Shown: one piece after another, positions 1 through 64,000 of the stretch
Layout of the letters: the number at the start of each line of letters is the position of its first letter
Numbering within the stretch: position 1 is the stretch's first letter
Assembly: GCA_947493695.1 (NCBI GenBank)
Contig: CANLSF010000002.1
Coordinates: 1,116,001 to 1,180,000 of the forward strand
Direction of reading: 5' to 3'
Length of the DNA stretch: 64,000 nucleotides
Source of the DNA: an uncultured Kiloniellaceae bacterium
Lineage (GTDB): Bacteria; Pseudomonadota; Alphaproteobacteria; Kiloniellales; Kiloniellaceae
Position numbers and translations under genes: made by a program
The notes under the pieces: model-generated
What the model was told of the DNA's origin: nothing
What the model saw: the letters and a program-made list of their open reading frames with translations, nothing else
Database searches by the model: none

Positions 1-720
1 TGGAGTCGTGGCATCACCATCCACAGCTTCGGCGCGGGCCGGCTTGAGCGCTGTTGCGGATTTACGGGCCTCCCTATGAACAGGCTCAGAGGGCTTGGCC
101 GCGATCTTGGCTTTTGGCGGCGCTTTAGCCGATGGCGTCTTGATTTGCTCCGGTCGTCGCCTTGGAAGAGGCGGTGTCGCAACCTTGCTTGCCACGACGA
201 CCTCATCAGTCGATTTGACTCTTGGCGTTTCTAACGGGGCAATTTCTGCATCGACAACATCGAACGTATCGACCTCAATGGCTTCGGATTCCGGCGTTTC
301 AGTCTCAGCCTCTTCGACCTCCTCCCTATCCGTCGCTTCCGTAACCGTGGGTGTTTCCGGCTCGGGTTTCACAGAAAGCGTTTCTGTTAAAACCGGTTCG
401 GCGGAAACTGTCTCGAGTGTTTCCGAAGCTTCAAGGGCCTCAGCCTCGGCGACAACCGTCTCCTGGACAGCTTCGAAGCTCTCATGCTCGGCCGCAGTTT
501 CACCCCCGGCATCGCGACCTGCCGGTCCCAGTGAGACCGTGATCCCACCGTGACCGGAGTAGGCAACGCCCTGGGAGTTCTCACCTGGCATCATCAGGAC
601 AACCGCGCCATGGATCGCCAGGGAAGTGAGGACGGCCAGACCGAAAGCAATAGAATAACGATCCGATACATCCGCACCGGCATCCGCATAGTTTGCACTA
701 TTTCCAGTCATATGAGTCAT
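1..720 (-). CDS. TonB-family energy transducer, N-terminal part (cut by window edge)
   Basis: The minus strand is open from the window edge to an ATG at 720-718 that overlaps the hmuV stop as ATGA. The 240 visible codons give a short cytoplasmic N-terminus, one hydrophobic segment at about residues 21-43 (IAFGLAVLTSLAIHGAVVLM), then a long region rich in Glu, Pro, Ala, Thr and finally Pro/Lys (PPLPRRRPEQIK, PPKAKIAAKP). This is the architecture of TonB: inner-membrane anchor plus an extended periplasmic Pro-rich spacer. The C-terminal domain that would prove it lies outside the window. As the last visible gene of the haem operon it would energise HmuR. A plus-strand ORF over the same bases is only a Ser/Thr-rich shadow. 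Confidence 0.72.
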   Translation of the reverse strand, partial: MTHMTGNSANYADAGADVSDRYSIAFGLAVLTSLAIHGAVVLMMPGENSQGVAYSGHGGITVSLGPAGRDAGGETAAEHESFEAVQETVVAEAEALEASETLETVSAEPVLTETLSVKPEPETPTVTEATDREEVEEAETETPESEAIEVDTFDVVDAEIAPLETPRVKSTDEVVVASKVATPPLPRRRPEQIKTPSAKAPPKAKIAAKPSEPVHREARKSATALKPARAEAVDGDATTP

Positions 721-1526
721 GCAGCAATCACGTAAGGACAACCACGCTTCGGATGAACCAAGACGCTGACTGGGAGCTCAAAGACCTCTTCGATCAGTGT
801 TTCGGTTAAGACTTCAACCGCTGTACCTTGCGCGATGATCCGGCCTTCTTTCAGCATCACGATCCGATCGGCGTACATTGCGGCTAGGTTGAGATCATGC
901 AGGACCGCAACCACTCCGATGCCGCGTTCTGCCGCGCGCACAGCGGTTTGCAGCGTTGTATGCTGATGCGCCGGGTCGAGGCTCGATGTAGGTTCATCCA
1001 ACAGTAAAAAGCGGTCCCTGCTTTCGTTCGGGTTCGTTTCGTCCCTCCCTCCCGGACCACAGAACTCGATCTGGGTTAAAACACGCGCCAGATGGACCCG
1101 CTGACGCTCACCGCCGGAAAGCGTCGTGTAAAGACGGTCGGCCAAATGCAGGGTTTCGGTCTCGAGCAGCGCCAGCCGCGCAATCACAAGATCATTTTCC
1201 CGACTGCTGTAGCCTGCGTGCGGCGAACGGCCCAGGAGAACAACTTCAAGAACCCGGAACGGAAAGGTGAGCTCTGAATGCTGCGGCAGCACAGCCCGTT
1301 TGCGAGCCAGCTGCTCAGCTGACCAGCGACCCAAAGCCCGGCCATCGAGCTCCACAGCCCCCTGCCTGGACTGCAACGCTCCAGACATTGCAGCAAACAG
1401 CGTCGACTTGCCGGCACCATTCGGGCCAACGATAGAAACCACCTCGCCGGCGGAAATCGAAAGAGAGAGATCCTGCAAGATGGTCGTGCCCCCGAGCTCG
1501 ACCTCGATATTCTTTACATCAAGCAT
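717..1526 (-). CDS. hmuV: Haem ABC transporter ATP-binding protein HmuV
   Basis: Cytoplasmic ATPase of the haem importer HmuTUV. From the chosen ATG (MLDVKNIEVELG) it has Walker A GPNGAGKST at about residue 35, an LSGGE signature, Walker B FLLLDEPTSSLD and a conserved switch His in AVLHDLN. About 269 residues, usual for HmuV. A 13-codon longer in-frame start exists, but the ATG at 1526 shares its A with the hmuU stop (TGATG), the normal coupling for this operon. Between signature and Walker B sits a polar insert (CGPGGRDETNPNESR); similar loops are common in HmuV. The downstream TonB-like gene overlaps its stop by four bases. Confidence 0.93.
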   Translation of the reverse strand: MLDVKNIEVELGGTTILQDLSLSISAGEVVSIVGPNGAGKSTLFAAMSGALQSRQGAVELDGRALGRWSAEQLARKRAVLPQHSELTFPFRVLEVVLLGRSPHAGYSSRENDLVIARLALLETETLHLADRLYTTLSGGERQRVHLARVLTQIEFCGPGGRDETNPNESRDRFLLLDEPTSSLDPAHQHTTLQTAVRAAERGIGVVAVLHDLNLAAMYADRIVMLKEGRIIAQGTAVEVLTETLIEEVFELPVSVLVHPKRGCPYVIAA

Positions 1527-2686
1527 CACCAAATTCCTCTGGCGCGCGCTCGCACAAGAAGCCAAAGAAAGAATGGGCCGCCGACACAGCTCGTGAGAAT
1601 CCCGATCGGAAGCTCTGCGGGCAAAACAAGCGTGCGCGCGGCCAGATCAGCGAACAGCATCAAACTCGCGCCCAACAGCATAGAGGCCGGCAAGAGTGTT
1701 TTGTGATCCGCGCCCATGGTCAGGCGCACCAAATGGGGAACAACCAAGCCTACGAAACCGATCACTCCGGTCACCGCGACCGATGCACCTGTCGCCAACG
1801 CAACCAGCAAAACAATCGAACGCTTGGTCCACTCGATCCGAAACCCCAGATGCTGTGCCTCGCGCTCTCCCAACAGCAACGCGTTGAGGTGTCGGGAAAA
1901 CAGCGCCAGGGCGACGCTGGCCCCCGCAATAAAAGGTGCAACTGAGAGTATCTTCGCCCAGGTCACGCCCCCCAGACTGCCGAGCATCCAGAAATTGAGA
2001 TCACGGAGCTGTTGATCGTCACTAACGAAAACCAGCAAGCCAATTCCGGCCGCGGATATGGCGTTCATAGCCACGCCGGCCAGCAAGAGTGTCGCGACAT
2101 CAGTCTGCCCGGCGCGGCTGGCAACACGATAGACCAGGAAAGTCGAGACGAGACCGCCTAGGAAGGCGGCGAGGGGCAGGATCATAGCACCCAATGGCAA
2201 AGCGTCGGCAGTCTGCCAATCGAAACCAAAGCGAAGACTCAGAAACGACGCAAGGCCATTCCCGAGCACAATGGTTGCTGCGGCAGCCAGACCGGCACCT
2301 GTCGAAACACCGATCAATCCAGGGTCGGCAAGCGGGTTTCGAAACAGGCCCTGCAGGGCCGCTCCCGAGACGGCCAATGCGGCCCCGACAAGAACCGCAA
2401 GCAATGCCCGCGGCAAGCGGATCGCCAGCAGCACCGTCTCCTCCCGTCGCCCAAAGGCCCAGACAGATTCGTCGCCAACAACATCGCCGGTCAGCAGATT
2501 CCCCAAGCCAAGGGCCTTTAACAGAATGGCGAAGACTTGAGCTGGCGAAATGCCAACAGCCCCCCAGCCGACCGACACCGCAAAGCCAGTCAAAAGCAAA
2601 ACCGCAAGAAGCGCGAGCACCAGGAATCTCCGCTGCTGCCGCTGAAGCGCCAGTGGCATAACGTCATTGGCCGTAAGACTAGACAT
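1526..2686 (-). CDS. hmuU: Haem ABC transporter permease HmuU (FecCD family)
   Basis: Inner-membrane permease that passes haem from HmuT to the cytoplasm using HmuV. 386 residues with roughly nine to ten hydrophobic segments; the first is LVLALLAVLLLTGFAVSVGW near residue 25. FecCD landmarks are visible: the GAALAVSGAALQGLFRNPLADPGLIG-type loop near residue 100 (start of that stretch at about residue 98), and GLVVPHLVRL near residue 310. It lies 56 bases after hmuT and couples to hmuV. The permease probably acts as a homodimer, so no second permease gene is expected. Confidence 0.93.
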   Translation of the reverse strand: MSSLTANDVMPLALQRQQRRFLVLALLAVLLLTGFAVSVGWGAVGISPAQVFAILLKALGLGNLLTGDVVGDESVWAFGRREETVLLAIRLPRALLAVLVGAALAVSGAALQGLFRNPLADPGLIGVSTGAGLAAAATIVLGNGLASFLSLRFGFDWQTADALPLGAMILPLAAFLGGLVSTFLVYRVASRAGQTDVATLLLAGVAMNAISAAGIGLLVFVSDDQQLRDLNFWMLGSLGGVTWAKILSVAPFIAGASVALALFSRHLNALLLGEREAQHLGFRIEWTKRSIVLLVALATGASVAVTGVIGFVGLVVPHLVRLTMGADHKTLLPASMLLGASLMLFADLAARTLVLPAELPIGILTSCVGGPFFLWLLVRARARGIW

Positions 2687-2742
2687 ACCCGCGGATCCTC
2701 CAGCCTGCCATCACGAGACCTGTTTCGTAAGCCGCATCGTTG

Positions 2743-3699
2743 TCATTGGATTTCACCCACTTTCAAAGCGAGCCCCGGATGAAGTTTTTGAGCTAATCCT
2801 GCCGCTGCATCTGCCGTACGCGGGCCGAAACCCAGCAACAAGAGGTCATCCATCGAGACCAGGCGGCCATTCCGGCCGGCAGGCGTCTGGGAAATCTCCG
2901 GCCCCTTGAGGATATTTTCGGCGCCACCCAGCAATCCTAAGGACCGCTCTGTCACCAGAACCACGTCAGGCTTGGCCTCTACCAATGCTTCGGGCGAGAG
3001 GACTTTGTAACCTTCGAAGGCATCGATGGCGTTCTCTCCACCAGCCAGTTCGATAATTGCCGCGGCTGAGGTCTCACGCCCTGCCGCCAGTGGCGCCCCC
3101 CCGTTGCCAATAGAAAGCAGAAAGAGAACCTTTGGTCGGGACGCGGTCTCCGCCAGGGCTTCTCTCAGGTGCTTGAGGTCGGTTTCGAGCTGCGCGGAAA
3201 GCACCCGCCCTTTTTCCGAGACCCCCATGACATCGGCAATCAAATCGATCTTTTTCGTAATGCCCGCGGGGCTTGGATCGTCAGGTACGAGGACGACCTG
3301 CAATCCGGCCTCGCGCAATTGGTCCAAAACCGCCGGTGGGCCGGAATCTTCCACGGCCAGAACCAGCGATGGCGCCATTGCCAGGATCGGCTCCGCGGCG
3401 AGCCGGCGCATATAGCCGACATTGGGGAGCTTTGTTGCCGCCGTAGGGAATAAACTTGTGGCGTCAACGGCAATCACCCGCTCCGCCAAACCAAGTGCGT
3501 AGACGATCTCGGTGACAGATCCGCCGACCGAGACCACCGCGCTGTTGTCCTCAATCGCCAGACTTTGACCGGAGGCGTCAAGAACCGACGACTGTGCTCC
3601 GACAGCATAAGGAACCATCGACACCGCAACACTGACGCAAAGCGCCAGGCAAAAAGACTTCAGAGAAAGAGACTTACGCAAAAACGATTTCCGGCTCAT
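2743..3699 (-). CDS. hmuT: Periplasmic haem-binding protein HmuT
   Basis: Substrate-binding component of the haem importer, 318 residues. The N-terminus has a basic n-region (MSRKSFLRKSLSLK) and a hydrophobic core ending VGAQS, a Sec signal peptide. The mature part shows the class III binding-protein pattern of haem and cobalamin proteins: VVSVGGSVTEIVYALGLAER near residue 55 and VGYMRRLAAEPILAMAPSLVL near residue 98. A Tyr in the VGYMR loop is where haem ligands sit in known HmuT-type proteins (family knowledge). The ATG overlaps the hmuS stop as ATGA, so translation is coupled. Confidence 0.92.
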   Translation of the reverse strand: MSRKSFLRKSLSLKSFCLALCVSVAVSMVPYAVGAQSSVLDASGQSLAIEDNSAVVSVGGSVTEIVYALGLAERVIAVDATSLFPTAATKLPNVGYMRRLAAEPILAMAPSLVLAVEDSGPPAVLDQLREAGLQVVLVPDDPSPAGITKKIDLIADVMGVSEKGRVLSAQLETDLKHLREALAETASRPKVLFLLSIGNGGAPLAAGRETSAAAIIELAGGENAIDAFEGYKVLSPEALVEAKPDVVLVTERSLGLLGGAENILKGPEISQTPAGRNGRLVSMDDLLLLGFGPRTADAAAGLAQKLHPGLALKVGEIQ

Positions 3700-4838
3700 A
3701 CCTGCACTCCCAGCGGCTCCAGAGAAGCAACCAGTCGACGCCAGTCTTCGCGCTCCAGCTCACCGGGCTTGCGCTTGCCGAACATCCAGGCGATCTGGTC
3801 ACCCGCCGCATCATAGATCTCGAGCGACGTCACAATGCCGTCCCGGGTTGGTTTGCGGATGATCCAGGCTGTATCGATAGCGTCCATCCGAAGATGCAGG
3901 TTGAAACCCTCGTCCAGAACGTTGAACCAGGGACCGAGCGCCTTCAGCTTCTCAACCGGGCCGGTGTGAATTTGAATAACACCGGGATTGCCCGCGAAGA
4001 TCATAATCGGCGTAGCATTTCCGGCGGCCGCTTCCAGTGCGGTCTTGAAGGTCTCAAGGCCAACCTGATAGGCATAATCCTCGCCAACCAGTCGAAAAGA
4101 CTGGGTACGGCCGACACCGACGTCTTTCAACATCGCATGAAAGTCATGCACATCCTGCAGCTCGCACCAGCGTTTACGCAACGCGGCGCGGTCGATCTGC
4201 GCATCGGGACGCTCGGCCTGACGTGCCGGCAATGGGGAAACCGACTGTCCGGGCTGTTGGTTCGGATCGAGGTTCCCGGAAACCAGGTCCTCGTAGGCCT
4301 GATGGTTACTGGCCTCTCGCAAGTAGACCTTGTGAACTGCCGTCCCGTCGAGATCAAAGAACTGCAGGCTTTGTCGGACACCGCTGCGGGTGTTCTCGAT
4401 GACCGCGTAACCGCTTTGCCAGTGATCGAGGAACAGCCGGAGGTCGATTTCCTCGTCGAGCACGAGGCCCATCGATTTGAAGATCGAGATCTTCGAGAAG
4501 CTTCCGACCTTCTCATGAACCGCGTGATCGTTGCGGGTCAGGACCATGACCTCGCCCAGGCTCGGAAAACTCTTGATGACCTCGCCCCATGGCCCGGCAA
4601 GGCGACGGACAGTTTCACCGCAACGGCAAGCGACCAGCTCCGCTTCTGACACGCCAAGTTTTTTAGCAGCATCACGGGCCCTTAGCATCGGCTCGGCGGA
4701 CCGTAAGGCCACCAGATCATTACGCAGCTTCAATGCTGCCCCGACGTCTGTTGACGATGTCTCCGCGGTCAATAGATCTGTCACTTCATTCTTCCTTTTC
4801 TGCGCCGCCTTGGCTTCATCGGCGCCATTACTCACCAC
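3696..4838 (-). CDS. hmuS: Haemin-degrading factor / cytoplasmic haem carrier HmuS
   Basis: HemS/ChuS/HmuS family, about 380 residues, the usual length of this two-repeat protein. The two homologous halves are recognisable: ALRSAEPMLRARDAAKKLGVSEAELVACR near residue 45 and DAQIDRAALRKRWCELQDVHDFHAMLKDVG near residue 213 (each quoted only to locate it). The protein accepts haem from HmuTUV and either stores it or takes part in iron release. No ATG exists near the start: two tandem GTG codons lie at 4838 and 4835, the second overlapping the hmuR stop as GTGA, so the start is non-ATG and translationally coupled. The first in-frame ATG is about 50 codons in and would remove the first repeat. Confidence 0.9.
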   Translation of the reverse strand: MVSNGADEAKAAQKRKNEVTDLLTAETSSTDVGAALKLRNDLVALRSAEPMLRARDAAKKLGVSEAELVACRCGETVRRLAGPWGEVIKSFPSLGEVMVLTRNDHAVHEKVGSFSKISIFKSMGLVLDEEIDLRLFLDHWQSGYAVIENTRSGVRQSLQFFDLDGTAVHKVYLREASNHQAYEDLVSGNLDPNQQPGQSVSPLPARQAERPDAQIDRAALRKRWCELQDVHDFHAMLKDVGVGRTQSFRLVGEDYAYQVGLETFKTALEAAAGNATPIMIFAGNPGVIQIHTGPVEKLKALGPWFNVLDEGFNLHLRMDAIDTAWIIRKPTRDGIVTSLEIYDAAGDQIAWMFGKRKPGELEREDWRRLVASLEPLGVQV

Positions 4839-6967
4839 TTCAGCGTATAGCTGACGAGGCCTTTATAGTTGCGGCCCTGCTCTTTCGCGTCGGTGTTGAC
4901 CCGCGCGTAGGATTTGTCGAAAAGATTGTCGATCCCGAGGTCAACGCGAACGCCCTCCAGAAGATTGTCGGTCGGCTGCCATGAAAAGTAGACGTCATGT
5001 ACGGTGTAGCCATCACGCTCTTCAGCCTCCGTGTTGACTTCGTCGAACTTGTCAGCTGCGAGCATCCGCCACCCGACCAGTGAATTGATTTCTGGAAGCT
5101 TCACCACCGTGTTCAAGGTCAGTTGATCCGGCGTGAGAGAGCCTAATTTCGCGCCGGTGTCTTCGTCTTCACCGTCAATCCGCGAGAAGCCCATGGAAAC
5201 CAGGAAACGGTCGTTTTCGTAGGAGGCCTCGATCTCGGAACCCCAGAGCTTTGCGTCCGGAACATTGAAAGCACTTGTCGTGCCGTCACAGTTACCTGGA
5301 ATGAAGGGATTGCACTCGGTAAACAGCTCTGGCTGGACGACAGTCTGGTCGATGAAATCCTCACCCCAGATAATAAAATGCGACGCCTTGAATTGAAGCA
5401 GGTCCCCCGGGTCGAGCACCTCGTTAAAGGTCAATCCGCCGCCAAATTCGACGGTCTGTGTTTTTTGAGATTTCAGATCGCTGTTGGGAACGAAGCGATT
5501 GACCACGCCTGCGCCTACTGGAATCTGGAAGTGCGTGCCCGTCGTGAAAAGCTCATCGAAGGTCGGTGCCCGGAAGGCTTCGGCATAGTTGGCGAATACG
5601 AGGAGCCAGTCAGTCGGAAGATAGCTAACGCCGAGTCTGGGAGAGAAGGCAGTCTCGTCGTTGCTGTCCGCGATCGAACTGGACACCTCGTAACTGTCGA
5701 ACCTGATACCGGGGATAATCAGGAAATCTCCGGGGATTACCCCAAAAGCCTCGGAGACGGTAATTTCAGCCTGTGAAAAGACGCCGATGAAGCGATCCTC
5801 GGCATCGGGCACACCGTCGCGCTCACCTGAACCGCGTGCACCGTCCTGGTCGTCTTCGTAGTATTCACCGCCGTAAGTGAAGGTAACGCCGACATCATCC
5901 GAGAGAGAAAGCCGTGACCGGTTATCGAGACGGAAACCGAATGTATCGACATTACGTTTCAGAAGCTCGCCCGTCACCGCGAATGTTGCAGGATCAAGCT
6001 CCACTTCGTCGACACGTTGATCCGTATAGTAGGCAGAGATATCCAGATCGACGAGGTTGTTCTCTGGGTCATTGTAACTGTAGGCAACCCGGTAGTTGTC
6101 CGAAGTAATCTCCTTGTCGAAAACCTCGCTGCTGATCACCTGACCGTTGTTGGGTTCCTGCGCGTCGTTACGAAAGGTGTTGAAAGAACCTTCGATGCGA
6201 TGGTGCTCGGCAAACTCATAGCTGCCCTTGAACAGACCGGAAATGATTTCATCGTCGGTGTTATCCAGCTTGGTGCCGTCCCCCAGCTCAATCGAGCCGG
6301 ACTCCCGCCGCGTAAGGCTGCCAACGAAATCGAGCCCTTCGACAGGTGTGGCGAAGCCGGTCACGGTTCCGAGCCTTTCCCGGTTTGCCGTCTGATAACC
6401 CGTGGAAACTTTGGCCCCGAATGTCTCATCAGGTGCCAGGAAATCACTGGCATCGATGGTCTGGAACTCGATCACGCCGCCGGTGCCGCCGCTGCCATAA
6501 AGTGAGGAGGCCGGCCCCCGAAGGACCTCGACCTGCTTCAGTAGACTGGGGTCGACAAAAAACCGTCCATCGTGCGCCGATCCAAAATTCTGTCGTGCTC
6601 CATCAATCAAGACGATGACATCAGGGCCCGAGAACCCCCGAATTGTTGGGACTTCACCCGTGCGGCGCGGCCCACCGGTAAACTCGACATTCGGCACAAA
6701 GTTCAGAATATCATCGGGTGACGATGCCTGCCGGCTTTGAATCTCCTCCCGACCGACAACGGAAACCATGCCGGGATATTCAAAGGCCTTAATCGGATTA
6801 CGGGTCGCAGTAACGGAAATCGGATCAAGGATCTTGTCGTGCGATGTCGAAACTTCGTCCGAGACGCCAGTGTCCTGGGCATGCACAGCCACAGAAATAA
6901 GACAGGATCCTACTGTCGATAGAGTAAACGCCGTACCCTTACGCATCGGGTGAATGAAACCAGCCAT
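4832..6967 (-). CDS. hmuR: TonB-dependent haem/haemoglobin receptor HmuR
   Basis: Outer-membrane receptor, 711 residues from the chosen start. The ATG at 6967 (MAGFIHPMRKGTAF) follows AAGGGGAAG and gives a signal peptide ending in VAVHAQD; a 44-codon longer frame lacks this. A TonB box (LDPISVTATR) precedes a plug domain with VPTIRGFSGPDVIVLIDGAR. The barrel carries the haem-receptor FRAP box (EAFRAPTFDELF) followed by NSDLKSQKTQTVEFGGG. It ends in an aromatic residue (YTLKW), the outer-membrane insertion signal. First large gene after hemP, followed without a gap by hmuS. It is the only TonB-dependent receptor in the window. Confidence 0.95.
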   Translation of the reverse strand: MAGFIHPMRKGTAFTLSTVGSCLISVAVHAQDTGVSDEVSTSHDKILDPISVTATRNPIKAFEYPGMVSVVGREEIQSRQASSPDDILNFVPNVEFTGGPRRTGEVPTIRGFSGPDVIVLIDGARQNFGSAHDGRFFVDPSLLKQVEVLRGPASSLYGSGGTGGVIEFQTIDASDFLAPDETFGAKVSTGYQTANRERLGTVTGFATPVEGLDFVGSLTRRESGSIELGDGTKLDNTDDEIISGLFKGSYEFAEHHRIEGSFNTFRNDAQEPNNGQVISSEVFDKEITSDNYRVAYSYNDPENNLVDLDISAYYTDQRVDEVELDPATFAVTGELLKRNVDTFGFRLDNRSRLSLSDDVGVTFTYGGEYYEDDQDGARGSGERDGVPDAEDRFIGVFSQAEITVSEAFGVIPGDFLIIPGIRFDSYEVSSSIADSNDETAFSPRLGVSYLPTDWLLVFANYAEAFRAPTFDELFTTGTHFQIPVGAGVVNRFVPNSDLKSQKTQTVEFGGGLTFNEVLDPGDLLQFKASHFIIWGEDFIDQTVVQPELFTECNPFIPGNCDGTTSAFNVPDAKLWGSEIEASYENDRFLVSMGFSRIDGEDEDTGAKLGSLTPDQLTLNTVVKLPEINSLVGWRMLAADKFDEVNTEAEERDGYTVHDVYFSWQPTDNLLEGVRVDLGIDNLFDKSYARVNTDAKEQGRNYKGLVSYTLKW

Positions 6968-7132
6968 AAATGTCTTCCCCTTGGCTTTTAAGCTTTGGTT
7001 GTCCTGGCTGGCTTGCGAAAGATGCTTGGCCTTTAGATGGCTGGCTTGGACTCTGAATTGTCGTGTGTTGAACCACCGGTATCGCGCCATGCCGTGCAAG
7101 GAAGATCCCTGTAAGCTGACGCAGCGGTGGGC

Positions 7133-7333
7133 CTATTTGGTCAGGATCAGTTTCCCTTTCCTGGTCGCGCGCAGGCGGTAGTGCTCGCCCTCATGCTCAA
7201 TCACGACCTCCTTGAGGTCGGCGAGGAGTTCCCGGCTGTGCAGCATTCTGACGCCGCGCGAAGAAAAGCCCGACGCCGAGGCACCATTCAAACGGAGTTG
7301 GCCCCGCTCACTTTCCTTCAGTTTCTCGATCAT
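7133..7333 (-). CDS. hemP: Haemin uptake protein HemP
   Basis: Small conserved protein at the head of haem uptake operons. The C-terminal half has the family pattern: LHSRELLADLKEVVIEHEG then YRLRATRKGKLILTK. Three in-frame ATGs exist (7372, 7348, 7333). The ATG at 7333 has AGGA six bases upstream, whereas GGGAGGA almost touches the 7348 ATG, so 7333 (66 residues) is preferred; both shorter forms keep the conserved domain. HemP has been described as a regulator or activator of hmuR expression in some relatives (family knowledge). A 165-base leader separates it from hmuR. Confidence 0.88.
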   Translation of the reverse strand: MIEKLKESERGQLRLNGASASGFSSRGVRMLHSRELLADLKEVVIEHEGEHYRLRATRKGKLILTK

Positions 7334-7372
7334 TTGTCTTCCTGACATTCCTCCCAGATCACAGACTCGCAC

Positions 7373-7801
7373 GCGGTAACCCGCTAAAACCTCTGCAATC
7401 GGGCTAAAGGAACGACTTCATATCCCTGGCTTTTGTTGTTTTCTTGCGCCGAACGTCCAATAACGAGGAACACCCATCAGCCCTAGGTCGCGTTCGTTCA
7501 ATCATTAATGAGAATGACTCGCATTTTCAATCATAAAATGACAAGACTGTATAAACCCAGGATATTTCTTCACATCACGATAGATGCGGTCACTATTTAC
7601 GCTGAAAGGTTGAATATTGGCGAATCACGCGCCTCTACATCCCACAATGCAGAATTTACAACAGCGTGCGCTTGTCTGGCGCTGTGCAATCCGTAACCTG
7701 AGCAGCCGTTCAGATTCACGCCATGCATTTCAAAAATAGGGCCTGATTGAAACTTATCGCCAAACGCGATAAGCAAGCCAGCGCCAGCAGGAGATACACT
7801 G
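7373..7801. other. Intergenic region between hemP and the hydroxyacid dehydrogenase gene
   Basis: Divergent spacer of about 430 bases. It holds the Fur-like palindrome at about 7507-7525 and must carry the leftward haem operon promoter and the rightward promoter of the dehydrogenase gene, whose ribosome site AGGAG lies near 7789. Short ORFs here have no recognisable similarity or ribosome sites. No RNA gene was seen. Confidence 0.6.
7507..7525. promoter_or_regulatory. Fur-like iron-responsive operator upstream of the haem operon
   Basis: The sequence ATGAGAATGACTCGCAT is an imperfect palindrome (ATGAGAAT against ATGCGAGT, six of eight positions matching) in AT-rich DNA about 175 bases upstream of the hemP start. 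Its halves resemble the TGAGAAT half of known Fur boxes. Position and neighbour make iron-dependent repression of the hem/hmu operon likely. Which regulator binds (Fur/Mur, RirA or Irr) cannot be read from the site. Confidence 0.45.
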
Positions 7802-8767
7802 ATGCCTGATCGTCCCGCTGTTCTCGTCACCCGCAGATTGACCGACGCCGTTCACGCAAGGCTGGAAAGAGATTACAATCCGGTCTTCAATCTGGACGAC
7901 CGTGTGTTTGATCGGGACGAACTGATGGCCAATTGCCAATCGGTTGACGCGGTGATCCCCTGTCACTCGGAGCACTTTTCAGCAGATGTCATTGCCGCTC
8001 TGCCGGACCGCCTGAAGGTTATCGCCAACCACTCCGTCGGTGTCGATCACGTCGACCTCGCCGCCGCGAAGAAAAAGGGCGTTATCGTCACCAACACGCC
8101 AGATGTGCTTTCGGACGCAACCGCGGAGATCGCGATGCTCTGCATGTTGAGCGCCGCCCGGCGTGCGAGTGAAGGCGACAGAATGGTCCGAGAGGGTCGC
8201 TGGGATTTCTGGAGCCCGGCCTTCATGGTCGGTGTCCAGACGACCGGCAAGCGGATGGGGATCATCGGCATGGGCCGGGTCGGTCAGGTCACTGCCAGAC
8301 GCGCCCGTGGCTTCGGGATGGAAATCCACTACAGCAATCGCCGGCGCCTGCCGCCGGAAATCGAGCAGGGCGCGATTTTTCATGAGAGCGTTGAGGACCT
8401 TCTGCCCCATTGCGACGTCCTGTCGCTTCACTGCCCATCGACACCTGAAACCCAAGGCCTGATCAACGCGGAACGCCTCGCGATGCTGCCAAAGGACGCG
8501 ATTCTGGTAAATACAGCACGCGGTCCTCTGGTTGACGAAGCAGCCCTGATCAGTGCGCTCCGGAACGGCAACCTCTTCGCTGCCGGGCTCGATGTCTTCT
8601 GCGACGAGCCCGGGGGAAATCCGGAACTGAGCAAGCTGGACAATGTCTTCATGCTGCCCCACATCGGTTCGGCAACCAAAGATACCCGCGACGCCATGGG
8701 TTTCCGTGCCATCGACAACCTGGATGCTGTCTTTGCGGGTCGCGAGCCCGGCGACAGAGTCGCCTGA
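7802..8767 (+). CDS. D-2-hydroxyacid dehydrogenase (glyoxylate/hydroxypyruvate reductase type)
   Basis: Cytoplasmic NAD(P)-dependent dehydrogenase, 321 residues, standard for the family. The nucleotide-binding motif GMGRVG is near residue 157 after GKRMGII. The catalytic set is present: Arg in NTARGPLVDE, Glu in DVFCDEPG and His in LPHIGSAT. The substrate loop NHSVGVDHVDL is typical of glyoxylate reductases and D-glycerate dehydrogenases. After the Rossmann motif SNRRRL suggests NADPH preference (inference). In a possible serine-cycle methylotroph it could serve as hydroxypyruvate reductase, but other 2-oxoacids are equally possible. Ribosome site AGGAG is well placed. It stands alone between convergent and divergent genes. 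Confidence 0.88.
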   Translation: MPDRPAVLVTRRLTDAVHARLERDYNPVFNLDDRVFDRDELMANCQSVDAVIPCHSEHFSADVIAALPDRLKVIANHSVGVDHVDLAAAKKKGVIVTNTPDVLSDATAEIAMLCMLSAARRASEGDRMVREGRWDFWSPAFMVGVQTTGKRMGIIGMGRVGQVTARRARGFGMEIHYSNRRRLPPEIEQGAIFHESVEDLLPHCDVLSLHCPSTPETQGLINAERLAMLPKDAILVNTARGPLVDEAALISALRNGNLFAAGLDVFCDEPGGNPELSKLDNVFMLPHIGSATKDTRDAMGFRAIDNLDAVFAGREPGDRVA

Positions 8768-8803
8768 GGGCAATCCACGGAATAATAGCGGCAAAGGCTG
8801 ACC

Positions 8804-10804
8804 TTAGGCGTCAGCTGCGGTTGCCGGCGGTCGCTTTGAACCGGTTTCGGTGATCTCGTCGTTGGCGGGCGCGGCCATGTCTGTCTCGGGTTCTGCCTGC
8901 GGCAACTGCCCATCAGAGGAAACCGCAGCGCCATCACTATCCACCGCCCCCTCTACCTCGCGCGCAGCGGCAAGCGCTTCCATAACCTTGGCCTCTTCTT
9001 CCTGCGCAACCGAAGTCTCAAGCTCCGGCGCACCCGGCCTGCCCACGCACTCGAGAAACACGCGCGCGGAACAGTTGCGGCAGGTATCGTCAGCAAGCCG
9101 GGACACCAACTGCTCGATGGCCGTTCCCTTGCTTTCGAAAACGTTTTCCGAGCCGATCGTTTCCATCACCCGCAATTTGCGCAGGCGCTTGAGCATCGGC
9201 GGGTAGCGCGCGACGATATAGAGCGCGCCGCCTCGCGCACGGCGGCGCAGATGCTCCTCGACAATCATATCGGCGGCAGCCAGATCGATCTCGCCGACAC
9301 CTTTCAGGACGAGTACCAGATGCTGCTGGCCGGGATGATCCCGCTCGAGCTTGCGGAATTCGGCTTCGATGGTTTCCACCGACCCGAAGTAAACCGCGCC
9401 ATCGATCCGGGCAAAGACGATCTCCGGGCACTCGACCAGGCTATGGGCGATCACATTTCGGAAACTGCGCCGGGTGCTGCTGGGATCCGGCGAGCTGATC
9501 GCCAGCTTGGGTCGGGCGGAGTTGGAGAGGAAGATCAGAAGCGACAGGATCACGCCAACGTAGATGGCGAATTCGAGACGTACAAAGAGGCCCGCCAGAA
9601 GCGTCGCGATAACCACCGCGCTGTCCGAACGGCTGGAGCGCAGAATGTGTCGGATTTCCTTGCGGTCGATCAGTTTCCAGGCGACGTAGAGGATGATCCC
9701 CGCCATCGCAGGCAAAGGCGTCAGGCTGACCAGCGGCGCGATGAAAAACAGCATGCCGCCCAGTAGGATCGAAGAAATGATTGCCGACAGAGGAGTCTTC
9801 GCACCGGCTTCGTAGTTAACCCCGCTGCGGGTGAAAGAGCCCGAACCCGGATAGGCTTGAAACATCCCGCCGACGAAGTTGGACATCCCCTGCCCGATGA
9901 TTTCCTGATTGGCATCGAAACGTGTGTGCGTTCGGGTCGCGAATGCGCGGCCAATCGAGACAGCTTCCAGCAGGGCGATCAGGGCGATAGCAAAGGCACT
10001 TTCGGAGAGAGCGCCCGCGCTTTCGAGCGTCACATCCGGCATATAAAAGCTGGGCGTGATCGACGGCAGTTCGCCCACCATCGCCACACCGTGTTCCCTG
10101 GCGTTAAGCAACCAAGCCAGGACGCCGCCCCCGACCATCGCAAGCATAAAGCCGGGTAGACGTTCGGAGATGTGCCGGAACACCACGACGAGGGCCAGTG
10201 TGAAGACCGCGATTACAATAGACCGCCAGTTCACCACATCGACCGAAATGACCAGATTATAGGCCCGCTCAACGACGGTTCCACCGCGCGCAACTGCGAC
10301 CCCCAGGACATCGCCCATCTGACTGATGCCGATCAGGATGGCCGCCGCCGCCGTAAAGCCGACCAGTACGGAGTGCGACACGAAGGTTACCAACCGTCCA
10401 AGCTTTGCAACGCCAAGCGCAAGCTGAAATGCCCCGACCAGAAGTGTGAGGATCAGCGCCGATTCAATGAACTCAGGCGAACCGGGATCGTGTTTCAGGT
10501 AGAGTGCGTTAAAGACAACCGCCGAAATGGCGGTTGTGGGACCGGAGATCATCACCATGGACGATCCGAAGATCGCGGCAACGATGGGCGTGATCATCGC
10601 AGTATAGATTCCGAACTCCGGTGGCAGTCCGGCGATTGTCGCAAAGGCTATGGCCTGCGGCAGAACTATCGTTGCGTTGGTAAATCCGGCGAAGAGGTCT
10701 GCGCGCAGACTCGTCCTGTCAACTGACGGAAGCCAGGTCAAGCAGGGCAGAAGCCTGCTCAAGAACGCGCCACTGAAACTCACTCGCCGATCCCTTTCCG
10801 GCAA
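8804..10804 (-). CDS. SulP-family anion transporter with STAS domain
   Basis: Inner-membrane transporter of the SLC26/SulP family, 666 residues. About 12 membrane segments occupy residues 30-430; signature elements are LPQAIAFATIAGLPPEFGIYT near residue 48 and an NFVGGMFQAYPGSGSFTRSG loop near residue 308. A STAS domain follows (about 455-555: VYFGSVETIEAEFRKL, LVLKGVGEIDLAAADMI). The tail is unusual: a Cys cluster (TCRNCSARVFLEC) just after STAS, then about 90 acidic, low-complexity residues. It lies 64 bases after soeC on the same strand, so it is probably the last gene of the sulfite-oxidation operon. Moving sulfate or sulfite is the natural inference; bicarbonate or dicarboxylate are alternatives within the family. 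Confidence 0.88.
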   Translation of the reverse strand: MPERDRRVSFSGAFLSRLLPCLTWLPSVDRTSLRADLFAGFTNATIVLPQAIAFATIAGLPPEFGIYTAMITPIVAAIFGSSMVMISGPTTAISAVVFNALYLKHDPGSPEFIESALILTLLVGAFQLALGVAKLGRLVTFVSHSVLVGFTAAAAILIGISQMGDVLGVAVARGGTVVERAYNLVISVDVVNWRSIVIAVFTLALVVVFRHISERLPGFMLAMVGGGVLAWLLNAREHGVAMVGELPSITPSFYMPDVTLESAGALSESAFAIALIALLEAVSIGRAFATRTHTRFDANQEIIGQGMSNFVGGMFQAYPGSGSFTRSGVNYEAGAKTPLSAIISSILLGGMLFFIAPLVSLTPLPAMAGIILYVAWKLIDRKEIRHILRSSRSDSAVVIATLLAGLFVRLEFAIYVGVILSLLIFLSNSARPKLAISSPDPSSTRRSFRNVIAHSLVECPEIVFARIDGAVYFGSVETIEAEFRKLERDHPGQQHLVLVLKGVGEIDLAAADMIVEEHLRRRARGGALYIVARYPPMLKRLRKLRVMETIGSENVFESKGTAIEQLVSRLADDTCRNCSARVFLECVGRPGAPELETSVAQEEEAKVMEALAAAREVEGAVDSDGAAVSSDGQLPQAEPETDMAAPANDEITETGSKRPPATAADA

Positions 10805-10868
10805 CCACGCCCGGCCGGCCGTATCGTATTTCAGCGCGCATCAAAAAAGCTGTGCGCGCTTCACCCCA

Positions 10869-11792
10869 TTATCTATGCCCGTAGTATAGAGACACTGAAT
10901 GCTCGGCCTCTGCAAAGAAGAGCCAGCGTTCGGTCATCATCCCGACCAGATGAGACAGAACGGCGATCACCAGTATGAATCCGCCACCAGCCGAAACAAC
11001 CGCTGCCAGAAGCGCAAGCACCGGAATCCCACCACCCAAGGCCACCGCCATAAGCCGAAGCTTTTGAGCGTGCTTGCGGCCAACCCGATAGACCATTTCT
11101 TTCATCAGGTAGTTTGGCGACGAATGCGGGGCTTCCAGCAAACGCACCTTGCCAATATCGCCCAGACCAGTCGCGGTTTCCGGCGACGATCCGATTGACG
11201 CCAGCGTCGTGCGATCTGACCGGTTCCACCAGACAAATTTCGCGCCCCAGGCAATCACCATCAAAACCAGCGCTGCATAGAGCGTGTTCTCCGCCCCATG
11301 TCCCATGAGGGCCGAAACAGTGGCCGCCAGGAGCGCCCCACCGGCAACCGCAAAGAGGAGGTAACACAGGGGCGTCAGGCCCGTGCGCCAGCGCGGCACG
11401 GTTTTCAGCGAGCCATAGATCATCGCCGTGGCGTAGACCGTCACCAGAGAAAGCAACGTGAGCAAAATTCCGACCACTGCCACGCGATCAGCGGCAAACA
11501 CCCACAGTGCTGCGTAGATCGCAAAAATGCCGAGGGTCACAACAGCAAGAACACCTTCGCGCGACAGCCAGGAAGACCGCCATTGAGTGAGTGCACGCCA
11601 GGCCCGCTCGGGATGCCCCAGGTGAAAGGTCGAAGAAGCCAGGCCAATGCCCGTCAGGATGAACGAGAGCGCACAGACAACAAGCCCGGCCGTGCCGTCG
11701 CTGGGCGCAGCGCCCAGACCCAGCATGGCAATCAGACCAAAGCCCATTCCGGACAGTGTTGTGAAAACGATAATTGAGGAAGCAGGATGCAT
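10869..11792 (-). CDS. soeC: DmsC-type membrane anchor, probable SoeC
   Basis: Integral membrane subunit, 307 residues with about eight hydrophobic segments, of the DmsC family (start MHPASSIIVFTTLSGMGFGL; AFHLGHPERAWRAL-like motif as STFHLGHPERAWRALTQWR near residue 57; WLSREGVL; C-terminus AEAEHSVSLYYGHR). It would anchor SoeA and SoeB to the cytoplasmic face of the inner membrane and pass electrons to quinone. It starts four bases after the soeB stop. The name Soe rather than Dms rests on SoeA lacking a Tat signal and on the SulP and sulfonate-type neighbours. Confidence 0.78.
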   Translation of the reverse strand: MHPASSIIVFTTLSGMGFGLIAMLGLGAAPSDGTAGLVVCALSFILTGIGLASSTFHLGHPERAWRALTQWRSSWLSREGVLAVVTLGIFAIYAALWVFAADRVAVVGILLTLLSLVTVYATAMIYGSLKTVPRWRTGLTPLCYLLFAVAGGALLAATVSALMGHGAENTLYAALVLMVIAWGAKFVWWNRSDRTTLASIGSSPETATGLGDIGKVRLLEAPHSSPNYLMKEMVYRVGRKHAQKLRLMAVALGGGIPVLALLAAVVSAGGGFILVIAVLSHLVGMMTERWLFFAEAEHSVSLYYGHR

Positions 11793-11796
11793 TTTC

Positions 11797-12597
11797 TTAT
11801 CCCATCTTCTCGAGAGCGGAATCGAGCCAGCCCAGGAAACCTTTGGCTTCCGGTTCGGCCAGCGCAGCCAGATCGCTTGGCGCGCTCTGAACAGGTCGGC
11901 TCTTGGGGCGTGGCGGAAGGTATTTGTTCACTGGTTTCGTGCCCTGCTCAGGCATCAGGTCCATGCCGCCACGCTCCGCGACCATCACTGAAACATCGGA
12001 ATTGGGATCGCTGAAGTCCCCGAAGTGCCGGGCATTAGCCGGACAGGTCCTTACACAGGCCGGTTCGCGGTCTTCTTCCGGAATATTTTCGTTGTAGATC
12101 CGGTCGACGCAGAGGGTGCACTTCTTCATCACCCCTTCAGCAGCATCCATCTCGCGCGCGCCATAAGGACAGGACCAGGCGCAGAGGCCGCAGCCGATAC
12201 ACCAGTCTTCGTTCACCAGAACGATGCCGTCCTCGGTCCGCTTGTAGCTGGCGCCGGTCGGACACACCGTCACGCAGGGCGCATCTTCGCAGTGCAGACA
12301 GGATTTGGGGAAATGGACGATCCGGGCGTCCTTACCGTTCGCCAGGATCTGAGCTTCAGAGCTGGAACAACCTGATCCGTCGGACGCCTCGACTTCGAAG
12401 GTATGGATCCGGTTCAACCAGGAGCCGACAGGATCGGCGCCGTAAGGATTCTGATCCGACAACGGCGCACCGTAACCGCCGGTGTTCCATTCCTTGCAGT
12501 TCACCACGCAGGCATGACAGCCGACGCAGATATCCAGATCGATGACAAGGCCGAGCGCCTTCTCGGTATGTGTGGGCAGAGACGTCATTTCGTCCAC
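11797..12597 (-). CDS. soeB: Iron-sulfur subunit with four 4Fe-4S sites, probable SoeB
   Basis: Ferredoxin-like electron transfer subunit, 266 residues. Four Cys clusters can be read in order: CVGCHACVVNC near residue 22, CLHCEDAPCVTVCP near 100, CIGCGLCAWSCP near 132 and CTLC with CVRTCP near 153-186. This is the DmsB/NrfC/SoeB pattern, carrying electrons from the molybdenum subunit to the membrane anchor. The reading frame overlaps the soeA stop by 13 bases, implying coupled translation. No export signal. The last 60 residues are a Pro/Arg-rich extension of no known role. Confidence 0.85.
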   Translation of the reverse strand: MDEMTSLPTHTEKALGLVIDLDICVGCHACVVNCKEWNTGGYGAPLSDQNPYGADPVGSWLNRIHTFEVEASDGSGCSSSEAQILANGKDARIVHFPKSCLHCEDAPCVTVCPTGASYKRTEDGIVLVNEDWCIGCGLCAWSCPYGAREMDAAEGVMKKCTLCVDRIYNENIPEEDREPACVRTCPANARHFGDFSDPNSDVSVMVAERGGMDLMPEQGTKPVNKYLPPRPKSRPVQSAPSDLAALAEPEAKGFLGWLDSALEKMG

Positions 12598-15425
12598 TCC
12601 TTCCCGTAGCGCAGTTCGGAAGGTCCGGCCTCGGCTGGCCCCTTCTGAGCATCGAAACGCGGTTCGCTCAGTTCGTCACCGGCTTCGGCCTTTTCAACAC
12701 GCACCCGCAGGTCGTACCAGGCCGCCTGTCCCGTGATGGGATCGGAGTTCGACCAGCGCATACCGTCGCCGTTCTCAGGCAGAAGTTCGTGGATCAGGTG
12801 ATTGAGCAGGAAACCCTTCTTGGTCTCCGGTGCATCCTCAGACAAACCCCAGGCTCCGGCGCGCTTGCCAATCGCGTTCCAGGTCCAAAGTGTTTTTGAG
12901 TTCACGGCTTCCATGCGCATGACCGGAACCTTGATACGACCGTGCTGGGAGATCACCCAGGCCCAGTCACCATCTTTCAGTCCCTGCGCATCACAAACGT
13001 CACCGGGCACATACATCGGGTTGGTGCCGTGGATCTGCCGCAACCAGGCGTTCTGCGAACCCCAGGAATGATACATCGCCGCTGGACGCTGAGTAATCGC
13101 ATGCAATGGGTATTCGCCCTCGTCGATCATCGTACCTTCAAAAGGTGCGTACCAGATCGGCAGAGGATCGAAGCAGTCCCGAATACGGGCCTTAAGATGC
13201 TCAGGCGGGGTCTGGTCGGCCTTGCCTTCCGCGGTCAACTGAAACTTGCGTAGCGGTTCGAGATAGAGCTGAAAGGTAACCGGCTGTGGCGCATCAAAGA
13301 AGCCCTTACCAACCGCCCAATCCTGATAGGCAGCGTTGGCGTGTTTGAAGAACTGCGCTTCTGCCGGAATATGTTCGATCCAGAAACCGCCGTTGTCTAT
13401 GTAGCGCTTAAGCTGATCCGGGTTCGGCGCGCCGCGCCCGGCCTGATCGGCATTCTCGCCACGCCAGCCCGACAGTGGACCGATGCCCGGTTTGCGCTCG
13501 TGACTGACAATGTAATCTGCATAGTCACTGAACTTTGCGGAGCCGTCTTCATTGACGAAGCCGGGGAGGCCCAGACGGGCGCCGAGATCAATCACAACCG
13601 ACTGGAAGCCACGTACGTCACGATCCGGTTCAACAACCGGCCAGCGGATGGAATCCGCCACCGCATCAGGCTCGCAGATCGGCCGGTCGAGCAGTGAAAT
13701 GCAGTCATGCCGCTCAAGATAGGTCGTATCCGGCAAAACCAGATCGGCGTAGGCCACCATCTCGGAGGAATAGGCATCCGAGTAGATGATTTTCGGAATG
13801 ACGTATTCGCCGTTCTCGTCCTTTGCCTCCAGCATCTCCATCACACCGCGCGAATTCATCGAGGAATTCCACGACATGTTGGCCATGTACATGAAGAGCA
13901 CATCGACCGGATAGGGATCACCGGCATAGGCGTTGGAGACCACCATATGCATCATGCCGTGCACGGACATGGGAGCGTCCCAGGAGAAAGCTTTGTCGAT
14001 GCGCTTTGCTGTGCCGTCCTCGTTGAGGGCTAAATCTTCCGGTCCGCGCGGATAACCCAGGTGCGGCCCAGGCAGAGGACTGTTCGCCGCGTACTCGGCA
14101 TGTGGCGTCGGGTGCGCTTCCATGGGCTTCGGATAAGGCGGCTTGAAGCGGAACCCGCCCGGGCACTCGATTGATCCCAGCAGGATCTGCAGAAGATGCA
14201 GAGATCGGCAAGTCTGGAAACCGTTCGAATGAGCAGAGATCCCTCGCATCGCGTGGAACGCCACTGGGCGCCCGATCATCTTCTCGTGCCGCTCGCCCTT
14301 CATATCGGTCCAGGGCTGATCGATAACGATCTCTTCTTCAAAGGCGGTATGCGCTAGTTCCGCAGCCAGTCGCTTGATCTGTGCCGCCGACACACCCGTC
14401 TGCGCCGCGACGGCGTCGGGGGCATAAGCCTCGTCGAGATACTTTTCCGCCAGCAGTTCGAAGGCCGGAACGGCTTTACGACCGTCAGGCAGGGTCACTT
14501 CGCCCTTGAGGCCCGGTTTAACGCCGGTCTGTTTTTGCGAAACGCAGGCCTTGGCCTCACGATCCCAGACCAGAACCTCGCCCTCGTCATTGCGGGCGAA
14601 GAGACCGTGATCCTTCGCATCCGGATCGCGGATCACCAGCCAGGGCGCGTTCGTATAGCGGATGAGGTAGTCCAGATCGATCTTGCCGGCGCGCAGCAGC
14701 TCATGAATAAGCGCGAGAATAAAGAGACCGTCGGTTCCCGGTGTAATGCCGACCCACTCGTCGGCAATGGCGTTGTAGCCGGTCCGGACCGGGTTCACGC
14801 CCACGATTTTGGCGCCGCGCTCCTTGAGACGGCTCAGACCCATCTTGATCGGGTTCGAATCGTGATCCTCGGCAACACCGAAGATCATGAACATCTTGCT
14901 GCGCTCCCAGTCAGGCTGACCGAACTCCCAGAATGCGCCGCCCATGGTGTAAATCCCGGCGGCCGCCATATTTACTGAGCAAAACCCGCCATGCGCTGCA
15001 TAGTTCGGTGTCCCGTATGCCTGCGCCCAGAAACCAGTCAGTGACTGGCTCTGGTCCCGCCCCGTAAAAAACGCCAGGCGCTTGGGATCTGTCTCGCGAA
15101 TATCTTTCAGCCAGGAGGTCGCGAGTTCCATCGCTTCGTCCCATTCGATTTCCTGGAACTCGGCCTTGCCGCGCTCGCCAACCCGTTTCAGCGGCTTCTT
15201 CAGGCGCGCAGGCGAGTAATGCTGCATGATCCCGGCGGAACCCTTGGCGCAAAGAACGCCTTTGTTGACCGGATGATCACGGTTACCTTCGATGTAGCGG
15301 ACCTTGTTGTCACGCAGATGCACATTGATGCCGCAACGGCACGCGCACATGTAACAGGTCGTTTTACGGATCTCATCCGAGACCTTCGGAGACGGGTCCA
15401 GGGCTTCGCGTTCAAACAAACTCAT
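12585..15425 (-). CDS. soeA: Molybdopterin oxidoreductase catalytic subunit, probable sulfite dehydrogenase SoeA
   Basis: Large bis-MGD molybdoenzyme subunit, 946 residues from the chosen ATG (MSLFEREALDPSPK), which has GGGGAGA upstream; an 18-codon longer frame has none. An N-terminal 4Fe-4S motif C-x2-C-x3-C (CYMCACRC, residues 24-31) pairs with GVLCAKG. Molybdopterin-binding landmarks include FFTGRDQSQSLTGFW, the C-terminal DWAWVISQHGRIKVPVMR and RPAAMYHSWGSQNAWLRQI. No Tat signal is present, so the enzyme faces the cytoplasm, as described for SoeABC sulfite dehydrogenase and unlike DmsA or PhsA. It would oxidise sulfite to sulfate with electrons going to quinone. Substrate is inferred from architecture and neighbours; other DMSO-reductase-family substrates remain possible. 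Confidence 0.75.
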   Translation of the reverse strand: MSLFEREALDPSPKVSDEIRKTTCYMCACRCGINVHLRDNKVRYIEGNRDHPVNKGVLCAKGSAGIMQHYSPARLKKPLKRVGERGKAEFQEIEWDEAMELATSWLKDIRETDPKRLAFFTGRDQSQSLTGFWAQAYGTPNYAAHGGFCSVNMAAAGIYTMGGAFWEFGQPDWERSKMFMIFGVAEDHDSNPIKMGLSRLKERGAKIVGVNPVRTGYNAIADEWVGITPGTDGLFILALIHELLRAGKIDLDYLIRYTNAPWLVIRDPDAKDHGLFARNDEGEVLVWDREAKACVSQKQTGVKPGLKGEVTLPDGRKAVPAFELLAEKYLDEAYAPDAVAAQTGVSAAQIKRLAAELAHTAFEEEIVIDQPWTDMKGERHEKMIGRPVAFHAMRGISAHSNGFQTCRSLHLLQILLGSIECPGGFRFKPPYPKPMEAHPTPHAEYAANSPLPGPHLGYPRGPEDLALNEDGTAKRIDKAFSWDAPMSVHGMMHMVVSNAYAGDPYPVDVLFMYMANMSWNSSMNSRGVMEMLEAKDENGEYVIPKIIYSDAYSSEMVAYADLVLPDTTYLERHDCISLLDRPICEPDAVADSIRWPVVEPDRDVRGFQSVVIDLGARLGLPGFVNEDGSAKFSDYADYIVSHERKPGIGPLSGWRGENADQAGRGAPNPDQLKRYIDNGGFWIEHIPAEAQFFKHANAAYQDWAVGKGFFDAPQPVTFQLYLEPLRKFQLTAEGKADQTPPEHLKARIRDCFDPLPIWYAPFEGTMIDEGEYPLHAITQRPAAMYHSWGSQNAWLRQIHGTNPMYVPGDVCDAQGLKDGDWAWVISQHGRIKVPVMRMEAVNSKTLWTWNAIGKRAGAWGLSEDAPETKKGFLLNHLIHELLPENGDGMRWSNSDPITGQAAWYDLRVRVEKAEAGDELSEPRFDAQKGPAEAGPSELRYGKEWTK

Positions 15426-15878
15426 GCGGAATATTCTCCCCAAAACAGGTTGGCGATTCCACATGCCAACGATGTCCATGCTTCCAATGCAACAACCGAA
15501 GAAAACATCAGCGCATCTCCACGGTGAGAGAAATCACCGGCAGCGCCTGAATGGGCTCCGGAGTTCCCCCCAATTAAACGGAACGGATGACAAGAACGAA
15601 TAGGGTAGTTTTATGACAAAAACCACCATAAATGAGACCCGCATTACCAAATTCAAGCAATTTTCCCACAAAAAGCCCTCTTTAAGAGCTTTTTTGGTAA
15701 ATTCACTCAACCAAAAGAAGGTGCGCCGCTTTGCCGCAATGTTGCTCAGTCACAAGACCGAAACGAACACAAGCGACCGCAACTTTCTGTTATGGACACT
15801 TACCCCGCACCAGACTAACCCCAGTCAGGCGAATTTACCTCAGTTCAGGTATCGTCGAACAGGCTTTTATCTGCATCT
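15426..15878. other. Intergenic region between soeA and the acyl-CoA ligase operon
   Basis: About 450 bases, AT-richer than its surroundings. It carries the soeABC promoter region (leftward) and the 3' end of the ligase operon, with a terminator-like hairpin near 15668-15697. A plus-strand ORF crossing into sucD looks like a shadow: it is Ser/Thr/Lys-rich, lacks a ribosome site and runs antisense to a solid gene. Confidence 0.5.
15666..15697 (-). terminator. Possible rho-independent terminator after the acyl-CoA ligase operon
   Basis: Read on the minus strand, AAAAAGCTC, a short AT loop and GAGGGCTTTTT form a hairpin with one irregularity, ending in a T run. It lies about 190 bases past the sucD stop, in the right orientation to end that operon before soeA. 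The stem is imperfect and the distance is long, so confidence is limited. Confidence 0.35.
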
Positions 15879-16760
15879 TCAGGCGGCTTTCCGATCCAGT
15901 CCTTCTTTGAGCAAAACTGGTATCTGGCTGGGTACATCGGCGACACTCACACCGACTGCCTCAAGCGCGGCGCGCTTTGCACCATATGCGCCAGAACTAC
16001 CCGAAACAATCGCACCGGCATGCCCCATTTTTTTGCCAGGTGGCGATGCACGCCCGGCGATGAAGGCGACCACGGGCTTGGACATCTCTGCAGCGTATTC
16101 AGCCGCACTTTCTTCTGCAGATCCGCCAATCTCCCCACAGAGTACGACCGCTTTGGTGCGGGCATCCGCGTCGAGGATTTCCAATGCATCACGGGAAGTC
16201 GTGCCGATCATCGGGTCGCCGCCCACACCGTAAAATGCCGACTGACCAAACCCGCTCTGGGTCAGATTCAAACTGACCAGAGTTCCCAGGCTGCCCGAAC
16301 GGGAAATCACACCGATTTCCCCGGGTCGAAAGACATTGGCGTTAAACGCCGGCATGATCCCGACAAAACACTCACCGGGTGTCACCACTCCCGCCGTGTT
16401 GGGTCCGACGATCCGCACAGCATTAGCCGCCGCAGCGGCATGCATCTCCATCACGTCATGGGCTGGAATGTGTTCAGTCAGACAGACCAGCATTTTCACG
16501 CCGGCCTCGCAGGCATCAATTGCCGCTGCCTTGGCCGCCATCGGCGGAATGAACATGACCGAAACATCAATCGGCGTGTCGCGGGCAGCGTCCACGGCAC
16601 AGGCATACACCGGAACCTCCAGATGCTCGGTCCCGGCCTTCCTGGGATTGACCCCGGCAACCACCGAAGTGCCATAGTCCTGCATCGCCTTAGTCCAGAA
16701 GGTTCCCTGTTTACCGGTAATGCCCTGAACCAGGACTTTATGTTCTTTTCTGACGATCAT
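15879..16760 (-). CDS. sucD: ADP-forming acyl-CoA ligase alpha subunit (SucD family)
   Basis: CoA-binding and phospho-His subunit of a succinyl-CoA-synthetase-like ligase, 293 residues. N-terminal CoA-binding fold (VLVQGITGKQGTFWTKAM), Ser-rich phosphate loop (VISRSGSLGTLVSLNL) and the active-site His in KKMGHAGAIVSG near residue 247 are all present. It departs from the housekeeping SucD pattern GPNCPG, reading GPNTAG near residue 119. With its beta subunit next to a SauS-like dehydrogenase and a TTT transporter, a specialised acid such as sulfoacetate is a better guess than succinate. Malate-CoA ligase, known from serine-cycle methylotrophs, is an alternative. It overlaps sucC by one base (TAATG type). 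Confidence 0.8.
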   Translation of the reverse strand: MIVRKEHKVLVQGITGKQGTFWTKAMQDYGTSVVAGVNPRKAGTEHLEVPVYACAVDAARDTPIDVSVMFIPPMAAKAAAIDACEAGVKMLVCLTEHIPAHDVMEMHAAAAANAVRIVGPNTAGVVTPGECFVGIMPAFNANVFRPGEIGVISRSGSLGTLVSLNLTQSGFGQSAFYGVGGDPMIGTTSRDALEILDADARTKAVVLCGEIGGSAEESAAEYAAEMSKPVVAFIAGRASPPGKKMGHAGAIVSGSSGAYGAKRAALEAVGVSVADVPSQIPVLLKEGLDRKAA

Positions 16761-17893
16761 TACGCCGCCTCCGCTGCTGCCGCGACTGCGGCCTTAACCG
16801 CATCATCCATAAGATCGAAAGGCTCAAGTCCCAGTTCTTCACGCACGATTTTCACAGCTTCGTCCTCGCCCGTACCGTGAATGGTGAAAAAAATTGGAAT
16901 ATCCGGCGCCAGATCCTTCCAGGCTGCAACCAGCCCTTCGGTCATCACGTCCGTGCGCGCAAAGGCGCCGCAGAAATTGACCAGCAGACTGCGAATGTCG
17001 GTGTTTTCCAGCAGGATCGAGAGCGCAATCTTCGACTTGGTATAGGCCTCGCCGCCAATCTCGAGAAAATTCGCAGGCTCCCCGCCATAATGAGTAATTG
17101 CATCCATCGACGTCATGGTCAGTCCCGCGCCGTTCGCAAGCACCCCGACAGAACCGCCAAGCGCAATGTACTTCAGCCCGGCCTCATGGGCCTTCAACTC
17201 CAGCGCGGTCATGAGTTCCGGCGCTGCCTGTTCGACAAGTTCGGCCTGACGGGGAGCCGCCGAATCATCAATCGTCAGCTTGCAATCCAGGGCGACCACC
17301 TGCCCGTTATCCGTCAGCACCAGTGGATTGATTTCCAGCAGCTCCGCATCCCGGTCGCGGTAAGCCCGATAGAGTTTCACCAGCACGTCAGCGACCGCAG
17401 CCTGCATTTCACCAAGGCCGCAGCCTTCAAGCGCCCGCTGTGCGGAGGAAAGGTCAAAACCCTTGGTGATATCCACGGGAATTTTCCGCATGGCCTCAGG
17501 GTCGGTCTCGGCGACCTCCTCCACATCCATGCCACCCATCATGGAAAAGAGGATCAACGGGTTCTTTGAGGCCACATCGTTCAGAACCGCAACATAGAGC
17601 TCCTGCGCAATGGGAACCTGTGCCTCAATCAGCAGCTTCTCGACCCGATGCCCGTCAATCTCCATGCCGAGGATCGCCTGCGCATGAGCCTTGGCCTCCT
17701 CCGATGTTGCGGCCAGCTTGATGCCCCCGGCCTTACCGCGTTTTCCGGTCGGCACCTGAGCCTTGACGACACACTTGCCGATCCGCGCGGCTGCGACCTC
17801 GGCTGCATCGGCGTCCCAGACCAGTTCGCTGGCTGGCACGGCAACGCCGCAGGTCTCCAGCAAGGGCTTCGCCCTGTATTCTTCAAAATTCAT
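16760..17893 (-). CDS. sucC: ADP-forming acyl-CoA ligase beta subunit (SucC family)
   Basis: ATP-grasp subunit that binds the nucleotide and the carboxylate, 377 residues. It begins MNFEEYRAKPLLETCGVAVP, has the ATP-grasp Lys segment CVVKAQVPTGKRGKAGGIKL near residue 45, LEINPLVLTDNGQVVALDCKL near residue 195 and the Gly-rich substrate loop near residue 250 (SVGVLANGAGLTMTSMD). Family members couple ATP or GTP hydrolysis to CoA thioester formation. The pair lies directly downstream of the aldehyde dehydrogenase (29 bases), so ligase and dehydrogenase are likely sequential steps of acid reduction. The name reflects fold, not proven succinate use. Confidence 0.8.
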   Translation of the reverse strand: MNFEEYRAKPLLETCGVAVPASELVWDADAAEVAAARIGKCVVKAQVPTGKRGKAGGIKLAATSEEAKAHAQAILGMEIDGHRVEKLLIEAQVPIAQELYVAVLNDVASKNPLILFSMMGGMDVEEVAETDPEAMRKIPVDITKGFDLSSAQRALEGCGLGEMQAAVADVLVKLYRAYRDRDAELLEINPLVLTDNGQVVALDCKLTIDDSAAPRQAELVEQAAPELMTALELKAHEAGLKYIALGGSVGVLANGAGLTMTSMDAITHYGGEPANFLEIGGEAYTKSKIALSILLENTDIRSLLVNFCGAFARTDVMTEGLVAAWKDLAPDIPIFFTIHGTGEDEAVKIVREELGLEPFDLMDDAVKAAVAAAAEAA

Positions 17894-17922
17894 GAATCGT
17901 CTTCCTATGGGATCCAGATGCG

Positions 17923-19353
17923 TTACTTGCCGTATTTCGACCAGTAACTTCCGAACAGAGCCTCTTCCGAGGGCTTATCCTCGGCAATCGTCGTCACCAG
18001 GTGCGTGGTATTGATGAAATGGCGGTAGTTGAGGTTCTCGCTGATACTGTTCCCGGCCCAGGTACCACCGCCCATGGAGAGGGTGAAAGGCAGCGAGTTG
18101 TTGAAACTGCCTCCATTTCCGAAGGTGTGCGCCTGATTGACCAGCACGCGAACCACATCGGTTTCTTCCGCAAGCTCCCGGGCATGTTCCATATTGGCCG
18201 TGTGTACGCCCACGGAATGCCCCTTGCCTTTTACCTCAAGAATGGCCGTCGTAATCCGCTTTGCGTCAGCAAAGTCCTTGGCGCGATAAACTGTGAGGAT
18301 CAGCGCCAGCTTTTCGTCAGACAAGGGACGGTCAGGGCCCGGACGATCGTCTTCCACCATGGCAAACTTGGCCGTGGCCGCTGCCGGAGACAATCCGATG
18401 ACGTCGGCAAAGACATTCATGTCCTTGGCAATGACGTGCCGGTTGAGGTGACCCTTCTGCCAGAGACCGGCGAGGACCTTTGATTTCTCCCCGGCGTCGC
18501 AAAGATGTCCACCCGCCCGCTTTAAGGCTTCCAGGGCCTGATCGTAGACGGCGTCGAGAATAATCACGGAATTCTCGGACGAGCAGGAGGTCGCGTTGTC
18601 GAAGATCTTCGAAGCGGTGATTTTTTCCGCCGCATCATCCAGGTCGGCGGTGTCATCGATAATCACCGGCACGTTGCCCGCGCCGACACCAATGGCCACA
18701 GTGCCCGACGTCATCGCACGCTTGACGTTGTTCTGGGATCCGGTGACGACCGCAAGGTCGCAGCTGTTGATCAGCGCCTGGGTCATATCCTTGGTCACGG
18801 GCGCGGGCAGGATCTGCACAAGGTCTTCGGGATGATTGCACTTCTTCAATTCCGCACGCATCAGATCGACGGTCTTGGCCGTTGTGCCATAACCTGCAGG
18901 TGACGGCGCAATGATAACCGCGTTGCCACCCTTAAGCGCCATCATGGCCTTGTTCACCGGTGTGGCCGCCGGGTTGGTCGAAGGACAGACCGCGCCGACA
19001 ACACCGACCGGCTTACCGTACTTCACCATACCTTTGTCCGGGTCAGAATCGATCACACCCACGGTCTTCGCGCGCAGCAGATCACGCAAAGCCCCGAAGG
19101 TTTTCCGGGTGTTCTTGATGATCTTGGATTCCACATTGCCCAGGCCCGTATCCTCGACAGCGAGTTCCGCCAGCAGCTTCGCATTCTCAGGCTTGTAGAT
19201 TGACCAGGCCAGCGCAGTCACCGCCTCGTCGACACGGGACTGGTCCTGATTTTCGAAAGCTTCCATGGCGCCATGCGCCCGCCGCATCAGGTCCGCAACA
19301 GCCTGCTCCGCAGATCCGGATGCAGGTTCAAGTGCTGTTACCTTGGCAGACAT
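17923..19353 (-). CDS. sauS: CoA-acylating aldehyde dehydrogenase, SauS-like (sulfoacetaldehyde dehydrogenase)
   Basis: NAD(P)-dependent, CoA-acylating aldehyde dehydrogenase, 476 residues from the ATG at 19353 (MSAKVTALEPAS), which follows AAGGAAGGA; a longer frame starts 14 codons earlier without support. The catalytic Cys lies in NATSCSSENSVI near residue 260, and VGVVGAVCPSTNPAATPVNK near residue 118 and GGTWAGNSISENLNYRHF near the C-terminus are typical of the EutE/SauS group. SauS in Cupriavidus reduces sulfoacetyl-CoA to sulfoacetaldehyde (established for that organism). Neighbours, a ligase pair and a carboxylate/sulfonate transporter, fit the same step. Acetaldehyde or another short aldehyde is possible. 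Confidence 0.72.
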   Translation of the reverse strand: MSAKVTALEPASGSAEQAVADLMRRAHGAMEAFENQDQSRVDEAVTALAWSIYKPENAKLLAELAVEDTGLGNVESKIIKNTRKTFGALRDLLRAKTVGVIDSDPDKGMVKYGKPVGVVGAVCPSTNPAATPVNKAMMALKGGNAVIIAPSPAGYGTTAKTVDLMRAELKKCNHPEDLVQILPAPVTKDMTQALINSCDLAVVTGSQNNVKRAMTSGTVAIGVGAGNVPVIIDDTADLDDAAEKITASKIFDNATSCSSENSVIILDAVYDQALEALKRAGGHLCDAGEKSKVLAGLWQKGHLNRHVIAKDMNVFADVIGLSPAAATAKFAMVEDDRPGPDRPLSDEKLALILTVYRAKDFADAKRITTAILEVKGKGHSVGVHTANMEHARELAEETDVVRVLVNQAHTFGNGGSFNNSLPFTLSMGGGTWAGNSISENLNYRHFINTTHLVTTIAEDKPSEEALFGSYWSKYGK

Positions 19354-19432
19354 AATAGTTCCTTCCTTGTCTCGTAATGCTGTCTTGCAGGACATACGTC
19401 GTTTACGGCCTGCAGGTTTCTTTCACTGACGC

Positions 19433-20956
19433 TCAGTCCATGAGGGCTTTTTGCAGTTTATGTCCGCGCACTTCATTCCAGATGCTGCTGGCGACCGTGA
19501 GAACTGCAGCGACCAGCAGGAAGGCGGCGATAGGGCGCGAGAAAAAGCCTAAGAAATCGTAATCCATCAGTTGCATGGACTTGGCGAAAGCCGACTCACC
19601 CAGTTTGCCCAGGATCAAACCGAGCACGATGCCCGCTGCCGAATAACCGGTGCGGCGTAGAAAGAACCCTATCGCCCCAGCCAGGAACATGACCCAGACG
19701 TCGATCGTCAGATTCCGCAAGGCAAAAGCCCCGATGGTGGCGAGCAGCAGGATCCCGGGCGCCAGCCAGCGGAAGGGCACATTCAGGATGTGAACCACCG
19801 TCTTGGTTTGCAGCCACCCCAGCGCAACGATGCAGAGGTTTGCCCAAAACATCGCTGCGAAGGTCACCCAGACCAGATCGGAGGAATTAATGAAAATAAG
19901 CGGCCCCGGCTCCATGCCGTGAATCTGGAAAATCCCCATGATCATCGCGGTCAAGGCGCCGCCCGGCAGGCCGAGAGCAAGCAGAGGAATCATAGCCGCT
20001 CCGGTGGCCGAGTTGTTCGCAGTCTCGGAGGCAACGACACCGGCCAGTTCGCCTTTGCCGAAACGCTCTGGCGTCTTCGACCAACGCACGGCCTGACTGT
20101 AACCCAGAAAGGCCGCCAGCGTCGCGCCGATGCCGGGCAGAATACCGGCGAAGAAGCCCAGGAACATGGAACGCAGCATGGTAAAGCGGACCGACCAGAA
20201 TTCCAGGAGCGACGGAAATTCGAGGTTTGCTTTCGGGCGCTTGCGTTTGCCCTCGGCTATGCTCATCGCCTGTACGAAAACCTCCGACACCGCGAAGAAA
20301 CCCAGGATCATCGGAATGAAGTGAATACCCGCCGAGAGGTAATAGGAGGAAAACTCAAATCCCATGAGCGAGCCTCCGTTGAAACGCGGTACGCCGCCTA
20401 CCGGATCAGTTCCGATGGTCGCGATCATCAGGCCTGCGAAGACCGAAAGCCATCCTTTCCAGAGCGTCTCTGCCCCGACCGACGCGGACACCGCCAGACC
20501 GAAAAAGATCAGCGCAAAGATTTCCTGCGGCCCGAAGGCGCGCACGGCCCAGCCGGCGATCAGCGGGGTCGCGGCCATCATAACAACCGCAGACGCAACG
20601 CCGCCGATGGCCGAACAGGACACCGCCGCGCCGATCGCTTTTCCCGACTTGCCCTGGACCGTCATAGGATAGCCATCGAAGCAGGTGGGTGCATTCTCGG
20701 GCGCACCCGGGATGTTAAAGAGGATTGCTGTGATCGCCCCTCCGAAAACGCCCGCGCAGTAGATGACCGAGAAGAGCATCACCGCGTGGTTCGGCTCCAT
20801 ATTGATGGTAAAGGGAAGCAGGACCGCCCCAAGGGTCAACATATTCACGCCCGGGATAGCGCCGAACAACATGCCGCCGATCAAACCCAGTCCAAACAGC
20901 ATGACAGCGGTCGGATCGCCGAAGAGTGTGAGAGTACCGTTTAAGAATTCAACCAT
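19433..20956 (-). CDS. tctA: Tripartite tricarboxylate transporter, large membrane subunit TctA
   Basis: Large permease subunit of a TTT system, 507 residues with about 10-12 hydrophobic segments. Family landmarks are near the N-terminus (MLFGLGLIGGMLFGAIPG and AVMLFSVIYCAGVFGGAITA) and the repeat-like FAGILPGIGATLAAFLGY near residue 272, plus GAAMIPLLALGLPGGALTA near residue 320. It starts ten bases before the tctB stop region, i.e. directly after tctB. Import is driven by ion gradient and depends on TctC. TTT systems carry citrate, tartrate, dicarboxylates and organosulfonates, so substrate must come from context, here sulfoacetate (inference). Confidence 0.92.
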   Translation of the reverse strand: MVEFLNGTLTLFGDPTAVMLFGLGLIGGMLFGAIPGVNMLTLGAVLLPFTINMEPNHAVMLFSVIYCAGVFGGAITAILFNIPGAPENAPTCFDGYPMTVQGKSGKAIGAAVSCSAIGGVASAVVMMAATPLIAGWAVRAFGPQEIFALIFFGLAVSASVGAETLWKGWLSVFAGLMIATIGTDPVGGVPRFNGGSLMGFEFSSYYLSAGIHFIPMILGFFAVSEVFVQAMSIAEGKRKRPKANLEFPSLLEFWSVRFTMLRSMFLGFFAGILPGIGATLAAFLGYSQAVRWSKTPERFGKGELAGVVASETANNSATGAAMIPLLALGLPGGALTAMIMGIFQIHGMEPGPLIFINSSDLVWVTFAAMFWANLCIVALGWLQTKTVVHILNVPFRWLAPGILLLATIGAFALRNLTIDVWVMFLAGAIGFFLRRTGYSAAGIVLGLILGKLGESAFAKSMQLMDYDFLGFFSRPIAAFLLVAAVLTVASSIWNEVRGHKLQKALMD

Positions 20957-20965
20957 TGCCCCGCC

Positions 20966-21571
20966 TCACATCCCGATCCGAACAAGACCGATAATCCAGT
21001 TGTTGAGATCGTAAAAGCTCTCGATACGGCCAACCGGAAGGGCGACATAAAACAGACGCGTGAAGATCAGAAGCACCAGTCCGTAAACCACTGCCGTAAC
21101 TGCCGCCAAAGCCTTGAGGCTGCGCACCTCCAGCAGAAGCAGGATGGCCAGAATGAAGAAGGGGGTGGCGACGTAAAAACCAATCTCCGGCATCACGTAG
21201 AGATACACAAAAGGCGTCGCGAACACTCCGGCCCTCTGCAGCTTTGACCCGAGCGAAAGAACCGGCGGCGCGGCCTCATCCGCTTGATTTTCCGACTGGC
21301 CGCTCGGCTCAACCGGCATAGCGTGTTTCCGGGTCAGCTTGTAGAGCAGCTGCGCGGTCGCACCGAAAGCCACCGCCGCACAAAGGACACGCGGCCAACC
21401 CGACGCCCCGAAGCGATATTCGGCAATCGGTTCATCAAAGTTATCGGTCAAGGCATAAAGCGTTCCGGCAAGCACCAGCCAGAACAGCCACTCCAGCACC
21501 GGCGTCGAAAAAAGCGGGCTGATCGAGACAGTCAGGGTTTGGCCGTCAGGCCTGTTATCGGAAGAGGACAC
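20966..21571 (-). CDS. tctB: Tripartite tricarboxylate transporter, small membrane subunit TctB
   Basis: Small membrane subunit of the TTT transporter, 201 residues. Four hydrophobic segments can be seen: near residues 22-42 (LEWLFWLVLAGTLYAL), 60-75, 110-140 (FATPFVYLYVMPEIGFYVATPFFILAILLLLEV, located by its start) and 150-175. The FGASGWPRVL segment near residue 54 is typical of TctB. It is separated from tctC by about 210 bases with two hairpins and from tctA by nine bases. Confidence 0.85.
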   Translation of the reverse strand: MSSSDNRPDGQTLTVSISPLFSTPVLEWLFWLVLAGTLYALTDNFDEPIAEYRFGASGWPRVLCAAVAFGATAQLLYKLTRKHAMPVEPSGQSENQADEAAPPVLSLGSKLQRAGVFATPFVYLYVMPEIGFYVATPFFILAILLLLEVRSLKALAAVTAVVYGLVLLIFTRLFYVALPVGRIESFYDLNNWIIGLVRIGM

Positions 21572-21687
21572 GGCATCCCTCGTCTAATACCTAGGAGTGT
21601 TGAGCTGGGAAAACTGACCTGCATCTTACGCAAAACTTAAGTCAGTCAAGAGGGTGTCAGATTCACACAAGTCTCCCTCCGCCGGGA

Positions 21688-21704
21688 AAAAGCCACCGGC
21701 TTTT
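21688..21704 (-). terminator. Hairpin with T tail between tctC and tctB (possible attenuator)
   Basis: AAAAGCC-ACC-GGCTTTT is a perfect 7-bp stem with a 3-base loop. On the transcribed (minus) strand it is followed by one more T and then CCC, so it is a weak terminator or attenuator. It lies about 80 bases past the tctC stop and before tctB. Confidence 0.4.
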
Positions 21705-21751
21705 GTCCCGACATCGCATTCTCCCGGCGAAGGATAACTTGCGGCTGGCTC

Positions 21752-21774
21752 TCGCCACGAAGACGTCGTGGCGA
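21752..21774 (-). promoter_or_regulatory. Strong 9-bp hairpin just downstream of tctC
   Basis: TCGCCACGA-AGACG-TCGTGGCGA is a perfect 9-bp inverted repeat with a 5-base loop, starting nine bases after the tctC stop on the transcribed strand. There is no T run, so it is more likely an mRNA 3'-end stabiliser that raises binding-protein expression over the membrane subunits than a terminator. Confidence 0.5.
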
Positions 21775-21782
21775 CCGGGAGC

Positions 21783-22787
21783 CTACTTCCCGATCCCCAG
21801 CTCTTTGTAGACGGTGCGATAGGTCTGAACCGCTTCATTGATCAGCTTCACGGAACCTGAAGTATCGCGATAGCTGTTAATCAGGTTCATGAATTTCTTT
21901 TCGTTGAAAGCCTGAAACCCCTCCGTATCGAAGCCTGCCTTACAGGCCGCGGCCAGGAACTCCGTCCGATCTTTCGGCACATCGCGCTTCACGTAGAAAC
22001 CACGAAACCGGGTCAGCGCTTCAAAGTCCGCTCCGACTTCTTTGTGCGTAGGCGTATCGGCGAAAACATCGGGGCGCTCATCCAGGAACGTCAGGATCGG
22101 CTTCATCTGGCCGGAATCCAGGAAACTCCGCACATCGCCCGGCTGCTCGAACAATACATCGACATGCCCACCGATCAGTGCACCGTAACGTTCCGCAGGT
22201 TTATCGAAAGCAATCTGTTTGACCTTCATATCCAGCGCGTTCTGCAACTGCGACATGACCACCAACTCCATTGATCCGACCTTACCCAGGTTCGCCATCG
22301 AGGCCTGCCCGGGGTTGGCTTTCACAAATGCCAGAAAGGAATCCCAGTCGGTAAAACGATCTTCGTCACCACGAATGTAGATCTGACTGAAGGTGATCTG
22401 CGTCATGCAGAGCGGCGTCCAGTCTTCGGCGGGGTTCTCGCGGATATCGCCTTTGGCATACGCTGAAATCGCGTTGTCGATATGCTCCATCACTGTGTAT
22501 CCGTCACCAGGCGAGAGCATAAAATCAGGAATGGCTGCGGTGCCACCGCCGCCGGGCTTGTTTACGACCTGAAAATTCAGACCCGCGACCTCCTCCATGG
22601 CCTTGGCCATGGAACGGGCAAGTTGGTCCGACCCTCCACCGGCGCCAAAGGGAACAATCATGGTCAGCGGCCGGACCCCAAATCCGGCGGGCTTTTCAAG
22701 TAATTCGGCGGCAGAAAGACTAAGAGACGTCGCGGATAACAGTAGTGTGCCAATGGCAAGGCCAGCGGCCTTTTTTTTATTGATCAC
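21783..22787 (-). CDS. tctC: Tripartite tricarboxylate transporter, periplasmic binding protein TctC
   Basis: Extracytoplasmic solute receptor of the TTT system (Bug family), 334 residues. Signal peptide: MINKKKAAGLAIGTLLLSAT with cleavage around LSAAELLE. The mature start FGVRPLTMIVPFGAGGGSDQLARS has the conserved GGGSDxLAR substrate loop, and QVVNKPGGGGTAAIPDF is the typical second loop. First gene of the leftward operon and divergent from the LysR gene, so likely under its control. Two hairpins downstream suggest the binding protein is made in excess. Confidence 0.93.
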   Translation of the reverse strand: MINKKKAAGLAIGTLLLSATSLSLSAAELLEKPAGFGVRPLTMIVPFGAGGGSDQLARSMAKAMEEVAGLNFQVVNKPGGGGTAAIPDFMLSPGDGYTVMEHIDNAISAYAKGDIRENPAEDWTPLCMTQITFSQIYIRGDEDRFTDWDSFLAFVKANPGQASMANLGKVGSMELVVMSQLQNALDMKVKQIAFDKPAERYGALIGGHVDVLFEQPGDVRSFLDSGQMKPILTFLDERPDVFADTPTHKEVGADFEALTRFRGFYVKRDVPKDRTEFLAAACKAGFDTEGFQAFNEKKFMNLINSYRDTSGSVKLINEAVQTYRTVYKELGIGK

Positions 22788-22968
22788 GTTTATCTCCCCA
22801 TTTGTTTCTCAGGCATTATTCGGCCTGATGTCGTTTTTTTGTTAACTCAGATACAACCCATCAATTTACTTCACCAGAAAACAACATCAGGATAGCAGCA
22901 ATTTTTCTTCTACAAAGCGGATTTTTACTCCATTATCATCAATATTTTTGGTGTTATTGGAGATCCAG
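22788..22968. promoter_or_regulatory. Divergent promoter region tctC / LysR gene
   Basis: About 180 AT-rich bases between the divergent start codons. This is the expected site for LysR binding and for the promoters of the TTT/ligase operon and the regulator. No clear T-N11-A palindrome could be singled out by eye. Confidence 0.5.
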
Positions 22969-23853
22969 GTGTCCATCAAACAATTCAAGGCCTTGGTCGC
23001 CGCCAGCCAGCACGGCTCCTTCAGCGCAGCTGCAGATGCCTTACACCTCACACAATCTGCGGTAAGCATGCAAGTCAATGCTCTGGAGAAAGCGCTCGGC
23101 ACCTCACTCTTCGATCGCAGCCACCGCCCATTACATTTGACCGAATCCGGCAGGATCGTGATTGTCAAAGCACGGGAGATCCTGCGCCAATACGATGGCA
23201 TTCAGGATGCCCTTGCGGAAACTCAACCCTACTCCGGCGTCTTTCGTCTGGGCGCTGTCCCCACAACCCTGACGAATATTCTACCCCGCGCGGTCATGCT
23301 CCTCACCCAGCGTGAACCGCGTCTGACCCTGAACGTCGTATCGGGCCTATCGGGTGCGTTAGCCGAGAAAGTGCGAAAGAGCGAGATCGATGCCGCCTTG
23401 ATCAGCGAGCCCAGCAATCTGCAGGAGGATCTGGACTGGCAGCCGGTAACGCGCCAGAAAATCGTAATCGTCGCCCCACCCGATTCCACTGAACGCGCCG
23501 TTCAGGAAGTTTTCAGCGCGCACCCCTACATCCGCTTCAATCGCGGCGCCTGGGCAGCCCCTTTAATCGAGCATCGTCTGGAAGAAATGGGCATCTCCAT
23601 GGACACCCGCGCCGAGATCGAATCCATAGAATCCATATGCATGATGGTCGCCGCCGGGTTCGGCGCATCGATCATCCCGGACACCGGCATGCGCATGCCT
23701 TTCCTGCCCCGGCTGCGCATCCTGGAGTTCGGCGCACCGCCGACCTTCCGCAGCATCGGACTGCTGTCGCGCGGCGACATGCAGAAGGAAAACATCCGGA
23801 CGAAAATTCACGGCGCGTTGACCAACGCAGTGGCTCTGGCAACGGAGAGCTAA
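22969..23853 (+). CDS. LysR-family transcriptional regulator
   Basis: LysR-type regulator of about 294 residues. The N-terminal winged HTH reads FKALVAASQHGSFSAAADALHLTQSAVSMQVNALEKAL (located at residues 5-42) with LFDRSHRPLHLTESGR after it; the rest is a type 2 periplasmic-binding-like effector domain. The preferred start is GTG at 22969 (VSIKQFKAL) because GGAG lies seven bases upstream; an ORF seven codons longer begins at a TTG inside the spacer. Divergent orientation to tctC makes it the likely regulator of the TTT/SauS/ligase operon, with the imported acid or its derivative as co-inducer (inference). Confidence 0.88.
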   Translation: MSIKQFKALVAASQHGSFSAAADALHLTQSAVSMQVNALEKALGTSLFDRSHRPLHLTESGRIVIVKAREILRQYDGIQDALAETQPYSGVFRLGAVPTTLTNILPRAVMLLTQREPRLTLNVVSGLSGALAEKVRKSEIDAALISEPSNLQEDLDWQPVTRQKIVIVAPPDSTERAVQEVFSAHPYIRFNRGAWAAPLIEHRLEEMGISMDTRAEIESIESICMMVAAGFGASIIPDTGMRMPFLPRLRILEFGAPPTFRSIGLLSRGDMQKENIRTKIHGALTNAVALATES

Positions 23854-23878
23854 TGTCTCTCAATCACGCAGGGGAGCG

Positions 23879-25933
23879 TCAGGAGCCGCTCACCGCCACC
23901 TCGACATAGGTGTCATTGTAACAGGCACCTTCCATGATATCCGTCTTGAGATCTGCAGAAATCAGCGCGTTGACCGTTTGGCCGGTTTCGCTGCTGCTGA
24001 GCCAGGTTCCCTTGGGTGAATAAAGGACGCCAGGCTGAACGTCTTCACTGATCTCTGCGATCAGTGTCACCTTACCGAGGTCATTCCAGATCGTGACCCG
24101 ATCGCCCTGTCCAATGCGCCTCTCAGCGGCGTCACGCGGATGAATCTCCAGTTTTTCGGGACCTTGTGATTCAGATTGACCGCCAAAGGTCGCGTTGGTG
24201 CGCTTGGACGACGAGGGTGTGATGATGACCAAGGGATAGCGGCCTGGAACGGCTTCATACCTGGGCACGCCATATCCGAACTGCCTCTCCAGGCCCTCAG
24301 AAAAGAGCTCGATCTTGCCACTGGCGGTGCCAGGCAGAACGCTCTTGCACATGATCAGTTCCTCACCATCGCCGCTCTTCATCGCAAGCGCACCGTCGAG
24401 AGGCAGTTCGCTTGGACGCTGGCCATTCAAACGCGGATCGGCAGGGTCGAACGCATCGTCCATCAGCTCCGCATCGCTTGCCTGAAACATTGGATCGTCG
24501 AAACCGAAGCGCGCCGCCAAGCGCCGAAAAATCTCGCTGTTCGGCAAGGACTCGCCGACTGGCGGAATCACGGCCTGGGCGCGCTGAAGATATGCCTGTC
24601 CATAGGCCGCATAGATGTCATCGAACTCAAAATGCGTGGCCGCGGGCAAAATGACGTCAGCGAAGCTCATGCTGTCGTTCATCTCGACATCACAGCCAAC
24701 AACGAAAATCTCCTCTCGGCTGAGTGCCGCGCGAAGACGGTTCTGATCCGGATGGGTGCAAACTGCATTGTGATTGTAGAGAAATACAGCCCGGATCGGC
24801 GGGTCGATATCGTCGCTCAGCATGTGGCGCGGGATATCAACGATATTCAGTGTCCGCGTTCCTTCCGGCACCAGATCGGGACGCTGCAGCTTTGCCGGTG
24901 TGGCTGGAAATGCGAAGCCGGGCTTGGCAAAGACGCCCGCCCCCAACCTTCCGAATTGGCCGGTCAGCGCCTGTAGCGAGATGGCTGCGCGGATCGAAGA
25001 ACCGCCGCTGTGGCCACGTTCCGGTCCATTACCCACCGAAAGCGCGACATTATCTGCACCGCTATAGAGTTCAAGAAAGCGCTCGACCTCCGCCATGAGC
25101 AAACCACAAAGATCACAGGCTTCTGCGAGACCAGTCTTTCGCGCTTCCGCCATATAGGCATCGACGCCATCAACCCACTGATCGATAAAGTCCTGATCGA
25201 AGGCTCCGCGCCGCTCCAGTTCAGCAGCCAGTGCCAGAAAGAACACCACGTCGGTGCCGGGCTTGATCTGCAGGAAAAGGTCCGCCTGGGCAGCAATCTT
25301 AGTCCGCTTTGGATCAATCACGATCAACTGGGCACCGTTTTGTCTGGCCGCCTTGATCGCGCGGGCAAAGTGCAGGTTGGAGACGGTGACGTTGTTGCCG
25401 ACCACGACGATCAGATCAGCATGACGTGCCTGTTCCGGAGGCATACCCGGCGCAGCGCCAAAGACACTTGTATAGGCCGCTCCCCGCACACCGCCGCAAA
25501 GCGGGCCACGGTCGACCAGGCTGGCACCCAGCTTATGAAAGAAACGGCGATCCATGGAACCGCCCGCGATTTGCCCATGTGGTCCGGCATAGTTTAAAGG
25601 CACAACAGCTTGCGGGCCGTAGGTCTCGATTACGGGAGCTACCCGCTCATGAACCAGATCAAGTGCCTCGTCCCAGGAGATCGGGCGATAATCGCCACTG
25701 CCGCGCGGACCGGTCCGGAGCAAAGGTGTCGTGAGCCGGCGCTCTCCATGGACGAAATCGGGATAGGAACTGGAGACTTTCTTGCAAATCACACCAGCCG
25801 TATAGGGATTGGCCTCCGACCCACGAACCTTCAGAACACTGCGGCCATCGGTCTCAACCGAGAGGCTGCAGGTGTCCGGACAATCCAGAGGGCAAATGGA
25901 CGGCTTGGTTGTGACGATCTCTTGACTGCTCAT
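23879..25933 (-). CDS. Molybdopterin-dependent oxidoreductase, single subunit, formate-dehydrogenase-like
   Basis: Bis-MGD molybdoenzyme of the DMSO reductase family, 684 residues. The N-terminal 4Fe-4S ligands are in CPLDCPDTC near residue 14 and VICKK near residue 49. The first pterin region follows (YRPISWDEALDLV), and the stretch RGPLCGGVRGAAYTSVFG near residue 140 holds a Cys where the Mo ligand would be expected. The C-terminal domain begins near residue 560 (PLVIITPSSSKRTNATFGG). No Tat signal, no iron-sulfur or membrane partner nearby, so it is probably a soluble cytoplasmic enzyme. It lies 110 bases after the dimethylformamidase-like gene on the same strand. Formate oxidation is possible; substrate is not established. 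Confidence 0.8.
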   Translation of the reverse strand: MSSQEIVTTKPSICPLDCPDTCSLSVETDGRSVLKVRGSEANPYTAGVICKKVSSSYPDFVHGERRLTTPLLRTGPRGSGDYRPISWDEALDLVHERVAPVIETYGPQAVVPLNYAGPHGQIAGGSMDRRFFHKLGASLVDRGPLCGGVRGAAYTSVFGAAPGMPPEQARHADLIVVVGNNVTVSNLHFARAIKAARQNGAQLIVIDPKRTKIAAQADLFLQIKPGTDVVFFLALAAELERRGAFDQDFIDQWVDGVDAYMAEARKTGLAEACDLCGLLMAEVERFLELYSGADNVALSVGNGPERGHSGGSSIRAAISLQALTGQFGRLGAGVFAKPGFAFPATPAKLQRPDLVPEGTRTLNIVDIPRHMLSDDIDPPIRAVFLYNHNAVCTHPDQNRLRAALSREEIFVVGCDVEMNDSMSFADVILPAATHFEFDDIYAAYGQAYLQRAQAVIPPVGESLPNSEIFRRLAARFGFDDPMFQASDAELMDDAFDPADPRLNGQRPSELPLDGALAMKSGDGEELIMCKSVLPGTASGKIELFSEGLERQFGYGVPRYEAVPGRYPLVIITPSSSKRTNATFGGQSESQGPEKLEIHPRDAAERRIGQGDRVTIWNDLGKVTLIAEISEDVQPGVLYSPKGTWLSSSETGQTVNALISADLKTDIMEGACYNDTYVEVAVSGS

Positions 25934-26043
25934 GACTCAGGGTTCCTTCCGGCAAGCATAGGCAAGAATACCGCCGCGAAGTGGTCTTTCCCTAGAGCCA
26001 TTTCTGGAGAACCGGCAGGACCAATCTGCTGAGAGCCGCTTCT

Positions 26044-28254
26044 TTAAGCCTTCTCGATGAAATGCCGGATCACATTCCCAAGGAGTTTCGAGATATTATT
26101 GTCGAAGTTATTGTGAGGCAGACTGCCGCAAAAGGTGATCGAACCGGTTGAGAAGACCGCCCCGCCATTGGGTAACTCGAAGTAAGTCATATCAGCACGC
26201 AGCAAATGCTCGACCGGCTCCCCCGGCCAGTTGGTGATATGGGTCAGCTGTTCTTCAGGCACCAGGACAAAGGCATCACTATGGCCTTCAGAGCTCGCCA
26301 GAATCTCGATGTTCTCCGGCGAACCCAGACGGACATCCGCCCGGTCGAGCTCGAAACCCGCAGCACCTCCGCCGGACAAACCGAAGTCGCCCAGGATATC
26401 ATCCTCAATCCCGTCGAAGACCCAGGCGGCGCTGGACGGTGGATTCTTTCTGTTGCGGCGGAAATAGGAACCCTCAAACTGTCCTTGAGCGGAAAACCCG
26501 ACACCAGCAAGTTTCTGTGGCGGCCGGCCGCTGCGGCGCCAGAGACCGCCATAAGCACCGTCGAAAGCATTGAAATACTCACCCGGCTCTGCGGCCCAGG
26601 CACGAATTCCGCCTTCGGCCCGGCGAATCTCAATGGCTCCAGGCTCGCTCTCATGCAAGGCTACGCGCCAGTAGAAGCCATTTCCGCCAAGATAGAGCAG
26701 TTTACCGCCCTGATTGCGATAGTCCGTCAACGCATCCAGCGTTTCGCTGGTGTGATACTCGGGATGGCTGCCGGTGGTCACGGCGGCATAGCCTGAAATG
26801 GCCGCAACGCCCTCGTCGTGAAGCTCCTGATCGGTCAGGATGTCATAGTCGAAGCCCGCCGCCTCCAGCCAGGCGATCAGATGACTGTCGGCCTGAAAAT
26901 GCCTCAGGCCGGAACTTTCACCATAACCGTAAGTGACATAACCGGGCCGCAGATTCATCAAAGGCCGGCGATGCGAGGCATGGCAGATCCCGCTGCCGTC
27001 ACTGTGGTTGTTATAAGTCGACAACCCGTACTCGGGATGCTCCGCGGGATTCCAGGGATAGGCGTCCCACTTTGCAAAGCGCTCTTTCCAGCTCGCCTCG
27101 AAATCAGGACGGGCATGATTGCCATAGACGGAATAGGTAAAGGTCGAAATCAGGACACAGAGTTCTGCCTGCCGTCCACCCTTTGGCGGAAGAACGAAAA
27201 AAGGGATCGCGTCTTCATAGCCGTTGCAGGTCAAGCGCACGGCATAGATACCCGGTTTGAGCGTTTCCGGTATCTCAAAAGTAAAATCCGTTTTCCAGCC
27301 GAAGTCATAGATATCGTCATCATGGAAGTGAATGGCACCGTATTCTGCAGGTGCATGACGCCAGCACATCTCGCGCGCGGTCCAGTTCGAGCCGGTCATG
27401 GCGCGTGCGGGCAGATTGACAAGTTCTCCATGCAGACCGAGAGGCCCGGTGTCTTCCACCCGGATGCCGGATGTTCCGCGCGCGAAATCCGGGTGCGCCA
27501 AGAGGCCTTCGGTATCTCCGGCACCAAAGTCTGTGAGCTCTTCGATCGGAAGCGCACGACCAAACAGAACAGGGGCCTCGATCTTTCCGTTGAAACAGCC
27601 GGTAACACCGTCACCACGCTCGCCACCCGCCATTGCCGCAATAAGAATATCGTTATGAGTTGCCGCAGGCGTAAAGCCCGTTACGGACAGTGTCTGCCTA
27701 TCCTCCGAACGGGCGGCGTTTTCGAGCGGCATAACCCCGACCTGAAGCCTCTGATTATCGGCATCGAAGCTGGCCCAGATTCGAACCCATGCACGGTTCT
27801 TCACAGCCCGATCCGCCGCCAGCGTAATTCCCCGGCCTTCGGCGTCAGCAATCCGCACCGACGGACGCCCCTCTGCATCAAGTAGCAGCGCAAATCCCGA
27901 AACGGATTCCGCATCGTTCCAGGAGAAGACGACCTGTTCCTTTCCATTCCCCGGCAGGGTCGGCCATACATTGGCCACGGCGGTGAAACTGCGGATCGCG
28001 CGCGCTGCTGTCCCGGTCTTCACACGCAGATAGGACCCGGGGTAAAAATCCTGCACCCGTGACGGATAGGATCCGGCAATGTCCGCAGGAACATCTTCCT
28101 CGACGATGCCCGGACCAGCAGGATTGGGATCTGCAGAAACGCTGCGCACAAGTCTGGCCTGGTAGGCCTCAGCGCCATACGAACTCACCTTGAATTCGAT
28201 CTTGTCGCCTGGTCGACCGGAAAGGCGATCACAGTATCCGATAAGGGGTATCAT
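26044..28254 (-). CDS. N,N-dimethylformamidase large-subunit-like protein
   Basis: About 736 residues from the ATG at 28254 (MIPLIGYCDRLSG). The N-terminus is a beta-rich region of the type seen in DMFase (SGRPGDKIEFKVSS), then a LamG/concanavalin-like stretch (about 85-260; VFSWNDAESVSGFALLLD), then the large DMFase catalytic-type domain (about 320-735) with LISTFTYSVYGNHARPDF, YGYGESSGLRHFQADSHL, a GATase-like fold segment and TTGSHPEYHTSETLDAL. Known DMFase is an iron amidohydrolase with Tyr/Glu ligands and needs a small alpha subunit; no small-subunit gene is visible next to it. It may hydrolyse a formamide or another amide; exact substrate unknown. No signal peptide. Confidence 0.75.
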   Translation of the reverse strand: MIPLIGYCDRLSGRPGDKIEFKVSSYGAEAYQARLVRSVSADPNPAGPGIVEEDVPADIAGSYPSRVQDFYPGSYLRVKTGTAARAIRSFTAVANVWPTLPGNGKEQVVFSWNDAESVSGFALLLDAEGRPSVRIADAEGRGITLAADRAVKNRAWVRIWASFDADNQRLQVGVMPLENAARSEDRQTLSVTGFTPAATHNDILIAAMAGGERGDGVTGCFNGKIEAPVLFGRALPIEELTDFGAGDTEGLLAHPDFARGTSGIRVEDTGPLGLHGELVNLPARAMTGSNWTAREMCWRHAPAEYGAIHFHDDDIYDFGWKTDFTFEIPETLKPGIYAVRLTCNGYEDAIPFFVLPPKGGRQAELCVLISTFTYSVYGNHARPDFEASWKERFAKWDAYPWNPAEHPEYGLSTYNNHSDGSGICHASHRRPLMNLRPGYVTYGYGESSGLRHFQADSHLIAWLEAAGFDYDILTDQELHDEGVAAISGYAAVTTGSHPEYHTSETLDALTDYRNQGGKLLYLGGNGFYWRVALHESEPGAIEIRRAEGGIRAWAAEPGEYFNAFDGAYGGLWRRSGRPPQKLAGVGFSAQGQFEGSYFRRNRKNPPSSAAWVFDGIEDDILGDFGLSGGGAAGFELDRADVRLGSPENIEILASSEGHSDAFVLVPEEQLTHITNWPGEPVEHLLRADMTYFELPNGGAVFSTGSITFCGSLPHNNFDNNISKLLGNVIRHFIEKA

Positions 28255-28384
28255 AGGAATTTCTCGGCTTTTTTGAGGGGATGGATCATGATTCGAAGAG
28301 AGGACCGCCAGCATAGACGAGATCCGGCGGGCAGGTCACCTGCAGTGTACGAGACAGCAGATAGCGGTGACTCAAAGCCGGAAA

Positions 28385-29821
<1,437 letters not shown>

Positions 29822-30136
29822 TTCGCGATCGTTGAGTCAGATTTGACGTACATAAGCGTGGCACCGGATAACCTGAAGCACCATATGCAATCCTACAACG
29901 TCTGATGAGAGAAAAACTTCCCGTAAATCCATAAATTTTCCAATCTTTTCTGTGCCCCGAACAAGGCATGACGAAACCGCTGAGACTATCCACCTGTGCG
30001 ACGCCGTGACATTATTTCATTGATTTATATAAATAATTTTCCAACCCACGAAAAAAATTTGAAAAAATTCTATAACCGGGGGAAGGAAACTCTTTTTGAC
30101 ACGTTATCTGACTATCAAGACGGGAATGGTTGATCA
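29822..30136. promoter_or_regulatory. Divergent promoter region, S8 protease / ECF sigma factor
   Basis: About 315 AT-rich bases between divergent starts. Near 30080-30107, GGGGAAGGAAAC is followed by a T-rich spacer and CGTTAT, which has the look of an ECF-type promoter (GGAA-type -35, CGTT-type -10) and could be autoregulated. No gene or RNA was recognised in the rest. Confidence 0.4.
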
Positions 30137-30673
30137 GTGACGCAAGAAACCAAGCAGGAAATGGTGGCCATGCTGCCGCGTTTACGACGCTTCGCCTACG
30201 CTCTTACAGGATCGACCGATCTTGGAGACGATCTGGTGCAGGCTGGCTGTGAGCGGGCGCTCAGTCGCCTTGATCAATGGCAAAGCGGGACACGGCTGGA
30301 CAGCTGGATGTTTCGAATCATGCAGACAATATGGATAGATCAAATGCGGGCAAAGAAAGTCAGAGGCCATAAAATCGATCTGGATGCCGCCAACGACGTT
30401 GCAGGCGATGATGGCGAGCGGGCGATGGAAGCCCGCATCACCCTGAAACGTGTGCGCAGCGCGGTCGAGGAGCTGCCGGAGGATCAACGGCTGGTCCTGA
30501 CCCTGGTGTCAATCGACGGCCGCTCCTACAAGGAAGCGGCGCAAATCCTTGATGTTCCAGTCGGAACCATCACCAGCCGGCTGGCCCGCGCCCGGCGACG
30601 GCTGTATGACGTCGCCTACGAAACCACAGCGAACATCACGCCCATCCCAAGCCTGGAACCGAACAATGGTTGA
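30137..30673 (+). CDS. ECF-type RNA polymerase sigma factor
   Basis: Group 4 sigma factor, 178 residues, GTG start. Region 2 spans about residues 9-75 (FAYALTGSTDLGDDLVQAGCERAL, located by start; SWMFRIMQTIWIDQMRAKK) and region 4 about 105-160 (AVEELPEDQRLVLTLVSIDG, YKEAAQILDVPVGTITSRLARARRRL). The sequence type resembles the ECF sigmas of alphaproteobacteria with a linked membrane anti-sigma factor. Its stop overlaps the anti-sigma start by eight bases. Regulon unknown; the divergent protease and the downstream secreted protein are the first candidates. Confidence 0.92.
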   Translation: MTQETKQEMVAMLPRLRRFAYALTGSTDLGDDLVQAGCERALSRLDQWQSGTRLDSWMFRIMQTIWIDQMRAKKVRGHKIDLDAANDVAGDDGERAMEARITLKRVRSAVEELPEDQRLVLTLVSIDGRSYKEAAQILDVPVGTITSRLARARRRLYDVAYETTANITPIPSLEPNNG

Positions 30674-31520
30674 TCTCAATGACGACGTCCTGATCGCCTA
30701 TGCCGACGGGGAGCTGGATGAAAAAACCACCGCCGAGGTCGAGGCCGCCCTGCGAAAAGACCCGGTCGCACAGGAAATTGTTCAGAAATTTCAAGAGGCT
30801 GCACGGTTAGCCGGCGAGGCCTTCGACGACCCGATGCAGGAGGAAGTCCCCGAACGTCTGCTGAAGCTCTTCGAGGAGCCCGAGGCGGAAGACGCGCCGC
30901 AGCAATCCCCTGCCCCCGCCGCATCAAATGTCGCGGAACTGTCACAGATTCGGGCCGCCCGGAAAACGAAAAGCCATACAAATGTCACAGCCGACGAAGC
31001 ACAAAGCAGCTTCCGGCGCTATGCCCTGCCACTGGCGGCATCGGTGGCGCTGATCATCGGGATCGGCGGCGGGATCGGTCTGTCGAACTTCAACGCCCCC
31101 TCGGCCCCCGGCGTAATCGCCGCGGGAACGATTCCCCAATCCTCCGCTCTGCATGCCGCCCTCGAGAACATCCCCAGCCTTCAGACGCTCGAAGAGGTTT
31201 CGCAGGACGGCCTGACCAGGAACCAGATCGAACCCCTGCTCAGCTTCGTCGATACCAACAACCGTCATTGCCGGGAATACCGGGTCATCGGCAGCGGCAC
31301 GACCGGAACGCAGGACCTGACAGGCGTGGCCTGCCGCAGCGACGGCGGCGCCTGGACACAGCAGATTGCGGTTGTTCAGGAGGTCCCGGCGAGCAGTGTC
31401 TATCGCCCGGCGTCGGGTCAGGCCAACAGTGCCCTGGAAACCTTCCTGAGCGAAAACATGAAGGGCGAGCCGCTTGACGATGACGCGGAAGCCCGCCTGT
31501 TGGGCTCAGGCTGGCGGTAA
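30666..31520 (+). CDS. Transmembrane anti-sigma factor
   Basis: 284 residues from the ATG at 30666 (MVDLNDDVLIAYADGELDEK), inside the end of the sigma gene; a longer ORF starting at 30549 runs antiparallel in sense to region 4 of the sigma gene and is rejected. N-terminal anti-sigma domain with the YADGELDEKTTAEVEAALR pattern, an acidic linker, one membrane segment near residues 118-140 (ALPLAASVALIIGIGGGIGL) and a periplasmic domain with FVDTNNRHCREYRVIG and GVACRSDGGAW. No HxxxCxxC zinc motif in the N-terminal domain. It would hold the ECF sigma at the membrane until an envelope signal acts. Confidence 0.87.
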   Translation: MVDLNDDVLIAYADGELDEKTTAEVEAALRKDPVAQEIVQKFQEAARLAGEAFDDPMQEEVPERLLKLFEEPEAEDAPQQSPAPAASNVAELSQIRAARKTKSHTNVTADEAQSSFRRYALPLAASVALIIGIGGGIGLSNFNAPSAPGVIAAGTIPQSSALHAALENIPSLQTLEEVSQDGLTRNQIEPLLSFVDTNNRHCREYRVIGSGTTGTQDLTGVACRSDGGAWTQQIAVVQEVPASSVYRPASGQANSALETFLSENMKGEPLDDDAEARLLGSGWR

Positions 31521-32669
31521 ATGAAAGGCCGCAGTATCCCGTCGCCGTGCGCGCGAACGAAACGCCCCCTGGCGTGGCTTGGCGGGATCATGATGTCAGG
31601 CTTACTCACATCGGCTACAGCCCTTGGCGCAGAACTCACCCCTGAGCGTCTCGACAGAGCCGTCACACAGGCCCAAAACCAACTGATCAAAGCCCAGCTG
31701 GACAGCGGATTTTTCGATTACGATTTTGACTTCCTGCGCGGCAAGCCGAGCGGCAAGAGCAACATTGTGCGCCAGGCAGGCACTGCCTACGCCCTGGGCG
31801 AAGCCTATTCCCACCAGCGGACCAGCGAACTGAGAGACGCGCTGCAAAAGGTCGTTGCCGGTCTGGCCGGTCAATCCATTGCCGTCGACGAAGGGGCCCT
31901 GGTGTCCTTCAACGGCAAGCGGAGCGGCATCAAGGGTGGCGCGACCGCCCTGGCCTTACTGGCGGAGCTCTACTACTACCGAAACAGCGGCAACGGCCGT
32001 TTCGCCGCGCAGCGTGAGGCCTGGCTGCGCGGTCTGTTGAGCCTGCATCGGCCCGGCGCGGGTTTCCTGCGGGCGCCCGACTCGCAAGAGGAGTCCCACT
32101 ACTACAACGGTGAGGTCTGGCTGGCTCTTGCCTTCTATCGGGCTACCTTCGATGCCGCCTGGCTGGATCCACAGCTCGCCGATGTCGACCGCGCCATGAT
32201 GGCCATCTACGGGAAGGAACCCCACATCGGCTTCTTTCATTGGGGCGCCATGGCGGCGGAACGACGCTTCCGCGATACGGGCCGCGAGGAGCTGAAGCGC
32301 TTCGCGCAGAGTCAGGCGAAGAATTACCTCATCAGTCTCAGGCCGAAACGCAGCCTGAACGCGAATACCTGTTATTCCCTGGAAGGCATGATCCCGGCCC
32401 TGACACTGACGGAACCGGACAATGCCCTGCGTCAGCCCCTGGAGGCGCGGATCGAATGGGAGATGCGCAAGATCATGCGCTTTCAGATCCAGCCGGACCA
32501 AGCCCAACTGGATATGGGAGATGGGATCGCGCTGACCTCACCGCACCTGAAGACCTACGCCGGCGCATTCATCGCAGGGCGCAGAAACCCACTGACCCGC
32601 ATCGACTATACCCAGCACTGCCTCTCGGCGATCCTGAAGTACCGGAAATGGCAGAAGACCGGGCAATAA
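31521..32669 (+). CDS. Secreted protein of unknown function, possible alpha/alpha-toroid fold
   Basis: 382 residues, directly after the anti-sigma stop (TAAATG), so part of the sigma operon. Signal peptide ends in ALGAEL near residue 38. The mature part is a series of amphipathic helices with aromatic and Gly turns (SGFFDYDFDFLRG, GGATALALLAELYYYRNSG, LLSLHRPGAGFLRAPDS, YYNGEVWLALAFY), reminiscent of alpha/alpha-barrel proteins such as epimerase- or terpene-cyclase-like folds. No catalytic motif could be assigned. It may be an envelope enzyme or sensor under control of the ECF sigma factor. Function unknown. Confidence 0.7.
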   Translation: MKGRSIPSPCARTKRPLAWLGGIMMSGLLTSATALGAELTPERLDRAVTQAQNQLIKAQLDSGFFDYDFDFLRGKPSGKSNIVRQAGTAYALGEAYSHQRTSELRDALQKVVAGLAGQSIAVDEGALVSFNGKRSGIKGGATALALLAELYYYRNSGNGRFAAQREAWLRGLLSLHRPGAGFLRAPDSQEESHYYNGEVWLALAFYRATFDAAWLDPQLADVDRAMMAIYGKEPHIGFFHWGAMAAERRFRDTGREELKRFAQSQAKNYLISLRPKRSLNANTCYSLEGMIPALTLTEPDNALRQPLEARIEWEMRKIMRFQIQPDQAQLDMGDGIALTSPHLKTYAGAFIAGRRNPLTRIDYTQHCLSAILKYRKWQKTGQ

Positions 32670-32735
32670 AGTCGCGAGGAAACAGCCCTGCAGACCAGGG
32701 CAATCGGGCAGCGACACATACAAAGCAACCGGATC

Positions 32736-33083
32736 TTACAGAATCGCAATCCCCAGGGCTGTGTTGACCACGTCACGGATGATCTTCAGGGCCGCGTTCA
32801 CGATTTTCTCGGCCATGATCATGACCTGGTTGGTCACCAGCGCGATGGCGGCGGTCACGTTGTTGCGGACCATCTTCATGAGCATCTTGGCGGTCGGCTT
32901 GTTGATCTCGCCATTTGCGAAGGCCTTGCCGATTTCCTTGATCCGCTTGGCCAGCGCCTTGAACTCGATCTTGATCACCGCACGGATTTCGCCCCAGCTC
33001 GAACCGGCCACGTCTTTCGCGGCTGTGAGCATCGGGGGGAAAATGGCGGATACGTTTAAGGCTTCGAGATTCACCGACATCAA
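32736..33083 (-). CDS. Small helical protein of unknown function
   Basis: 115 residues. Almost entirely amphipathic helix: IKIEFKALAKRIKEIGKAFANG, then TAKMLMKMVRNNVTAAIALV and MIMAEKIVNAALKIIRDVV (positions about 37-112). Rich in Ala, Ile, Lys and Met; no signal peptide and no clear membrane span, though the C-terminal helices could be membrane-active. It overlaps the stop of the upstream lipoprotein gene by four bases (ATGA), so the two are co-expressed. Not recognised as a known family. Confidence 0.65.
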   Translation of the reverse strand: MMSVNLEALNVSAIFPPMLTAAKDVAGSSWGEIRAVIKIEFKALAKRIKEIGKAFANGEINKPTAKMLMKMVRNNVTAAIALVTNQVMIMAEKIVNAALKIIRDVVNTALGIAIL

Positions 33084-33694
33084 TCTTCTCCCCGGTTTTT
33101 CTTCAGAACTTCATTCTTGATGGCAATCCGTACCGACTGATCGAGCAGCGGTCCGGCGATATCGACGATGATCCCGGGCAGTGACCCGTTGGTTTTGTGC
33201 AATTCCTGCACGACGCCGTGATTGTCCTGAACGACCTTCAGAATCACCACGGTACAGTTTCCCATCCCGACCTCGTCCGCGCCCTCGCCGTAGCTGCGGA
33301 CAATCTCGGTCACGTTGGTGTATTTCCCCAGGGGCAGTTCCTGGGCGTCGATAAAGCTGGCGCTGCGTTCCACCACGCCCTTGATACCGCGCCCGAGGTA
33401 ATCGGCGGTAACGCATTTACCGGAACTGTCGATGGCTTCTGCCCGCTCGACGAAGGTTTGAAGTTCAGCCGAAGTGCGCGCATAGAAGGCCTGCACATCG
33501 GCAGATTCGTACTTACCTTCCTCCGCACCCGATAGCGCCGCCATGCGGGCCATGAAGGCCGCCATTTCGCCCTGATAATCCGACAGGCCCTGATCCAGGA
33601 CAACGTCGTAATCCTCGACAAACTGCACTGCCGCGCAGGACGACAGCGCAAGCATCATGCAGGCCGCCGCCAACTTCCCCATCACGCCCCGCAT
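33080..33694 (-). CDS. Predicted lipoprotein of unknown function
   Basis: 204 residues. Lipoprotein signal MRGVMGKLAAACMMLALSSC with lipobox LSSC at residue 20, so it is anchored in an envelope membrane. The mature protein is helical (VEDYDVVLDQGLSDYQGEMAAFMARM located near residue 26) and has Cys at GKCVTADY and GNCTVVILKV that may pair. A GPLLDQSVRIAIKNEVLKK helix is near the C-terminus. Co-expressed with the small helical protein downstream. No known family recognised; physical placement between the sigma operon and the ABC importer gives no firm clue. Confidence 0.72.
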   Translation of the reverse strand: MRGVMGKLAAACMMLALSSCAAVQFVEDYDVVLDQGLSDYQGEMAAFMARMAALSGAEEGKYESADVQAFYARTSAELQTFVERAEAIDSSGKCVTADYLGRGIKGVVERSASFIDAQELPLGKYTNVTEIVRSYGEGADEVGMGNCTVVILKVVQDNHGVVQELHKTNGSLPGIIVDIAGPLLDQSVRIAIKNEVLKKNRGED

Positions 33695-33818
33695 CCCCGT
33701 CTCCCCTTTATAAAACTTCCATCACTTCAGCGAATCGCCGCTTATCAGCTTACTTATAAATTTGGGGAAATACTACGCCTGCCTACAATGACGTAAACCA
33801 CCGCACTAGTGACGGAAA

Positions 33819-34577
33819 TCAGAGTTGCGGACCACTGTTGCTCAGGATCTGCCGACGGACGGATTCGATATACAAGGGGTCCTTGCGTTGTTGCGGCGTC
33901 AGCATCACCATTTCGTCGCGCTGGATGGTCGCCGGTGATCCCGCCATGACAATAATCCGCTGCCCGAGCTGGATCGCTTCGCGGCTGTCGTGGGTGACGA
34001 AAAGCACCGTCATGGGCCGGGCTTTCCAGAACCGCATCAACAGTCGCCGCAGTTCGGACGCCTTGCTCTCATCCAGCGATACGAAAGGCTCGTCCATCAA
34101 GAGCAGATCCGGTTCGATCACCAGCGCACGGGCCAGGGCAACCCGTCGGCTCATGCCAAGCGAGAGATCGCCGGGGAAAGCATCGTAGCTGCCCTCCAGG
34201 CCCATTTCCGCGAGCAGTTCCCGCTCGATGCCGGTTCCGATCTGGTCCGGGCGCATCACCAGCCGCAGGTTTTCGCCGACACTCCGCCAGGGCAACAGCG
34301 CCGGGCTTTGAAAGACGTAGCCGATACGGGGTTCCCGGCGCTCGTTGGCTGCGCGCAACGCGATATGACCTTCGAAATTTTTGTCGAGACCGGCCACCAG
34401 GTTCAGCAACGTCGTCTTTCCGCAACCGGATGCCCCAAGGATACAAACGAACTCGCCATATTCGACGTTCAGGGTCACGTCCTTCAACACCGCCGTCGAA
34501 GCTTCAGGCGCGGCGCGATCCGCATCTGCCTTTGCGTTGTAGTGTTTTTGCGCGACCTGGATCGAGAGCCAGCTCAT
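33819..34577 (-). CDS. ABC transporter ATP-binding protein (nitrate/sulfonate/taurine type)
   Basis: 252 residues from the ATG at 34577, which overlaps the permease stop as ATGA; a 90-codon longer frame only runs antisense-like through the permease gene. Walker A GASGCGKTT near residue 45, degenerate signature LSLGMSRRVALARAL (LSLGM instead of LSGGQ) and Walker B LLLMDEPFVSLDE, followed by FVTHDSREA. This belongs to the SsuB/TauB/NrtD group. The altered signature is conservative enough to function. Last gene of a three-gene importer operon. Confidence 0.9.
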   Translation of the reverse strand: MSWLSIQVAQKHYNAKADADRAAPEASTAVLKDVTLNVEYGEFVCILGASGCGKTTLLNLVAGLDKNFEGHIALRAANERREPRIGYVFQSPALLPWRSVGENLRLVMRPDQIGTGIERELLAEMGLEGSYDAFPGDLSLGMSRRVALARALVIEPDLLLMDEPFVSLDESKASELRRLLMRFWKARPMTVLFVTHDSREAIQLGQRIIVMAGSPATIQRDEMVMLTPQQRKDPLYIESVRRQILSNSGPQL

Positions 34578-35326
34578 GGCCGCCACCTGTTGGCGTGGCG
34601 CTCCCAGGGCTTGAAGATGAAGATCTCGATCATCTGGATCACCGCCACAAAGGCGATGGTGTAGGCCAGGATCGAGGGCACGTCGAAGAGCTGAAAGAAG
34701 AGATGCAGCTGAAATCCAACGCCGTTGCTGCGCCCGAGCAGTTCGACCACCAGCACGATCTTCCAGACCAGCGCCAGTCCGGAACGCGCCGAGGCCGCGA
34801 AGAAGGGCGAGAGCTGAGGAAGGATCACATGACGCAGTGTCTTCCATGCCCCGAAGCGGTAGCTCTGCGCCAGATCCATGTACTGGCGGTCCAGCGCCCG
34901 CGCGCCTTCGCGCATGGTTGCCGCCACATTGGGAATCTTGTTGATCGAGACCGCCAGCACAGCCGCGGCCTCGGTCAGACCAAACCAGATGTAGCAGAGG
35001 ATGATGACCACCAGCGCCGGAATGTTCAGAAAGAGGATCAGCCAGGAGTCAAAGAAGCGATCCACCCGGCGGCTGCGCCCCATCACCAGACCGATACTGG
35101 CGCCGATGATCATGGAAAGCAGAAACGCAACAAAGGTGCGTGCCAGAGTCACGGCCAAATGATAGGGAAGTTCGCCGGATTCGCTCGCAAGCAGGAAGGT
35201 TTCCAAAACCGTCGCAGGGAACGGCAAAGCGGGGCTCTTCGCCCAGGCTGCCGCCAGTTGCCAGATCAGCACGAAAAGACCGAGCGACAGGATGAAGTTG
35301 GCCGCAGATACCAGCCGTCCGGTCAT
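34574..35326 (-). CDS. ABC transporter permease (nitrate/sulfonate/taurine type)
   Basis: Inner-membrane permease, 250 residues, six hydrophobic segments. The binding-protein-dependent transport loop is visible near residue 170-200 (RFGAWKTLRHVILPQLSPFF), a variant of the EAA motif. Start and stop both overlap neighbours as ATGA, so binding protein, permease and ATPase are translated together. Subfamily SsuC/TauC-like. Substrate unknown. Confidence 0.9.
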   Translation of the reverse strand: MTGRLVSAANFILSLGLFVLIWQLAAAWAKSPALPFPATVLETFLLASESGELPYHLAVTLARTFVAFLLSMIIGASIGLVMGRSRRVDRFFDSWLILFLNIPALVVIILCYIWFGLTEAAAVLAVSINKIPNVAATMREGARALDRQYMDLAQSYRFGAWKTLRHVILPQLSPFFAASARSGLALVWKIVLVVELLGRSNGVGFQLHLFFQLFDVPSILAYTIAFVAVIQMIEIFIFKPWERHANRWRP

Positions 35327-36363
35327 TGGGTTTTAGGGGCTCCGGGCGTGACCTCGCCTGCTTTGGGCACTTCAGGCGTCCAGAAGGTGTTTGGATCAAA
35401 GGTCACACCCCGGCCAACCAGTTTTTCACCGCCGGTGACGGAGAGGATTTCGAACAGCTTTTCCGCATCCCTCCGGTCACCGGGTAGAAAGGGCGACGCC
35501 GCGCCGGCGCGGAACCCGCTTTTCAAAGCTTCGAAAGACGCGTCGGTTTTGGCGCGCATCACGGGCCGCAGGCGTTCCCACTCATTGTCGGACTTTGCCA
35601 GCAAGGCATTGGTTGTCTCGATCGCCGCGAAGAAAGCCTCGACCGCACCGGGCCGCTCCTTCAACAGGGCCTCGCGAAACACATAGCCGACCAGGGCCGC
35701 AGGGCCCGAGACACCCAGATCCGACACCAGCTCCCCAACGTTGAAGAGGCGTTTCGCGCCCGCTGCTTCCAGCCTCGCTGCGTAGGGCCAGAAGGTCAAA
35801 ACTGCATCGATCCGATCCTGGCGAAGCTGCTCGTTGAGCAAGGGCGGCGCGGCGAAGACAGCCTCGGCACTGTCGGCAATGTCAAAGCCGTGGAATTTCT
35901 TGCTCCAGGCGCGCAACACCAGCCAGTTCTTGTCCACCGGCCCACCCGCAATGCCGATTTTCCTGCCCTTGAGATCGCCGATATTTTTGACGCTGCTCCC
36001 CTCAGCGAGAACCAGGGCCCCCAGGGCATGGGAATAGGGCACGAAGACGAAATCCTCGCCACTGGCGCGCTGTCGGTTCACCCAGATCCAATCGGAGACA
36101 ATCATATCCACGTCACCGGCCTGCAGGGCGACACTGGTGCCGTTCTTCGAGGCCAGCGCGACCACCTCCAGGTCCAGATTTGCGGCTTTGTCGAAGCCAT
36201 TGAACTGCAGGCTCTCCAGTTGCCAGTTCACGGTGCCGAACTTCAACACACCGACTTTCAAAGCTTTGGAGTCAGCGTTGGCAAAGGACAGTCCTGCGAG
36301 CGAGAGAGCCCAGGCCATAAGGCCGGAGATCAATGCCGCCCTGCGCGAGATGCGAAATATCAT
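35323..36363 (-). CDS. ABC transporter periplasmic substrate-binding protein (NMT1/SsuA-like)
   Basis: 346 residues. Signal peptide MIFRISRRAALISGLMAWAL with cleavage after FANAD near residue 30; the SRRAAL could be read as a weak Tat motif. Mature protein starts LKVGVLKFGTVNWQLESL and includes AGDVDMIVSDWIWVNRQR and GRKIGIAGGPVDKNWLVLR, typical of type 2 binding proteins for nitrate, sulfonates or thiamin precursors. A Pro-rich tail ends the protein. It sits between a DUF3280-like gene and the PQQ-linked ABC genes, which suggests a link to alcohol oxidation, but no substrate can be assigned. Confidence 0.85.
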   Translation of the reverse strand: MIFRISRRAALISGLMAWALSLAGLSFANADSKALKVGVLKFGTVNWQLESLQFNGFDKAANLDLEVVALASKNGTSVALQAGDVDMIVSDWIWVNRQRASGEDFVFVPYSHALGALVLAEGSSVKNIGDLKGRKIGIAGGPVDKNWLVLRAWSKKFHGFDIADSAEAVFAAPPLLNEQLRQDRIDAVLTFWPYAARLEAAGAKRLFNVGELVSDLGVSGPAALVGYVFREALLKERPGAVEAFFAAIETTNALLAKSDNEWERLRPVMRAKTDASFEALKSGFRAGAASPFLPGDRRDAEKLFEILSVTGGEKLVGRGVTFDPNTFWTPEVPKAGEVTPGAPKTQ

Positions 36364-36374
36364 TCCTGCTATCC

Positions 36375-36887
36375 TTAGGGTTTCAGCAGCCGATTACGGG
36401 CAAGCCAGGAAATCCCATGGCTCCAGGACCGGTCGGTGTTCCCGCGAATGTCTGCGGAGGCGCTGCGGACCATCTCCCCGCTTTCCACGTCGCGCATATA
36501 GACATTGATGTTGAGGATGAGGTTGCTGACCTTTTGCACAACGCCGGTGATCGCAATCTGGGCATCGGCTTCACCCGCGAGTTTCACCTCGCAGCCGTTA
36601 CAGCTGTGCAGGTAGCCCGCGTCCTCGATCTTTGGCTTCAGGGCGGTCAAATTCGCGATCTCGTAGAGACCTGATTCTGAGAGCTTTTCACGCAGAATAT
36701 CGCTGATCAGAACCAGTCGTTTGGTCTCATCGTCATTGATCCCCTTCACCTCCCCTTCCAGGCTGGTATCGATCAGCTCGAAATTGAAGACAGCGACCCT
36801 GGTTTTTTCGGACTCCGCCCGAAGCGGCCCTGAAAGGCAGAGCAAAAGAACCAGAGCTGAAACGAAGAGAGTGCGCATTGTCCTCAT
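36375..36887 (-). CDS. DUF3280-like exported protein of PQQ clusters
   Basis: About 170 residues from the ATG at 36887 behind GGAGGAGGT (a second ATG at 36878 has better spacing and is equally possible); a longer frame runs through the divergent promoter. Signal peptide MRTMRTLFVSALVLLLCLSG ending LRAES. The mature part has VAVFNFELIDTSLEG, a CNGC pair (LHSCNGCEVKLAGEADAQI) and VQKVSNLILNINVYMRDVESG. This pattern matches the DUF3280 proteins found beside PQQ-dependent dehydrogenase genes. Function unknown; 11 bases upstream of the ABC binding-protein gene, so same operon. Confidence 0.75.
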   Translation of the reverse strand: MRTMRTLFVSALVLLLCLSGPLRAESEKTRVAVFNFELIDTSLEGEVKGINDDETKRLVLISDILREKLSESGLYEIANLTALKPKIEDAGYLHSCNGCEVKLAGEADAQIAITGVVQKVSNLILNINVYMRDVESGEMVRSASADIRGNTDRSWSHGISWLARNRLLKP

Positions 36888-37090
36888 ACCTCCTCCGGCT
36901 TGAATTTCGCTGTTCGGGCAGACCACAGTTGAGATCGAAAACTGAGTCTCCGGTGGGATTCTCCGTAGGCTCCTGAGCGGAACAATTAGCAAATAGTACT
37001 AGGTCCGGCACGTTAATCCCTGTTTAGGGAAGCGCCTCTAAGTGGTATTTTGTTGCAGGACATCAATAATAGGAGCGCGTCGGCATCGAA

Positions 37091-38371
37091 ATGATCTCGA
37101 TCACGAAGGTCGCAAAGCCCGCTGTCCGCCCCGCCGATGAGACGGCGTTGCGTGACGACACCTCCTCACCTGGTTCGGGATGCTCCGCCGCACTGCGCAA
37201 GCTCCTGAGCGCACTGGCGTTCTCGGCCCTGCTGACGCCCGCAACACTTCATAGCGCAGCCGCCCAGGACAGTCAGGAAGTTTCGATTGCCTATTTGAGC
37301 CAGATTGTCGAACGGCCACCCAAGCTCTCAAATCTCGACATCCCGCCGGAGGACGAGGGCCTCGCCGGTGGACTGCTCTCGATCAAGGACAACAATACAA
37401 CCGGGCGTTTCATGAAGCAGGCCTACACGCTGAAGCACGTGGAGGTCCCCGCGGACGGCGATGTCCTCGCCGCCTTCGACGCGCTGCGCGCCGAAGGACT
37501 GCAGCATATTGTGCTGAATGTTCCGGCCGACGCACTGCTGCAGATGGCCGACCGCGCCAAGGGCGAAGAGGTAATGCTGTTCAACGCCGGCGCCCGGGAT
37601 GACCGCCTGCGCAGCGCCGACTGCCGCGCCAATGTCCTGCACATTACACCAAGCCGGGCCATGCTGGCCGATGCCCTGGCGCAGTTTCTGGCCTGGAAAC
37701 GCTGGCGCAACTGGTTCCTGGTGATCGGCCGCCGCGACGGCGATGCCCTCTTCGGTGACGCCATAAAGCGCGCGGCGAAACGTTTCGGCGCGAAAATCGT
37801 CGCGGAGAAGCGCTGGGACTATGGCCCCGACGCACGGCGCACGGCACAATCCGAAGTCCCCGCCTTTACCCAGGACGCCGATTACGACGTGCTGATCGTG
37901 GCCGATGAAATCGGCGAGTTCGGGGAGTACCTGGCTTACCGCACCTGGGACCCGCGCCCGATTGCCGGCACCCAGGGTCTGACGCCGACAACCTGGCACC
38001 GCACCCACGAGCAATGGGGCGCCGCACAGCTTCAGAGCCGCTTCCTGAAGACCAACGGACGCTTCATGGCGCCGCTGGACTATCATGTCTGGGCGGCGAT
38101 CCGCGCCATCGGTGAAGGCGCGACCAGGACGCAATCAACGGCATTTAGCGATATCCAGAATTACATCAGGGGTGATGATTTTGAGCTGGCGGGCTTCAAG
38201 GGACAGAAGCTTACCTTCCGCGCATGGAACGGTCAGCTGCGCCAGCCGATCCTGCTGACCGCAGCCAGAGCGCTGGTTTCAGCCTCGCCTCAGCAGGGCT
38301 TTCTGCATGAACGCTCGCTGCTGGATACCATGGGACTGGACGCGCCGGAATCCGAATGCCGGTTTGAGTAG
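37091..38371 (+). CDS. PQQ-system-associated ABC transporter substrate-binding protein (LutA-like)
   Basis: 426 residues. Unusually long N-terminus: about 37 polar residues before the hydrophobic export segment (LLSALAFSALLTPATLHSAAAQ). The mature part is a branched-chain-amino-acid-type binding fold (VSIAYLSQIVERPP, NVPADALLQMADRAKGE, NVLHITPSRAMLADALAQFL). This family is restricted to PQQ alcohol dehydrogenase loci, and in Methylobacterium a comparable protein belongs to the lanthanide uptake (lut) cluster. First of a rightward run with beta-propeller, ATPase and permease. Starts divergent to the DUF3280-like gene. A later non-ATG start that trims the N-terminus is possible. Confidence 0.82.
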   Translation: MISITKVAKPAVRPADETALRDDTSSPGSGCSAALRKLLSALAFSALLTPATLHSAAAQDSQEVSIAYLSQIVERPPKLSNLDIPPEDEGLAGGLLSIKDNNTTGRFMKQAYTLKHVEVPADGDVLAAFDALRAEGLQHIVLNVPADALLQMADRAKGEEVMLFNAGARDDRLRSADCRANVLHITPSRAMLADALAQFLAWKRWRNWFLVIGRRDGDALFGDAIKRAAKRFGAKIVAEKRWDYGPDARRTAQSEVPAFTQDADYDVLIVADEIGEFGEYLAYRTWDPRPIAGTQGLTPTTWHRTHEQWGAAQLQSRFLKTNGRFMAPLDYHVWAAIRAIGEGATRTQSTAFSDIQNYIRGDDFELAGFKGQKLTFRAWNGQLRQPILLTAARALVSASPQQGFLHERSLLDTMGLDAPESECRFE

Positions 38372-38426
38372 CGATTTCTTTTAAGCGGCATCTACAAGAC
38401 CGCACTTTCAGGAGGAACAGGGAAAT

Positions 38427-39407
38427 ATGAGAACGGCGATCAGGCTTCTAACCGCAGCGAGCTTCGCGGCCACTCTAGGCTTCGCGTCCTCCGCCTCGGC
38501 CTATACGGTTTATGTCTCCAACGAAAAAGACAACACAATCAGCATTATCGACAGCACGACGCTGAAGGTTACCGACACCATCGCCGTGGGTCAGCGGCCC
38601 CGCGGGATTCTGCTGACCAATGACGGCAAGTACCTTCTGATCTGTGCCAGTGACGACGATACGGTGCAGGTTTTCGACGTCGAGACCAAGCAGGTCATCC
38701 GCGAGCTGCCGTCCGGCCCCGATCCGGAGCTTTTCGTGCTGCACCCCAGCGGCAATCCGCTCTACATCGCCAATGAAGACGACAATCTGGTGACCGTGGT
38801 CGACATCGTCGACAACAAGGTGCTGGCGGAAATTCCGGTCGGTGTGGAACCCGAAGGCATGGGCATCAGCCCGGACGGCAAGGTGCTGGTCAACACCTCC
38901 GAGACCACCAACATGGCCCACTTTATCGATACGGCAACCAACGAGATCTTCGACAATCTGCTGGTGGACAGCCGCCCGCGCTTTGCGGAGTTCAATCAGG
39001 ATGGTGAAAAACTCTGGGTAACGTCAGAAATCGGCGGCACCGTCGCGGTCATCGATGCGAAAACCCGCAAGATGATCACCAAAATCTCCTTCGAGGTGCC
39101 GGGCGTGCAGCCGGAAGCCATTCAGCCGGTCGGCCTGCGCGTCACGAAAGACGGCTCGCGCGCCTTTGTCGCCCTCGGCCCCTCGAACCGGGTCGCCGTG
39201 ATCAACGGCGAGACTCATGAAGTCGAGAAGTACCTGCTGGTCGGCCAGCGGGTCTGGCAACTGGCCTTCACCCCCGACGAAAAGATGCTTTTTACCTCAA
39301 ACGGTGTCAGCAACGACATATCGGTGATCGACACGGAGAAGCTTCGGGTCATAAAATCCATTGGCGTGGGCCGCTTCCCCTGGGGTGTGGCAATCTCCAA
39401 AGAATGA
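38427..39407 (+). CDS. PQQ-associated YVTN-type beta-propeller protein
   Basis: 326 residues, exported (signal peptide MRTAIRLLTAASFAATLGFA ending SASAYT). Seven propeller-like repeats of about 42 residues can be followed: TVYVSNEKDNTISIIDSTTL, LICASDDDTVQVFDVETK, LYIANEDDNLVTVVDIVD, then LVNTSETTNMAHFIDTAT, LWVTSEIGGTVAVIDAKT, AFVALGPSNRVAVINGET and LFTSNGVSNDISVIDTEK. AGGAGG-type ribosome site upstream. The family occurs only near PQQ-dependent alcohol dehydrogenases with the ABC genes. It could bind metal or interact with the quinoprotein; role unproven. Confidence 0.9.
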   Translation: MRTAIRLLTAASFAATLGFASSASAYTVYVSNEKDNTISIIDSTTLKVTDTIAVGQRPRGILLTNDGKYLLICASDDDTVQVFDVETKQVIRELPSGPDPELFVLHPSGNPLYIANEDDNLVTVVDIVDNKVLAEIPVGVEPEGMGISPDGKVLVNTSETTNMAHFIDTATNEIFDNLLVDSRPRFAEFNQDGEKLWVTSEIGGTVAVIDAKTRKMITKISFEVPGVQPEAIQPVGLRVTKDGSRAFVALGPSNRVAVINGETHEVEKYLLVGQRVWQLAFTPDEKMLFTSNGVSNDISVIDTEKLRVIKSIGVGRFPWGVAISKE

Positions 39408-39452
39408 CGCTGTACTGAAGTCCGCAGTGCCGCGCCGAACAAAGGTCGATCC

Positions 39453-40286
39453 GTGACAGCGTCCCAAGCCGTGCCGCAAGATGAGACCGTGCCTGCAGAG
39501 GTGAAAGCATCCGATCAGAAGGACGCGACGCGCGCGCTGGAGGTGGCCGGTCTGACTCATGCCTTCGGCGCCAATAAGGCGTTGGACGATGTGAGTTTTT
39601 CAATCGCGCCCTCGCGCTTCTGCGTGCTGTTGGGTCTGAACGGTGCAGGGAAGACCACGCTGTTTTCCCTGATCACCCGGCTGTACAGCAACACCTCGGG
39701 CGCGATCCGGGTCTATGGCCACGATGTGCGCCGTGCCCCGGGCGAAGCGCTTCAGCGCCTGGGGGTAGTCTTTCAGCAGCGCACCCTGGATCTCGACCTG
39801 ACCGTTATGCAGAACCTGCTCTACCACGCGGCGCTGCACGGCTTTACCCCGCGCGAAGCGCGCCGGCGGGCGGAGGCGCAGCTGGAACGGGTCAAGCTGG
39901 CGGATCGGGCAAAGGAAAAAGCGCGGCGGCTCTCAGGCGGTCAGATGCGCAGGGTCGAGATCGCCAGGGCCCTGCTGCACAATCCGCATATGCTGCTGCT
40001 CGATGAACCGACTGTCGGGCTCGATATCGACTCCCGGCGCGACATCGTGGAGCACACCACCGCCCTTTGTCAGGACGAAAAACTCGCAGTGCTCTGGGCG
40101 ACCCATCTGATCGACGAGGTAACCCCCGCGAAGCAGGTCGTGGTGATGCATCATGGAAAAGTCGTCGCCGACGGCAGCCATGACGAGGTCCTCTGCGCCA
40201 CCGGCGCGGGTGATATAGGCGCTGCCTTTGCCGCGCTGACGCAAGCAAAGTCCGACAGCCTCAGCCTTGACGGTGGCGGCGCATGA
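39453..40286 (+). CDS. PQQ-associated ABC transporter ATP-binding protein (LutE-like)
   Basis: 277 residues, GTG-type start region (first codon at 39453). Walker A LGLNGAGKTT near residue 62, signature LSGGQMRRVEIARAL near residue 158 and Walker B MLLLDEPTVGLDIDS, then ATHLIDEV. This is the ABC-2 class ATPase tied to PQQ alcohol dehydrogenase systems. Its stop overlaps the permease start by four bases. With the permease it could import or export a factor needed for quinoprotein function; lanthanide transport is the best-supported role for relatives (inference for this locus). Confidence 0.9.
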   Translation: MTASQAVPQDETVPAEVKASDQKDATRALEVAGLTHAFGANKALDDVSFSIAPSRFCVLLGLNGAGKTTLFSLITRLYSNTSGAIRVYGHDVRRAPGEALQRLGVVFQQRTLDLDLTVMQNLLYHAALHGFTPREARRRAEAQLERVKLADRAKEKARRLSGGQMRRVEIARALLHNPHMLLLDEPTVGLDIDSRRDIVEHTTALCQDEKLAVLWATHLIDEVTPAKQVVVMHHGKVVADGSHDEVLCATGAGDIGAAFAALTQAKSDSLSLDGGGA

Positions 40287-41131
40287 CGCAGGCATCCGAA
40301 CAGGAGGAAGCGAAAGGGCTAAGCTTCTCCGGCTACCTGCATTGCATGCGCGGGATCGTCTGGCGCGAGGCCCTGCGGTTTCTGCAGCAGCGCGAACGCT
40401 TTATCGCCGCGCTGGTGCGCCCGCTGGTGTGGCTTTTCATCTTCGCCGCCGGTTTCCGCTCGGTGCTGGGCGTCTCGATCATTCCCCCCTACGAAACCTA
40501 TGTGCTCTACGAGGTCTATGTAACACCCGGGTTGGTGGCGATGATCCAGCTCTTCAACGGCATGCAGTCTTCCCTTTCCATGGTCTACGACCGGGAGATG
40601 GGCAATATGCGCACGCTGCTGGTCAGCCCCTTCCCCCGCTGGTTTCTGCTGACCTCGAAGCTGATGGCCGGGGTCGCGGTTTCCCTGCTGCAGGTTGCCG
40701 TTTTTCTCGCCATCACCTGGTTCTGGGAAGTCGAACCGCCGCTCTGGGGCTACCTCGCGGTTATTCCCGCGCTGATCCTTTCGGGACTGATGCTGGGGGC
40801 ACTGGGGATGCTGCTGTCGTCCGGGATCAAGCAGCTGGAAAACTTCGCGGGCATCATGAACTTCGTGATCTTTCCGATGTTCTTCGCCTCCTCCGCCCTC
40901 TACCCGCTCTGGCGGATGAAGGAGACCAGCCCGCTGCTCTATGAGATCTGCCTGCTCAACCCCTTTACCTATGTGGTGGAATTAATCCGCTATGCGCTCT
41001 ACGGACAACTGAACCTTGAAGCTTTGGCCGTCGTTGCCGGTTTCACCATCCTGTTTCTGGGCGGCGCGATTTTCGCATACAATCCTTCTAAAGGACTGAT
41101 TGCCAGACGTGGCGGTCCTGGTGGAAAATAG
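40283..41131 (+). CDS. PQQ-associated ABC-2 type permease (PedC/LutF-like)
   Basis: 282 residues with six membrane segments in ABC-2 arrangement: about 55-75 (LVWLFIFAAGF), 95-115, 140-165 (LLQVAVFLAITWFW), 170-195, 200-225 and 250-270. The conserved MVYDREMGNMRTLLVSPFPRWFL segment begins near residue 99 and FASSALYPLWRM near residue 205. Start overlaps the ATPase gene (ATGA). Family members are annotated as alcohol ABC transporter permeases in ped clusters and as the lanthanide uptake permease in lut clusters. Confidence 0.9.
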   Translation: MTQASEQEEAKGLSFSGYLHCMRGIVWREALRFLQQRERFIAALVRPLVWLFIFAAGFRSVLGVSIIPPYETYVLYEVYVTPGLVAMIQLFNGMQSSLSMVYDREMGNMRTLLVSPFPRWFLLTSKLMAGVAVSLLQVAVFLAITWFWEVEPPLWGYLAVIPALILSGLMLGALGMLLSSGIKQLENFAGIMNFVIFPMFFASSALYPLWRMKETSPLLYEICLLNPFTYVVELIRYALYGQLNLEALAVVAGFTILFLGGAIFAYNPSKGLIARRGGPGGK

Positions 41132-41160
41132 CGGGGAATGAGACTGACCCCAGGACGCGA

Positions 41161-41826
41161 GTGAAGGCAATCGTGAAAGCAAATCTCAAAAACCTCGCCT
41201 GTAAAACCCTGCTGCTGGGCGCACTGACGGCGGTGGTGAGCACACTCGGCCCCGGCGCGGCGTTCGCCACGGATCCCGACAACCCCTACTGGCCCTGCAT
41301 TCAGCGCAAGGTGCCGCATATTTCCGCCGGGATGATGTGGGGCGGGCCTCTGGTCGACGAGAGCGACCGGAGCTGGCGCAGGGACGACGAGGTGAGAGGC
41401 CTGGTCGAAACCCTTTCCGCGCGCCGTATGCCGATTGAGGAAGCCCAGGCGCGGATCGACAGCTATGCCGCCGGTCTGGGCGAGGACAAGCAGACCAAGC
41501 TGACGGTCCTCTTTACCGGCTTGCTCAGCCATACCAATGCGGAGCGCTCCGACATTATCGCCGGGATCGAGAAGTTCGCCCGCAGGCAGATCGCACTCTC
41601 CAAACAGATCAAGGAGACCGCTGCCGAATCCAACAAACTTACAGGCACAGGCGACGCCGGCCCGGAAGCCTTGAAACAGGCGCAGGCGCTCGACGAGAAG
41701 CTGCTCTGGGATACCCGGGTCTTCGACGAGCGGGAACAATCCCTGACCTACGTTTGCGAGGTTCCGGTGCTGCTGGAACAACGCCTGTTTGCGCTGGCAC
41801 GTCAGTTGGCGACGCACCTGGAATAA
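41161..41826 (+). CDS. Exported protein of unknown function in the PQQ/ABC cluster
   Basis: 221 residues from a GTG at 41161 (a second GTG four codons later is possible; AGGA lies upstream). Signal peptide MKAIVKANLKNLACKTLLLG with cleavage near GAAFATD. Mature start DPDNPYWPCIQRKVPHISAG, then WGGPLVD, is the most distinctive part and includes a Cys; a second Cys is in YVCEVPVLLEQRL near the end, so a disulfide is possible. Between them the sequence is helical. It lies 29 bases after the permease and 33 before the SRPBCC gene, so is part of the same operon. Not assigned to a characterised family. Confidence 0.72.
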   Translation: MKAIVKANLKNLACKTLLLGALTAVVSTLGPGAAFATDPDNPYWPCIQRKVPHISAGMMWGGPLVDESDRSWRRDDEVRGLVETLSARRMPIEEAQARIDSYAAGLGEDKQTKLTVLFTGLLSHTNAERSDIIAGIEKFARRQIALSKQIKETAAESNKLTGTGDAGPEALKQAQALDEKLLWDTRVFDEREQSLTYVCEVPVLLEQRLFALARQLATHLE

Positions 41827-41859
41827 CAAGAAGAACAAACCTACAAGGAGGAGAGAAGC

Positions 41860-42354
41860 ATGAGATTTACCACAGTCGTTTCGCTTGCCGCCTTTGCCGC
41901 AAGCGGCCTGGGCGCCGCATCAGGCGCCAATGCCACAGATGTCCTGAAATCCACGGTGATCAATCACTCAGCGGAAAAAGTCTGGGCGCTGATCGGCGAG
42001 TACGGCCATCTCAACAACTGGCATCCCGCCGTGGTCAAGCTGGAGCTCTCCGGCGACGGCGGCAACGGTCTCTATCGCTCGCTGACACTGCCCGACGGGG
42101 CCATCCTGAAAGAGAAGCTCCTGAGCTATTCTCTCGAAGACATGTCCTACAGCTACAGCATCGTTGAAGGGCCCCTGCCGGTTCAGAACTACGTCTCCAA
42201 GATCACCGTGCGCCCCGGCGACTCGGAAGGACAATCCGTGATCGAATGGTCATCCACCTTCGAGCCCGCAGGTGTCGATGAAGCCGAAGCCAAAAAGATT
42301 GTCGGCGGCATCTATACCGCAGGCTTTGACGGGATCAACGATAAGCTGAAGTAG
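41860..42354 (+). CDS. Exported SRPBCC-family protein (MxaD-like)
   Basis: 164 residues, strong ribosome site (AGGAGGAG). Signal peptide MRFTTVVSLAAFAASGLGAA ending ANATD. The mature domain follows the START/SRPBCC pattern: DVLKSTVINHSAEKVWALIG, then HPAVVKLELSGDGG, and YSIVEGPLPVQNYVSKITV. MxaD of methanol dehydrogenase clusters is an exported protein of the same fold, thought to aid electron transfer to the cytochrome (family knowledge). Last gene of the rightward PQQ/ABC operon. Confidence 0.85.
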   Translation: MRFTTVVSLAAFAASGLGAASGANATDVLKSTVINHSAEKVWALIGEYGHLNNWHPAVVKLELSGDGGNGLYRSLTLPDGAILKEKLLSYSLEDMSYSYSIVEGPLPVQNYVSKITVRPGDSEGQSVIEWSSTFEPAGVDEAEAKKIVGGIYTAGFDGINDKLK

Positions 42355-42424
42355 GGACTCGGCACGGGATCAAGGGATCATGCATCGCAATCGGCATAGC
42401 TCTTTAGGCTGACTGTCAGCGCGT

Positions 42425-43648
42425 TCAGGGCTCTTGTTGCCGTACTTCTAAAAGCTGCGCAGTCTTATGCTCGATCCTCTCCAGGTAGGCATTGTGTCCC
42501 TCGATTAGAGGCAAGCTCAACTCCGGCGCACCGGCGCTGCCCTGCAGGGCGAGTTGATGGCAAAACCAGTTGAGCACCGCGCCGCGCGGCAAGTCATCGG
42601 CGGGTGGAAACTCGCGTTCGACCGCAGGAGCGGCCTCAATCTCTCCGGAGAGAAGCTTCGCCGGAAAACCAGGATCGACGATAAAGGGACGCCCCATGCC
42701 GATGAGATCGGTCTTTTCCTCGGCGATTGCAGCGTTCATGGTCGCGCTTGAACGAAATCCGCCGGTGACCATCAGGGGGATCGAGAGCGCAGACTTGATG
42801 GCGGCGGCATAATCCAGAAAATAGCCTTCGCGTGCGATCGTGCTTTGCTTTTTCGAAGTGTGCTGATAGGCGGTTGGTGCCTCGAAAGTGCCCCCTGAGA
42901 TCTCGATGAAGTCGACGCCCTCAACTTCAAGCATCTGCGCCACACGGGCGCTTTCAAGATGGTCGAAGCCGCCTTTTTCGAAGTCCGAGGAGTTCAGCTT
43001 CACAGCCAGAATGAAGTCGGGCGCAACAGCCGCGCGCAGGGCTCGAACCACCATCAGCAGCAAGCGCGCGCGGTTCTCGAGAGATCCGCCCCAGGAGTCG
43101 CTGCGGGTGTTTATGCGCGGTGACAGGGCGGAGCTCAGGAGATAGCCATGGGCGGCATGGACTTCGACACCGTCAAATCGTGCCGCTTGAGCGAGAAGAG
43201 CAGAGCGCGTGAAGCTCTCCACCACCTCTTCAAACTGCGCCTGCGTTGCGGCGACAGGTGTACCGTAGCCGGGCAGGTTCAAGCGCAGGTCGGAAACCGA
43301 GAGCGGGTGCGGATTTATCGCCTCGGGGGTTTGCCGACCGGCATGGGCGAGTTGCGCCAGAATCCGGGCGCCGCCGCTTTTCGCTCTGGCTGCCAGTTCG
43401 GATACCCGATCCATATCGGAGCGCTCGTCGAGCACGAAATTACCAGCGTGCTCCAGGTGCTGCGGGTCAATCGGCGTGTTGCCCGTGATCAGCAAGCCGG
43501 CGCCGCCCGCGCCCCAGCGTTCAAAGAGGCCGATCAAGTCAGAGGTGGGATTGTTCCAGGCATCCGCCAGAGCTTCTGACATTGCGGACTTGACGATACG
43601 GTTCTTCAGAACCACTCCGTTCGGCAGCTTGAGCGGCTGTTCGATCAT
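42425..43648 (-). CDS. NADH:flavin oxidoreductase, old yellow enzyme family
   Basis: FMN-dependent TIM-barrel oxidoreductase, 407 residues. Landmarks: LPNGVVLKNRIVKSAMSEAL at the N-terminus, ARILAQLAHAGRQ near residue 94, FDGVEVHAAHGYLLSSALSP near residue 160 with the conserved HxxHGYL-type catalytic pair, and LMVTGGFRS and LIGMGRPFIVDP near the C-terminus for FMN phosphate. It lacks the 4Fe-4S domain of the longer dienoyl-CoA reductase type. The start overlaps the ArsR gene stop as ATGA, so the regulator most likely controls it. Substrate could be an activated alkene or nitro compound. Confidence 0.92.
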   Translation of the reverse strand: MIEQPLKLPNGVVLKNRIVKSAMSEALADAWNNPTSDLIGLFERWGAGGAGLLITGNTPIDPQHLEHAGNFVLDERSDMDRVSELAARAKSGGARILAQLAHAGRQTPEAINPHPLSVSDLRLNLPGYGTPVAATQAQFEEVVESFTRSALLAQAARFDGVEVHAAHGYLLSSALSPRINTRSDSWGGSLENRARLLLMVVRALRAAVAPDFILAVKLNSSDFEKGGFDHLESARVAQMLEVEGVDFIEISGGTFEAPTAYQHTSKKQSTIAREGYFLDYAAAIKSALSIPLMVTGGFRSSATMNAAIAEEKTDLIGMGRPFIVDPGFPAKLLSGEIEAAPAVEREFPPADDLPRGAVLNWFCHQLALQGSAGAPELSLPLIEGHNAYLERIEHKTAQLLEVRQQEP

Positions 43649-43953
43649 GACTTCGTCAGCTCCTGCGTGAGCGCCTGCATCGCCGCCTCAATCGCGGCTT
43701 CATTGCGGGCATAGAAGGTCCACTGACCGTGTCGTTCGGAGGTCACCAATCCGGCGTCTTTGAGCAACCCCATGTAGCTCGAAATCGTGGATTGCGATAA
43801 CGCGGCCTTGGCCTGGATGTAGGCCACACAGACCCCATCCAGATCCGCATGTTCCGCGAGCGCGGGCGGAAAGTTCGAACGGTCCTTCAGCCAGACCAGA
43901 ATCTGCCGGCGCACGGGGTTGTTAAGGGCTGCGAGTGTCTTTGTGATATCCAT
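43645..43953 (-). CDS. ArsR-family transcriptional repressor
   Basis: 102 residues, winged-helix ArsR type: LAALNNPVRRQILVWLKDRS at the N-terminus, recognition helix in KAALSQSTISSYMGLLKDAGLV near residue 50 and wing SERHGQWTFYARNE. No CxC metal site in the usual helix; two possible metal/redox residues are a Cys in GVCVAY and nearby His/Asp. Upstream partner of the old yellow enzyme gene. An ATATCG/CGATAT inverted repeat immediately before its start codon is a good autorepression site. Confidence 0.9.
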   Translation of the reverse strand: MDITKTLAALNNPVRRQILVWLKDRSNFPPALAEHADLDGVCVAYIQAKAALSQSTISSYMGLLKDAGLVTSERHGQWTFYARNEAAIEAAMQALTQELTKS

Positions 43954-43973
43954 ATATCGAAATATACCGATAT
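43954..43973. promoter_or_regulatory. Inverted repeat at the ArsR gene start (putative operator)
   Basis: ATATCG at 43954-43959 and CGATAT at 43968-43973 are a perfect 6-bp inverted repeat with an 8-base AT spacer, directly abutting the ArsR start codon. Size and position match ArsR-family operators that block both promoter and ribosome site. Confidence 0.55.
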
Positions 43974-44089
43974 GCCATTATTTGTCAATTGCAGTGCATA
44001 TAACCTATCAAGCTAATCGTTCCTGAACTGACCGGTTTGAGCCCTTTTTTGGCCGTTGAATGGGTGAAAGTTTTTTGAAATGGTGAAGT

Positions 44090-44503
44090 ATGGAGAAAAC
44101 TTCCGCTAATCCGCTACTGACGTATCAACTGGAAGAAATGGACACTGACGTGGTGTGCCAGTTCATACTGGATTCATACTGGGGAAAGTCTCTCAACAGG
44201 GATCAGATCATCAAGTCCTTTAACTTGTCCTCGTGTGTTGGCTTGTTGCTCAACGGCCAGCAGGTTGGCTTCGCCCGTGCTATCTCCGACGGTGCTACCA
44301 GTGCGTATTTGAAGGATTTCATTGTATTGGACGCTTTTCAGCGCAAAGGCTTTGGGCGCCTCCTGATGCAAGGCTTGTTGAAGCATCCTGACCTTAAAGA
44401 GGTGCCGAGTTGGTATCTGGGGACCAAAGATGCCCATGATTTCTATGAGTCTCTTGGTTTCAAAAAATCCCCTGACGGAATACATATGTACCTCCACCTT
44501 TGA
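44090..44503 (+). CDS. GNAT-family N-acetyltransferase
   Basis: 137 residues. Acetyl-CoA binding core: VGFARAISDGATSAYLKDFI then VLDAFQRKGFGRLLMQGLL with the R/Q-x-x-G-x-G/A pyrophosphate loop (QRKGFG), and LGTKDAHDFYESLGFKK, the usual C-terminal GNAT segment. N-terminal helix LEEMDTDVVCQFILDSYWG. Slightly AT-richer than the surrounding genes and flanked by unrelated accessory genes. Substrate unknown; relatives act on small molecules or antibiotics. Confidence 0.88.
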   Translation: MEKTSANPLLTYQLEEMDTDVVCQFILDSYWGKSLNRDQIIKSFNLSSCVGLLLNGQQVGFARAISDGATSAYLKDFIVLDAFQRKGFGRLLMQGLLKHPDLKEVPSWYLGTKDAHDFYESLGFKKSPDGIHMYLHL

Positions 44504-44683
44504 GATCATTCGCCATTCGAAATTCTTACGGGCGTGGCATCGTTTTCCTCTTGCAGCCAACGCCTGCAAAGTCCCCACTGCCATCATCTGTTCAAAGTGG
44601 AACAGGCGTCCGTTCCGAGCCGGATTGACAACTTATGACAAAAGCGAAACGCTCGGCACTACCCCAGGAAAGGCCACTATGTA

Positions 44684-45310
44684 ATGCTTTTGGAAATAAA
44701 CCTATCGCTGATTCTCGTCGCCGCCCTCGTTGCAAGCGCAAGTCCCGGGCCGGCAACACTCGCAATTGCGGGTACGTCGATGGCTTCGGATAGAGCAGCG
44801 GGCTTGTCACTGGCAGCGGGCATCACGACCGGCTCGCTGATATGGTCGGTTTCGGCAGCACTCGGGCTTGGCGCGGTCATGCTTGCGAACGCGTGGGTGT
44901 TTGAAATGATAAGGTATTTTGGCGCGGCTTATCTGATGTACCTTGCTTATAAATCGGCATGTTCTGCGATTTCACCGAAGGAAATCAAAGTTAAGTCGAT
45001 GGCAGGGAGCAAGTCGACGTTGTTCGTAAAAGGGCTGCTGCTACACATCACCAATCCGAAGGCGGTGTTGTTTTTTGGATCTTTGTATTCAATTGGCGTT
45101 CCGGCCGGGTCGTCTCTTCAAGACCTCGCTATCGTCATCTGCGCCGTAGGGGTTCAAAGCTTTTTCGTTTTTCACGGTTACGCGATTTTGTTTTCGTCAA
45201 AAGCGATGACTCGCCTCTACCTGCGTCTTCGTCGTTGGTTTGAAGGTGCGTTTGCAATCGGGTTTGGAGCTGCCGGTTTAAAAATTCTCACGGCACGACT
45301 CCAGGCGTGA
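44684..45310 (+). CDS. LysE-family amino-acid exporter
   Basis: 208 residues, about six membrane segments. Family landmarks: LVASASPGPATLAIAGTSMA at residues 16-35 (the SPGP motif), GLSLAAGITTGSLIWSVSAAL near residue 40, FGAAYLMYLAYKS near residue 78 and HITNPKAVLFFGSLY near residue 120. Such RhtB/LysE proteins export amino acids or their derivatives. Alone in the accessory stretch; the GNAT gene upstream is 180 bases away. Confidence 0.92.
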   Translation: MLLEINLSLILVAALVASASPGPATLAIAGTSMASDRAAGLSLAAGITTGSLIWSVSAALGLGAVMLANAWVFEMIRYFGAAYLMYLAYKSACSAISPKEIKVKSMAGSKSTLFVKGLLLHITNPKAVLFFGSLYSIGVPAGSSLQDLAIVICAVGVQSFFVFHGYAILFSSKAMTRLYLRLRRWFEGAFAIGFGAAGLKILTARLQA

Positions 45311-45749
45311 TCCCGTCCGTAAGCTCCACACCGCAGCCACTGTTCTTTCTGTAAGCCGCAAAATTCATCCCTCGGGAGGTCAGACAACGGCCAGAGCCCA
45401 CACTGCCGCTTGCAATTGAGGCTGAGGTCGGGTCCGTTTTTGCGCATCATACTTTGGCACCAAGCGCAGAAATTCAAACCTGGCCCTGCGTTGCTGCCCC
45501 TGTGTTACGCCAAAAAATTGATGGCTTTCTCGGGCATTGCAGCGGGTCGTCTTCAGGATAGATTGAAACAACAGCCAACTTCTCAGCGGTCGTTCATGCA
45601 AAGCGCAGCAAAGCTCGGCTTTTGACAGAATTGTTCTTTTTGATTCGTCATAAAAGACCGCTCGTCTTCGTTAAATTTTGGAAAGTAAGCTTTACATTGC
45701 GCGAATCTCGTATATGTAAAGCTTACTTTCCAATTCAGGAGCGCTTAAC
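45311..45749. other. Gene-free stretch with a regulatory inverted repeat at its right end
   Basis: About 440 bases without a convincing gene. Small ORFs here lack ribosome sites and known motifs. The right end (45678-45733) holds a long inverted repeat described separately. The left 350 bases show nothing recognisable. Confidence 0.5.
45678..45733. promoter_or_regulatory. 20-bp perfect inverted repeat upstream of the membrane protein/HTH pair
   Basis: Arms 45678-45697 and 45714-45733 are exact reverse complements (TTGGAAAGTAAGCTTTACAT and its complement) separated by 16 bases. Each arm itself contains the near-palindrome GTAAGCTTTAC, so the site looks like two operators in mirror image just ahead of the gene at 45750. 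The HTH protein encoded 400 bases downstream is the obvious binder. It has no T tail and so is not a terminator. Confidence 0.65.
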
Positions 45750-46148
45750 ATGACAGCAGAACGAGCCACCTACCGCTATTTTACAATCTTCATCCCGGCG
45801 ATGATCATCTACGCTGCCGCAACCGAGGGCATCGCCTTGCTGCCGGACAGCAACAATTTCCCAGACTATGTCCACTACGCGCTGGCTCTCATTTCGATTG
45901 TTGCGATTTTCTTTGTTTTCTGGGCGCATTGGCGATTTGCGATTGAGCTCGACGAGTTTCTGCGCCTCATACAAATCAAAGCCACTCTTTTTGCCATTGG
46001 CTGTGTGTTGATTATCGTGTCCGGGTGGGGTCAACTGGAGAGACTGGCTGATGCAGCAACACTGCCAGTGTTCTGGCTGCTACCGATATTTTGGGCGGCA
46101 CAAGGCTTAGCAACCTTATTCTTCTCGATACGTGAAGACGTCTTCTAA
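45750..46148 (+). CDS. Small integral membrane protein linked to an HTH regulator
   Basis: 132 residues with four hydrophobic segments at about 8-26 (YFTIFIPAMIIYAAATEG), 38-56 (LALISIVAIFFVFWAHW), 74-92 (LFAIGCVLIIVSGWG) and 100-122 (LPVFWLLPIFWAAQGLATLFF). The ribosome site AGGAG is well placed. Stop and next start overlap (TAATG). Pairs of a four-helix membrane protein with a YozG-type regulator are common; the regulator usually represses both. Function of the membrane protein is not known. Confidence 0.8.
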   Translation: MTAERATYRYFTIFIPAMIIYAAATEGIALLPDSNNFPDYVHYALALISIVAIFFVFWAHWRFAIELDEFLRLIQIKATLFAIGCVLIIVSGWGQLERLADAATLPVFWLLPIFWAAQGLATLFFSIREDVF

Positions 46149-46342
46149 TGAAGAACAACCTCAAAGCGCTTCGCGCCGAACAAGATTGGTCTCAAGCCGC
46201 CCTTGGAGATCATCTTGGTGTATCCCGGCAAACGATAAATGCGATTGAGGCTGGGCGCTATGATCCATCGCTGCCATTAGCATTCAAGATGGCACGGTTA
46301 TTCAACACGACAATTGAAGAAATTTTTGATGATCGGGACTGA
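46148..46342 (+). CDS. Cro/CI-type HTH transcriptional regulator (YozG-like)
   Basis: 64 residues, almost all helix-turn-helix: MKNNLKALRAEQDWSQAALG, then LGVSRQTINAIEAGRYDPSL and AFKMARLFNTTIEEIFDD. This is the short XRE subtype that lacks any effector domain. It shares one base with the upstream membrane-protein gene and probably binds the mirror-image operators at 45678-45733. Confidence 0.93.
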   Translation: MKNNLKALRAEQDWSQAALGDHLGVSRQTINAIEAGRYDPSLPLAFKMARLFNTTIEEIFDDRD

Positions 46343-46642
46343 CTAGCAGCTCAACAAAAACCCAAAGCGACCATTTGCTGCATATCTGTGAATGGTCGCT
46401 TTGTCCGTATTACCGTCATTGGTGAGCACCGCAGCAGATAACCACTTCGCAAAAATCGGGTCGAGGCACGAAAACCCTAAACCCCTGTCAGTTAGGCTGA
46501 TCGGAGACAAAACCGCACACAACCGAGAAATCTTCTCGACCCGCTCTGTGTCGATGGATTGCCCATGATCAGCTGTTGCTGAAAATGGAGCCCGCATGCG
46601 ACATGGCAATGCCTCGCAGAGGTCGCACCGAAATCAGAGGTA
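46343..46642. other. Gene-free stretch between the HTH gene and argC
   Basis: About 300 bases. A minus-strand ORF of 88 codons fills much of it but has no ribosome site, no family resemblance and atypical composition. It may be decayed coding sequence. Nothing else recognised. Confidence 0.4.
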
Positions 46643-47620
46643 TCACGGCCAAACAGGTACGCCGTCCAGTCCTGCGGTTTCCGGCAGGCCGCAGATCAGG
46701 TTGGCATTCTGCACCGCGTGACCGGCGGCCCCCTTGCCGAGATTGTCGACCACGCCCATCGCGATCACCAGATTGCGCTCCGGATCGGCCGCATAGTTGA
46801 CGAACGATAGGTTCGAGCCGGTCGCCCATTTGGTCTGCGGCGGCTTGTCGGTCACGCGGACAAAAGCGCGATCGGCATAGAAGCGCCGGGCCGCGTCCAA
46901 ACACTGGTCCGTGGTCGCTTGGCCGCGGCAGTAGATGGTGACCAGTACGCCACGGGTCATCGGCACCAGGTGTGGTGTGAACACGAGTCCGGCGGCACTG
47001 CCGTCGCTCAGCCGCTCGATCGTCTTTTCCATCTCGGGCATGTGGACGTGCTTAAGCAGGCCGTAAGGGATCAGGTTCTCGTTGCTCGCGGCGTAGCCGA
47101 ACTGACTGTCAGCGCTGCCGCGGCCGGCACCAGAGATGCCGGTCTTGGCATCAATTACAATGTTACCAGGCTCAATCAGCTTGTTAACCAGCAAGGGTGC
47201 GAGCGCGTTCAGCGTAGCCGCGGGAAAGCAACCGGGGTTGGCAACACGAGACTGGCCCTCGATCCGGGTTGGCCAGACGTCGGCCAGACCGTACACCCAA
47301 CCCTCGACGTAGCGGTGATCACCGCCGATATCGACGATCTTCACGTCCTTCGAAACGCGCGCCAGTGCCTCGGCCGAAGCGCCTGTGGGAAGCGACGCAA
47401 AGAGTACGTCGAGTTCCGGCAGGGTTTCAGGATCCCACTTCTCGATCACCAGCTCGGCCAGCTTGTCCGGCACCCCCGGGAAGCGATCCACCAACCGGCT
47501 GCCGGCACTGCCTTCGCCCGCAGCGTAAACCAGCTCGAAAGACGGGTGGTTGGCGATCAGGCGCATCGCTTCGCCGCCACCAAAACCGCTGACACCTACT
47601 ATGCCGACACGAATGCTCAT
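46643..47620 (-). CDS. argC: N-acetyl-gamma-glutamyl-phosphate reductase
   Basis: Third enzyme of arginine biosynthesis, reducing N-acetylglutamyl phosphate with NADPH; 325 residues. Dinucleotide loop VGIVGVSGFGGGEAMRLI at the N-terminus, catalytic Cys in RVANPGCFPAATLNALAPL near residue 130, and VHMPEMEKTIERL and FTPHLVPMTRGVL further on with the conserved His. It stands alone, with no other arg gene nearby, among accessory genes. In many alphaproteobacteria argC lies by rpsI, so this copy may be displaced or a second copy. Confidence 0.93.
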   Translation of the reverse strand: MSIRVGIVGVSGFGGGEAMRLIANHPSFELVYAAGEGSAGSRLVDRFPGVPDKLAELVIEKWDPETLPELDVLFASLPTGASAEALARVSKDVKIVDIGGDHRYVEGWVYGLADVWPTRIEGQSRVANPGCFPAATLNALAPLLVNKLIEPGNIVIDAKTGISGAGRGSADSQFGYAASNENLIPYGLLKHVHMPEMEKTIERLSDGSAAGLVFTPHLVPMTRGVLVTIYCRGQATTDQCLDAARRFYADRAFVRVTDKPPQTKWATGSNLSFVNYAADPERNLVIAMGVVDNLGKGAAGHAVQNANLICGLPETAGLDGVPVWP

Positions 47621-47842
47621 GGTGAGTCCTACTGCGAGAATAAAGCCAAACGCTTATAGCCTGTGACCATTCAAAACAAGCAGATCCAACGCCAAGGGCA
47701 CCATGTTTGCCCATAGCGGCATGAAACCGGCGCCGTGGTATGTCGTGGCTTCCGTACGACGACTTAACACCGGAGGTCCATCATCTGATACAGAGTCAGT
47801 TGAGATTCAGGATACCGTCATGGCCGGTCATGCTTGCTTTGC

Positions 47843-48451
47843 TCAGACCAGTCCCGCCGATTTTGCGAAAGGATCCCAAGTCGCGTCCTTATGCCAACTG
47901 TACTCACAGGACCTGGCAGTCTTGTCAGCCTGATCCATTCCGAACAAATCTGCGACCACAGCAAGCGCCATGTCCATTCCTGCCGAAACACCCGAAGAGG
48001 TGAAAAACTTCCCGTCTTCGACCCATCTCGCTTCTCTTACCCAATCGACCCTAGGCGCCAGATGGACAGTGTCGGTGAAGTCGAGCTTATTGGTCGTCGC
48101 TTTGCGCCCGTCAAGAACACCGGCCATTCCTAAAAGCACTGTTCCGGTGCAGACAGCCATCACCCGCTCGGCGTTTTCTGAAGCCTCTCTGATCCACTGC
48201 ATCAGTTCCTCATCTTCCGCTTCGATCAAGGCTGAGTCGCCGCCGGGGATGAGCAAGAGATCGTAGTCGTTTTTCTCAGACAACAGGCTGTCCACAACGA
48301 TTTTCTGCCCATGGTAGCTCGGCACCGGCTTGCCCGACTTCGCGACCGTGACAATCTCAATCTCATCGCCGACATCTCCCAGCATTTCGATTGGACCGAA
48401 AAAATCGAGGGTTTGAAAACCAGGGAAGACCAGTGCTGCAAGTGTTCTCAT
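47843..48451 (-). CDS. DJ-1/PfpI family protein (isonitrile hydratase-like)
   Basis: 202 residues, a single DJ-1/PfpI domain: LAALVFPGFQTLDFFGPIEM at the N-terminus, LLLIPGGDSAL near residue 67 and the nucleophile Cys in MAVCTGTVLLGMAGVLDGR near residue 100, then WVEDGKFFTSSGVSAGMDMA near residue 143. The pattern LDxxGPxE with AxCTG is that of InhA-type isonitrile hydratases and related hydrolases. Divergent from the GlxA-family regulator, which has a homologous domain. Confidence 0.88.
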   Translation of the reverse strand: MRTLAALVFPGFQTLDFFGPIEMLGDVGDEIEIVTVAKSGKPVPSYHGQKIVVDSLLSEKNDYDLLLIPGGDSALIEAEDEELMQWIREASENAERVMAVCTGTVLLGMAGVLDGRKATTNKLDFTDTVHLAPRVDWVREARWVEDGKFFTSSGVSAGMDMALAVVADLFGMDQADKTARSCEYSWHKDATWDPFAKSAGLV

Positions 48452-48571
48452 TTTCTATCGCCTTTGCAAAAATCGACTTATGCCAAGAAGCGTTGATAAC
48501 GGCTCATAGAGACGTCCCTGGCTGTGTGAGAGGCCTATACTAACCATTGAGAATTTGGCATAAATGACAAT

Positions 48572-49588
48572 ATGACCTCATTTTATGCCACTTCCTCTTT
48601 TGATGAACCTAACCAAAGGGATGTCCTTTTTTTAGTTTACCCGAACATTGTGCTGCTTGATCTTGTGGGGCCACTTCAGGTCTTCACCCATGCACGCAAA
48701 GACCCGCTATCCGATGCCGCTTATCGAACCACTATTGTCTCTCGGTCGGGGGGACGCATTGGCACCAATACGATCCTGCCGGTGGAAAGTGACCCGCTCG
48801 AAACCTGGATACTGAAACCTGAAGATACGCCCATCCACACGCTTGTGGTTGTCGGGGGCGACGGCGCAATCGAAGCCGCGCTTGATCGGCGTTTGGTCGA
48901 GCAGGTCAGGCAACTGGCCGCGCGATCTAGCCGGGTATGCTCAGTTTGTTCCGGCGCACTCGTCATTGCCGCAGCAGGGGTTTTGGATGGCCGGCGCGCA
49001 GTCACACATTGGGAAGATTGCGAGCAGCTTGCACGGGAGTATCCGGCAGTCAAAGTGGAACCTGATCCGATATATATCAAAGACGGGAACATCTGGACGT
49101 CTGCGGGCATCACCGCCGGCATTGATATGGCTTTGGCAATCATCGAAGAAGACCTGGGAAAACCTGCCGCTATGGAGATGGCACGTTCGCTCGTTACACC
49201 GATGGTTCGCTCAGGTGGGCAGTCCCAGTTCAGCCCGGAGCTGGACAGGCAGGCCAGAGATACCAAAGGCCGGTTTGCGTTATTGCACGCCTGGATTGGC
49301 GAGCACATTCAACAGAGAATTTCGGTGGACGATATGGCGCAGGAGTGTGGCATGAGTTCGCGAAATTTCTCACGCCGCTACACTGAAACTATGGGCACAT
49401 CACCGGCGAGAGCCATCGAGATCATCAGGGTCGATGCTGCACGCGCGCTGCTGACGGCGAGCGATCAGAGCATAAAGAGCGTTGCCGCTGATTGCGGTTT
49501 TAAGGACGACGAACGCATGAGGCGCGCCTTCCTGCGCCATGTCAAAACATCGCCATCACAATACAGAAAACAGTTTCAAGTGCATTGA
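48572..49588 (+). CDS. GlxA-family transcriptional regulator (DJ-1 domain plus AraC HTH)
   Basis: 338 residues. N-terminal DJ-1-like sensor domain (about 15-195): DVLFLVYPNIVLLDLVGPLQ, TLVVVGGDGAIEA, and SRVCSVCSGALVIAAAGVLD. C-terminal AraC double HTH (about 235-335): MAQECGMSSRNFSRRYTETM and KSVAADCGFKDDERMRRAFL. Such regulators often control a neighbouring DJ-1-type hydrolase, and here one is divergent 120 bases away. Ligand not known. Confidence 0.92.
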   Translation: MTSFYATSSFDEPNQRDVLFLVYPNIVLLDLVGPLQVFTHARKDPLSDAAYRTTIVSRSGGRIGTNTILPVESDPLETWILKPEDTPIHTLVVVGGDGAIEAALDRRLVEQVRQLAARSSRVCSVCSGALVIAAAGVLDGRRAVTHWEDCEQLAREYPAVKVEPDPIYIKDGNIWTSAGITAGIDMALAIIEEDLGKPAAMEMARSLVTPMVRSGGQSQFSPELDRQARDTKGRFALLHAWIGEHIQQRISVDDMAQECGMSSRNFSRRYTETMGTSPARAIEIIRVDAARALLTASDQSIKSVAADCGFKDDERMRRAFLRHVKTSPSQYRKQFQVH

Positions 49589-49638
49589 GGTTGCCGATGG
49601 GCAGCCTTGTCGAGATACGAGCCCGAAATCCACGGCGA

Positions 49639-50223
49639 TTACTCCGTCGCCGGGACCGGCTCCGAACGCTCGACTTCGCCGCCGAACCCCGTCCAGCCGT
49701 CGGTGCCTTCCGGATACCAGTAAACCTTGCTGTAACCATAGGTCAACGCGCGCCTGGCGGCATTCCACGACATCCAGCAATCAGCCAGGCAGTAGATCAG
49801 GATGGGGGCTGACCTGTCGCCCTTGGTGAGGCGGTCGAGATTATCCTGGAAGTACTGCTCGGTCTGGGGATTGAGGGCGCCGAAGCCGACGTTGGGCAAC
49901 CAGACGGAACCGGGGATGTTATTGCGTTTCCGGGGGCGCCAGACAACATCGTCGGCCAGCTTCGCGGGTTTGGGCGGACGCGGCAGAACGTCGATGAAGA
50001 TGACCTCCCCCGCCACCTGCAGGTCCATGACCTGCTCCGTTGCAACGACCTCGGCCCCCTTCAAGGTCTCGGGCACAGGCGCCCGAAAGGCCTGCATGCG
50101 GTAACCTTCGGGCTCCGCGACCGCCTGGGCCTGCGCGCCGCCCGAAAGCCACGAACTCCCAAGCGCAAGCAAAGCTGCGCAGAAGAGAGAGGGAGCCAGT
50201 GAGGATGAGCCCCGGATTGCCAT
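49639..50223 (-). CDS. PQQ-dependent catabolism-associated CXXCW-motif protein
   Basis: 194 residues, exported: basic start, hydrophobic core LAPSLFCAALLALGSSWLSG and AQAQ cleavage. The mature protein is rhodanese-like, EGYRMQAFRAPVPETLKGAE then VPGSVWLPNVGFG-type segment, with the family motif near residue 157 reading C-LAD-CW followed by MSWNAARRALTYGYSKVYWY. Here three residues lie between the two Cys. The family occurs only with PQQ alcohol dehydrogenases. Its stop lies downstream of XoxJ in the same operon (two-base gap after the start). Confidence 0.88.
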   Translation of the reverse strand: MAIRGSSSLAPSLFCAALLALGSSWLSGGAQAQAVAEPEGYRMQAFRAPVPETLKGAEVVATEQVMDLQVAGEVIFIDVLPRPPKPAKLADDVVWRPRKRNNIPGSVWLPNVGFGALNPQTEQYFQDNLDRLTKGDRSAPILIYCLADCWMSWNAARRALTYGYSKVYWYPEGTDGWTGFGGEVERSEPVPATE

Positions 50224-50225
50224 CG

Positions 50226-51095
50226 TCAGCGTTTGATCAGTTGGTCGTTCTCGTCCAGCAGCGGGACGCCGAAATCGATCAGAATCTTGTCGATATCAGC
50301 CTGATTCTCCTTGATGAAGTCATTGAGCTGATGCTTCCAGTCCGGCTCCAGCGGGCGCAGGCCCATGGTGATGCGGTAGCTCATGCGCGGCCCCTTGGTC
50401 TCCTGCGTCAGGGGCACCAGGGTTATCGCGGCATCGCTCTGTTTGGCGTAGTAGCCACCGATGGGGCCCCAGAGGACACCGGCGTCCAGACTGCCCTCGA
50501 CAATTTCTGAAACGATATCTTCGGCAGGTGAGACGAAACGCCGGTCGACCACAAGCTGGAAGGGTTTGGCGTCCTTCATCAGGCCATTCATCGCCATGAC
50601 GGTGGCCGGCGGGGTTCCTGCGATCACCCCGATCTTTTTACCCTCAAGCCGGGGATCGTCGAGGTTTTGGATCCCCTTCAGGTCCGAATCAAAGCGGTGA
50701 AGCAGGACATAGGCCGAGCGGAAATAATGGTTGCTGTTCTGCACCAGTTCGTGCCCCTGGGCGAAGCCCATGATGACATCGCACTTGCGCAGCCGCAGGG
50801 TGCGGCGCACGAAGCCGGTTGCCTGCGGGAACCAGGTGTAGGTCACCGGAAGCCCAAGCTTTTCGCCCAGCAGGTCGGCCAGCTTGTTCTCGTAGCCCGT
50901 CTGCTCTTTGCTGGAAAAAGGCATATTCGCCGGATCGGCACAGACCCGCAGTGAAGTACGGTCAACCAGATCCGAGGTCTGCGCCTGCGCCGGTGTCTGC
51001 AGCGCTAAGATAAGTCCCAGAAAGACCGAAAGCGCGCCCCAGAGACTCCTGGGTGACCGGAACGGCATCTTCGGAGTGCGAGAGATATCAATCAT
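50226..51095 (-). CDS. xoxJ: Quinoprotein dehydrogenase-associated periplasmic binding protein XoxJ
   Basis: About 289 residues from the ATG at 51095, which lies inside the end of the cytochrome gene (ATG at 51068 is another choice); a 27-codon longer frame is not supported. Export segment SLWGALSVFLGLILALQTPA ending QAQT. The mature protein is type 2 binding-fold: LRVCADPANMPFSSKEQTGY near the N-terminus, LGLPVTYTWFPQATGFVRRT and VIMGFAQGHELVQNSNHYF. MxaJ/XoxJ are required for methanol dehydrogenase activity and thought to help assemble or activate it (family knowledge). Confidence 0.9.
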   Translation of the reverse strand: MIDISRTPKMPFRSPRSLWGALSVFLGLILALQTPAQAQTSDLVDRTSLRVCADPANMPFSSKEQTGYENKLADLLGEKLGLPVTYTWFPQATGFVRRTLRLRKCDVIMGFAQGHELVQNSNHYFRSAYVLLHRFDSDLKGIQNLDDPRLEGKKIGVIAGTPPATVMAMNGLMKDAKPFQLVVDRRFVSPAEDIVSEIVEGSLDAGVLWGPIGGYYAKQSDAAITLVPLTQETKGPRMSYRITMGLRPLEPDWKHQLNDFIKENQADIDKILIDFGVPLLDENDQLIKR

Positions 51096-51609
51096 CGAGG
51101 CAGGAATTCTCTTCTTCACGTGTTGCATCCGACTTGGCTTCCTTTTTCTTCGGACGGCCGCGCGGTACCGCGTCATCGGAACGAGCCTTCACGTAAACAT
51201 AGATATCATCGAGATAGCAAATGACGTTCCGGTTCAAACCGAAGGACGGCATCTTGCTGGTATCGGATGCGCCGACCTTTTCGCGGCCGTTGATCACAAC
51301 CTCAACGAAACCCTCGTAGTCCATGGTTTTGAGGGAATCGGTCAGACTGGGGGCAAAGGAGCTGCCCAGCCCGTCAGGGCCATGACAGACATGGCACTCG
51401 GAATGGTATCGCCGGAAGCCGCTGTAGGTGAACCAGTCCACCGTCCCGTCTTCATCGATCTTGTAAATGGGATTGTCGTCCTTGTCGAAGTACTTCCCGT
51501 CTTCGGAGCTGGCGACCTCGCTGGAGCGGGCCTCGTTGGCATCCAGGAGTACGCTCCACGAAAGCAGGGGCAAAACAAACATCAAGATCCAGGGCTGGCG
51601 AAGTTTCAT
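51088..51609 (-). CDS. xoxG: Cytochrome c of methanol/alcohol oxidation, XoxG-like
   Basis: 173 residues with a signal peptide (MKLRQPWILMFVLPLLSWSV to NEARSS). One haem site CHVCH near residue 74 in YHSECHVCHGPDGLGSSFAP; the axial Met is likely in TSKMPSFGL near residue 118. Two further Cys (VICYLD and the C-terminal NSCLDD) make four in all, the pattern of methanol-metabolism-related cytochromes. A Lys/Arg/Glu-rich segment precedes the C-terminus. It should accept electrons from XoxF. It follows xoxF by 137 bases containing a strong terminator. Confidence 0.9.
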   Translation of the reverse strand: MKLRQPWILMFVLPLLSWSVLLDANEARSSEVASSEDGKYFDKDDNPIYKIDEDGTVDWFTYSGFRRYHSECHVCHGPDGLGSSFAPSLTDSLKTMDYEGFVEVVINGREKVGASDTSKMPSFGLNRNVICYLDDIYVYVKARSDDAVPRGRPKKKEAKSDATREEENSCLDD

Positions 51610-51681
51610 CTCGTTTCCTTATGCGGGCTTAAAGCGATGGCCGGTTTAGTTCAGAGGCTCGCGGTGTTAACGATCGATCGG

Positions 51682-51727
51682 AAAAAAAATGCCCGCTATT
51701 ACGATGGAGACAACGTAATAGCGGGCA
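51682..51727 (-). terminator. Rho-independent terminator after xoxF
   Basis: TGCCCGCTATTACG (51690-51703) and its exact complement (51714-51727) form a 14-bp perfect stem with a 10-base loop; on the transcribed strand eight Ts follow (A run at 51682-51689). It lies about 20 bases past the xoxF stop, so most xoxF transcripts should end here. Confidence 0.92.
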
Positions 51728-51746
51728 ACAGGGATTAAGCCTTCAC

Positions 51747-53537
51747 TCAGTCGACGGCGAAGACGGTCAGCTGTCCACCAAGAGCCGTATAGTTGCTCAA
51801 GGCAGCGTAACCGCCAACCGCACCGAGACCGGCATTCGGATCGGTCAGACCCGCTGCCAGGCCGATACCGGCCCAGCCGCCGACACCCGACAGAATGGCG
51901 ATGTACTGCTTGCCGTCCTGCATGTAGGTGGTGACGTTACCGATAATGCCCGAAGGTGTTTTGAACTTATAAAGCTCCTCACCCGTCTTGGCATCGACCG
52001 CTTTCAGGAAACCTTCCAGCGTACCGTAGAACACCACATCGCCAGCCGTTGCAAGCGCACCGGACCAGACAGAGAACTTCTCCTTGTTGGACCAGACGAT
52101 TTCGCCTTTGGTCGCATCCCAGGCAATGAAGTTACCCATGTGATCGCTGCCCTCAGGCGGGTACATGGAAAGCGTAGCACCGACATAAGGCTGACCGGCG
52201 GTGTAGGACACCCGGAAAGGCTCGTAGTCCATGCAGACGTGGTTGGTCGGTACATAGTGCAGGCCGGACTTCGGCGAGAAGGCCGCGGGCTGCTGATCCT
52301 TGGTTCCAAGAGCCGCAGGACAGATGCCGGTCGTATTTACGTCTTCACCGTTCTGTGCCGTTGAGTACTTGGAGACAACCTGCGGACGACCGGTTTTCAG
52401 ATCGACGTGGGTTGCCCAGTTGACCACCGGATCAAATTTTTCCGCGATCAGAAGCTGACCGGTTTCACGATCCATGGAGTAGCCGAAGCCATTCCGGTCG
52501 AAGTGAACCAGCAGTTTACGCATCTGGCCGCCGACTTCCTGGTCCGAGAGGATCATCTCGTTCACGCCGTCGAAATCCCACTCATCGTGCGGCGTCATCT
52601 GATAGACCCACTTGGCCATACCCGTATCGGGATTGCGGGCGAAGATGGCCATGGACCAGCGATTGTCACCAGGACGCTGAGACGGGTTCCAGGTGCTTGG
52701 GTTGCCTGTGCCGTAGTAGATGAGATCGAGTTCCTCATCGTAGGCATACCAGCCCCAGGTGGTGCCACCACCGATTTTCCACTGATCGCCTTCCCAGGTG
52801 TTCATCCCTGAGTCCTTACCGACCGGCTCACCCAGATGCGTGGTCTTTACCGGATCGACCAGGATGTCGGAATCGGGCCCCATGGAATACGCGCGCCAGG
52901 CCCGCGTACCGTCCTTGAGGTTATAAGCGGTCATGCTGCCCCGGACGCCAAATTCGCCACCGGAGATACCGATCATCACCTTGTCTTTGACGATCATTGG
53001 AGCGGAGGTGCCGGTTTCGCCCTTCGTGGCGTCGCCATTGGCGACTTTCCACTCGACGGCGCCGGTCTCGGCATTGAGCGCAACAACTGTGGTATCAGCC
53101 TGATGCAGGATGATCTTGCCGTCACCATAAGCCACACCGCGGTTCACGGTATCGCAGCACATCACAGGGATCGTATCGGGATCCTGTTTCGGCTCGTACT
53201 TCCAGATGATCCGCCCGCTATCGTTCAGATCGAGTGCGTAAACGATGTTCGGGAAAGGCGTATGCACGTACATGGTATCGCCGATCACCAGCGGGCCACC
53301 TTCATGGCCGCGCAGAACACCGGTCGAGAATGTCCAGGCAACATTCAGGTCGCCCACGTTGTCTCTGTTGATCTGATCGAGCTCACTGTAACGCTGATTG
53401 GCGTAGTTGCCGGTTGGCATCACCCAATCGTCCGCGTTCTTCTGCATATTCAAAAGCTCGTCACTGGCTGTGGCTGCCGCAGACGCGAGCAAGGCCGTTG
53501 CCAAGACAACACCAGAATATTTGAGAGTCCTTATCAC
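51747..53537 (-). CDS. xoxF: Lanthanide-dependent PQQ methanol/alcohol dehydrogenase XoxF
   Basis: Periplasmic quinoprotein dehydrogenase oxidising methanol (or other short alcohols), 596 residues, usual XoxF length. Signal peptide [20 protein letters not shown] with AAATA cleavage. Active-site residues by precursor number: vicinal disulfide C127-C128 (VMCCDT), metal ligands E195 (SGGEFG) and N279 (GTGNPSTW), catalytic Asp D321 and, two residues on, D323 (HDEWDFDG). MxaF has Ala at the second position, so D323 marks a lanthanide enzyme. Tryptophan-docking repeats of the eight-bladed propeller are visible throughout (for example [11 protein letters not shown]). Own terminator downstream; promoter in the 560-base spacer upstream. 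Confidence 0.96.
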
Positions 53538-54105
53538 TCCGGTTCCTCCCTAATTTGTTGCCGACATAAGTTTTCAGGAATGAAAACTCTGTTCATTGCC
53601 ACCGATTTTTTATCGGCAGCTCATGAACCTGCCGTACACGATGTGTCGTTTTTTAGGTACCCGGCAGCTTGCGTCTCCGTCACTCGACGAAAGCATTGCA
53701 AACATGCTCCTTAATCACTGACGCCCCGCAAAACCCAACACGATAAACGGCAAGTTGACGGGCTGGGCTTTGCAGATACGCCAGCTTGTAAGCATCCTAG
53801 GAAAGGGCTCCTGAGCGGGCAATTGTACCTTCGCACAACACCAGCGCGAGCGCGGGATTCGCGTGCAGTGCAGCAAACAAATTTCTATACGAACAGCGTC
53901 CGGCCAGGGTCAAAAACAGCTCGCGTCAGAAGGGTTCTTACCTGAGCGGGTTTTTTCCGCTATCACTGGCCTATGCGGATTATCGAATCCCCGTCTTTCG
54001 CTTTGCGCACCGCGATCATGCGCCATATCCGAACCTTCGGAGTGGGACTCTGGCTTCAGCTGGGGTTTGATCAATTTTACAGGACATTTTCAGGAAAGCA
54101 TGACG
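53538..54105. promoter_or_regulatory. xoxF upstream region
   Basis: About 560 bases between divergent genes with no supported gene. The leftward part must carry the xoxF promoter; GGAGG ahead of the xoxF start is visible near 53540-53548. An upstream extension of the DUF1330 frame covers part of the stretch but lacks coding character. No clear operator or RNA structure was identified. Confidence 0.4.
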
Positions 54106-54396
54106 ATGGCTATAAGAGTTTTGGCGATGACAACACGAAGCCCGGACAGCGATGACGCCTTCAACACTTATCTGGCTGTGGTGAGGCCCCTGATGGAGCG
54201 GGCGGGGGCAAAACTCATCAGCCGCTATGAAGTTACGGAAAAGATCTCCGGATCTGAGCCTCCGCAATTTCTCTCGATCATCGAATACCCGGATGAAGGG
54301 GCGCTGCGTCAGGTCTTCGAGGACCCCAGCTATGTTGCGTTGAAACCCGTTCGGGAAGAGGCTTTCAGCCGCTACGATGTCTGCACTCTGGACTAG
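54106..54396 (+). CDS. DUF1330-like small protein
   Basis: 96 residues from the ATG at 54106 (an ATG six bases earlier is possible); AGGAAAG lies seven bases upstream of the chosen start. The protein is a compact ferredoxin-like dimer type: RVLAMTTRSPDSDDAFNTYL, LMERAGAKLISRYEVTEKI, FLSIIEYPDEGALRQVFEDP and YVALKPVREEAFSRYDVC. The pattern of a YxxxxxPLxxxAGAKLxxRYE-type helix followed by a strand and EYPD matches DUF1330 and related dimeric alpha-beta barrel proteins. Function unknown. The upstream extension of the frame is rejected. Confidence 0.75.
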   Translation: MAIRVLAMTTRSPDSDDAFNTYLAVVRPLMERAGAKLISRYEVTEKISGSEPPQFLSIIEYPDEGALRQVFEDPSYVALKPVREEAFSRYDVCTLD

Positions 54397-54547
54397 TTGT
54401 TTTGAGGGTAGCTTTAGGTAAGTTGCTATTACGTGAGACACCTGGTCCAGATGGCCGGAAAGCGGGACGAAGCTGCCGTTGACGATTGACAAGTATGGCT
54501 GCAAATTGGGCGCTCAATTTGTAAGACAGCGGACTGTTTTTTTTACT

Positions 54548-55189
54548 ATGACACCAGAATCGCTTTTTGCATTGCTGGAAGCAACAGAGATCATTCATCC
54601 AACCGCGGTTCGCGAACTTAGAATGTCCAATGGTACAGTTGTTATGGAACTTGGTGGATTTCCATGGTGGCTCCCCTTCGAAGAAGCCAAGAGCATTGGA
54701 GACTCTTCAGCGATCATTGAATTTACTTCTGTTTCTCGAGCAAGGCTGACCGAATCTTGCCTCTCTTCCGATCCTTTTAAGGAAGACCTTGAAAACTTCA
54801 GTATCACCAATTTGGCGCAAGCGACTTGGAACAAAGGAAATTCTGCTGAAGTATTTTGTTCGGAGCCGGTTGAAAATCCGATTTCGTTATTAACCTCACT
54901 GGACCGCTTCCTGATTGATAACCAGTGCCCCTTTCAACATTCGGAGTTCTTAAACTGCGGCGAGATCATCGCGGATTTCATTGATCTCTCCAAATCGAGC
55001 AAGTTCCAAATCGCAAAGGGGCCCAGTGCTGTTTGTGAATTCGTTTCCGAAGAGCTCAATAGACAAGATGTGAAACACACCATCACAAGGTCAACAATCT
55101 CATATTTAACAGGGTATTTGGTCCAATGGTGGGACGGGTTCTTGATATGTGAAGACGCGAAGATTTCATGGAACCTCAACGAAAGCTGA
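54548..55189 (+). CDS. Hypothetical protein in AT-richer DNA
   Basis: About 213 residues from the ATG at 54548 (MTPESLFALLEATEIIHPTA); the frame also continues up to a TTG at 54479. No signal peptide or membrane span. It has an acidic, Ser-rich middle (SRARLTESCLSSDPFKEDLE), a DRFLIDNQCPF segment and a hydrophobic C-terminus with TGYLVQWWDGFLICEDA. Composition is clearly AT-richer than the operons on both sides, suggesting transfer. Not recognised; immunity-type or SMI1-like folds would be worth testing but cannot be claimed. Confidence 0.6.
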   Translation: MTPESLFALLEATEIIHPTAVRELRMSNGTVVMELGGFPWWLPFEEAKSIGDSSAIIEFTSVSRARLTESCLSSDPFKEDLENFSITNLAQATWNKGNSAEVFCSEPVENPISLLTSLDRFLIDNQCPFQHSEFLNCGEIIADFIDLSKSSKFQIAKGPSAVCEFVSEELNRQDVKHTITRSTISYLTGYLVQWWDGFLICEDAKISWNLNES

Positions 55190-55429
55190 CGTCACTTTGG
55201 GCTCGTTCAGCCTATTCGCTGCACTTCGAACGAATGACGGCAGTGCGGATAAACCGGACCTTGACGATTTCTAAACGAACTGCTGCGTCACGACGGTTTG
55301 GTTAGGTACATTGACCTGCACCCCACACGCTATAGCCTTGATCCTTTACTCGACGAGTGAAAACTGTAAGCGGTACGTTAGGTCATCCCAACACCGCCAA
55401 CACACGCCTTACATTGGGACCACTTAGGT

Positions 55430-56413
55430 ATGAAATTTGCGGAGAGAGAAATTGAGCATGGCTCTGTGCGCTCACTTGTTTGGCAAGGCGACGATTTGAT
55501 TGATTGGGTTGCTGGAGGTACTCGGTTTTCGCCGGACGGGACAATAACAGCGGCCACTGCCTGTTTCGCCGGAGACTTTGATGCAGCGATAGCCACAATT
55601 GCTGGTGATATTGCGGTGATCTACAAGCGGCTAGGGACAAAAGCTATTGTTCTAGAAAACGGGCAGGTCGTGAGAGAGATCAATCGAAGTTTCTATCATG
55701 CCAATGCCTATGAATATCCAATTTGTCTCTGGGAGAGAAAAGAAAACCCAACAATGATCATTCATTGTCCGGATGACTATAACCAGTTGGAGATAGAAGA
55801 CGCTGTTTCTGGCCGACGCCTTTCTTACAATGGCAAGCGCAACCCTCCAGATTTTTTCCATTCGAGACTGAGCACAAACCCTTCGGGGACATATCTAATG
55901 AGCGCCGGTTGGGTTTGGCATCCTATGGATGTCGCAAACATCTATCGATTACCAAATCCCAAGGGAACTAGTGACCTTGATACTCCATTTGCCACTGTCG
56001 ATACGGCTAACGAAGTCTCGGCATGTGCCTGGGTCAAAGATGAATTGGTATTGGCCGCGAATGCCGATAGCTATGAAATTGAAGAAGGGGAGCCGTTCAC
56101 AAGTGGGTCACTTGGATTGTGGTCGGTGCAATCTAAGCAATGGTCTCGATTGTCAGTGCCAAATACGACGCTTGGTCTGTTAATGCCGCTTGGCGAGGAC
56201 CACGTAATTTCCTTTTATGAGCACCCCAAGTTGATACGAGTATCTGACGGCGTCGTTATCAACGAATGGTCTCATATCGAATCAGGCAAACAAACCAGTA
56301 GTATCATTCATCACATTGATAGTTTGCCGCCAATTGCTATCGATAGCGAAGGACTCAGATTTGCGGTCGCTAACAAAAAGTATATAAATGTCGTTTCGTT
56401 TGAGGGTGAATGA
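55430..56413 (+). CDS. Hypothetical beta-propeller-like protein in AT-richer DNA
   Basis: 327 residues, no signal peptide. Repeating beta-strand pattern with WD-like units: GSVRSLVWQGDDLIDWVAGG near the start, TRFSPDGTITAATACFAG, LSTNPSGTYLMSAGWVWHP, ACAWVKDELVLAANADS, LGLWSVQSKQWSRLSVP and ERFAVANKKYINVV-like end (SEGLRFAVANKKYINVVSF). This suggests a cytoplasmic WD40-type propeller. Lower GC than flanks and no operon partner. Function unknown. Confidence 0.65.
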   Translation: MKFAEREIEHGSVRSLVWQGDDLIDWVAGGTRFSPDGTITAATACFAGDFDAAIATIAGDIAVIYKRLGTKAIVLENGQVVREINRSFYHANAYEYPICLWERKENPTMIIHCPDDYNQLEIEDAVSGRRLSYNGKRNPPDFFHSRLSTNPSGTYLMSAGWVWHPMDVANIYRLPNPKGTSDLDTPFATVDTANEVSACAWVKDELVLAANADSYEIEEGEPFTSGSLGLWSVQSKQWSRLSVPNTTLGLLMPLGEDHVISFYEHPKLIRVSDGVVINEWSHIESGKQTSSIIHHIDSLPPIAIDSEGLRFAVANKKYINVVSFEGE

Positions 56414-56439
56414 ATGGTTTCAACAACCAGAAATCACGT

Positions 56440-56595
56440 CTACCTTAGATTGTGCTGAACGGCGACTTTGTACAGTTTCGGATCATTTTTACGCTTTGCA
56501 GCGTCCGACCATTTAGCCTCCAGGCCGTCGTTGGCGTCAGTCTGAAGGAACGTACGCTTGTCGAGCTCCGCGGCATGAGAAACCGCATCTCCCAT
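56440..56595 (-). pseudogene. Short ORF, possible gene remnant downstream of the acyl-CoA synthetase
   Basis: A 51-codon minus-strand frame (ATG at 56595) reads MGDAVSHAAELDKRTFLQTD and ends KNDPKLYKVAVQHNLR. Its composition (Lys/Asp/Ala with few rare residues) looks more protein-like than the other frames here, but it is short and a stop codon lies just upstream, so it may be the C-terminal end of a lost gene. No family recognised. Confidence 0.25.
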
Positions 56596-56639
56596 GCGAG
56601 GACAGCATTGCCTGCAACAACCAGCATTTCAGCGAGATA

Positions 56640-58169
56640 CTAAGCAGGCCAGTACTCAGCCTTCAGGTGACGCTTGATCAGTTTCCCTGTGGCCGTGCGT
56701 GGAAGTTCTTCGCGAAAATCGATGCTCTTGGGCGTTTTGATCGCAGAGAGTTTTGCGCGGCAGTAGGCAATCAGTTCGCGCTCCAACTCAGGACCGGCGG
56801 CCTCGAAATCCATCGGCCTGACCACCGCCTTGACTTCTTCACCCAGTTCCTCGTTCGGAACACCGAAAACCGCGACGTCCGCCACCGCGGGGTGACCCAC
56901 CAGCAGATCTTCGGTCTCCTGTGGATAGACGTTCACGCCACCCGAGATGATCGTGTAGGAACGCCGGTCGGTCAGATAGAGAAAGCCGTCCTCGTCTAGC
57001 CAGCCGATATCGCCGAGGGTCGACCAACCTTCGCTGGTGTAGGCTTCGGCGGTTTTTTCCGGGTCGTTGTGGTAGGCGAACTTCAGGCCGGTATCGAAGT
57101 AGACATTCCCGACTTCACCGTGCGGCAGCTCAGCTCCCTCCTCGTCCAGGATCCGCAGCGCCCCGAAGAGCGCGCGCCCCACCGACCCGATATGCTTCAG
57201 CCACTCCTCGGTCGTGGCGGCGGTCACACCGTTGCCTTCAGTCCCGGCGTAGTACTCCAGTATGATCGGGCCCCACCAGTCGATCATCCGATGTTTGATC
57301 TCCACGGGACAGGGCGCGGCCACATGCAGCGCAGATACCAGACTGCTGGTGTTGTAACGCAGGCGCATGTCCTCCGGCATTTTCAGCAGCCGCACAAACA
57401 TGGTCGGCACCACTTGTGTATGAGTGACTTTGTGGCTTTCGATGGCCTGGAGAAGTTTCTCCTCGTCAAAACGCTCCATGATCAGCGTTGTCGCGCCAAG
57501 TCCGGCCGCTACCATCGCCGCCCCCAGAGGCGCGGAATGATAGAGCGGTGCTGGCGAAAGATAGACGGAGTCCGCATCCATCGCTGCGAGTTCTCCCAGG
57601 ATCTTGAGAAACACCGGACTGAGGGCGTCTATCGCATCGCTTTGGTTGCGCTTGAGAATCCCCTTCGGCCGGCCGGTCGTTCCCGAGGAATAGAGCATGG
57701 TCGCGCCGGCGGATTCCTCTGCCAGGGGCTCGATCGGCATGGAATCCACGAGAGCATTCCAATCGTCGAAACCTTCCTGTGCCCCGCCGAGCATCAGGCA
57801 GTTGAGCTCGGCCCCGGCAATGCTTCGGATCTGCGCGCCGACTTCGGCATAGCGATCAGAGGTAATGAAAACCCTGGCGCCGCAATCGGCGAGGATGTAG
57901 GCGGCCTCGTCAGGCTTCAGATAACGGCTGATCGGTGTGAAGATGACCCCGGAACGCTGCACGGCCCAGCAGATCTCCATGAACTCCAGGCGGTTCTCCA
58001 ACAGGAACGCAATATGGTCCCCGGCCTCCACGCCGAGCGAACGCAAGGCATGAGCCCCCTGGTTCGAACGGGCATCCAGTTCGGCAAAGGTGATCGATGC
58101 TTTGGACTCCGCCATCTGATAGGCGATTTTATCCGGCGTGACGCGGGCGTGATGAACTGGATGCTTCAT
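56640..58169 (-). CDS. AMP-forming acyl-CoA synthetase
   Basis: Acyl/aryl-CoA synthetase of the adenylate-forming family, about 509 residues from the ATG at 58169 (MKHPVHHARVTPDKIAYQ). ATP-binding loop MLYSSGTTGRPKGILKRN near residue 155, YYAGTEGNGV near residue 300, hinge LTDRRSYTIISGGVNVYPQE near residue 415 and the catalytic Lys in LPRTATGKLIKRHLK near the C-terminus. It activates a carboxylic acid, probably medium-chain or aromatic. The TetR gene upstream on the same strand is its likely regulator. Confidence 0.9.
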   Translation of the reverse strand: MKHPVHHARVTPDKIAYQMAESKASITFAELDARSNQGAHALRSLGVEAGDHIAFLLENRLEFMEICWAVQRSGVIFTPISRYLKPDEAAYILADCGARVFITSDRYAEVGAQIRSIAGAELNCLMLGGAQEGFDDWNALVDSMPIEPLAEESAGATMLYSSGTTGRPKGILKRNQSDAIDALSPVFLKILGELAAMDADSVYLSPAPLYHSAPLGAAMVAAGLGATTLIMERFDEEKLLQAIESHKVTHTQVVPTMFVRLLKMPEDMRLRYNTSSLVSALHVAAPCPVEIKHRMIDWWGPIILEYYAGTEGNGVTAATTEEWLKHIGSVGRALFGALRILDEEGAELPHGEVGNVYFDTGLKFAYHNDPEKTAEAYTSEGWSTLGDIGWLDEDGFLYLTDRRSYTIISGGVNVYPQETEDLLVGHPAVADVAVFGVPNEELGEEVKAVVRPMDFEAAGPELERELIAYCRAKLSAIKTPKSIDFREELPRTATGKLIKRHLKAEYWPA

Positions 58170-58288
58170 AGAATAGATACTTGTTTTCCGGAAAGAGATT
58201 GGGTCAGTGCGAGGACCCAACCTTGTTTTCTCTATGGTTTCAAGTCGTGTTTCCTGCCGACACAGGCACAGCGTTCCCTGGACAGTCT

Positions 58289-58861
58289 TTAGACCACTGT
58301 CTCGAGAGCGAACGCACTGACCTTATCGCAGATTTCTTCGGCTAGATCTGAGTCTTCCACTGTGCGCGCAAGAACCATTGCGCCAACACAGACCGCCACC
58401 GCCGCAATTCCGCGCTGACGCAGGGATTGATCCTTCTCCCGATCAAGATTCTCCTCAAAAAGCGCAACCAAACCTTCGAATGCTCTTTGGTAAGCCTGCC
58501 TGACTTCGGGCCCCGCACGCGCGACATCGGAGGATAAAGCCATCAACGGACATTGCCCGCCGACGTCATCGAGATGATCCCGTGAGACATAGCTTTGGAC
58601 GACGAGCTTGAGCAAATCGGATCCGCTATGCGGGATCTCACCAATCGTCCTGCTTCGCCGCGCTACAAAGCTACGCAGGCTTTCGGCGTAGACCTCGTCC
58701 TTGTTTTTAAAGTGATTGTAGAAACCACCGCGCGTCAAACCCGCTGCCCCCATGATGTCATCGATTGAGACCTCGACAAAACCGCGTTGATTGAAGAGGC
58801 GGCGCGCGGCCTCGACCACCCGGTGGCGGGTTTTACGCTTGTGTTCACGACTCAAAGGCAA
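58289..58861 (-). CDS. TetR-family transcriptional regulator
   Basis: About 190 residues from a TTG at 58861, chosen because AGGAGA lies six bases upstream; upstream ATGs at 58924 and 58942 would place the putative operator inside the coding region. N-terminal HTH: HRVVEAARRLFNQRGFVEVS, then IMGAAGLTRGGFYNHFKNKD, the TetR recognition helix with YNHFxNKxE. C-terminal ligand domain with CPLMALSSDVARAGPEV. It probably controls the acyl-CoA synthetase downstream and the divergent GST gene; a 6-bp inverted repeat lies between them. Confidence 0.85.
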   Translation of the reverse strand: MPLSREHKRKTRHRVVEAARRLFNQRGFVEVSIDDIMGAAGLTRGGFYNHFKNKDEVYAESLRSFVARRSRTIGEIPHSGSDLLKLVVQSYVSRDHLDDVGGQCPLMALSSDVARAGPEVRQAYQRAFEGLVALFEENLDREKDQSLRQRGIAAVAVCVGAMVLARTVEDSDLAEEICDKVSAFALETVV

Positions 58862-58908
58862 GGGGCTTCTCCTATCATTCAGGCGTGCAGCTGCGCCGAC
58901 GCATTTTA

Positions 58909-58926
58909 ATATGTCTTTGAACATAT
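58909..58926. promoter_or_regulatory. Inverted repeat between TetR and GST genes (putative TetR operator)
   Basis: ATATGT (58909-58914), six bases, and ACATAT (58921-58926) form a perfect inverted repeat in AT-rich DNA, about 50 bases upstream of the TetR start chosen here and 137 bases before the GST start. Spacing suits a TetR dimer. Confidence 0.5.
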
Positions 58927-59062
58927 ATAAAATGCATCGCAAACTCCAGTGCTTAGAGCGGGTCGCGGTTAGACAGAATCGATGAGGGCGCTCTGTCGGC
59001 GTTGTGAATCCGAGTCTGGCCGACGTTTTACCGGTAACACCATCGTAACTTGAGGATTAGAG

Positions 59063-59677
59063 ATGCCAGCTGTCATTTTGTACGAATACGAAACCACCCG
59101 CTCCGCGAAATGTCGCTGGGCACTGCTCGAAGCCGGCATCGCTTATGAGTCGCGGGGCAACAGCTACTCGATCATGGGCAGCGCAGAGCTGAAGGAGGTC
59201 AACCCGCTCGGAAAGCTACCGGCGGCTGTCATCGGAGGAAAAGCGCTGTTCGAATCTTCCGCCATCGTGACCGCCGTCGCCGATCTTGCACCGAAGCGGC
59301 ATCTGATTGCCAAGCCAGGCACCTGGGAACGCAATCTGCACTACCAGTGGACTTCTTTTGCCCACAGTGAGTTGGAAACCTGGGCCTGGACGGCTGTTTT
59401 GAACAGTCGCACGCTATTGCTGTCGAAAGAACAGCATGTTCCCGAGATCTGTCCCCAGATGGCCTTTCTCTTCAAACGAAGCGCCGCAGTGCTTGATGCT
59501 GAACTGGAACGTTCCGACTATCTGATTGGCAATCGTTTTTCGGTTACCGACATCATCGTCGGATATGCGGCCAACCTGGGCCGGCGCTGCGGTTACCTGG
59601 ACGAAGGACTTCCCAACGTCCTGCGTTACCTGCAGCGCCTGTTTCAGCGTGAGCATTGCACGTTGTTTCAAGAATAG
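59063..59677 (+). CDS. Glutathione S-transferase family protein
   Basis: 204 residues. Thioredoxin-like N-terminal domain (LYEYETTRSAKCRWALLEAG, NPLGKLPAAVIGGKALFESS with the conserved cis-Pro and ES pair for glutathione) and a helical C-terminal domain with RFSVTDIIVGYAANLGRR, the usual N-capping motif. Divergent from TetR. GSTs can detoxify electrophiles or aid catabolic steps; with an acyl-CoA synthetase nearby a catabolic role is possible. Confidence 0.9.
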   Translation: MPAVILYEYETTRSAKCRWALLEAGIAYESRGNSYSIMGSAELKEVNPLGKLPAAVIGGKALFESSAIVTAVADLAPKRHLIAKPGTWERNLHYQWTSFAHSELETWAWTAVLNSRTLLLSKEQHVPEICPQMAFLFKRSAAVLDAELERSDYLIGNRFSVTDIIVGYAANLGRRCGYLDEGLPNVLRYLQRLFQREHCTLFQE

Positions 59678-59869
59678 GCTGTATATCATGAGCAGGCCCT
59701 CAGTCCGGGTTGACTTTGCCAGACAGCCCAGCTTGACAAACCACGGTCTTGATTGCAGGGTTCGTATATGACTTGCGCAGGCACGAAACTCTTCGCTTTG
59801 AAACGGGCTCCCTTCATGGGGGCCTGGGATCATCGTGCGCGGTAATTAGCGCAGACATAACGATCGCAT

Positions 59870-59903
59870 TAAACCCCGCCGGTTTGGACGGGGTTTATTT
59901 TTG
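59870..59903 (+). terminator. Rho-independent terminator upstream of the DapA-family gene
   Basis: TAAACCCCG (59870-59878) and CGGGGTTTA (59889-59897) form a 9-bp perfect stem with a 10-base loop followed by TTTTTG on the plus strand. It probably ends transcripts arriving from the GST side, about 35 bases ahead of the next start codon. Confidence 0.75.
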
Positions 59904-59936
59904 TCTCGTCTCCGGCATCATAGGAGAGCAAGACTG

Positions 59937-60851
59937 ATGAACATCACAACACCCGGAAGTAATCTTCCGACCCTGGGCGGCCTCTGGCTGCCGCTGGTCA
60001 CACCCTTCCGCGACGGCACCCTCGATGAAACCTCGGTACGGCGGCTTATCGCCCATTACCTGGAGGAGGCCGTTGACGGCCTGATCCTTGCGGCCACCAC
60101 CGGTGAAGGCCTGACGCTTGATGACGCCGAGACCGAGCGGCTGGTCTCGATCAGCGCCGAGGTCATCGGCGAAAGCGGCAGGTCTCTGCCGCTCTATCTG
60201 GGACTTTCAGGCAGCGATACGCGCAAGCTCGTCAGGGCCCTCTCGAATACCGCAACCTGGCCGATCCAAGGCTATCTAATTGCTTGCCCCTACTATTCCC
60301 GTCCATCACAGACCGGCTTGTTCCAACATTTTACCGCCCTGGCCGACGGCACGGAAAAGCCCATCCTGATCTACAACATTCCCTACCGGACGGGCGTCAA
60401 TCTGAGCAACGAGACCCTGTTGCGCCTAGCTGAGCGTGCGAACATTGCAGGCCTCAAGGACTGCTGCGCCGATACCGCGCAATCCTTTGAGCTACTGCGC
60501 GACCGGCCAGCGGGATTTACCGTACTCACAGGCGAGGACGCGCTGTATTACAGCGCACTCACCCAGGGCGCGGACGGCGGCATTCTGGCATCCGCACACG
60601 TCATGACATCGGCTTTCGCGGCTGTTCGGGAGCGATTGATCCAGGGGGACCAGCCTGACGCTCTGGCAGACTGGCAGAAGCTTTCATCCGTGCCGCGCCT
60701 GTTGTTTTCGGAACCGAGCCCTGCAGGGGTCAAACACTGGCTCTGGCGTAACGGTCTGCTCGACAGTCCCGAAGTGCGCCTGCCCATGACACCGGCCAGT
60801 GAGGGTCTGACAAAGTTGATTGATCAGGCGATCGCCTGTCCTGCTGCGTAG
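59937..60851 (+). CDS. Dihydrodipicolinate synthase / N-acetylneuraminate lyase family protein
   Basis: 304 residues from the ATG at 59937 (MNITTPGSNLPTLGG) with TAGGAGAG upstream. Class I aldolase TIM barrel: AATTGEGLTLDDAETERLV near residue 52 (TTGE motif), Tyr in LIYNIPYRTGVNL near residue 145, and the Schiff-base Lys in ANIAGLKDCCADT near residue 170. It may be DapA (lysine and peptidoglycan precursor) or a related aldolase; it is not in a lysine operon, so the exact reaction is open. The ORF 12 codons longer runs through the terminator and is rejected. Confidence 0.85.
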   Translation: MNITTPGSNLPTLGGLWLPLVTPFRDGTLDETSVRRLIAHYLEEAVDGLILAATTGEGLTLDDAETERLVSISAEVIGESGRSLPLYLGLSGSDTRKLVRALSNTATWPIQGYLIACPYYSRPSQTGLFQHFTALADGTEKPILIYNIPYRTGVNLSNETLLRLAERANIAGLKDCCADTAQSFELLRDRPAGFTVLTGEDALYYSALTQGADGGILASAHVMTSAFAAVRERLIQGDQPDALADWQKLSSVPRLLFSEPSPAGVKHWLWRNGLLDSPEVRLPMTPASEGLTKLIDQAIACPAA

Positions 60852-61013
60852 GGCCTTATACCATAGCAGCATTGGGGCGGGGTCTGCGTTTGCGCTAATC
60901 TTCCAATCGGAAAATGACGTAACCGCCGCGAGACGACCTCGCCCCAGGGCCAAAACCTGAGGGGCGAAGGCTGCTTCTTGCGGGGGTTGGTCTTTGCGAT
61001 TGGAGCCCATCAC

Positions 61014-61859
61014 ATGCAGACGCCCGTTGCAGCCGGAACACGCGCCGACTTGAAATGCTCATGCATCCGGCTGCTCTGCGCGCTGTTTCTGACAGCCCCT
61101 CTCTTGGCCGCGCCTGCCGCAAACGCACAGGACATGACAGCAGAGCAGGTCATGGCGCAGCTAACCAGCGATGCGAAGGAATCAAAGAAACCGGACTTCT
61201 CCGGGCGGGACCTCTCGGGCCTCAATCTTTCGGGCCTGGACTTTCTGGCAGCAAACCTGCGCGGGACCATTCTGAAAGACAGCGATCTTTCTGAAGCCAA
61301 TCTGCGCGGCGTCGAGGCGCAGAAGGCAGACCTGACCGGCGCGAAGCTCACCGGGGCGAACCTGGATCTGGCGATCTTCCGCAAGGCGACACTGGTGGGG
61401 GCCGATCTGCGCAATGCCAGCGCCTTCTCGACCGTCTTTGCCGAGAGCGATATGTCGGATACGGATCTGCGCGGCGCGCGGCTGGTCTCGAACTTCGAGC
61501 GCGCAAAACTGCACAATGCCAACCTCTCCGGCGCAACGCTCTCTGCAGACATGAAGAACCAGCCCATGGGGCTGATGCGGGTTTCACTGATCAAGGCGGA
61601 CCTGACCGGCGCCAATCTGGAAAATGCCGATCTGGCCATGGGCATGCTCGAATTCGCCAACTTCACGAACGCCACACTGACCGGCGCGAACCTGATGCGC
61701 GTGGAAGCAGCAGGCGCCCGCTTCACAGGGGCCGAACTCACCGGAGCGGTCTTCCGCAAAGCAGACATCGAAAGCGCGCGCTTCAACGGCGCCAGCGGGG
61801 TCGATCAGATCGTGGATCTCGATCAGGCGCTGAACGTAAAATACGCCACGTTTGATTAA
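61014..61859 (+). CDS. Exported pentapeptide-repeat protein
   Basis: 281 residues from the ATG at 61014, preceded by GGAG. Signal peptide with core LLCALFLTAPLLAAPAANAQ. From about residue 65 it is a run of A(D/N)LxG-type pentapeptides forming a right-handed quadrilateral helix: FSGRDLSGLNLSGLDFLAAN, ADLTGAKLTGANLDLAIF, ADLTGANLENADLAM, and ATLTGANLMRVEAAGARF near the end. Between GST/DapA and the PQQ relay genes; such proteins recur near PQQ clusters but their role is unknown. Stop is 11 bases before the metallohydrolase gene. Confidence 0.92.
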   Translation: MQTPVAAGTRADLKCSCIRLLCALFLTAPLLAAPAANAQDMTAEQVMAQLTSDAKESKKPDFSGRDLSGLNLSGLDFLAANLRGTILKDSDLSEANLRGVEAQKADLTGAKLTGANLDLAIFRKATLVGADLRNASAFSTVFAESDMSDTDLRGARLVSNFERAKLHNANLSGATLSADMKNQPMGLMRVSLIKADLTGANLENADLAMGMLEFANFTNATLTGANLMRVEAAGARFTGAELTGAVFRKADIESARFNGASGVDQIVDLDQALNVKYATFD

Positions 61860-61870
61860 GGCAGCACAAA

Positions 61871-62791
61871 ATGCGCCTTCCCCTGATCGCAATCCTGCTG
61901 CTCCTGCAAACCTCCCTCGTTCGAGCAGAGGTCGTTCCCGCAGAAGTTACCGAAGTCGCGCCAGGGGCCTTTGTGCGGCACGGCGTTCACGCCCTGATCG
62001 ATAAAGACAACGCCGGGGGCATTGCCAATATCGGCTTCATCATCGGCAAGGAGAGCATTGCGGTCATCGACAGCGGCGGCAGCTTTCTGGACGGTGCGCG
62101 CCTGCGGGCCGCGATCAAGCTGCGCAGCGACCTGCCGATCCGTTACGTTATCAACAGCCATGTCCATCCGGACCACATCTTCGGCAACGCCGCTTTCCTG
62201 CAGGACAATCCCAGCTTTATCGGCCACCGCAACCTGCCCCGGGCAATGCAGGCCCGCGGCGCCCACTATCTGGAAGCCAACAAGCTGTTGTTGGACGCGG
62301 AAGCCTTCGAAGGCACGGAGATCATCCTGCCGTCACAACTGGTCGAAGGCCAAAGCATCATCGATCTGGGGGAACGGCGTCTGATCCTGGATGCTCATAA
62401 AACCGCCCATACCGATGCTGATCTGACGGTCCTGGATGAAACCACGAGCACGCTCTGGACCGGCGACCTTCTGTTCCAGAAACATCTGCCGGTGGTGGAT
62501 GGCCGCCTGAAGGGTTGGCTCGAAGTGATGAAGAAACTCGAAGCCCTGCCGGCGACACGCGTCGTAGCAGGTCACGGTCCCGTTTCCCTGCCCTGGCCCG
62601 AAGCGCTTGCGCCGCAACGGGCCTACCTGACCAAGCTGGCGGCGGATCTGCGCAGGCTGATCACGGAAGGCAAAACCATGCGCAATGCATCGGATGAGGC
62701 CGGGCAGTCGGAAAAAGACAAGTGGCTGTTGTTTGAGGAATTCAATACCCGAAATGCGACGGCGGGCTTCGCTGAACTCGAATGGGAATAA
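61871..62791 (+). CDS. Quinoprotein relay system zinc metallohydrolase (MBL fold)
   Basis: 306 residues, exported (MRLPLIAILLLLQTSLVRAE). Metallo-beta-lactamase fold with the zinc motif HVHPDH near residue 97 (YVINSHVHPDHIFGNAAF), a His in DAHKTAHTDADLTVLD, and VVAGHGPVSLPW near residue 235 for the last ligand. It fits the SoxH-related family described as a zinc metallohydrolase of quinoprotein relay systems, which co-occurs with fused SoxYZ-like carriers and PQQ dehydrogenases. Adjacent to just such a carrier. Substrate unknown. Confidence 0.85.
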   Translation: MRLPLIAILLLLQTSLVRAEVVPAEVTEVAPGAFVRHGVHALIDKDNAGGIANIGFIIGKESIAVIDSGGSFLDGARLRAAIKLRSDLPIRYVINSHVHPDHIFGNAAFLQDNPSFIGHRNLPRAMQARGAHYLEANKLLLDAEAFEGTEIILPSQLVEGQSIIDLGERRLILDAHKTAHTDADLTVLDETTSTLWTGDLLFQKHLPVVDGRLKGWLEVMKKLEALPATRVVAGHGPVSLPWPEALAPQRAYLTKLAADLRRLITEGKTMRNASDEAGQSEKDKWLLFEEFNTRNATAGFAELEWE

Positions 62792-62908
62792 CACAACTTT
62801 AAGTTAGATGACTCTCGTTGCTCACACGTCGAGGGTGACGAAACCGCCAAATTGGCATAGAATAGAGACCGCTTTAAACGACAGCGACCAGGTGAATGGA
62901 GTGAGAGT

Positions 62909-63790
62909 ATGAGCGTTTTTGACCCGGTGAAGACAAAGATGACGCGGCGGTTGTTCGCGTCTCTGGCCCTTGTCGCTGCTGCAGGTTTTTCCGCCGGTCC
63001 GGCCTTTGCCGCCGAGGATACCTGGTCAGATCTCAAGGAAGATATCTATGGAGACCGGCCAATTCTGGACGGTAAGGACTGGGTGCAGCTGGAAGCACCC
63101 TACCGCGCCCATGATGCCGCTGTGGTGCCGATCGATATCGCCGCCCTGCGCCCTCAGGAAAAAGACCGCTTCATCAAGAGCATCACTTTGGTGATCGACG
63201 AGAACCCGGCGCCGGTTGCCGCCGTCTTTCACCTGGGCAAATCCATCGGCCTCGCCTCGCTCTCCACCCGGGTGCGGGTGAATGCCTATTCCCACGTCCG
63301 GGCCATAGCCGAAGCCAACGACGGGCAACTCTATATGGTCAGCCGCTTTGTGAAGGCGTCGGGCGGCTGCTCGGCACCGGCAACCAAGGATCCCGATGAG
63401 GCCCTGGCCAGCATGGGCAAAATGAAGCTGCGGCAGTTCGCCATGACGCCGAAACCCGAAGCCTCCTCAGCCCCCGCGCCGGCCAAAGCAGAGATGAGTG
63501 AGCTGCGCGAAGCCCAGATCATGATTCGTCACCCGAACCATTCCGGTCTGCAGATGGACCAGCTCACGCGCTACTTCGTTCCCGCGCACTACGTCAGCGA
63601 TATTGAAGTGCGGCAGGGCGATGAACTGCTTCTCTCGGTCGAGGGTGCCATCTCGCTCAGCGAGGATCCGTCAATCCGCTTTCACTACCTGCCGAACGGC
63701 AGCAGTGAACTGAAAGTCGTGATCGAAGACACGGAAGAACAGGTTTTCACCAAATCCTGGGCGATCCAGGCGTCACAATCAGGCTCCTGA
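62909..63790 (+). CDS. Quinoprotein dehydrogenase-associated SoxYZ-like carrier protein
   Basis: 293 residues. Signal peptide FASLALVAAAGFSAGPAFAA after a twin-Arg (MTRRLF), so Tat or Sec export is possible. First half resembles SoxY (DLKEDIYGDRPILDGKDWVQ then AVFHLGKSIGLASLSTRVRV) and ends in GGCS near residue 152 where free SoxY has its C-terminal GGCG; the second half resembles SoxZ (LREAQIMIRHPNHSGLQMDQ, YFVPAHYVSDIEVRQGDE). The fusion places the swinging Cys in the middle of one chain. In this family the carrier is thought to work with a quinoprotein rather than in thiosulfate oxidation (family knowledge). Confidence 0.9.
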   Translation: MSVFDPVKTKMTRRLFASLALVAAAGFSAGPAFAAEDTWSDLKEDIYGDRPILDGKDWVQLEAPYRAHDAAVVPIDIAALRPQEKDRFIKSITLVIDENPAPVAAVFHLGKSIGLASLSTRVRVNAYSHVRAIAEANDGQLYMVSRFVKASGGCSAPATKDPDEALASMGKMKLRQFAMTPKPEASSAPAPAKAEMSELREAQIMIRHPNHSGLQMDQLTRYFVPAHYVSDIEVRQGDELLLSVEGAISLSEDPSIRFHYLPNGSSELKVVIEDTEEQVFTKSWAIQASQSGS

Positions 63791-63812
63791 AGACTAAGCG
63801 AAATGCCGGTGA

Positions 63813-64000
63813 TCAGAAGCAGCGAATCTCGGCTTCCGCCTGCGCGCGTTTCAAGTCAGCAACGACATTTTTAAAGCTGGACCCGACCCGGAAAACCGAG
63901 CCTTTTTCGCCGCCCAGATGACGCATCTGGAGAACCGTCTCGGCTTCCACATAGCGATCGTAGGGCAGGATCGACGCAATAATGTCAATGCTGCAGGAGC
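63813..64000 (-). CDS. C-terminal end of an unidentified protein (cut by window edge)
   Basis: The minus strand is open from the window edge to a TGA at 63815-63813. The 62 visible residues include CSIDIIASILPYDRYVEAET, RHLGGEKGSVFRVGSSFKNV and the end AEAEIRCF. It converges on the SoxYZ-like carrier gene. Composition and frame openness support a real gene; the family is not recognisable from this fragment. Two Cys residues are present. Confidence 0.6.
   Translation of the reverse strand, partial: SCSIDIIASILPYDRYVEAETVLQMRHLGGEKGSVFRVGSSFKNVVADLKRAQAEAEIRCF

Follow-up and report, generated by a model that had tools for sequence, protein, structure and literature searches.

We found that the window, here the whole analysed stretch of 64,000 nucleotides from an uncultured Kiloniellaceae bacterium, very probably carries a LysR-controlled operon for sulfoacetate dissimilation, with Xsc and a Ptb-type enzyme encoded elsewhere in the genome. 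All genes named in the original prediction were confirmed, together with their coordinates and strands, and its reading of the cluster as a sulfoacetate-to-sulfate module is supported by sequence evidence. A LysR-type regulator (22948..23853, plus strand; Pfam PF00126 and PF03466) is divergent from the operon, which occupies the minus strand and begins with a TctC-type periplasmic binding protein (21783..22787; PF03401, 62.4 bits), the TctB small membrane subunit (20966..21571; PF07331, 47.6 bits) and the TctA large membrane subunit (19433..20956; PF01970, 415.4 bits). Each of the three is over its Pfam cut-off, and together they make up a tripartite tricarboxylate transporter (TTT) beside sauS, in place of SauU as had been proposed. 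The N-terminus of TctC contains, by eye, a hydrophobic stretch resembling a signal peptide. The three titled genomes that are closest, L084-L086, retain this gene order; hence, the arrangement is not due to chance.

The next gene is assigned to SauS, the CoA-acylating sulfoacetaldehyde dehydrogenase (17923..19395, minus strand). Its product scores 791.6 bits against the curated equivalog NF047625 (acylating sulfoacetaldehyde dehydrogenase, cut-off 600) and is the sole match over that cut-off in the genome. Two acetaldehyde dehydrogenase models give 333 and 290.7 bits (cut-offs 951 and 620), which places the enzyme with SauS and not with the acetaldehyde enzymes. Downstream lie SauC, the putative beta subunit of an ADP-forming acyl-CoA ligase with an altered loop, NFCGAFAR (16760..17893, minus strand; ATP-grasp_2 and Ligase_CoA), and SauD, its alpha subunit with the phospho-histidine motif GHAGA (15879..16760, minus strand; PF02629 and PF00549). 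Both the two-subunit SucCD-type architecture and the phospho-histidine motif are present according to Pfam and alignment, the motif in 75/75 SauD rows. No AMP-forming SauT adjoins sauS; the SucCD-type pair is there instead, as anticipated. On two succinate-CoA ligase models the alpha subunit is just over one cut-off (343.9 versus 336) and under the other (337.5 versus 353.2), and the beta subunit is below the cut-off of all four models that it matched. The pair is the third SucCD-like ligase of the genome, besides its own SucC and a malate-CoA ligase. In a tree, 82 SauC rows split from 4 SucC and 4 MtkA-like rows with support of 100/100 at a place where the tool warns of long branches; the opposite side includes the genome's own SucC and MtkA-like (malate-CoA ligase) proteins. 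The NFCGAFAR loop is present in 80/82 SauC rows and can separate SauC ligases from the other SucC-type proteins of the genome. The SauCD clade adjoins sauS in many Alphaproteobacteria and also on a Rhodococcus plasmid. Overall, three features of the ligase point to sulfoacetate as the likely substrate: the clade it falls in, its invariant substitutions and the genes with which it shares an operon. As a side observation, the annotation of three plasmids names the SauCD subunits succinate-CoA ligase beta and CoA-binding protein.

We observed directly which genes are present, in what order they stand, to which families they belong, and how they are conserved and linked. We compared 80 SauS loci retrieved using nine SauCD-linked SauS proteins, a retrieval that biases the set toward the SauCD arrangement. 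Within this biased set, a SucC-type gene lies directly downstream of SauS in 71/80 loci. A TTT gene is found in 44/80 loci; 26/80 have a TctA of at least 55% identity, and 11/80 have a LysR homologue encoded on the other strand. The xsc gene (>60% identity) is present in 18/80 loci, with none in the fetched DNA of 62, and SoeA in 9/80, with none in the fetched DNA of 71; three of the nine SoeA-bearing loci belong to the window's own genus. For loci with at least 8 kb on both sides, the counts are 14/45 for xsc and 8/45 for SoeA. Afifella pfennigii (L092) has a one-strand run TctCBA-SauS-SucCD-Xsc-Pta, Pararhizobium haloflavum (L098) has TctCBA-SauS-SucCD-Xsc-Ptb-SoeABC, and L131 and L138 have TctCBA-SauS-SucCD-Xsc-SoeABC, again on one strand; a divergent LysR accompanies all four. 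On an Indioceanicola plasmid the order is Ptb-TctCBA-SauS-SucCD-SoeABC, with xsc at a distance of 2.6 kb, and an Azospirillum plasmid carries Ptb-TctCBA-SauS-SucCD-SoeBC-xsc, with the gene table blank at the expected place of soeA. Relatives that hold the same genes in one run with xsc, phosphotransacetylase and soeABC thus tie the cluster to sulfoacetate.

The original prediction placed xsc and pta outside the window, and the gap between sauD and soeA (15480..15878, minus strand, 399 bases) indeed contains no Xsc or Ptb match. A profile search of the genome for Xsc gave 0/1 over cut-off, and no full-length gene is assembled. We found xsc in the genome as two near-identical copies, each broken at contig ends; the absence by profile score is therefore an assembly artefact, and a genome lacking xsc is ruled out. 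Compared with a full Xsc, one 5' piece reaches 89% identity over 143 residues and the other 90% over 100, the 3' pieces reach 86% over 28 residues, and the assembly lacks the middle part of xsc in both copies. The two 5' pieces match each other at 295/300 bases and the 3' pieces at 82/85; the DNA upstream of the two copies is dissimilar (23/100 identical). Next to one copy are genes for a TRAP transporter and a choline-dehydrogenase-like protein, and next to the second is a DAO-family oxidase gene. Among Kiloniellaceae genomes xsc is over cut-off in 18/23 versus 7/23 for SauS, so xsc mostly serves other sulfonates. Another genome of the family (G387, 87% complete) has SauS-SucCD, with no Xsc-like protein above 35% identity and none that is a true Xsc. 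Both findings, like the loci that lack xsc or SoeA, weigh against the sulfoacetate operon.

The genome has three PTA_PTB matches, two malic-enzyme-type fusions and one Ptb-like protein, which is over the PRK08190 cut-off and is the only stand-alone phosphotransacylase of the genome. The search for pta thus recovered this Ptb-like protein, and no canonical stand-alone Pta was found among the three matches. Acetate kinase was not found in the genome. The Ptb-like protein is 46-60% identical to those in eight SauS loci, all eight with xsc. Proteins of this kind adjoin xsc in related clusters. The module had been described as complete-looking: its genes are present as listed, but it is not self-sufficient, with xsc and the phosphotransacylase elsewhere.

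Substrate, direction, regulation, the reaction of each enzyme and sulfate efflux we infer from these genes as follows. TctCBA would import sulfoacetate, and SauCD would convert it to sulfoacetyl-CoA via phospho-histidine, cleaving ATP to ADP and phosphate. SauS would then reduce sulfoacetyl-CoA to sulfoacetaldehyde, freeing CoA. Xsc, from its two near-identical copies elsewhere, would turn sulfoacetaldehyde into sulfite and acetyl phosphate, and the Ptb-type phosphotransacylase, also elsewhere, would convert the latter to acetyl-CoA. On the cytoplasmic side, SoeABC would oxidize sulfite to sulfate, with the electrons passing to the quinone pool, and SulP would probably move the sulfate.

Sulfite disposal was predicted to be built into the cluster, and SoeABC-like genes and SulP, recognized by architecture, do lie downstream of SauSCD on the minus strand. 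They encode a SoeA-like molybdopterin subunit (12585..15479; PF00384, PF04879 and PF01568), a SoeB-like 4Fe-4S subunit (11797..12597; PF13247, 81.9 bits), a SoeC-like DmsC-family membrane anchor (10869..11792; PF04976, 76.9 bits) and a SulP-family anion permease with a STAS domain (8804..10804; PF00916, 301.7 bits; PF01740, 37.9 bits), a candidate sulfate transporter that may work in efflux. The SoeABC names follow from this Pfam architecture alone, none of the NCBIfam models listed for SoeA, SoeB and SoeC being over cut-off. SoeA is not known to carry a Tat signal, and the protein here has no RRxFL twin-arginine motif within its first 60 residues; its nearest PDB relative is a thiosulfate reductase (144 bits). 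In four relatives the sauD-soeA gap is the site of xsc, with or without the phosphotransacylase. An xsc remnant was looked for in the gap of the window and is ruled out, with no Xsc match there. A block of 24 bases in the gap is identical across four genus members in the alignment. Allowing up to 5 mismatches, it was not found elsewhere in the DNA examined except in copies of the gap, and hence does not link the gap to the xsc copies. Scans for sigma-70 sites (0 versus 5.3 expected in shuffles) and terminator-like sites (18 versus 15.7) were uninformative. With 399 bases and a conserved block upstream, soeA may have its own promoter, and SoeABC with SulP could be a separate, general sulfite-oxidizing unit merely adjoining the sulfoacetate genes; other substrates of xsc would release sulfite too. 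However, SoeABC follows SauSCD, directly or across xsc, in L087, L098, L106, L131, L138 and two plasmids, and we consider a separate unit unlikely.

SauS and SauCD might also run in reverse, from taurine- or isethionate-derived sulfoacetaldehyde to exported sulfoacetate with ATP made at SauCD, compare SqwD and SqwKL of the sulfo-TK variant. The same two enzyme types work acid-ward in fermenters, as PMC12890257 and PMC11489063 describe, and judging by the neighbours of both xsc copies, sulfoacetaldehyde may also come from other sources. Nevertheless, relatives have xsc, phosphotransacetylase and soeABC in the same run as these genes, which fits sulfoacetaldehyde use, and the TctC binding protein marks the transporter as an importer, so that reversal appears very improbable. 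Another short sulfonate or dicarboxylate as substrate, such as 3-sulfopropionate or succinate, can be largely dismissed: HpfXYZ, which combines the same enzyme types, is 3-sulfopropionate-specific (PMC11489063), and the closest solved structures are succinate-semialdehyde dehydrogenase for SauS (274.8 bits) and succinyl-CoA synthetases for SauC and SauD, but the linkage is to xsc, a C2-sulfonate enzyme, SauS matches NF047625, and SucC and a malate-CoA ligase are encoded separately in the genome.

Within sulfoacetate dissimilation, activation itself appears to vary. Family III CoA-transferases replace SauCD in L093 and L105, both placed in the SauS tree among SauCD-linked loci, and on a haloarchaeal plasmid a CoA-transferase also lies beside sauS, adjoining a TTT importer. 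The order in L093 (SauS, CoA-transferase, Xsc, Ptb) suggests acetyl-CoA from the pathway as the CoA donor, and hence activation without ATP cost; the L105 and haloarchaeal plasmid stretches contain no xsc at >60% identity. In the portions of the literature consulted, sulfoacetate and CoA-transferase are mentioned together but not joined. We tentatively raise the possibility that SauS is a fixed core served by three activation chemistries: an AMP-forming ligase, an ADP-forming ligase and a family III CoA-transferase.

In Cupriavidus necator H16 the sulfoacetate route reportedly leads on to Xsc (the 2010 work of Weinitschke), and its SauT is said to be AMP-forming. An ADP-forming ligase spends one phosphate bond on activation versus two for AMP-forming SauT; this cheaper activation, together with the electrons that sulfite oxidation would return, should improve sulfoacetate as a substrate for aerobes. 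Sulfoacetate is described as an end product formed when sulfoquinovose and taurine are metabolized (PMC12890257, PMC12625764). The SauSTU system of C. necator shares the SauS step (PMC12625764), but has SauT and the MFS transporter SauU where the window has ADP-forming SauCD and a TTT system. Pairing an ADP-forming ligase with a TTT importer is already on record, the ligase with SauS in a review (PMC12890257) and the importer in a 2025 paper (PMC12625764). In Bilophila wadsworthia (Liu 2023, via these two sources), the combination of SauS, ADP-forming SauCD and SauXYZ, a putative TTT importer, resembles that in the window; there, however, TauF reduces sulfoacetaldehyde to isethionate, which the radical enzyme IseG cleaves, whereas here Xsc would cleave and SoeABC oxidize the sulfite. 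The Arenicellales sponge symbiont OTU3 likewise has predicted sauSCD and TTT genes, and its genome also carries xsc and pta, but it is a gammaproteobacterial MAG, and soeABC is unmentioned for that cluster in the accessible part of PMC12625764. SqwD-SqwKL and HpfX-HpfYZ also combine a CoA-acylating dehydrogenase with an ADP-forming sulfo-acyl-CoA ligase, but run acid-ward, making ATP (PMC12890257, PMC11489063), and HpfYZ is a C3 sulfonate ligase inactive with sulfoacetate (PMC11489063). The individual parts are thus established, and the novelty lies in their connection: our analysis adds the wiring to Xsc and SoeABC, the breadth of the arrangement, the diagnostic ligase loop and the CoA-transferase type of activation.

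The gene set of the operon at window 8804-23853 is as the original prediction had it: TctC, TctB, TctA, SauS, SucC, SucD, SoeA, SoeB, SoeC and SulP lie on the minus strand, with a divergent LysR gene. The genome that holds it comprises 6,463,119 bases in 20 contigs. The nearest titled relatives by SauS (91-93% identity) are Denitrobaculum tricleocarpae R148 (L085), Pelagibius sp. Alg239-R121 (L086) and an uncultured Kiloniellaceae bacterium (L084), and the operon order is conserved in all three (L051, L234 and L235 are repeat entries for these genomes). The window dehydrogenase scores 791.6 bits in a profile search with NF047625 (cut-off 600) and is the only protein of the genome to pass. It does not belong with the acetaldehyde enzymes, reaching 333 and 290.7 bits with two acetaldehyde models whose cut-offs are 951 and 620.

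We found three SucC-type proteins in the genome. The first scores above succinate models and not above the malate model, the second is additionally above the malate-CoA ligase model (713.4 versus 604), and the third, that of the operon (SauC), falls below all cut-offs. In a SauC tree of 90 rows, a branch supported at 100/100 separates 82 operon-type SauC from four SucC and four MtkA-like (malate-CoA ligase) proteins of the genus; the program flags long branches meeting at this split. Several residues, F307, C308 and A310 included, occur in at least 97% of 81 SauC rows and in 0/8 SucC and MtkA-like rows. The loop that carries them reads NFCGAFAR in 80/82 rows; the two remaining SucC-type proteins of the genome have NIFGGI or NIFAGI there. 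The partner subunit SauD has the GHAGA phospho-histidine motif in 75/75 rows, and S157 and L161 versus T and E in the same eight comparison rows. By analogy with succinyl-CoA synthetase, these distinctive loops would presumably lie near the acid substrate.

SucC lies immediately downstream of SauS in 71/80 loci from species genomes (70/77 where at least 1.2 kb of downstream DNA is available), a figure biased because nine SauS proteins linked to SauCD served as queries for these loci, the best 80 of 354. Among the same best 80 of 354, xsc occurs in 18, SoeA in 9, a TTT (tripartite tricarboxylate transporter) gene in 44 and SulP in four, namely three of the genus and L124. A less biased class-wide survey gave SauS above cut-off in 24/385 genomes, with SucC as neighbour in 14/24 (the window's included), an AMP-forming ligase in 7/24 and neither in 3/24, one of these last loci being interrupted by a contig end. 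Complete single runs are the decisive loci for linkage. LysR and TctCBA-SauS-SucCD-Xsc are followed by Pta in Afifella pfennigii (L092), by Ptb and SoeABC in Pararhizobium haloflavum (L098) and by SoeABC in L131 and L138; L106 has SauS-SucCD-Xsc-Pta-SoeABC with a second TctA type. Indioceanicola and Azospirillum plasmids carry Ptb-TctCBA-SauS-SucCD-Soe with xsc close by, and on a Rhodococcus plasmid SauS-SucCD has an MFS transporter, xsc and phosphotransacetylase in its vicinity. SucD and SoeA are 399 bases apart in the window, and xsc occupies the position of this gap in L098, L106, L131 and L138.

The surroundings offer further observations. A 24-base block upstream of soeA (window 15615-15638), identical across the four genus members and overlapping a stem-loop-like site, is a possible soe regulatory element. 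On the Indioceanicola plasmid, a permease annotated SLC13 follows soeC in SulP's place (L250:17669-19449), which hints at a common need for anion transport. Two genes flank the module, likewise in L084 and L085: one for a molybdopterin oxidoreductase (window 23879-25933) and one whose product has a dimethylformamidase beta-like C-terminal domain (window 26044-28314). L126 has a homologue of this second protein near SauS. The TonB receptor, HemS/ChuX-type protein, binding protein, FecCD permease and ABC ATPase at window 717-7099 form a probable haem uptake cluster.

The original prediction made xsc elsewhere in the genome a key point. No full gene was found there (16 profile matches, 0 over cut-off), but pieces are present at contig ends: C1 starts and C6 ends with a 5' piece (295/300 bases identical), and C8 has a 3' piece at either end (82/85). 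Pieces lie at L082:3-431, L083:11305-11604, L237:2-85 and the end of L238, and also in L239-L246. Absence of xsc, as the profile search alone would have it, is rejected in view of these paired near-identical pieces. Since paired pieces at contig ends recur in the other three genus genomes (4/4 in all; G335 5' and 3', G386 5', G385 3'), the most likely reading is that the genus carries xsc twice, in near-identical copies split by its assemblies; the middle was found for neither copy in the four genus genomes searched. Their near-identity possibly reflects recent duplication or gene conversion. G385 also encodes two full-length proteins of 419.5 and 406.7 bits, below the Xsc cut-off and 32-33% identical to Xsc, which we take to be paralogues. 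One xsc copy, which lies downstream of a choline-dehydrogenase-type protein, also has a TRAP transporter nearby, an arrangement that would fit isethionate; the other adjoins a DAO-family oxidase, a candidate taurine dehydrogenase. Both neighbours were found again at xsc 5' pieces in G335 and G386.

A stand-alone canonical Pta, likewise sought, is missing from the genome, whose single stand-alone phosphotransacylase is Ptb-like (PRK08190, 317.6 bits versus a cut-off of 282); acetate kinase was not found in the genome. Eight SauS loci (L055, L089, L093, L097, L098, L107, L250, L251) hold genes that share 46-60% identity with this protein. All eight contain xsc, adjacent by coordinates to the Ptb-like gene in L089, L093, L097, L098 and L107.

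Overall, we consider it likely that the operon serves sulfoacetate dissimilation. Among 23 genomes of the family, xsc is over cut-off in 18 and SauS in 7, and the same-family genome G387 (87% complete, 860 contigs) has SauS-SucCD, and all of its 15 Xsc matches are at most 35% identical. G387 and the frequent xsc without SauS slightly lower our confidence in sulfoacetate and slightly raise the chance, still quite small, that the dehydrogenase and ligase act on another substrate.

In a SauS tree of 115 rows (quick method, SH-aLRT support only), the neighbouring enzyme is an ADP-type ligase in 83 rows, AMP-type in 13 (two of them weak, L081 and L255, with the gene 2.7-2.8 kb away), a CoA-transferase in 3 and none in 16; these labels change 6 times versus 15.3 in shuffles. 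Amid the ADP-type rows stand one with an AMP-type ligase (L134) and two with a CoA-transferase (L093, L105), which suggests that the activating enzyme has been exchanged. In two alphaproteobacterial loci (L093:11413-12630, L105:11390-12532) and on one haloarchaeal plasmid (L253:9522-10709), a family III CoA-transferase (PF02515) directly follows SauS in place of a ligase.

In the literature searched, which covered few subscription journals and parts of the sources, we found neither an operon uniting SauCD with Xsc and SoeABC nor a CoA-transferase adjoining SauS. The window operon is not the first design of SauS with an ADP-forming ligase and TTT, since the portions of the sources covered describe ADP-forming SauCD with SauS (PMC12890257) and a putative TTT importer, SauXYZ (PMC12625764), for B. 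wadsworthia, as well as a sponge symbiont that has sauSCD and TTT together with xsc and pta (PMC12625764).
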